A DNA stretch of 35,938 nucleotides from Stramenopiles sp. TOSAG23-6 (lineage: Eukaryota; Sar), in contig LT635942.1 in the NCBI GenBank assembly GCA_900128565.1, positions 1 through 35,938 on the forward strand, read 5' to 3'. Positions 1 through 35,938 of this stretch are shown here, piece by piece (positions within the stretch are counted from its first letter, which is position 1; each line of letters starts with the position of its first letter). Below the pieces are notes generated by a model. The model was given only the letters and a program-made list of their open reading frames with translations, did not search any database and was not told the origin of the DNA. Made by a program: the position numbers and the translations under genes.

Positions 1-1
1 G

Positions 2-1129
2 AAAGAGTGTTCGAATCAGTCTATCTTGAAAGGAATTACGGGATACATAGAATATGCGGCAAACAATGTTGAAACCAACACTAGTATTAAATGTGGTGCC
101 AAGTGTATATCTACAACGACCTGTGTTGGGTTCGGCTTCGGTGTAGGGAGTTCCGAGGCTGGGAAATGTACTTTATATCCGGGTTATTGTCAGTTTGCGG
201 ACAATAACAATTGGGATCAATATCATGCCGTTTCGAAACTTCCAAGAACCAAAGCATTACTTACAAGTTTTTTATCGTGGAAGTTTTCGAATTGTCTTGC
301 TGCGCAGACCTGGTCAACATTATTTACAAAGCCTTATGCGGCAGAAGATGCCTTGATATCTGGAAAAGAATATCATTATGTCCCTTTATCAGAGTATGAT
401 GTCATAAGTGGCCCAGTGATAGGAGACACGATGACTAAGCATCCTGCCGAGGTTGTGATGAAAGCTCCACTCTGTCAAGGTGGAGTGTGGAGATTGGAAA
501 CTCCTAATCTTGTTGCTGTTCGGCAATATTTTATTAATGATCTTGAACTTATGGGTTCTGGACTAAGTGTTGGTGAGTATATACACGAGTATATACATAA
601 AAAGGATATAAACCCAAACACAAATCTTATGTGGAGCGGTAAACATGTTGACCATGACGGTAATATAGCAGGTGTACATCAAAAAAAATTTAAGATCTTA
701 GGATGGAGTTTAAATTCGTCAACTGGCGATGTCAACTCTTCGAGAAATCCAATTTATTTTTATCGCGATGGCACTAAATTTACATTTGAAAACAGTCTTG
801 GTTTTACCGACAATACACCTGAAATCCCTGTAGGTTACCAAGTGTATATGGCGTTTGCTGTTCCAAAGGAATTATCCGCCAAAATTCCGGATATGTTCAC
901 AACATGTTCAAAATCATCATTACTGCCGTTTACCTGGGGGGTAGGTCAAAATCTTGGACGCCGTGTTGGTAGTTTTGGGCCTTTATTTTTACCAGAAGGA
1001 TCTTCATTGATTACAGACACTCGAAACTGTGATAGTGATTGCCGAGAATTGACATTTACTAAATCAGTAAATGGAAAATTTTCTCTCGGTGACGAAATTT
1101 GTGAAAAGGCGTCATGCATGTACGAACCC
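2..1129 (+). CDS. Giant modular surface protein, segment 1 (5' end outside window)
   Basis: This is the first visible part of a gene that enters from the left. The frame is open from base 2, so the ATG-like codons further in are not the real start. The segment opens with a PAN/apple-like cysteine module (about 2-240) with the usual pattern of Cys pairs around CGAKC and a later CTLY strand. The rest, up to about 1030, is a roughly 260-residue stretch with few cysteines that I do not recognise; it ends in a Cys-rich linker (DSDC, EICEKASC). The frame stops at TAA 1130-1132, but the same protein clearly continues one base over: removing one C of the CCC at 1127-1129 gives E-P-K-T-Y-V-N running into the next segment. 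It is part of the extracellular region of the protein. The coding nature is clear; the function of this segment is unknown. Confidence 0.8.
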
Positions 1130-2562
1130 TAAAACCTATGTTAATATTGAAACAGGCGAATGTTCTGATAATGGTAATGTATGGAACAAAAAGAGGTGTT
1201 GTGATACAAAAACGTGTAGTGTTTCAATGCTAAATTCTGAAAATTTAGATGCGATTGCTTCAGTCCTCGTACGTTTTAATATTGATTCTATTGATGATGA
1301 TGATAAACCAACATTTGGGACAACTACTGGGACCAAAATCGAGAGAAGTTCTGGTGATTTAGAATCCAGTTGTAATGCTTCAAAGGAAAAATGTGCAGAT
1401 CCATTGTTTAGAACAAAATGTGCAGCATCATGTTGTGAAAACGAAGATGCTGGCGAATATGTTCAGGCTTCATTTGAATCGGAAAGACTAGTGGGATCAA
1501 TTAGTGTTGCAATACTGTCATCATCCTGGAAATGCGACGAAACAAATCAAATTGCTGTACAGTATTCCAACGAGGGGCTTCCTTCATCAACATGGATAAC
1601 AGTGGCAACATTAGCAAGTCGTCTATCAAAACTATCTAATTCTGGAGATTCGCGAAAAACAACCGTTGTTTTTAAAACTCCAGTTTCTTCAAAACATTTT
1701 CGTATATTTATGACAGCAACACCTATTGGTTGTCCGCCATCTCACCCATACGCTATTGCTTGGAAAAGCACAAGTAAAGCGCGGTGTTACGAAAAGAATG
1801 ACCAATATAGTGAAGTATGTCGATATACTGGAAGCTCGCCTGCTCCTAAGGGTACTACTTGGGCTGACAATCAAGTTACATGTCCACCTTCGCAACATAT
1901 CGATTCCATCAAATTAAAACTTGGTTCGATGGTTTTTCTTCCTCCAGGTGAGGCAAGCAGAAATGTTTTGTATAAACGTTTTGTTACAATAGAATTGAAA
2001 AACTCTATCAAACTGACAAGGAAAGATATTGTAGAACAAACTTTATCTGGTGCATCTGGTGTTGTTGTTCACTCACGAACAGGTACGATTCATTATTTGG
2101 AATTACTTGGTCGTGCAGAATTTATTCCAACACTTAATATTTCTGTAAGTGGTGTCGATAAGGGAGAAATTGTTTTTGTTGTAAATGATTGTGGTCATGA
2201 TCAGGTGCTCTTACCCAAAACGGCATCAATGAATGTGTCTTGTGACGCAATTTCTCAATGTATTGATCATTGTGATTCCAATCAAATGTGTGCTGGTGTT
2301 TCGTACAATTATGATGAGGGTAAATGTTATATCAGAACATCAGTAAATGATGGATCATCAATCATTCATCGTTCGCCAATTTTTAGTACAACGCCTTGTC
2401 CGGAGGGCACATTTTACGGTGAATATTACCAAAGTAACAACTTGTCAGGTAGTATTGACTGGGCAGGTTGTGAAGACAAACATAACGAAAAAACGAGGCA
2501 ATCAGTAAATTATATGAAGATATCATCTTCTGGTGTAACATGTGGCGGCACAGCCTTAAAAA
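1130..2562 (+). CDS. Giant modular surface protein, segment 2: ShK-like, discoidin-like, PAN modules
   Basis: This continues the giant gene in a second frame, from the break near 1129 to the A-run at 2558-2562. Visible modules: a short Cys-dense ShK-like patch (about 1370-1440, ending CAASCCE); an F5/8-type (discoidin-like) beta-sandwich around 1460-1720 with the typical IAVQYSNEG and KHFRIFM strands; a Cys-rich linker; a beta-rich region; and a PAN module at about 2187-2397 (C-x-x-H-C, CAGVSYN, CYIRT). From about 2400 a further PAN/PA14 region begins and runs across the next frame break. Such modules bind carbohydrate or protein outside the cell. The domain names rest on pattern recognition by eye; no profile search was possible. 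Confidence 0.8.
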
Positions 2563-5500
2563 TGTAACTATTTTTCATACGATACCAACAAAAGTTGTGA
2601 CCTTTTCAAAGAGTGTAGATCTAGAGATTGGAAAAAATTTTCAGGGACATATCTCTATTTTTTAGGAGGTATATATTATAGAGATAATTACACTGAACGG
2701 TCTTTTTCCAATCATGTTCTAAGTGGCCACAAATATTTGAACAAGTTCTCTGTGTGTTACACTGGAGACATGATGATAGAAAGTGGTGTATACAAATTTA
2801 TAGTTCAAGCTGATGATGGCTCACGTTTATGGCTTGATGGCAAAATCATTCATGATCAATGGAATAGATGCTGCCGAACTTGGACAACATATGGTATTGA
2901 AATTGTTGGTGGAATGCATACTATCAAAGTTGAAATGCAAGAGTATGGTGGAAGAGCTTATATCAATTTTAAATGGGAGCCAGACACATCTCAAAAAAAT
3001 TCTTCAGTAAATGTACAAAGTGATCCTTTTCAGTGCTTTGCAAAGCGTTCGCATAATGTTAATATACACACATCTACTAGAGAATCATGGGAACCTGTAT
3101 TTGCTTCTATTCCTCAAGACTGTCAAAGTTCTGGGGGGTGTGCAAATGGACAGATTGCTGCAGTAAAATGGATTGAATCTGATACTGGCTACAAAGATCT
3201 TGCAATTTTAAATGAGCAACAACTCTCTCTCGAGAAGTGTAAAGAAGCATGCTACAAACGAGGAATAAAAAGTGGATGTAAAGGAATTTCATATCACAAA
3301 AAAGGCTGGGGATGTATCTTAGAGTCATTTACAGTTGATGATACGAATGAAAAACCAAGTACTAAAGCAACATGTAAACAAATTTCAGGTGTGTTGTGTA
3401 CGTCTGCTGGTGCTAACAAAACAACGTGTACTAGTTTAGGTAGTGGTTGTTCATACGATGATAAAAATAGTAGTTGCATAAATTCATGTACAGGACACAC
3501 AGACAAAACGTCTTGTGAAAATGCATCAAAAAACTGTTTTTTTTATGCTGCTGGAGATATAAAAACACTGGTGATATCTGTTGTTACTGGAAATACAATA
3601 AATAATACAGTAGTGTCTCTAATTGCATCGCAAAATGGGAGGTTAGATGAAGAGATTGTATCGGGGACGTTCGATAGTACTGGATATGCAGATCTCAATA
3701 AAAGTTCATACACAAATCTACAAAATGGTACGTCATCGTTAGTGGCTTTGGTAAACGATACAGATGTAATTGAAGTTGTTGGCGCAGGAAAACAAGAATT
3801 GAATGGAATATATATTCGTGATTCGTCTACTTCATATAAACTCGAGACTGATTTAGGGCTAAACTATTATATCCAAGAATCGAATAATCATTGGCAATTG
3901 GTTAAAAAAAATGCGGGAAAGGTAACGAATATATTTTATTTTGCAGAGCGAGCAAAGATTCCGCATGACGTAAGATTGCCTCCCGAGTCTGGCTGGTCAA
4001 AGAATGGAATTAACGGCATTGCAGATGGAGAAGGTGACTGGCCTGCACCGCGACTTATTCATGAGATCCTAACGTCAAAACAAAATGTGGACATTGATGT
4101 TATTAGTCATTGGGTTCATTGTGGCACTGAACATAGTGCAGAAACATGCAATTGTCCTGGGGGGTATGTTCGTTATGGAGCTTTTAATCGTTCACCTGTT
4201 TGTGCTAGCAAGACATCTATCGATTCTTCTGATTGTGTCTCAAAATTCGGTAAACAAGATTGTCCCTGTATTTATGTTGAAAAATCAGTACGGTGTAATA
4301 ATGGAACTTTTGGTGACCCTTGGGGTGGTATTGGAAAGACGTGCCAGTGTAATACATCACACTTACTTTCAGCAGACTTTTATTTTCTTGTATCTGACAA
4401 TGTTCCAGAGGCAGCGGGGAAATCATGTGCTGTTGGTTCAGTAATTAGTACGACTACTTCGTACAGTCTTGTAGGCCAGTGTGCTGTATTATGTAGAAAC
4501 ACTAAAGATTGTCGGTATTTTGTGTTTTCTGGTAATGTGGGTTCCAAGGCATGTTCATTATTTTCAAGTTGTCCTCAGAACGAGTGGTATACTCCAGGAT
4601 ATCCAAATACAAAAATGTATCGTCTAAAAAGTGAATTAGAAGTAAAATCTTTGACATGTGAATATCCTTTTGATGTTGCCACGAGTGCAGGTAGACGCCT
4701 TACTCGTATCAGTGATGGTGTGTGTAATGGTGTTCCAGTGAAAACTGTAAAAGATACAAGTATTACAGCCTGTGAAAGTGAATGTGTTAATACTAATAAT
4801 TGTGTAACAATTTCCTTCTGTCCAAAGGAATCTGTGCTCTGTACTGGTAATCATGCTGGATTGTGTAACCTATATTTAGCAAATCAATGTTCATTTGTAG
4901 ATTTCGTTACCGTCGGAAATTCAGGATATGTAACATTTTCGATGGACAAATCGAAGGAAGATGTCACCCCAACAAAGTTATATGATTTATATACAGGGAA
5001 TGGCGCAGTAGCTTTTTCTGGTGTTGATGACCAGAACTTGAACTTTGTTGTTTCTGTACCCTCTGAATTGTGTACAACGGGTACAACAGCAACAACTGTT
5101 GATTCGGGTACAGTGTGTTGCTCATCTACGTGTGGAAATAAAATATCTACTATTAGATGTAGTGGGTCAAATTATACACCTGGTACTTACTCGGGTATAA
5201 AAGCAAAAGATGTACAATCGAGTACTAATGGTACGAAGGCCTCATTTGATATTACAGTAGACAAAGATGGAAATATTTCAGTTTGTGAAATCAATAATGC
5301 GGGTATAGGTTATGAAAAGAATGATGTAATTCAATTTGAAACAAATAATATTGGTACATCTGGTGGTCGTGATGAAGTCACTGTCACATCTGTTGCTGGT
5401 ATATGTTCCCAAGATTCAACTTGTTCGACTCTTATTGGTGGGGCAAATTCGTGCTGTCCTACTACCATAAAGAATAATAACGTAGAGTGTACGACATCGA

Positions 5501-6842
5501 CTCAAAGCTCATGTGTCTTACCTCAAAGCTACAATAATTGTGGTGGTGAAGGTATAAAAAATATTACTTTTCGATCACTTGTGTCTACGAATGCCAAAAT
5601 TAGTCTTCAAGTTCAAGTCAATGGTGTAACATTACCAAAACCCATTACAGCTAAACCTGCACCCGTAGGTACACTTAATGAAGGTGATCTTTCGTGGGAG
5701 TCTTTGATGATCAAGGGAACACTTCGTGTAGGTACTAATACCATTAGTGTGAAAATTGATCCTTCTACTTTATTTTCTTCGGATGCAATTGCAGGAAAGT
5801 TAGATGGACAAGCATTTGAGACAAAAACAAATACAAGATTGCTTCATTGTATGAAAGCGTGTAGAGAAAAAGCTAATTGTATGAGTATTAACCATTCAGA
5901 TGACAATAAATGTGAACTCAATAATCAGGTGATTGGCAAATGTAATACCTGCAATAAATATTCAACAGAGGGTTGGTCGTATTACGCAAAGTATCCTACT
6001 GGTATTGCTATTGATAGTGTTGTCATTTCAGGATGGCCGTCAGATCTACCACGGCCAGATTTTCAAAATACATTTACAAAATTCTCGCAATCAAGGTGGA
6101 TTATCAAACGTCTATTGGCTCCCACTGGCGGTGATGCACTTCAAACAGGGACTCTTTCAGTACTGAAACAGAAATGTGTCTCCAATTATTTCAACAGTAA
6201 AGTATGTACATCTATTTCTTGTGATATGAAAACTAAAGATAGTGCTTTAGTGTTAGATATTGATGATTGTACAGCATGGTATGGTGTTAAAGAATGGGTG
6301 AAGTCTGATCTAGTAATATCCTTTGTATTGCGTTATTCTGAAGATTTTTTCGAACCATTTGAAGGCAATGGCAAATGTAGCGGTAGTAATGATGACCAAG
6401 TTCAGCTTACACCATACTATGTACTACCTGCCCCTGAGCGAAGTCTAGATGAATGCAAAGAAGTTTGCTTACAGTATGAATTATGCGTTGGGATATCATA
6501 TGCCGATTTTGCCGATGTTTCTGGAACACCTGCCATTTGTGAAATTGCCATTCTTGAACTTGATACTGGTAAGCCTCCGGATGAAATTGAAGGTCTTCCT
6601 TTATTTGGGGCACAATCTTTTATGACAGGCTCTTCTGGGTCTAATTCGTGTAGTAAGGGCACAAAAACAGACAAAAGTGGTGACTATTCTAAGTTCCAAG
6701 CATACAGATTATGCAGTGATAGAAATTTAAAACTTCAATCAGATTTAACTCCTGAAACAGAACATTTATGTTCTACGTCAGAAAAAGCACGGAAATCTTG
6801 CTTCCCATTGACTGGAGCATCATACAATGCCCCCAAAAAAAA
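2563..6842 (+). CDS. Giant modular surface protein, segment 3: PA14 and repeated PAN modules
   Basis: This is the third frame segment. A PAN module (about 2440-2660) spans the break and is followed by a PA14 domain (about 2665-2992), recognisable from FSVCYTG, ADDGSRLWLDGKIIHDQW and INFKWEP. Further PAN-like modules lie at about 3150-3340, 4378-4625, 4650-4905, 5785-5995 and 6355-6560. PSI-like Cys repeats (C-x-x-x-GC-x-Y/W) lie at 3376-3546. A GAG-x-x-x-x-NG-x-Y module (3763-3960) recurs at about 13259. A Cys-knot-like CC-x-x-x-CG module at 5110-5520 is interrupted by a GY-x-x-x-D-x-I beta module (5165-5395). The frame ends at TGA 6874-6876; the following frame is already open from about 6812, and the C5A8 run at 6830-6842 is the likely site of a one-base error. 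Confidence 0.82.
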
Positions 6843-9800
6843 CAAAAGCCCCATACCCACTTTCTATATCAATTGATGATGAAGGTCTTCTTGCAACAAA
6901 ATTATCAGTCAACGATACGATCACGATTTCGGGATTGACGTCTACTACGCCAAAGATGAATGCGCCTGCAATATTTGTATTGATCTCTATCACGGTGACT
7001 GGTGAAGATCACGGCGCTACTTCAAATATTGTACTTATGGGTGTTTCAACTACTGGTGAGGGTTCTGGTACTGTATCGAATGGTGCTTTTATTTGTAGAC
7101 AATCGTATTCCAGTGTATTTTATGCAGGAGGTGTACCACAGCCAACAAGCTACCATAATGACGGTGATTTGCATATTCTAAGTTGTAGAACGGACTATAC
7201 ATTATGTTCAAATAGACCGCCACTTCCTCTGGGTGGTTTTGCTTCTTTCGGAGAAACAGAAGAATTGGAGTTTACATATTTATCTACGTCGAGTTCTGCG
7301 GGACCTTCTGGTATACCTCTTGGTGATTCTGGATATACAATGACAGCTATTGTCAAGTTTTCAATGACATCTGATGATAATTACCGTACAATAATGGCAT
7401 GGGGAAAGTCGGAGACGAATAATATGCTTAATTCTTTACACATGATGATTGGTACATCAGGAGAAACAGAGACAGAAGTATTAAATTCATGGTGGGGTAG
7501 TGACATTGCGATTCCATTCAGGAATCTTGAACCAAATATGTGGCATCACATAGGTGCTACATATGACGGTGTAAAACAAAAGTTATATGCCAATGGTGAA
7601 CTTATTGCAGAAAAGGTACAAAGTCAACCTCCAAACATAAGCAATGATTTTTTTATGTTGGGTATGATGCCTGGTGGATCGAAAAAGGGTTTTATTGGTG
7701 ATATGAAGCGAGTAGGAATATGGAGCACAGCTCTCACAAGCACTCAAATTAAATTAGATCAAAATCTTGGTAGTGATTTTTCACCACCAGGCATTGACAT
7801 GGTGTTGATGGATGTTACTAATTGTGGTCTCAAAACTACTTCTTCTACATGTGCAAATGAAAAGGGTTGTTCTTGGGTAAATTCGCCGAAAATAATTACG
7901 GGTTTCATTATTTCTATTTCGCCCTTGATTACATTCGATGCATCAAGCTCGTCAATTGTTCTGAAAAAAACGAATGAAATTGTTGTGTCTTCTTTTGAAT
8001 ATGTAGCATTATCTAGTGCAAAAAAAGCGGTTTACAGTAATGGTACAGGATTGGCTGTAGGAGGATTAAAGCCGGGTGACACATATTGGATTAAGAGTTC
8101 TGGAACCGAAAATAGAATTACTGTTCACACAGCACAGAATGCATCAAACTCCAATATTGTATCCTTGACGTCATATGGAACACACGAACATTCCTTTTCA
8201 ATGGGTGGAAATAATTATACAAATGCTTCTATTGTCTTTACAGGTGTCGAAAAATGTAATGTACTCCCAACAGCTGTATTTAATGTAAAGTCTTGCACGG
8301 CAGATGAAAAAAAGGAAGCTGGAAACGACTGTGGTGCTATTATTGATGTCACGGTCACAAATCCTGGTCAGTGTACTATCATGCCTGTCGCATCTATCGC
8401 GCCTTCAAACTCTGGCACATCTGCATTTCTCATTATAAAGTCAGGATATGCAGCTGGTGTAGCTGTATCTGCGTCATGTGTAGCTACTTATGATCGTGTT
8501 CTGATGAGTGATGGTGTTCTTGCTTGGAAAGATTTTATGAATGATTCACATGCGGATAAATATAAATACACAGAAGTTCCCGATTCCTTAATTGGTGGTA
8601 TCTTATTTCGTGGTTTATATGATGGTTATCCAGAGAATTCAGTTATAACTATATCATCGACTGATGCATTAGAATTGTTTATATTCTGCGAAGAACAAGG
8701 AGATAATCCTAAAGATGGTGGTTTCATCACAAGTTTACCTAGCGCGGGATTTACTAAAGTAATTGGTGGAGGACCTAGGTGGACAAATACTGCAGCAACA
8801 GTAGGAAATATATTGGGTATGTATAGTAAAGTATTTGAGCCTGGTATGCATGTACCGATTCCAAAATTAACTAAAAAAAGTAGTCGATTTGGAATTGTTG
8901 CTAAATATTATTCTGCGAAAGAAGCTGCAGCAAATGCGTCAAAAGTAACATACTGTAGGGCTACTGAATGTTCAACGTGTTCACAGACGCGTTGCGGAGG
9001 TGCATGCACTTGGGTTTTATGTCCAAAGGGTTATTCACCAGATCTTCGTGCCTCAAGTGGAAAAGGAGATCGATGTAAGCGAGCGGATGGTAATCATTTT
9101 GTATGTCCTGCAGGTTGTAAACCAGTGTGTGATCCAGTAAAAGACGATCCATTGGGAAAGTCTTGTGCGACATTAGATTGTAAAACAAATGATTCATCTG
9201 GGAGTAATTGTGATACTAGTAAGGATAATGGATGGTGTGAAAAATCATCGTATGCTATGTTCATGAAAGAAACCGATCAAAATAGTGTATTATTATCAAA
9301 GTACAGCGAACTCAAAGAAGTTGATTGTGTCGAGCGTGGTGGCACATACACAATAGTAGCGCGTACAAATGAAGATTATTTTCCAGATGGAGAACCATCT
9401 GTAGGCAATTTGTGTTCTTCAGCTTTGATTTCAATTTCTGGTGTTACATCAACACCCTCAAATTTGGGTGACGAGAAAGAAGCAGTTCACTATGAACCAA
9501 CTGGGCGTATTACATGTAAAATAACTTATGCAGAAGCTAAAGATTATGCTTATGCATGGTTCTATGTAGGCTTTGCACCTGAAGTGAATTATGATATCGA
9601 AATGAAATTGCGAGGAACATTTTTACCATTTTGTGATGCATTTAGTGATTTGTCACCAATCTATTTATGGGGAAATGGCGGTGTTGGTGCTCAACAAGGT
9701 ACTGTCGGTGCATATTGGCATGGTTCCACTAGTGACGGAGGAGGTTTTGTTTGGGGGGATTTTCAGACATCAAAAACGTGGGAAGTAGAATTCGATGACT

Positions 9801-12800
9801 CCTACAGTCTTAGTCAATATGGACCTCAAGTATGGGGACAAGCTTGGAACACACAATCTTTAGGATCTAAACCAACTTTGCACTTGAAGGCAATATATAC
9901 ATCTACTATTAATAGTGAAGTACATTATTTACTAGCTGGAGATGGGAAATCTGGATTCAAGTATTCATCGTATAAAAAAAAAGAAAGCGAATGGGTGATT
10001 GAGTATGAAAATTTATTACAACCTGAGTCTGTTGTATATTTTCGACGTAAGTATGCTGTAGATGGTGTTACACCCACAAAAGAAGGCGATGTAGGCTCTT
10101 ACCTCAGATCCGATACTTCCCCAGGGGGTATCATTCAATTCAGTGGTAAAATAGATGAAGCGAAATGGGTAATACAATATGGTAAAAAACAAATTTTGCC
10201 ATTCACTTCATGTACGGATAACGTGAAGAATGGTACAATTGGACAAATTCATACACCCGAGGAAGGAATTGATTGTGGTGGTTCTTGCCAACCATGTATG
10301 TATACTCCTATTTCTAAAACATGCCCTGATGTTGCTGATTCAAGGAAATATAATAAGGACAAGGCACCTACGGAAGTGGCGTGTCGTAATTTTTGTACAT
10401 TGGAAATAGCGTGTCATTATTATTCATATTTTTCAGTCCCTAAACAACCGGGTAATATCACATGTCGCACATGTAAGGAAAATGCCGTTCTAATTAGTGG
10501 TGGGGGTTCAAATCATAAGAAGAAGATTGGTCAGCCGACACAATTAGGTATTCAAATTGTTCCTTCTATTATTGCATCTGTCTTGGATGCGTCAAAGGCT
10601 GTCGTATCGACTATTACTGCCCAGCTAACAATTACTTGGCCTGATCCTAGGTATGGTTTAAGGCTACTTGCCATTGGTCCTGCTGTTTTTGGACAATTAA
10701 AAGTCCCAGATACTGCGGCACTACCAGAAACCTTTTCGTTTCCATTTGCAACAATTACAGCGAAATCTGAATTACAAACTATAGATATAAATGCTCAAGT
10801 GAAATTGCAAGCGGGGCATGAAAAGACTGCTAACATATTTGTGCCACGTAATAAAATTTGTTCATTTAATCAAAATGACGCAATTGCTAATGGTCAAGTA
10901 TATGAAGTCAATATTCCTGGTGGTAGTAGAAGTGGTGTATTTATTGTGCCTATCCCAGCAGATACAACTTTTGTACATTGTACTCGTGATGAATGTGTGG
11001 ATCATGGCTCAATTGCAAAGGCAAAATCAGCATGTTTAGCTATGGGAGATAGCCAATGCGGAGGTATTTCTATTATTTGGCAAGATGGGCTACGTAAGTA
11101 TCAAACAAGATGGTCTACACAAGTATCCTCTGTAACTAAAAGTAAGGACGGTGCAACATATGTTGTGCACTGGCGAACGTATGCTATTGATGGTCTAAGA
11201 ACGACATGCTCTGGATTTAAAAAAAATACATACATAACTACATTTGAAGATTGTCGAGATAAATGTACGATGGATTATCATACTACAGATACTCAAAAAG
11301 ATAAGTGTATATATTTTCAATGGGAAGATTTTACCTCAACTTGTAAATTAGCTACGGAATCACAATGTTCTTCGAAAAATTCAGATCCATATATACATGA
11401 CTGTGGGAAAGAGAGTTGCACAGGTAATAATTCAAAATGTGGACATCAAAGTTTTTCATGGAAGTGGATGTCGTATAGAGAAAGACAGCTTGCTTGTGTA
11501 CCGAGTTCATGCACTGGATCTTCATGTGATTGTAAATTTACCGCGAATGAATCTTGTATAGCAAAACAAAATACAGCAACTCTTTTTAAAAGTGGAAATT
11601 TTAAAGTAGGAGAAGCAGGAACTCCAACTGTGAGTAATCTCTACAAACCTTGTAGAGAATGTGACAAGTTAATATGGTCAAAATTTTGCACAGATTGCCG
11701 TGTTGCATATGATTCGAGATACTATGGCGCACAATTCAATGATCATAGCCCCCAAAATGTAGTCACAAAGAGAAAATGTATGGAGAGATGTGAGAATGAA
11801 GGAGACTGTGTTGCTATAGAATTTGTTACACCAAAAGATGTTCGTGGGACAATCTTTGATGTCCTTAAAAATTTTGATGATAAGGCAGATAACGTTCCGT
11901 GGACACTTTCTTTTAGCCAGTTAAATAATGAAAGTCTTTTTACTTTTGGATTTGCACAAGCAATTAATGTAGGTAAAGCTGATACTATCACACAGGGGAC
12001 TTCCACAGGGGCAATTTATAGCGATGTTGCTAATTCGCAATTTCATGTTGTACATGTAACTAGCGGGACTTTTAATCTATCTGACAGTGTAGTAGTAAAA
12101 AAGAGTGGCTCCCAAATAACAAGTTCTCTGATATCCGTGACAAAAATGTTAATGAATAATCAAGAATCTTTAGTAGACGATGACATGAGTAATACAAGTT
12201 CTCCTTTGTACATATCTCGGAAAATATCATCATCTGTTTCTGTTGTTTCAGTGCCCAATGATGGAACACTTGCATATATACAAGCAAATTTCCCTCATTT
12301 TGTATCCGTTACGAAAGTGAGTATAAGTGCGAGCCTAGATAATTTGTCTGAAACAAATGGTGCTACTGCTGGCGATGTTAGCCTTCAATATTACGATGAA
12401 TTTAGTGAAACACCTGCGTGGAAACAAATAATAAATATTACATCTGTCGTCAAAGACGCAGTCAAAGATTTCACATTTTCGGTGGTTCGAGCAAAACAGT
12501 TTAGAATACAGAATAAACAAATAAGGGATTCATCATCGCATCCTACCAAATTAAGTCTTGGTACTTTGATATTTTCTAGTACAAATGATGTTGGACCAAA
12601 AGCTGCATTTGTAGCATGGGATTCCAATGCGAGTGGAACTTTATCTCAAGATGAATTGTTGGCCGGTGTAAATGAAGTACGTACGTTATATACATGGTCA
12701 CCTGCCTTAACAACGCCAATTGTTGATGCAAATGTTGTGTCCGCGTGGATTTTGCATTCGAATAATTCAAATTTCAGCTCTATGGATGCGCTCAATAAGT

Positions 12801-15800
12801 ATGTGAATGACGCTTACCAGGAATTATATCCAATGTGTATGTTATACAAAAAACATACAGCAAATACAGTGGAGCTCTCTGTGAATTCCAGTAAGGGTGA
12901 ACTTACAGATAGCAGTTCATTTTCACCGAATGAAAAGGCATCTACATTTACTGCACATCATTTTGAACAATTTGGGGATTTCATCATTCCTTATGATACA
13001 AGTATATACACTCTTTCTCGCAATCGTAATGAACAATACGAATGTGTAGATATCTCATGGGTTTCATCTACGTCAAGCAAGACGTGTGCTAATGTAGTGA
13101 TTAATAAGGAGTGTATGAAACATTCTTCAGTGCAAGGTATTCCAGCTAGTAAAGCTTGCTGTGGATGTGGTGGTGGAGATTTCCCATACAAACCTGTTGA
13201 AACATCTCTTAAGAATAGTTTGAACTTTTCATGGCACTCGACATCAGTGTTACCTCTTACAGTGACCGTGTCAGGTGCTGGAACTTCAGCTGTCAATGGA
13301 GTGTATGATTTAGAAATTGCTGAAAAGTCTCAAACTGTGGGCGTCGTTTATATGAAACGTACAATCAATCAAAGCTTGAAGATAATGTATGAGAGTAAAA
13401 ATGGACCAATAATAGCTAATGTTTGGGTAATCACTGATGTTGGATCAAATAAAAAATATTATGCCAATGTGGCTCCCACGCCGTGGCATCTCTCGAATAC
13501 ACCTTGGGTCTTATACTCAAAGATTAAAGGTTTCGGAGAGGGCCTGTTACCAGCACCAAATTCATCGCCACAACCTTGGACTATTGAAATCACCAACCCG
13601 ACTACTGTGTCTGGTTCTAGTGTAAACAAGGTTGATTGTAATGTCTGTGATCATACAGGTGGTGATATGAGCTCTTGTGATGTAAATACATTTGCGAAAG
13701 TTCTACTCGTGGATTCATTGAATTCAACCTGTGTGTCTGGATCCGAATTTTTAGTGACATTTCCCGTCGTTACGAAAGTATGGTGGATTGTTATTGGATC
13801 AAAAGAACCAAATTCGTCTTCTGCGCGAAACTTATGGGAAAGTCAAGCACAAAATGGAGGATTTAGAATTCAATATTCTAATGTTTCATCAACAGGTCCC
13901 TGGAAAATAGCCTTTTCCCAACCAAGTTTATCTGAAAGTATTCTCAAAGGTGATGGTGTGCCTAAAACAATTGATTTGCGACAACCAGTGAAGGCTAAAT
14001 ACTGGCGTTTTATTATGAAATCAATCACGCTGGGTACTCTTCGGTTTGGTGCTCTTGATGAAGTTGAAAATAATGATACAAGTTGGGTCAAAGTATTCAC
14101 TATTGGTGGAAGCACTGCTGATTATTCCGAGAGAATGTATAATGGTAGCCCGTTCGTTGATAATCTAACAATTGACCGCCTTTTTGAAAATACAATGATA
14201 AGTCAAGGTATTATTCGTCGGGATTGTGACAGCTGTAAAGCGTTCGCCGGAGCACATAAGAGAGTGTACTACAAACGGCATACATCTATAGGCACGTTTT
14301 CAGCAAGCTTGTCGATGAAGACTTGGGCTGTAGGAAGTGGCAATTCTATCAATGAAGATTTTAGTTTGTACGGTAATCTTGGCGATGCAGCAGAAGACAC
14401 ATCAAGATGGCCGTCTTCGCATTGTCAAAGTGTACCAGCAAATACCGGTTTTCCTGGAGGGTGTGGTCCTACATCGAAAGATGATACTGCTGCTATTGTG
14501 GATCTATCGAGTCATGTGCAGAGTTTCTATATCCTAGCCAAAAGTGTACAAGGATATGTTATCATTCATAATGGGGATAATTTTACAGGCTACACATTAC
14601 GTTTTGATGGTGCCGGTGATTATGTTGCATGGGATTGGTTTGTGAATCATATAGATTCTCGTGCTTCATTTCCTAATGATTTTGTAACGTCTATTGAAGT
14701 ATATAATGCAGATGTTACATTATATCGCAATGCACCAAGTGATGTAGCCAAACTTGGAATGTCGTTTGCTCCGGGAATTACTCTTGATTATGTAAAAAGT
14801 AAAGTTGATAGAGGTATTACTTTACGCCCTGGTCGATATACTGCAGCTGATTTGATTGTTGCATTTACCCCAACAGAAGTGTTTTACAAAATTGGTAGTG
14901 GCTTTAGAGATCCATGTCAAACTTCAAGAACGAGTCCAAATAAAGTTGATGTTGGGGAAGAATGTGCAGAACAATTATGGATTGAAGCAGGTTGCACTGT
15001 TACCAGTGGTGGTTTACGGTTGAATACACAAAGTTCGTGGAGCAGAGTCTATGATAACTCGGCAACATATACAGCGCTCAAGTCGAAGGCAACTTCTGCA
15101 GCTTCTCTACAACAAGTTAATTTGACTTCACATCGTTCGTGCCAGACTGTTGAACAATGTAGTAAACTCGGCCTTTGTGCTTCACATACACCTACACAGT
15201 ATGCGCTTTTATTTTCTGTTTCATGGATTAGAATACACGAGACAACAGTTGTAAATAATCCAGAGATTGTATCTTATCAAGATTCAGCTAACTTTGCTGC
15301 ATTTTCATTCAGTCCAGATAATTCTCTGTCTGCAACGGAACGGTTTTCTGCACTACGATCTGTGTGCCAAAATCCAAGTGGGGATCCTCATTACACACTC
15401 CGCAAAGCAGGTATGTCCATGGACTTTGCATCAATTCACAGCGGACTTGAAGATATGGATGCGCTTAAAGCATGTAAAGACGCAATCTTAGCTTTAGGTA
15501 CTTCAAAAGCTCCGCCTTTTTGTTACATTGGTCTTGAAATGATCACACCTGAACTTGGGCAAGTTGGTTGGAAATGGGGAGACCAAAGCACAATGTCATA
15601 TATGTACTGGAAGAATGGTCATGGCCATGGAACAATTTCAAATCCTGTTCCACATTTGGCAATAATCAAGCCTCAAAATTATGTGGGTTGGGAGGAAGTC
15701 CCTGCATCTACGCAAATGCAGGGAACTGCTCTTGTTTTATGTCGATCGATGAAGCGAATCAATCCCAAAGGTGCAGATACATCCTGTGATAAAATTGGTG

Positions 15801-18800
15801 GCATTTGGAATCTTTCGACAAAAGGAGAAAATATATGTTGTTCGGCGAGTTGTGGAAAATGTAATAGTAATGATTGTGCTTCACTTCCAGGAGGTTCAGC
15901 ACATTGCTGTGCTACGGAAATTTCGGCAAGTGAAAAAATATGCGGTGTGCCTCCGTGTAAACTCCCTCAAGGTACAGGTAATGCCGAGACCATTGTTGAT
16001 GAAACAACGAAGCATTCACTAAAGTATGTTTGTGATAATGATTACATTTTAAGTGGTGCACATCTTGACGATACAGCAAGTCGCACTTGTGGTGTAGATG
16101 GTCAATGGGCTAGCTCTCCACCTTCATGTGTACTAAAGGGCACATTGCCAATAACCCCAGCTGACGATGAAGCACGAATACAATTATTTGGTCAATTTTC
16201 TAATAAATATTGGCGTAGTGACTCGTCCGCTGGAAAATTTGCATGGGGGGGGATGTTCTCTGATTTCGCATGGGAAATTAAGTTTGACTCTTTTACAGGT
16301 TTTCCTCGTAAATTCGGCGTAAATGCACAGGGATTCACTGAAACATTTATATTGCAAGGTCACTTATCAAGTCAAAGTTCTGGGAAAATGTGGCTCAATA
16401 AAGATCTCTTGTGGATTGACCCTGCTAAAATTGCTAAAATTGATCGCGCATCATACACATGGCGCTTTAAAACTCAAGGTGGTAAAGATCTTGTTAATGG
16501 GTCCATCGTTCATTTGTACAGTGAAAGTAATTTCTATCTTCTAAGTAATGCATCTGAAGGAGTTGGAATTACAATGTCTGGATCTGATACAAACACACAT
16601 ACTGTTGCTACGTCTGCTCCAGGAGACTTTTTAAAGAGTTGGAAAATACAAATAGGTGATGCAGTTGCGGGTGATCTTACATCTCAAATTACCCATTCAG
16701 AATTGAATTTTACATCACCAAAGAGAATATGCGACGCTAAATATTTTAGTAGTGAACCAAGCTATATTGATACATGTTGTGTTGGTTCTGGTAAAAATGA
16801 GAAAGTTTGTGGGATTGGGCAAGGATATTGTGTTCATCGTGAACAGAAAGATGATTCTGATTCAGCTGATTCAGTAAAACATACTGGTTGTCAGACTCTA
16901 ACTTCTGGTTCACGGAGAGAATTACAATGTTCAGATGTTGGTAATTGTCCATGGCAACAAAATAATTCATCACCAGGTAGTGCTTGGTATGGGTGTTGTC
17001 ATCGAGATTATGGAAAACTTCTCTGTCAGAATACAAAAAATGTTTGTAAAGCTCGTGAGGGAACAGATCCGGATCCAATAGCATCTGTAATTGATGGCTC
17101 TTTTAATACATCTTGGATCGCAAGTGTTTCTTCAGCCATGGGAAATACTCAGACAACTACTAGATGCTTACTGATTGACCTACCACTGGATAATTTGTAT
17201 GAAATATCAAGAATTCAAGTGTGGCCAGCGCGTAGTTCTGATGTTCACACATTTGGGATGGTTGATGGCTATCACAACATTGGTGTCGGAAAATGTCGAG
17301 ACAAGACTAATACAGTTCCTGTAGTCACTTGGTTCTTTGACTCAGCAGTGAAAAGTGATGGTTCTTCAGTTGCGTGTCGGATGCAATGTGACAAAATTCC
17401 AGAGTGTGCAGGTTATATGACACATTTATCCTCATCGTCTCCTGCTTTATCAAAATGTGCACTTGTAGGTATTAGAACAGATGAAGGATTTGAAGTTGAC
17501 CGTGCTGATTCTCTTAGTGAATATCGCTGTTTTAAAAAGGCAGGTCGTGATGCAGGTGCGTGGAGGTCAGCTACAGCATATAAAAGTGATGGCTTGGGGG
17601 GATGGAATGCATTGATACCATCGAAGAAACTACTTGATTGTACTGCGCCAGATGAATTATCTCATATATCATCCATGTATCCTATTGAACAGATAGAATG
17701 GCTTAATACGAGTACAGTAAAACTATTTTCATCGAATTTTCCTACAGATATGTCGGTAGGCGAATATATTCAGTGCAAGGGTACGAATTCAGGGCTAGAC
17801 TCTTTGGATAGAGTAAAGGTATCTAATATCAATCGGTCTGCGAATTATTTTGTGGTCACTGTTTCATTAAAAACATTCAACAAACGTGAAGTTGTTGGAC
17901 GTTTTCAATTGGTTTCATATTCTGTTCTCAGTGAGAACATGACTCTTTCTACAACAAAGGTGGTTACATCTACGAAAGAATTGAGAGTTGTTGCCGGTTC
18001 TTATATCAAAATTGATACAGAAATCATGAAAGTCACTGGTGTTGTTTCTGATACTGAATTGACTGTTGTCCGATCTCAAACGGGCACAGCTGCTACACAT
18101 CTAAAAGACAAACAGATATATTTGATACCCAAAAGCGCCAATAGACCCCATACAGTGTTTGAGCGATCTAACACTGCGTCTATTGCATCAGGAGTATCCC
18201 AATTAAAATTGTGCTTTAGTAATCCGTGTTTGAAGCAAAACCGAGTTCTGGATGTATTCAAAGTTGGCGAAGTAAAAATATTCGGATGGAATACAGAAAT
18301 AAACCCTACAGATCCTGGAGGTCAGGTTATTTGTGACGATAAAAAATGTAATGAGTGTTCACTTCCAATTGCTTGTTCTGCACTCACAGGTTGTCAATAT
18401 AACCCAACACAAAAATCTTGTATGGAAGTATGTTCAGAAAATACTTGTGGTTCTTGTACTGAAAAGGTAGAATGCGAAAGCCAAGGTTCAGAAGGGAAAT
18501 GTCAGTGGCATGCTCCTCGTGGTACACTTCCAATTTGTCGAAAATCTATTTGTTCAGTGAATAAATGTAATTTATGTGGTGGAAAGTCAGCATGTGAACA
18601 AAGTGGCGGGTGTATATGGGATAATACAAATTCAAAATGCAATGAGCCTGTAAAGGTTCTCACAATAGAAGGAAGTATTTCGTTGAATGGTATTGACCCC
18701 GCATTTTGGACGGAATTAAAATTAGACGAAATTCTCATAGAAACAATTGCAAATTATGCTACAATTCATCCGAAGTCTATAAAGTTAACTAAAACTGTTT

Positions 18801-20432
18801 TAGATGCGTTGCCAGACACCAATACGCCTAATTTACCTAGAATTCTCAGTATATTTGAAATTATCAAAACTGATGCGTCAAAAAATTTATATACTTNTGG
18901 TAATGCAGGTGTTGGGATTTCAGGTAAGGGTGGTGAATGTACTTGTCCAGACAATCAAAAATATATTGTAGGTGACATTTATGATAATTGTACTTTGTCG
19001 TGTATTAATAGGAAAGAAAACACTGTTGGTAATGAAGTTTGTGCAGCAAATGGTGGGCGAAAAGATGGAAAAACCGGTTGGTCGGTAGACTGTAATGCAG
19101 GTGCAGCAAATGTTGTAAAGTTATTGAATGCTATTTCAGTATCTGATAATCGGAAATTTATCAACACATTTAGTCGTTTAATTCTTGCTCGATCATCGTT
19201 ATCAAAAGTTTCTCCTTCGCCAAGTTATACAATCAAACAAGTCAGATTGTTGACTGATTTGCAAAATCAAACGGTTTATCCTCGTGTTGGTCTTACATTT
19301 GAAGATTCGCGTATACAAAATGAATTATGTGATGTGGATTCTTGTGGTAATTGTAATACTAAGGTGGCATGTGCTAGCAAGAATTGTGTATATGAAGAAA
19401 GTGCGGCTGTGTGGGCGAGCTCAGCATATTCTCCAGTGGGTCAAAAAGGTTCTCTTTCTAATGATGCTACATTAATGACTGTCGCGTGCAACTCTGTCAC
19501 TGAAATTGCTTTTAGTGAAAAAATTTGGACAGATCAGTGTAGCCCTTCAAGTTATAGTGCTTGTGTCGCGGCTTCTTCAACGAATGGTTGTGGGATTTCA
19601 TCTTTATTTGTCAATAGGTGTCATGCACGCACTAATGGTGTACAAGCTTCATTAATTGGTTCACCTGCCAATGCTGCAGCTGGTGGATCAACTATTTGTG
19701 CAGACGCTCGTCTTCAAAGTAGTTTCTGTGTTTCCAAATGTTCCGTATCTTCTTGTAGCTCTTGTGTAAATTCAACAGAATGCAGCAATGTCGGGTGTAG
19801 ATGGGTAACACATTTTACTAACAGCACTAGTGGTACTATTATTGAGAGTTGCGAAGCTCCAAATCCTCCATGTAGCGAGGAAAATTGTGATATGTGTAAA
19901 TCCGTTAATGATTGTTCGACTGTATCTGGTTGTGAATGGTTTGATGATGCACCTTATTCTCGCTGTCGTCCTGATCAATGCAAGGGTGATTGTAGTGCTT
20001 GTGTTAGTTTAGTAGCTGCAAGTATTTCAGCTGAAAGTAGATGTAAAGAACGAGAAGTAGGTACAATTGCGTCTTATGAAGAAGGAGTTCGTTGTCATTG
20101 GTATGCACAAGAGTCTACATGTTTAGATGTCTGTAATCCATGGAACTGTGCAGGGTGTACAACAAAAACCGACTGCAATGCAGACACTACGTATTGTACA
20201 TGGAATGATACGAGTAGTACTTGTTTGGCTAGAAGTACTGACTGTGGAATGACGTGTAATGAGGGAGGAAATGGTGTTCTTTGTGTGCCACAAAATTGGG
20301 TATGTGATGGTACATCTGATTGTCCAGTATCAGAATGTGACGAAAGGGCTTGTACTGATGAAGCTTTTGATATATCTAAAGCTAATAACTTGAGTAACGG
20401 TTGTTGTCGTTGGACAACATACCAGATGAAGT
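6843..20432 (+). CDS. Giant modular surface protein, segment 4: LamG, discoidin, lectin, sushi and Cys-repeat modules
   Basis: This uninterrupted 13.6-kb frame is the largest block. Modules in order: LamG-like jellyroll (7262-7770); PSI-like repeat (7813-7890); beta modules; a Cys patch (8965-9140); a Trp-rich module at 9590-10200 that recurs at 16170-16670; a C-x-D-x-x-KNG...GIDCGG-x-C-x-x-C motif (10210-10300); PAN modules (10303-10485, about 10980-11380, 11690-11850); discoidin-like (12370-12590); one EF-hand-like loop (12620-12655, D-x-N-x-S-x-T-x-S-x-D-E); ShK-like Cys module (13036-13185); discoidin-like (13700-14075); C-type-lectin-like (15290-15750, CYIGLE and WKWGDQS); CC-x-x-x-CG Cys module (15835-15950); sushi/CCP (15953-16130); discoidin-like plus PAN (17085-17545); PSI/furin-like Cys repeats (18331-18650, 19327-20230); LDLa-like (20236-20360). 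It ends at a T|GTATGT donor. One N lies at 18897. All of this is predicted extracellular. Confidence 0.87.
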
Positions 20433-20534
20433 GTATGTCAACATGAATTTCATTTTTTTTTTTCGTACCAAATTTTGCAAGTAAAGATTTTTTATTGACC
20501 AATTTTGAATGTTAAATATTTTTCCACAATACAT
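20433..20534 (+). other. Intron A, introner-like, non-AG 3' end (102 bp)
   Basis: The intron begins GTATGT after AAGT and ends CACAATACAT. Removing exactly this segment joins Q-M-K-C to S-G-N-T-F-A-R and leads in frame into the next 7.4-kb open frame. The nearest AG acceptors (TAG at about 20537, AAG at about 20555) shift the frame or create a stop. The inner core is degraded relative to the other copies (it still has CGTACCAAATTTTG), so this looks like an old copy. Confidence 0.8.
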
Positions 20535-23500
20535 GTAGTGGCAACACATTTGCAAGAGCTCCTGCTGGATATCATATATCTGATGAAGTTTGTGCGGATT
20601 ATTGTTGTACTACTGCAAATTGCAAGGTGTGGCAATGGAAACCTATATTTGGTTGTTTTGTTGGAGATCCTGCAATTTGTGGTGTTGACGAAAAGGGGGA
20701 AACTTCAACGAGTGGTTGGGAAGGTGGATATAAATCAAGTTCATCGTATACTCTACCTGTACCCGCTAGCGCACAAGTTGCGTGTACGAGTTCGCAAGGT
20801 GAATGTGGAGATGGATCATGTTATGAGTTATATGCTCAATGTGATGGCGTTGACGATTGCGATACTGGTGCAGATGAGTCAGATTGTGGCATCAATGAAC
20901 TTGAATTGTCTGCCAGTTGCAGAGGCATAGTTAAAGTGTATCACGGTAATAAATGGGGAACAATTTGTAACGAAGGTTGGACAGCTCTTAGTGCTAAAGT
21001 TGTATGTGCCCAACTTGAGTGTGGTGGAGTGGTAAATCACCAAGATTTGACATTTGGTCTTGGAGAAGGCCAGATTCACTTGAAAAATGTACAATGTAAT
21101 GGACTTGAAAATAATCTATTTGAATGTTTGACTTCAGATATGAATGGTAATCCGTTTAGATGGGGCGCATCTGGGTGTACCCACGAACAAGACGTTGCCA
21201 TCGTTTGTCAAAATGGTGTACAAAAACCTCCAACGTGTGCGCAGTTGGGTGGTCATTCAGAGTGTGATCAAAATGAATATTGTGGTTTTGGTGGAGCATC
21301 TGATCCATCATGCCTTCCACACGAGGAATGTTGTATTTATCAAGATACATTTAACCAGGGAGCTTGCCCTCATGTTTGTGAAGATTTAGGTTGTACAGAA
21401 CATCGAGGTGCCAACGGTTGCAACACCGATCAGTTTTGTAGTACCACTGGGTCTTGTATGAATCTAGATCAATGTTGCTTCTTCAAGTCTGAGGCCGTTG
21501 GTGGTGCCTGTCCTACAGATTGTACAGGTAAAGAGCGTTGCGAAGGGAAATTACAAAGAGAATCCGTGGGTAGTAAATGCGGTGAATGTAGTCCTTCCTA
21601 TTCAGGGCTTCCTGGAATGGGTAACACTTTATGTACATCAGCGATGACCCCGAGTTCATTTTATCCAAATCCAGTATTTGCTCCATTTTCAGCACAATCC
21701 GCAGGGCCCAGATCACGTTTTGCTGTCGCTGATATTAATAATGATACTTTTGATGATATAGTTATTGGTGGTAAAGCTTCGAAAGGTGAACCCTTGGTGT
21801 ATATGGCTTCAACATCTTGTGGGAAATGGTCTGAGAAAACAGGCAACGAAAATCCATTTCAATACTCTTCAGATGGAAAATCAGGGTTAGTTTTAATTGG
21901 AAGTACGACACTTGGTGAAAATCTTTCTCCCTCATTTGTAGACTTTAATGGAGACGGGTTACAAGATTTATTTGTCGGGACTTCAACTACTATTAGATAC
22001 TTAGAAAATATCACTGCTAGTGGAGTGATAAAGTTTAAAGAAAATGTTGATCAAAACCCTTTTAAAAGCAACCTTCCTTCAAATGGGAAAGATTTCTATG
22101 TTGTATGGGCTGATCTAGATCAAGATGGTGATTATGATGCTACTATAGGGAACGCTGCAGGCGAAATTGTTGTGTACCGTCGTGATAGTGTTAGTACGTT
22201 AACGAAACTTGAGGAGAAAGATGTAATATGCACTGGAAGTAATGTCAAATGTAAAACGTATACTAAAACTGACTGTGAAAAAGATGCTGCTTGTAGTTTA
22301 GTTTCAAACCCAAACGAAAATCCCTTTTTTTCAGCCAGAAATACCCAAGATTTTGCATTTTCCAGTCTAAAGAGCACGACAATTGCATGGACAGATGTAG
22401 ACACAGATGGTGACTTGGATGCTGTTGTTGGAGATCAACTTGGTTCCTTATTCTATTTTGAAAATATTGGAATGAAAGGCTTAATAACTTTTAAAATTGG
22501 TGGTAATGGTACATTTTTTGAAAATGAAGTCATCGTAAGCAATAATGCAGTTGCGACTGTTGAAAAATGGGTTCCGAGTACCCGGAGTCTTCACGTAAAG
22601 TATGATGGTATGGGATTTCTCACATTCGCAAAGGATGTTGCTGTAGTTGGTCCCAGTGGGACATGGACGACTGAAACTTTTGTCAGTACAATACATTTAA
22701 TTGCTCAAATTGGTTCTGTCAATCCTTTCAATGGGATAATGACACTTGAAAATGTGGCTCCTACATGGATTGATATAGATTGTGATTGTGACATGGATTT
22801 GTTAGTCGGTGGTTCTGCATCTGTAGCTACTGGTGCATCATGTGCTAGTGAAGATCCATCAACAAATTATAAATTATTCAAAAACATCGGTGATACAAAA
22901 CCATCTGTAATGGCAAGGCGTGAAGGGAGTTCAAATCCATTCTTTAGTCTACTGAGTGCTCGTATATCATTCAGTGCACCCGCATTTGTTGATATCGATG
23001 ATGATGGCGACTTTGACTGCTTTGTTGGTACAAAAGAAGGATCAATTGAATACTTTGAAAATATAGGTAGTCCGACAAATCCAGTTTTTACTCATCAAAC
23101 AAGCTCGTCTAACAATCCACTGAGTATGATTAGCGATACAAATATTTATTATACATACCCCGCATTCTTTGATATTGATAAGGATGGTGATTTGGATTTA
23201 TTTATTGGAACGGAAAAAGCGGGTATTAAGTTTTATCTAAATGAAGGTACAAAGAAAGTACCGAAATTTCGGTTAGAAGTAAACGATAATCCTTTGAGAA
23301 GTGCAGAAGCAACTCTGACAACACCATTAAAATTTTCTCGAATTGTTTTTGCCGATCTTGACGGTGATGGAGAATCAAGTTTGTTTATCGGTGATTCAAC
23401 TGGAAGTATTCGAAGCTTGAATAAAGTGTATTGGAAATGGGATTATTGTACAATTGGCACTCAAATCCGCCATTCAACAAAAGCAAATGATCTCGGCCAG

Positions 23501-26500
23501 CGAGGCATAATTGTTGGTATTTTAGGCTCGAAATTTTCTATAATATTTGAAGGGTCATTAGACCGAATACTTGTATTACACAACACGAAAGCATCTTGTC
23601 AAAATGATGCCAATAGGTCCTGCGTAGTTGTTGCTAAGAATCGGCATCCATGCCTTCCAGATGTAGCCTGTTGGAAAAATGATTTTACAACGAATGCTTA
23701 TTTTGCTGAACATTGCAAAGATTCATGGACGACTGCATCGGCGACTGGAGTACCTTTAATTGATGTCAATGTTGGCTCACTTGCTCAGCCTTCTTTTGTA
23801 GATATTGATGGTGATGGCGACTTGGATGTTTTCCTTGGCATGACGTCATTCTTTGAAAATATTGGATCATCACTGAGTCCAGTGATGGAATATCGTGATG
23901 CTGTGATGCCATTTGGAGCTCTTGATTTTGGCGTTTTTACTAGTATATCCTGGGTTGATATTGATGGGGATAACGACCCTGATGCGTTTGTGGGAGATAG
24001 CGAAGGAAATATTCATTATTTTAAAAATGTCAGAATTACAGACGAAAATATTGAGATTATTAGTGTTGACTTTTTATCGTATTCTTCAACATATGGAGTT
24101 ACCGTATCTCTGAATTGGACTTCTAGCGAAATGGTTGAGAGTAGTACTTCAAAGGCATCTAATTCGCCTCAATATGTTGTCTACTATGCTGACTCTCAGG
24201 ATAAGGCGGGAAAATGTGGGGCTTCAAATAGAAATTGCGGTCGTGTGTTCCCAGGAATGCGGACATCTACGTCAATTTCTGGTTTAGATCCGAATGTGTC
24301 TTATTATTACTCAATTGGTGTATTACAAGCATCCCATGCTGAAAACGGAGCAGTGTATCTTCCTGTTAAACCACCCATTGACTGCAAAAAAAAAAAAAGT
24401 AGAAGATTATCAAATGGTAATCATGGGCGGAGATTATCTAGTGGTGGTGCATCAAAGGTTCTACCTCCTTTACCCCCAGATATAACCAAAGCATATTTTG
24501 TATACAGAGGTCCTGATCCAGACCCCAAAGCAAATGGTTCTTGTTCAGGTAAACTCTCAACATCTATCGTATGTACAACTTTAACCACGAAGGATACATG
24601 TATAGCAATTGATGGTTGTACATTTAGCGATTCTCATTTGGTCGGTGGTAATATTTTATCTATTGATAGTATTAGTGGCAAGGATCCTAATCGGAAACCA
24701 GGATTGTATGAAGTATCTGTGTTTAGTGGTGGAAGCACTAATAGCAAAGGGGCCGTTTTTACAATTAAAATTGACAATGAAAGTGGTAAGGGAGGCGCAG
24801 TAAGCGTTTTCATAAAAAATGCTGGTGTAAAGTATAAGACAAATGATACAATTACTGTTGCCGATTCTCAGTTAGGTGGTCTTGGTGGAGTAGCCTTAAC
24901 ATTTGATGTAGCAACTGTATCCATTGCGCTGGTGGCATCTGGTGTTGTCAGTGCCGGTGAACCTTCCTGTTGTGCGGCAACTACTTCATATTGTTTTTCG
25001 GGATCTTCATGTGTTCCACCAAATACAGGAATGCCTAATAATATCGTCCGCGGTACAACAAAAATAACAGATGTTTGTCCTGCTAAAAAAGTTAATGGAA
25101 ATGCAACTCTAATGTGTAATAATAAAAAACGAGAATTATTGTTAACGTCGTGTACAGGAACGCCAAAGCCATGTCAACATACAGATTTCCAAAATAATAA
25201 ATCTAGGTGTCCAACCTCAAACGGGTGTGTATACACTGTATCTGGATTTATTGCACAACTTGCGCTTGCTTGGCGAAATGCTAATGCAAAACTTAAATCT
25301 GGTGAAATTCGGTTAGATGTTAAGAACTATCGTGTAAGATGGTCAAAAGATGCTTTGATGAAGTCGAATTCAAAATGTATAGATTTATCAAGTTCTCCTA
25401 CGCCTCCACCATGTGATCAAATTTTTGTCAATTTGGGTAATGCATGTGACAATAGAGAAGGCTGTTCCTGGAATTCCGATGGGTCATGTAAAGGAACGGC
25501 AACCCCATGTTCCGATGCTTCAATGCAAGGTGATAAAAACAAGTGTACAACATTTAATGGCTGTAAGTATATAGAACAAGAGAAAATCACACAGGCGACA
25601 ATACTAACAACAACATCACGTAACCCAGTTACAGCAGATGGTGATTGGTACGTTGACGTTACTCCTTATAGTGTACTTGGGGCAGGAGTACCAACAACTA
25701 TACTAAAAGTACAATGTGGTCCAGGTCAATTTAGACCTTCATCCAATGAATGGCTGAATTTACCATTTAGTTTAATGAATCGAAGCAATGGTTGTGCTCA
25801 TTGTGTTCCTGGCAAGTATCAGAAGAATGCAGGGAAATCATCCTGTTCAATATGTCCGGCAGGGAAGTTTAATCCAGATATTGCATCGACCGACTCTAGT
25901 GCATGTGTTCCGTGCATTGCAAAAACATATTGTCCTGCTGGTTCATCGGAGCAGCTACCTTGCCCAGCAGGATTTTATTGTCCACAACCCAATATTAAAT
26001 CTCTGTGTGCTACAAAGGGTTCAAAGTGCCCGCAAGGTTCTACTCAAGAAGGCACTTGTCCTTCAGGTAGTTTTTGTTCTGATCCAACAAAGCAAAAGAA
26101 ATGTGTTTTAGGCGTTGATGATAAAACAACAAGTGGTGTAGATGAAAGCATAGGTATACATTGCCCTGCTGGTGTAACTGTCCCCATTCAATGTGAAGCT
26201 GGTTACATTTGTTCAAATCCATCAACGAAGGTTAAATGCAATGATGGGTTTTATTGTCCATTAGGATCTATTTCACAGACTAAATGTTTGAAGGGACACT
26301 TTTGTCCTACTCCTCTCGAGCAAAAGGCGTGTACGAGAAACTATTGTGTAAAGATTGATGACAAAGGTAATCAGACAAAAGAACCTCTTATTAAGGATAA
26401 AACTAAATGTATCAGTTCATGTAGTGAGAGTGCAATATCCGTTGAACTCTTATGTAAAAACGTATGTACGAAATCGTGTACTTCAAGTGATGGTACAGGT

Positions 26501-27932
26501 GTAACAGAATGTAGTAATGCTAATTTATATTTCACAGGATCTTGTGACAATCCAAAATCTGCAGATATCAAAGATTCATGTGGTCATTGTAGCGTTGCTG
26601 TTAAAAAGACGAATACAGAATGTTCAGATGTAAAAGGAATTTGGACTGCAGGTGTATGGACAGAATCTACAAAAGAAACCGTGGATGCTGAAGTTAATTG
26701 TAAAAATGCCCACTCATCTTGTATATATGTAGGTCCACCAGTTGGCTCGCAGGAGGTTTGCTCGAAAGGTGATCATACAAAGACAGGAATATGTTTACCA
26801 AATTCACCGACTAATTGCTACAAAACAAGCCAGAGTGCTTGTACAAATGTTGCAGGATGTGTATGGAAAACAAAAGTACAATGTGCGGCACAAGATTCTT
26901 CGTGTTGTTTACATAATTGTACTGACGTTGCACAGACATCAACTTCATGTGGGAAGATCTCAGGTTGTAGCTGGAAAAATTTGGCATGGACTCCACGTCA
27001 GTGGACGAATCATTTATGGATAGAGGCAACATTATGCGAAGCTGGTTATACACAGCAAATTATATGCCCAGCTGGCTATTCTTGTCCCACCGTATCATCA
27101 AAAACTGCATGTCCAGCGGGAACTTTTTGTGAAGCTGGCTCTAGTAATCCAGTAGAATGTCCCGCGGAGTTCTATTGTCCTCGAAGTGATACGCAACAGT
27201 TATGGGGTTTAACGAAACGCCCTTGTGTCGTAGAATTGCATCATTGTCCTCCTAAATCTGTGACAGCAAACATTTGTCTTGCATCTGCTTGGTGTCCAGT
27301 ACCTAGTAAACAAGAAACAATAACAGTAAAAGTTATAGGTACTGTACGTGGATATGATGTAACATCTGGCCTTCGATATCAAAATGCTATCATTGATCCC
27401 ACTGTAGCTCCCACAAATTACGGTAGTGATACAAACACAAGAAAACTTTCTACAAACACAAGAAAACTTTCTACTCGAGACTGTTTAAGCCCTGGCCAAT
27501 GTGAATTGTTTGACAATACGCCTTGGGATAGTGGTGGTGTAATTCCAATCTGGGTAGAACTTTCCCCAAATGAATTAAAAGGATTAGATAAAGGCACACG
27601 GTTTACAAATAGACATATAGTAACTTGTGAAATTCATACTACGAATACTGCTAATGTACAGCTCGAAGGTGCTCAAATTGAAATAAATCCGTCCAATGGA
27701 ATTGGAGTTTTTAGTAATTTCAAAATTATTATGCCTCCTGGAGGAACTGCAACTATGTATATCTCATGTACTTCAGTCCCTAATGTTCGCGTATCACCAC
27801 TCAATGAATATCCTATTGATGGATTTATGAAAGGTATAGTTGATAATCTAAAGGTAGGAGAAGGTCAATCTGAAACTAATTTCTACAAAACAATTGCACC
27901 AAAAAGATATTTTTCGGTAAAACTTCGCCCGT
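20535..27932 (+). CDS. Giant modular surface protein, exon 2: LDLa, SRCR, VCBS repeats, Fn3-like, GCC2/GCC3
   Basis: This 7.4-kb exon continues the ectodomain. Order: a Cys/Trp module at the start (about 20590-20680); an LDLa repeat (about 20780-20890, CDGVDDCDTGADESDC); an SRCR domain (about 20900-21215, GTICNEGW, CNGLENNLFEC, VAIVC); CC-containing Cys modules (21235-21640); ten VCBS/FG-GAP calcium-binding motifs (21731-23980); an Fn3-like domain (24045-24370); PSI-like repeats interleaved with beta modules (24537-25600); and GCC2/GCC3 (ephrin-receptor-like) Cys repeats (25720-26350 and 27030-27290), followed by a beta-rich region just before the membrane part. Basic R-R/K-L-S motifs occur in pairs at 24400-24435 and 27437-27474. 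The exon ends at CGCCCGT|GTACG. The VCBS, SRCR and LDLa calls are strong; the others are by pattern only. Confidence 0.87.
21731..23982 (+). repeat. Ten VCBS/FG-GAP calcium-loop repeats
   Basis: Ten D-x-D/N-x-D-x-(x)-x-D-hydrophobic-x-x-G motifs start near 21731, 21941, 22112, 22394, 22772, 22991, 23171, 23354, 23801 and 23956. They are typically preceded by P-x-F-V-D and followed by a Y-F-E-N-I-G strand, as in integrin-alpha-like beta propellers of the VCBS/FG-GAP class. Spacing is mostly about 170-380 bp, with a 447-bp gap between the eighth and ninth that carries an inserted Cys-containing segment. The fifth (DIDCDCDMD) has Cys at two loop positions. Confidence 0.9.
27431..27472 (+). repeat. 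21-bp perfect tandem duplication encoding T-N-T-R-K-L-S twice
   Basis: Two identical, adjacent 21-bp units (27431-27451 and 27452-27472) encode TNTRKLS twice in frame inside exon 2. The identity at DNA level indicates a recent duplication. The repeated R-K-L-S resembles the R-R-L-S pair at about 24400-24435. Confidence 0.95.
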
Positions 27933-28032
27933 GTACGTTTTTCATCATTCATTTCAATTTTAGGTGTTTCATAGAAAATTCCATATTTAACAAAGTCTAA
28001 TTTCTAATTTCACATATTTTTTCACAATACAT
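27933..28032 (+). other. Intron B, introner-like, non-AG 3' end (100 bp)
   Basis: It begins GTACGT after CCGT and ends CACAATACAT. Exact removal gives R-P-C-V-R-G-E, placing the Cys at the start of the final GCC2/GCC3-like Cys region and keeping the frame. The core is strongly diverged. A stretch ATCATTCATTTCA is shared with intron C only 280 bp away, suggesting the two are sister copies. Confidence 0.75.
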
Positions 28033-28208
28033 GTGTTCGAGGGGAAACCATTGTTGAAAATATTTGTACAAAATGTGTTTCTGGGAAATATTCCTGGGGA
28101 TTTCCTGTCATTGCGCCTCCAGCTTCAGATGCAACGATTTGTTTGGACTGTCCAAATCCTGGTGGTTATTGTCCTGGCGGTGATGTTATTGTTGCACAGA
28201 AAGACTAT
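28033..28208 (+). CDS. Giant modular surface protein, exon 3 (membrane-proximal Cys region)
   Basis: This 176-bp exon encodes V-R-G-E-T-I-V-E-N and then the juxtamembrane cysteine motif (ICTKCVSGKYS, CLDCPNPGGYCPGGD) found before the membrane region of protist GCC2/GCC3 multi-TM proteins. It ends K-D-Y just before intron C. Splicing to the following W-R-S restores the D-Y-W-R-S string seen in that family. Confidence 0.82.
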
Positions 28209-28297
28209 GTATTTTTTTATCATTCATTTCATTTGTTTTTTCATACGAAATTTTGTACCTAACAATTTAATTTTGCGACATATTTTTCAATATACAT
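28209..28297 (+). other. Intron C, introner-like, non-AG 3' end (89 bp)
   Basis: It begins GTATTT after CTAT and ends CAATATACAT. Exact removal yields D-Y-W-R-S-G. The core at 28242-28263 is the family consensus (CATACGAAATTTTGTAC then CTAAC). The 5' end ATGTATT and the family's usual 3' end AATACAT are perfect 7-bp inverted repeats; in this copy the 3' end reads ATATACAT. Confidence 0.82.
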
Positions 28298-29920
28298 TGG
28301 AGATCGGGTAAGAATTCAACTTCTTTCTACTCGTGTTTTAATGATTTTGAATGTCAAGGACACACTAAAGATACTGATAATAGCATGTACACTAGTGCGA
28401 ACTTCACCATGCTAGAAGGATGCAGTGAAGGACATGGTGGTATTCTTTGCTCTGTTTGTATTGATGGTTATGTCATGGCACCTGATGAAACGTGTCACAC
28501 ATGTCCTCCGCGTGAATACACTGCAATATTATTTATTATTGTAATAGGGGCTATAATACTCTTTTTACTTAATTTGTGTTATTTTACTCGTAAACCAGAA
28601 AATGGACCTGACTATGAACATTTGCGCCAGCCTGTGGTGTCACCTGGCACTGCAAGGAGAATGACGGCTCATCATTTAAAAACGAAGTCAACCACTCGTA
28701 TTGCAGACTTAATGCTTAATGCAAAAGTTGATTACAATGCCTTTATTCAGAGAATAGAGGAGGACGATTGCATTACTTCGAGTTCCGATGAAAACGACGA
28801 TGAGCCAAAGTCTGCCGAACTGTTACGTAGAATTCGAATTCGCGACCAAATCGATTCACAAATTGTTGATGTTAATGATATATTCTTTGGTGGTTATATT
28901 GGTGCTTCTGTTGCTGGAAATACTGCACATCGAATGCAAGAATTACAAGTAATGAATAGTCGACAAAGACATCACGCTTCAAAGACTTCAAAAACTTCAA
29001 AGGAAAGAAAAAACTCACTTTCACCAAAAAGAGGTGATTTTGTAGCAAGTAACCACAACCACAACGGGTCAAATATTCAAAATGCATCCAATCTAGGTGC
29101 TGTGAGTTATGGTGTAGGTGAACTTGCCGATTCGAAATCTCGAGTTGCTCTGGAAGATGTTCGAAGATCTATGTTAGATACAGGTTTGGTTGACGCTCAA
29201 GATATTGCAGGAGCAGTTGTTGGCGATGAAGCAGTCCAAGACGTTGTTGGTGCAGATACAGAAGTTGATGCAAAAGAGATTGTCATGGAAAGATTAAGTA
29301 TGGCAATGAAAAGTGAAAAGGGAACTGAAATAAAATCTGCTGTGATAAATCGCGTCGGTGCTGGCTCGGGTGCTGGGGAGGAAAAATCAGCACTTAGTCA
29401 AGCATTTGAGGATGCTACGTCCGGTGCACTTGATACTGGCTTGGTTGACGTTGAAGATATGGCAGGAGTTGTTGTGGGTGAAGATACAGTGGAGGATATT
29501 GTTGGAGCGGATACAGAAGCGGATGCAAAGGAAATTGTTGCAGAAAGATTAAAAGCTGCAGTGGAAAGTGAAAAGGCAGATGAAATGAAAGAAGCAATTC
29601 GTGGGGCAGCTGAAACCAAGAGTGGCGGACCATCTGATGAGCCTATAAAACAAAACAATAATGATTCACTACCAGGTGATGATGATGGAAATTTTTCAGA
29701 TCTTGACATGGAAGCACTAAATGCTCAAATCAATGAACTTGCTGAGGAAGAATTTTTATACGGTGCAAATGAAGCAGGNGAGGCNGCAATGGTTGAAGCG
29801 AAATCGGAGTTAGCAAAAATGAAGGGTATATTAAGCGATGCTGATGAGTATTGGACTTCAATCATTGCAAAAACAAAGATTCTCATTGGTTATTTACAAA
29901 TTGTGTCACAATTCCGTTTT
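28298..29920 (+). CDS. Giant modular surface protein, exon 4: last Cys region, first membrane helix, cytosolic acidic region
   Basis: It opens with W-R-S-G-K-N-S and the last extracellular cysteines (CSEGHGGILCSVC, CHTCPP), then a clear membrane helix at about 28513-28590 (AILFIIVIGAIILFLLNLCY). What follows is long and cysteine-free: a Ser/Lys-rich stretch, then an acidic helical region with an internal 85-residue-spaced duplication (29171-29360 and 29426-29612), then the amphipathic run KILIGYLQIVSQF that precedes the second membrane block in related proteins. Two N positions (29779, 29785) lie in the coding region. The helix direction implies the duplicated region is cytosolic, if the ectodomain is outside. 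Confidence 0.87.
29171..29612 (+). repeat. Diverged tandem duplication in the cytosolic region
   Basis: Two copies of about 60 residues start at 29171 and 29426, 255 bp apart. Both read L-D-T-G-L-V-D-(A/V)-(Q/E)-D and continue with V-G-A-D-T-E-x-D-A-K-E-I-V and a mixed-charge helix (ERL-x-x-A). The copies differ at many silent and replacement sites, so the duplication is not recent. I know no family for it. Confidence 0.9.
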
Positions 29921-30031
29921 GTATTGGATGCACGTTTTCATTTTAATTTTTTATCTAAATTTTGTTTTCGTACGACATTTTGTACCTAACAAATTTTGAA
30001 ATTGTTTTTGAAATATTTTTTCACAATATAT
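29921..30031 (+). other. Intron D, introner-like, ends ATATAT without any AG acceptor (111 bp)
   Basis: It begins GTATTG after TTTT and ends CACAATATAT. Removal gives V-S-Q-F-R-F-V-P-W-P, matching the SQF...VPWP motif expected at this point in GCC2/GCC3 multi-TM proteins. No AG lies between the poly-T tract and the conserved VPWP codons, so a standard acceptor is not available here. The core at 29969-29990 is close to consensus. Confidence 0.85.
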
Positions 30032-31555
30032 GTACCTTGGCCAAATTTATATACTGGTTGGATGAATTTACTTGACGCATTAAATCTGGATTTAATTGAC
30101 ATTTTCGGAAATATCAATGTTTGTCAATTGTCCGTACCATTTACCGAAAAATTTATATTTATAATTCTATTTTTTCCAATTACAATACTACTGCTCTTAC
30201 TTGCACGAGCGTCTGCATTTGGATGCCGTGCGACCAAAATATATTTTGGCAAACAAGCACAATTCTTCAAGTTTAGTGTTACAGATAAGTTTTTCAAAAT
30301 TACAAATTTGATATACTTTTTACTTTATCCTTCGGTAGCATCTAAAACATTTATGGTGTATAAATGTGAAGAAGTTGGTGGTGTCGAATATCTCCGACGT
30401 CAAATGAATGTAACATGTAGTTGGGACCCTAAAAAAAGTCATTGGGCATACTTAGGTATGGCAGCAATAATTTTTGGCATTGGCTATTTAATTGTAATTC
30501 CTATTTGTTACATTTTTCTATTATACCGAAATCGCCAAATTTTAGCACACCCTCATGATGCACCTCATAAAGTTCCAGGCCTCTTAGAAGACGAAGAAGT
30601 AATGCGACGATACAGAAAACGCCTCAGTCGTTTTGGAAATGTATTTAGTCCATATACATATGGTTACTGGTGGTTTGAATGGTTTACACTACTTCGAAAA
30701 CTTATGCTTACAGGTGGTCTTGTTTTGGTTTCCGAGGGAAGTGCCGCGCGGATTAGTTTAGGTCTGGTAATTAGTTTCTTCTATCTTGTTGTAAGTGCAA
30801 ATATTGCACCATTTTACGATCCTTATGATGATATGCTTAGTCAATTAGCATCGATATTGCTTTTTTTGACATTGTTATGTGGACTCGTCTTAAAGATGGA
30901 TTTTGCTGAGGAAGGTAGGTATGAAAATTCTGTAATTGATGCGGTATTGATGATAATGAATATCGGAATTGTACTTGTTGGCATTTTTATTCTTATCATG
31001 GCAATACCACCTTTACGGCGACGTATTGAAGATTTTATTCACCGCCGTAAAGTGGAAAGGAAAAGGAGAATAACATTTGCTGGTCGTAAATTTGTTCGGA
31101 AAGTCCCCTCAAAATGGGATTTAGCAAAAAAGGCTGAAGAGGAGAGAGAAATTGACGAAAAATTTGGATTGAAGCGAAGTTCTACTCGTGCTATTCCGAT
31201 ATCACCTCAAGTATTAGAATTAAAGCAATTAAATGATAGCAGTTTCNATTCGTCTGATTCAGATGGGAGTCAAAATCAGCTTCATTTACTTCGTCGGAGT
31301 CAGAGGCACAAGTCAATTATCCGCAGAAATAGATTAAATAGCCCCGTACAATCTAAGAAACACACACGTCGTGATTTAGGTTGGTCATCTGGAGTATTTA
31401 GATCAAAGAAAGAACGTTCTGAATTTGAAATGATCACATTGGATTCAGATGGAAATGATTTGAATTCTCCTGAGCCACTTTTAAGAACGAAACGATTAAT
31501 GAAAACTAAAAGTTTTATGCGACCAAATATTTTAAAGGATGACGATAAAATATGA
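30032..31555 (+). CDS. Giant modular surface protein, last exon: multi-TM region and basic tail
   Basis: This 507-codon exon starts V-P-W-P and contains about seven hydrophobic segments: roughly 30145-30225, 30290-30350, 30445-30525, 30685-30735, 30750-30815, 30838-30895 and 30935-31010. The tail, about 180 residues, is basic and Ser-rich, with no recognised domain, and ends at TGA 31553-31555. The arrangement (Cys-rich ectodomain, one helix, spacer, SQF/VPWP, several helices) is that of the GCC2/GCC3-multi-TM proteins of protists, which are often annotated as TRP-like. I see no pore or ligand residue that would prove channel activity, so sensor, adhesin or channel all remain possible. One N lies at 31247. 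Confidence 0.87.
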   Translation, partial: VPWPNLYTGWMNLLDALNLDLIDIFGNINVCQLSVPFTEKFIFIILFFPITILLLLLARASAFGCRATKIYFGKQAQFFKFSVTDKFFKITNLIYFLLYPSVASKTFMVYKCEEVGGVEYLRRQMNVTCSWDPKKSHWAYLGMAAIIFGIGYLIVIPICYIFLLYRNRQILAHPHDAPHKVPGLLEDEEVMRRYRKRLSRFGNVFSPYTYGYWWFEWFTLLRKLMLTGGLVLVSEGSAARISLGLVISFFYLVVSANIAPFYDPYDDMLSQLASILLFLTLLCGLVLKMDFAEEGRYENSVIDAVLMIMNIGIVLVGIFILIMAIPPLRRRIEDFIHRRKVERKRRITFAGRKFVRKVPSKWDLAKKAEEEREIDEKFGLKRSSTRAIPISPQVLELKQLNDSSFXSSDSDGSQNQLHLLRRSQRHKSIIRRNRLNSPVQSKKHTRRDLGWSSGVFRSKKERSEFEMITLDSDGNDLNSPEPLLRTKRLMKTKSFMRPNILKDDDKI

Positions 31556-31724
31556 AGTTGCTTAAAAGAAATAAATTAAACTTAAGTGAATCATGTATTT
31601 TTCTTTGTAACCATTTGAAAAATAAATATAGTGATAACTCATTTATTTTTTCAATTTTTTCAATTTGTTCATATTTTATTTAATTAACGGATCATTTTTC
31701 GTTGCTCCAGTCCCATTGATTGAT
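31556..31724. other. Convergent 3' intergenic region with poly(A) signals for both genes
   Basis: This 169-bp spacer is AT-rich. AATAAA occurs on the + strand at 31570-31575 and 31621-31626, serving the giant gene. TTTATT (AATAAA on the - strand) occurs at 31642-31647 and 31675-31680, serving the LRR gene. The signals overlap in space, so the two transcripts probably have overlapping 3' ends. Confidence 0.6.
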
Positions 31725-33596
31725 TTACAAATCTAAGTGATCTACATCCTGTACATGTATCATTACATTTGAAAACAGGGCATCCTGTAACCCTTCTGAT
31801 AAGTCGTTCTCAAAAATATAGAGATGTTCTACTTTCAAATCCCAATGATAATCTTTAAATTCACCATCAATTTGATTATGCCTTAAATTCAGATGCTCAA
31901 TTTCGTGAGCAAAAAATCCAGCGAAACTTTCCAATTTATTATGAGACAAATTCACGAGTTTGTAAGATTTTATTGGCAATCCATGCACCGTCAGCATATT
32001 AACTCTATAATAGTTATCTGAATCACTGCAAATAATGTTATCCAATTTAGGCAGTGTCGGAAATCCAACAAAATTCTTCATGTGCCCACGGGTTATTTTA
32101 AAAGTATCTAGTTTGTTAAGCAAATTAGGCAAACCAATGAAACTTGAAATTTGTGAATTTTGTATTTCAAGCGAAGTAAGATGTTCCATTTGTTCTGGAA
32201 ATCCGACTAAACTTTTAATCAAGGAACCATCAATTCTCAATGTTTGCAGATGTTGTAATCCTGAAAGTAGAGAAAGTTCACGAAGCCTTTTTCGGGGTAA
32301 GCACATATCGTCAAATTCATATAGACCACCATCAGCACCAAAATATTTACCACCAAAATCCTTAATTAGTTTCGCAACCTTTTTCGATTTCTTGCCAATT
32401 GCAAGACCCATATCTTTCAAGAAATCTTCCTCACTTGATTCAAGTAAGGGTTGAAGATGTCTGAAGAGAGGGCATATTCCACCTTCAAAATGTGGATCAT
32501 CTGCAGCTTTCTCTGAAAATCTCTTGAGCAATACTTTTTTAGACATCACCTCGAGAAGAACCGACGACGCCCTCGAACTTATAAGATAATCACACATATG
32601 AAATAATGTTTTAGAGTCAAATTCCCAAATGAAACTATTGAACAGATCCCCATGTATCTCTTCTTTCGTACTTAATAAATAAGCATGTTCAATCATGCTT
32701 GCTCCAAAACNATGAAAGGACAACGCTTGTTCCTTTAATTTTATCAGGATGTNACGTACATCATCGAATTCCGGATACCTTTCATGACATACATCACTTT
32801 CATATAAATAGTATTGCGCGANTTCCACNGAGATAAAAGGTTGTGCATTTTCTAGTAACCATTTTGCATTTTCCAGATAACGATCTGTATCATCCAGACC
32901 TGCATCNTGTAAAAACAATTTCGCCTTGTCATCATTACCTTTTTGATGTGATAATTTGACCAATTTTTCATTAACACAACGTGTTCCAATATTATTCTCG
33001 AGGTATTTTTCAGGAGGTAGCTGATGCGGATAAACTTTTCTCAAAATAGCCTCAGCGGCAGGCTTAAAAAGTGTCCCCCTTTTATCATCAAAAATATGGA
33101 ACAATCTACTGACACTTTCATCATTGAAGCAAGAAAGCAATATTCTTCTGATATTCACCATACCGAAGAAGTCAGAGGCATTTAGTAAGTTTAAACATGT
33201 CGAAAAATTGCCTTTTGAAGAAAGTAACTGTTTTACCGCTTCGACTGATTCCTTCTCCATCTTTTCTTTTATCTCAAATAAAAATTGAATTGTCTCAGAC
33301 GTTTGTGGTACTGGAATATCCTGTGAACAGTCAAATTCACCGAGTTCAGATAGTTCAGTTACATCCCATGATACCACTACTCGCTTTTCGTCAGAACATA
33401 GGAATGTAACTTTATCATTTTCTGACTCATGTTTTTGTCTTTTGCTGGCGCGAAAAGTACTCTCAGTCCCAGATACATTATCCGCCTCCCCTCGCCAAGA
33501 AGATTGATCAGCTCCTCGCGAGGAATGTATTTGGGAGTAAATGATGGTTGCTGTAAGTAATAGTAGCAACTTCATATTTCGTTTTTTTCCTTGCAT
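31725..33596 (-). CDS. Predicted secreted SKP1/BTB-like and leucine-rich-repeat protein
   Basis: This is a 623-residue intronless frame. The N-terminus has a signal-peptide-like core (residues 8-29, MKLLLLLTATIIYSQIHSSRG; Met1 or Met8 could be the start), then a basic patch SKRQKH at 51-56. Residues about 62-156 resemble the SKP1/BTB-POZ fold: a VTFLCSDEKRVVVSW strand pair, an I-P-V-P-x-T-S turn, and a helix ending L-N-A-S-D-F-F-G-M-V-N-I-R-R-I-L. The middle is helical with no clear family. The C-terminal ~190 residues form irregular leucine-rich repeats of about 23 residues, with recurring SLVGFP, SFIGLP, NFVGFP and SFAGF. SKP1/BTB domains normally recruit cullin ligases in the cytosol, so a signal peptide is unexpected. 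Five N positions fall at 32711-32907. No paralogue is present in the window. Confidence 0.8.
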   Translation of the reverse strand: MQGKKRNMKLLLLLTATIIYSQIHSSRGADQSSWRGEADNVSGTESTFRASKRQKHESENDKVTFLCSDEKRVVVSWDVTELSELGEFDCSQDIPVPQTSETIQFLFEIKEKMEKESVEAVKQLLSSKGNFSTCLNLLNASDFFGMVNIRRILLSCFNDESVSRLFHIFDDKRGTLFKPAAEAILRKVYPHQLPPEKYLENNIGTRCVNEKLVKLSHQKGNDDKAKLFLXDAGLDDTDRYLENAKWLLENAQPFIXVEXAQYYLYESDVCHERYPEFDDVRXILIKLKEQALSFHXFGASMIEHAYLLSTKEEIHGDLFNSFIWEFDSKTLFHMCDYLISSRASSVLLEVMSKKVLLKRFSEKAADDPHFEGGICPLFRHLQPLLESSEEDFLKDMGLAIGKKSKKVAKLIKDFGGKYFGADGGLYEFDDMCLPRKRLRELSLLSGLQHLQTLRIDGSLIKSLVGFPEQMEHLTSLEIQNSQISSFIGLPNLLNKLDTFKITRGHMKNFVGFPTLPKLDNIICSDSDNYYRVNMLTVHGLPIKSYKLVNLSHNKLESFAGFFAHEIEHLNLRHNQIDGEFKDYHWDLKVEHLYIFENDLSEGLQDALFSNVMIHVQDVDHLDL

Positions 33597-33880
33597 AGAA
33601 CTACTAAGAGGGTAGGTAGACCGTCGGCGTTGCTAAATTTTTTTTAAAATGACGCTGACTCTCGCTCACTCGTAATTACGATTACCCGGTACCAACATTT
33701 TTTGGAGCGCATCAAGCGTTGAATCATGGTACATAGAAAATGCCACAATGTCATTATCTTTTTAATACTGTTTGTTTGGGTTGAACTACACATTGAATAT
33801 TTCTTTTTATATTTCATTTTATTTTCTATACAGTTTGATTCTCTAGCAAGCTACAAAAAAAAAAAACTAACTCCATCAGA
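33597..33880. other. Intergenic region: promoter of the LRR gene and 3' end of the SNARE-like gene
   Basis: The region holds 284 bp without a supported gene. A minus-strand AATAAA (TTTATT at 33818-33823) lies about 60 bp past the SNARE-like stop codon. A T12-type tract and TAG follow that stop (complement of about 33850-33866) and look like an acceptor, but splicing there gives only a few residues before a stop. The part next to 33597 should hold the LRR gene promoter; I see no TATA box I would defend. Confidence 0.4.
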
Positions 33881-34150
33881 TTAAAACCAACGCATCATCC
33901 TGCTTAATATACTATTCGACGTATTTACAGTTTCCCTTGTTGCATCACACTCGACTTTTGCACATTCTAAAGATTCTCTCTGCTCTTTAAGTTCCTGCAA
34001 AACATATTGAGCTGTATCAGTTGTACTTTTTACAGTATTCATCATTTCGTTCAAACGATTCTGTTGTTCTAATAGTTTCTCTTTATTCGCCGATAACCGC
34101 TTATCATTTCTACTTGTATTGCTGTTGCTTTCATGTTTTCTAGGTGTCAT
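33881..34150 (-). CDS. Small SNARE-motif protein without a membrane anchor
   Basis: An 89-residue protein; an in-frame TAA two codons upstream of the ATG fixes the start. After a polar 20-residue leader, residues 30-86 form one amphipathic helix with SNARE spacing. With Gln57 as the zero layer, positions 33, 36, 40, 43, 47, 50, 54 and 61, 64, 68, 71, 75, 78, 82, 85 are L, M, V, T, A, V, L and L, A, C, T, V, S, L, M. This is the complete -7 to +8 layer set of a Q-SNARE, closest in feel to Qb (Vti1-like) or SNAP-25-type helices. The protein stops four residues after layer +8, with no transmembrane segment and no CAAX box. Role in membrane fusion is inferred from the motif only. It is divergently oriented to the C69 gene. 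Confidence 0.7.
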   Translation of the reverse strand: MTPRKHESNSNTSRNDKRLSANKEKLLEQQNRLNEMMNTVKSTTDTAQYVLQELKEQRESLECAKVECDATRETVNTSNSILSRMMRWF

Positions 34151-34437
34151 TCTTTAGTTGGAAGACATAAAGCACCCTTTTTTTGATTCCAGATTCTTCA
34201 CTATTTTTGCCTTGTCTCATGAGTCATATTCCTCAGTAACTACTGGAAAAAACCTCAGGTAACCAGGTTCAACAACACGATTTTTTTTTGTTTTTTTGAT
34301 GTTTCTGGCCATCAATTTAAATTAAATTTTAATCAATCACACAATGTCATTCGTTCGTTTGTTGCACATGTGTGTCAATCCACTTTACAAGTACTAACTT
34401 TGAATTGTATTCTTTATAGACTTATTACTCCTTTAAA
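34151..34437. promoter_or_regulatory. Divergent intergenic region between SNARE-like and C69 genes
   Basis: This 287-bp spacer separates two divergent starts, so it should contain both promoters. It carries T-rich tracts (about 34178 and 34282-34297) and an AT-rich block at 34313-34335. No specific promoter element can be named. Confidence 0.4.
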
Positions 34438-35161
34438 ATGCAACACTTTCTAACTTTCATTGTTTACGCCTCCATCATTCAAGGAACATTTTCATGCACT
34501 AATTATATGGTTACCAGAGGTGCATCAAATGATAATAGTACCATTGTGGCGTACAATTCTGATGGGTTTTCTCTATTTGGGTATCTTAAACACTTGCCAG
34601 CACAAGAATATGTCCCAGGAACTTTACGTGATGTGTATGACTTTACAAGTGGCAAATTTTTGGGTTCAATTCCAGAAGTATCGGCTACGTATAATGTGGT
34701 TGGTAACACAAATTCGGAAGGCCTTTCGATAGCAGAAACAACTTTTGATGGAATCGAAAAACTTGCAGAACCATTTCCTGGATCCATACTTGACTATTAT
34801 TCTTTAATGTGGATCACTCTTCAACGTACAAAAACTGCTCGTGAAGCAATCGCGACTATGGACATTTTAACTAGTAAATATGGATATGCGTCGACCGGAG
34901 AGTCATTTTCAATAGCAGATACGAAAGAAGTTTGGATCATGGAAATGATTGGTCGTGGGTTACATGAAAAAGGTACTGTTTGGGTGGCTAGAAAAATTCC
35001 TAATGGCGCCATCTCCGGCCATGCAAATCAGGCACGTATAGAATCCTTTCCTCTCAATTCCACAGATACTCTTTATTCTTCTGATATTTTTGAATTTTCT
35101 AAAAGGAACAATCTCACTGCACAAAATCTACCCAATTCAGAATTTAACTTTGCTCAAACAT
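34438..35161 (+). CDS. Secreted peptidase family C69 (dipeptidase-like), exon 1
   Basis: The ATG at 34438 is followed by a short signal peptide and then Cys20 (codon 34495-34497), starting the string CTNYMVTRGASNDNSTIVAYN. In family C69 Ntn-hydrolases the Cys that becomes N-terminal after processing is the nucleophile, and C-T-x-x...G-S-T-I-x-A-x-N-x-D is its usual context; here S-T-I-V-A-Y-N-S-D-G fits well. Other family strings are EVSATYNVVGNTNSEGLSIAETTF, ASTGESFSIADTKEVWIMEMIGR and a VWVARKIPNGAISGHANQARI strand. The exon ends F-A-Q-T at a T|GTATG donor. The protein probably cleaves small peptides in the secretory route, a vacuole or outside. The gene continues through three further exons and leaves the window. 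Confidence 0.88.
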
Positions 35162-35252
35162 GTATGCTTTATTTTTTTTTGGTATGAATTTTTTTTTCAT
35201 ACGAAATTTTGTACCTAACATTTTTTTTTTGAAATATTTTTTCAGAATACAT
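35162..35252 (+). other. Intron E, introner-like, non-AG 3' end (91 bp)
   Basis: It begins GTATGC after ACAT and ends CAGAATACAT. Removal gives A-Q-T-F-D-P-I-T, a family C69 string. Although a CAG lies 7 bases before the end, using it puts a stop codon right after the junction. The core at 35198-35219 is full consensus, including CTAAC. ACAT occurs on both sides, so the exact cut can slide by four bases. Confidence 0.85.
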
Positions 35253-35405
35253 TTGACCCTATCACCTCAATTGGTGCACGCGCATGTGACCTTAGGGTAT
35301 GGAATTTTTTTCGTTTAGCTCTAGGCAAACAAAAAGGCAGAAAATTTGCAGATAAATATCTCGAATATGTGAAAGGTTACAATTTAAGTAGACGAATGCC
35401 TCTAT
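35253..35405 (+). CDS. C69 peptidase, exon 2
   Basis: This 153-bp exon encodes F-D-P-I-T-S-I-G-A-R-A-C-D-L-R-V-W-N-F-F, the conserved FDP...GAR...RVW block of family C69, then a helix and S-R-R-M-P-L-Y. It is flanked by two near-identical introns. Confidence 0.85.
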
Positions 35406-35514
35406 GTATGTNGTATTTTTTTTTTAACAAAAAAATCGAATTTATTTTTCGTACGAAAATTTGTACCTAACAAATTTAAGTTTTTTTTTTTTGAAATATT
35501 TTTCAAAAATACAT
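35406..35514 (+). other. Intron F, introner-like (109 bp)
   Basis: It begins GTATGT after CTAT and ends AAAATACAT. Removal gives R-M-P-L-Y-V-Q-V-G, in frame. This is the one copy where a standard AAG acceptor nine bases further on would also keep the frame (P-L-F/V-G), so it does not discriminate. The core is at 35450-35471. One N lies at 35412 inside the intron. Confidence 0.75.
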
Positions 35515-35708
35515 ACGTACAAGTTGGTAATAATAAAGTGAGTGTCAATGATACGATGTGGGCGATGAGAGATCGATATCAAAACACGTGGTTTGATCAA
35601 AGTGGTCGTGATAAGCCCGACATTAGTGCAGGGCCATTCCATTCCCTAGTAAGAACAAGACCTTTAGCATTTGAATTGGGACAAAAAAAATATTCATTCG
35701 AAAGGAAT
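35515..35708 (+). CDS. C69 peptidase, exon 3
   Basis: This 194-bp exon encodes V-S-V-N-D-T-M-W-A-M-R-D-R-Y, followed by TWFD and AGPF and then RPLAFELGQKKYSFERN. These correspond to the family's D-x-x-x-x-M-R-D-H-Y, A-G-P and F-E-R blocks. It ends exactly at AAT|GTATGT. Confidence 0.85.
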
Positions 35709-35813
35709 GTATGTTTTATTTTTTTTTTTTTTGTATGAATTTATTTTTTATAGTAAATTTTGTACCTAACAAATTTTAGGGTTTTTTTTTTGAAATATTT
35801 TTCCAAAATACAT
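35709..35813 (+). other. Intron G, introner-like, non-AG 3' end (105 bp)
   Basis: It begins GTATGT after GAAT and ends CAAAATACAT. Removal gives F-E-R-N-V-G-Y-Q-G-T-F-F, in line with the C69 family's FER...QTGF-FVAQ region. Later AG sites (35826, 35854) shift the frame and truncate. The core at 35749-35770 has a changed left arm but intact TGTACCTAAC. Confidence 0.88.
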
Positions 35814-35871
35814 GTTGGTTATCAAGGAACTTTTTTCAACTTTGTTGCCAATAGTCGTGGTCATTTTAAAT
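35814..35871 (+). CDS. C69 peptidase, exon 4 (58 bp)
   Basis: This short exon encodes V-G-Y-Q-G-T-F-F-N-F-V-A-N-S-R-G-H-F-K, matching the family's Q-x-G-x-x-F-V-A-x-x-R block. It is followed by another T|GTATGT donor. The C-terminal part of the enzyme lies to the right of the window. Confidence 0.82.
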
Positions 35872-35938
35872 GTATGTTTTATGTTTTTTCAAATTCGATT
35901 TTTTTTTCGTACGAAATTTCGTACCTAACGATTTTTTT
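35872..35938 (+). other. Intron H, introner-like, truncated by the window edge
   Basis: It begins GTATGT after AAAT. Sixty-seven bases are visible, including a perfect 16-bp palindrome GTACGAAATTTCGTAC at 35909-35924 followed by CTAAC. Its 3' end is not in the window. Confidence 0.8.

Follow-up and report, generated by a model that had tools for sequence, protein, structure and literature searches.

How are the genes of this contig read, when the gaps in their coding sequence begin as introns do and end in ATACAT instead of AG? The window, the whole stretch of DNA analysed, is 35,938 nucleotides long. It forms contig C400 of the genome searched (8.03 Mb, 408 contigs), which the database labels as a MAST-3 stramenopile single-cell assembly. 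The host is an uncultured marine protist. A preliminary description had proposed seven such introns. They are alike along their whole length, and we read them as copies of one dispersed family of introns about 100 nt long, a point that the description had missed. The introns of this family lie in coding-sense orientation and are cut at GT...AT, with no AG needed, as sequence and reading frame together establish. Very probably, they are major (U2) type spliceosomal introns that spread as introners through a MAST-3 stramenopile genome.

Introns and genes of the window

Two genes of the window are interrupted. Their eight introns (A to H) all lie in the sense of the gene that carries them (8/8).

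6812..31555, plus strand: giant gene with introns A to D; Laminin_G_3, SRCR and FG-GAP matches
20433..20534, plus strand: intron A, GTATG...ATACAT, degenerate branch motif; in-frame join; family match by nhmmer, E 1.1e-7
27933..28032, plus strand: intron B, GTACG...ATACAT, weak branch motif TATTTAAC at 27984-27991; nhmmer E 1.6e-7
28209..28297, plus strand: intron C, GTATT...ATACAT, branch motif at 28256-28263; nhmmer E 7.9e-9
29930..30031, plus strand: intron D (corrected, start from the family model), GCACG...ATATAT, branch motif at 29983-29990
34438..35938, plus strand: C69-family dipeptidase gene with introns E to H, incomplete at the window end
35162..35252, plus strand: intron E, GTATG...ATACAT, branch motif at 35212-35219
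35406..35514, plus strand: intron F, GTATG...ATACAT, branch motif at 35464-35471
35709..35813, plus strand: intron G, GTATG...ATACAT, branch motif at 35763-35770
35872..35938, plus strand: intron H, start only (the window ends), branch motif at 35922-35929; nhmmer E 1.1e-10

The seven introns first proposed were all recovered at their positions, with ATACAT or ATATAT ends, except for the start of D. This start had been set at 29921 (at GTATTGGATGCACG). It belongs at 29930 (AT/GCACG; here and below the slash marks the cut), 9 nt later, because a relative, P0241, keeps the three codons 29921-29929. Since it starts at GCACG, D is a GC-donor intron. The joined string R-F-V-P-W-P was therefore not right: the earlier join reads QFRFVPWP, the join from 29930 reads QFRFVLDVPWP, and P0241 has QFRFVLEVPWP. 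The string D-Y-W-R-S at C stands, with QKDYWRS in the window and QKQYWRE in P0241, and no gap.

Joined from 6812, the giant gene has 8,115 codons and one stop, which is terminal. Its start may lie further upstream of 6812. Hydrophobic segments are seen by eye near its C-terminus. Junctions B and C show no gap against P0241. The support for junction A is its frame, and no homologue spans it. In the first part of the window, the long open reading frames 2-1132, 1071-2567, 2560-6876 and 6812-20446 overlap successively in different frames (at 1071-1132, 2560-2567 and 6812-6876). They look as if one giant gene had been shifted three times, by assembly indels or by real frameshifts.

The preliminary description had placed the second protein among the C69 peptidases. 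The joined gene does match Pfam Peptidase_C69 (PF03577) with 162.8 bits, and junctions E, F and G are gap-free against nine homologues (P0122-P0130). In several of these, small gaps begin four residues past F. Between both intron-bearing genes, a 635-aa open reading frame lies on the opposite, minus strand (31725-33632). It carries no family intron and has a sub-threshold leucine-rich-repeat match (24.5 bits; cut-off 27).

One family throughout the assembly

The family follows the pattern AT/GTAYGTTTTA...TACCTAAC...ATATTTTTCCAAAATACAT/. The consensus of 66 aligned copies is ATGTATGTTTTattttTTTTTcAATTTcgAATTTTTTTTTCgTACGAAATTTTGTACCTAACAAaTTTTttTttTTTTTGAAATATTTTTcCAaAATACAT, where lower case marks a majority letter at 60% or less. 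In the 8.03 Mb, the branch motif TACCTAACAAATTTT, counted with at most one mismatch, occurs at 1,002 sites, 529 on the forward and 473 on the reverse strand, and its reversed control at 4. The 3' motif ATATTTTTYCAMAATAYAK occurs at 812 sites and its reversed control at 0; the counts of 1,002 and 812 take in duplicated and palindromic contigs. The 20-base motif TTTTGTACCTAACAAATTTT has no exact match in viral contigs.

Among the 3'-motif matches listed (100 of 812), 81 are distinct after the removal of the duplicate contig C14 (13 rows) and the mirrored halves of C4 and C27 (6 rows). By hand count 76 of these end in AT and 5 in AG, the only two ends that the motif (...AYA[T/G]) admits. As some copies do end in AG, the rule is "AG not needed" and not "never AG".

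A sample of 318 kb of sequence (overlaps included) gave 126 distinct introns at E<1e-3. We set aside 47 that were incomplete at an end and 5 that were too near a locus end, and kept 74; loci chosen for carrying the motif (L001-L030) are part of this sample. The donors in these 74 model-selected introns are GT (63), AT (6), GC (3), TC (1) and TT (1). The last two letters are AT (63), AC (5), GT (4) and TT (2), and YAT (C 82% or T 17%, A 91%, T 93%) stands at the acceptor, against YAG elsewhere; these end percentages are biased upward because the selecting model was built from copies with GTAY/ATACAT-like ends. The exact branch motif TACCTAAC is present in 63/74. From the branch adenosine to the last intron letter the median distance is 41 nt (range 31-56; 74 introns).

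Do other introns exist beside this family? We made a crude screen for canonical introns in the window and the first 10 kb of twenty contigs (236 kb in all), with 88 family matches at E<0.05. Of the 36 gaps of 30-220 nt that separate coding segments on the same strand, 23 contain a family intron. To the eye, the remaining 13 resemble weak coding or intergenic sequence; none is convincingly GT-AG in this screen. It is a tentative proposal, plausible but in some doubt, that one introner family replaced essentially the whole MAST-3 intron complement, with the 3' site set by CCAAAAUAC plus 2 nt at a fixed distance from the branch site, and not by AG.

Some loci show peculiar arrangements. On the plus strand of L023, two pairs of branch motifs (1823/1886 and 2273/2370) lie 63 and 97 nt apart, as tandem or nested family copies. 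On the minus strand of L024, near 438, the telomeric-repeat-like sequence AACCCTAACCCTAACCC adjoins one branch motif. Contigs C4, C27 and C75 are palindromic, with mirrored motif positions, and C13 and C14 are identical at five places compared. Both are expected from whole-genome-amplified single cells.

Probable spread of the copies

Copies at unrelated loci are up to 97% alike. The median best match is 0.88 between copies and 0.78 in controls whose interiors were shuffled while ends and branch site were kept; the maxima are 0.97 and 0.83. The ends of the introns form inverted repeats of 6 nt (ATGTAT/ATACAT), which show no compensatory change or covariation. A direct repeat also flanks the copies, in a test that covered 18 positions. 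At position -2 the match within a locus is 0.78 against 0.67 (0 of 1,000 shuffles). The match at position -1 is marginal (0.85 against 0.82, P 0.048). A longer target duplication was considered and rejected, as no locus-specific match stands out clearly from the shuffles at positions 0 to +3 (best P 0.079, at +3). We therefore claim only two letters as a direct repeat. At positions 0 to +3 of the downstream exon GTAT is enriched, and the flanking exons favour ACAT/GTAT.

Near-identical copies would be expected to break an assembly. Eleven of the 100 copies listed (10 without the duplicate contig C14) are no more than about 40 nt away from the end of a contig. Contigs C11, C23, C29, C43, C68, C75, C84, C89 and C101 start within family copies, and C13 and C14 end within them. 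We saw no empty allele and no autonomous element, and C13 and C14 do not differ at the five loci compared.

Introners are marked by many highly similar introns in unrelated genes and, in many families though not all, by target duplication or inverted ends; both features are found here. The similarity of the interiors, the short inverted ends and the 2-bp direct repeat thus suggest introners. Could constraint on the splice signals alone, without any copying, have held old introns to one long consensus? The most conserved blocks do coincide with the three splicing signals. However, the interiors are more alike than in the signal-keeping control, and the copies at contig ends are what near-identical sequences would give. 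We consider this explanation unlikely.

Splicing signals and machinery

Among the features of U2-type introns, the family has the GT/GC donor and a CTRAY-like branch site at a plausible distance, and it does not have the AG acceptor. Genes of the spliceosome are also present. The PRP8 gene has an open frame of 2,021 aa, and a 604-aa piece of it aligns to positions 1279-1877 of human Prp8 with 1,288 bits. By hand count over the 599 residues compared, about 57 positions differ, so the two are about 90% identical. The stretch that we take to be the location of the 3'-splice-site finger is identical to human. SLU7 was found with E 7.6e-54 over profile positions 91-253. No match in the 8.03 Mb was obtained for the U1, U2 and U6 families, nor for a U2AF1 query and zf-U1, in searches that had no useful positive control. 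These absences mean little, because the 8.03 Mb seem to be part of the genome (21.1 Mb if the host is MAST-3F). With PRP8 and SLU7 present, the introns are best explained by splicing of the U2 type in which the 3' end is relaxed. The region of PRP8 that we compared gives no sign that this protein is the changed factor, and its identity of about 90% to human over 599 residues places the change probably elsewhere in the machinery.

The mechanism that we propose is as follows. Introners, small mobile elements that double as introns, would have spread by inserting at AT in sites that resemble ACATGT, with a 2-bp duplication. A typical copy carries a yeast-like 5' splice site (GUAYGUUUU), the branch site UACCUAAC and the 3' block AUAUUUUUCCAAAAUAC. 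The two letters after this block, mostly AU, tend to repeat the last two of the upstream exon. Removal would take place in RNA by the ordinary spliceosome, which, to judge from the consensus, would recognise GUAYGU and UACCUAAC as usual. The 3' end would be set by the block and by how far it lies from the branch site, and not by the first AG. The cut would then fall about 41 nt past the branch adenosine, just after AAUAC and two more letters. As the duplicated letters would form the intron end, this would explain why ends are mostly AT and sometimes AG, AC, GT or TT.

A different route would be removal without the spliceosome, with paired ends defining the cut, as the hairpin ends of Amoebophrya introners suggest (PMC7789003). 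Such removal has also been proposed for the nonconventional introns of euglenids. The complementary ends ATGTAT/ATACAT and the direct repeat at the cut would fit such a process. Against it stand the strong consensus at the 5' splice site and branch site, the presence of PRP8 and SLU7, and the lack of covariation in the ends. An RNA hairpin of the ends is also weakly predicted, with an end pairing of 0.26 that is little above the 0.23 of controls with a shuffled middle. On this evidence, we hold removal by paired ends to be quite improbable, and keep to spliceosomal introns.

Reading frame and position of the cut

Cutting at ATACAT/ leaves 54 of 58 introns in frame (binomial P about 1.5e-21 against 1/3) and four off frame; the 58 are those with confidently readable frames across 90 nt on each side. 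With other flank lengths, the introns in frame were 31/34 (45 nt), 42/45 (60 nt), 48/50 (75 nt) and 48/51 (120 nt). Preliminary counts had given 39/55 with looser intron calls and 14/14 with stricter coding scores. Automatic intron removal misplaced at least one end (PIGA, L032) and served only to find candidate junctions. The junctions in RPA135 (L004) and PRMT5 (L021) are gap-free against solved structures.

The upstream exon mostly ends in AT and so does the intron, so the cut can slide. In a MYB gene (L050), an Arg codon, presumably that of the conserved MYB residue, is completed from the upstream exon, which excludes shifts of -1 and -2. On the other side, intron E needs a Phe, which does not vary in alignment A1, and F needs an aromatic residue, and a shift of +1 is excluded. 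Provided that one rule holds across the family, the cut would be GT...AT/. We also considered an AT-AC (U12-type) reading with the cut two letters earlier. The MYB codon rules it out, and E and F fix the other side.

Might these be ordinary GT-AG introns, with a nearby AG as the true acceptor and the ATACAT block as merely conserved intron or exon sequence? In-frame downstream AGs are indeed available for A, B, C and F, and the public models of PRMT5 and of the C69 gene (at F) look as if spliced at AG. Nevertheless, cutting at the next downstream AG leaves 22/58 in frame and at the last internal AG 7/21, about the chance third. Splicing B, C and F at these AGs removes residues that are retained in the homologues. 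In 26/74 introns, an AG that follows the branch site is passed over before the end is reached. We searched for AGs from 30 nt into each intron to 45 nt past its end. Intron D has none in this range (with the earlier start 29921), both AGs of E shift the frame, and the sole in-frame AG of G leads to an immediate stop. The preliminary description had found no usable AG in A, D, E and G. This holds for D, E and G, and fails for A, which has an in-frame AG 24 nt downstream. A hidden AG acceptor is thus very unlikely.

The orientation of the copies, called with a codon model trained on the window, is coding sense in 71/74, antisense in 0 and unclear in 3. Stramenopiles are not known to have a second nucleus; this, the orientation, the branch site and the T-rich tract make it barely credible that the copies are DNA-level elements excised from the genome like the internal eliminated sequences of ciliates, for all that inverted ends, a 2-bp direct repeat and a restored reading frame would suit them.

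Public gene models and host

The PRMT5 product has its best match in EukProt GSMAST32.ASY1.ANO1.2347.1. Of the 589 residues aligned, 584 agree, and the other five border gaps in the public model. The GSMAST32 set also contains matches to the C69 gene (445.1) and to the giant gene (444.1). We take GSMAST32 to stand for one of two MAST-3 single-cell genomes from Genoscope (PMC5778133), and infer that the host is MAST-3F rather than MAST-3A. According to that paper, the MAST-3F assembly has 21.1 Mb and 37% BUSCO, and complete protein matches were too few for a gene finder to be trained on it. There MAST-3F is also called a low-abundance species, and its bacterivory is doubted (PMC5778133). The introns described here may be the reason why the training failed.

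The public models are faulty at family introns in all three genes checked (PRMT5, C69 and the giant gene). In the PRMT5 model the Glu of DNELSPE is missing, as splicing at an AG further downstream would produce. The C69 model (P0121) carries nine residues too many at E and misses three at F, and at G it departs from the homologues and then ends. The giant-gene model (P0244) runs into intron B and ends there. Gaps occur in the public models elsewhere too, away from family introns. That the introns end in ATACAT instead of AG, as first proposed, is thus borne out by the frame sample, by the conserved proteins and by these three faulty models. As the three coding sequences checked are wrong at the introns, re-annotation by the ATACAT rule should improve many models.

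Comparison with known intron systems

The nonconventional introns of euglenids have no known splice-site or branch-site consensus, and their ends are brought together by pairing. Unlike them, the family described here has a strong donor and branch consensus, and the pairing predicted for its ends is weak.

In the literature available to us, a wide departure from the AG rule is known from few eukaryotes, among them Amoebophrya and Fritillaria. Our literature search, with most subscription journals, preprints and supplements outside its scope, found no description of MAST-3 introns with ATACAT ends. With one simple intron family and a near-human PRP8 region, the change in the AG rule could be traced in this lineage.

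The tunicate Fritillaria borealis has non-GT/AG introns, and 3' AC and AT ends occur among them, in the accessible text of that study (NAR 2026, PMC13326754). There they are linked to duplicated U2AF subunits; here, U2AF1 was not found in the 8.03 Mb. Introners have also been described from diverse eukaryotes (Gozashti et al. 2022, PMC9860276). There, too, numerous genes carry introns that resemble one another, and many of the families have target duplications and inverted ends. That search starts from annotated introns, whereas here the 3' end is mostly non-AG and the introns are misplaced in the public models checked.

The nearest precedent is Amoebophrya, where strains A25 and A120 have non-canonical introns and introners (Farhat et al. 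2021, PMC7789003). As far as the accessible text of that paper goes, the likeness lies in many repeated introns without GT-AG ends, in inverted ends and in short direct repeats at the boundaries. In Amoebophrya the dinucleotides are not fixed, and the repeats measure 8-20 nt (inverted) and 3-5 nt (direct) (PMC7789003). In contrast, the introns described here have a fixed donor, branch site and 3' block, inverted ends of 6 nt and a direct repeat of 2 nt. Amoebophrya has 252 and 1,954 strain-specific families (PMC7789003), against one family here. Finally, Amoebophrya is a dinoflagellate, and the host of this family is a stramenopile.
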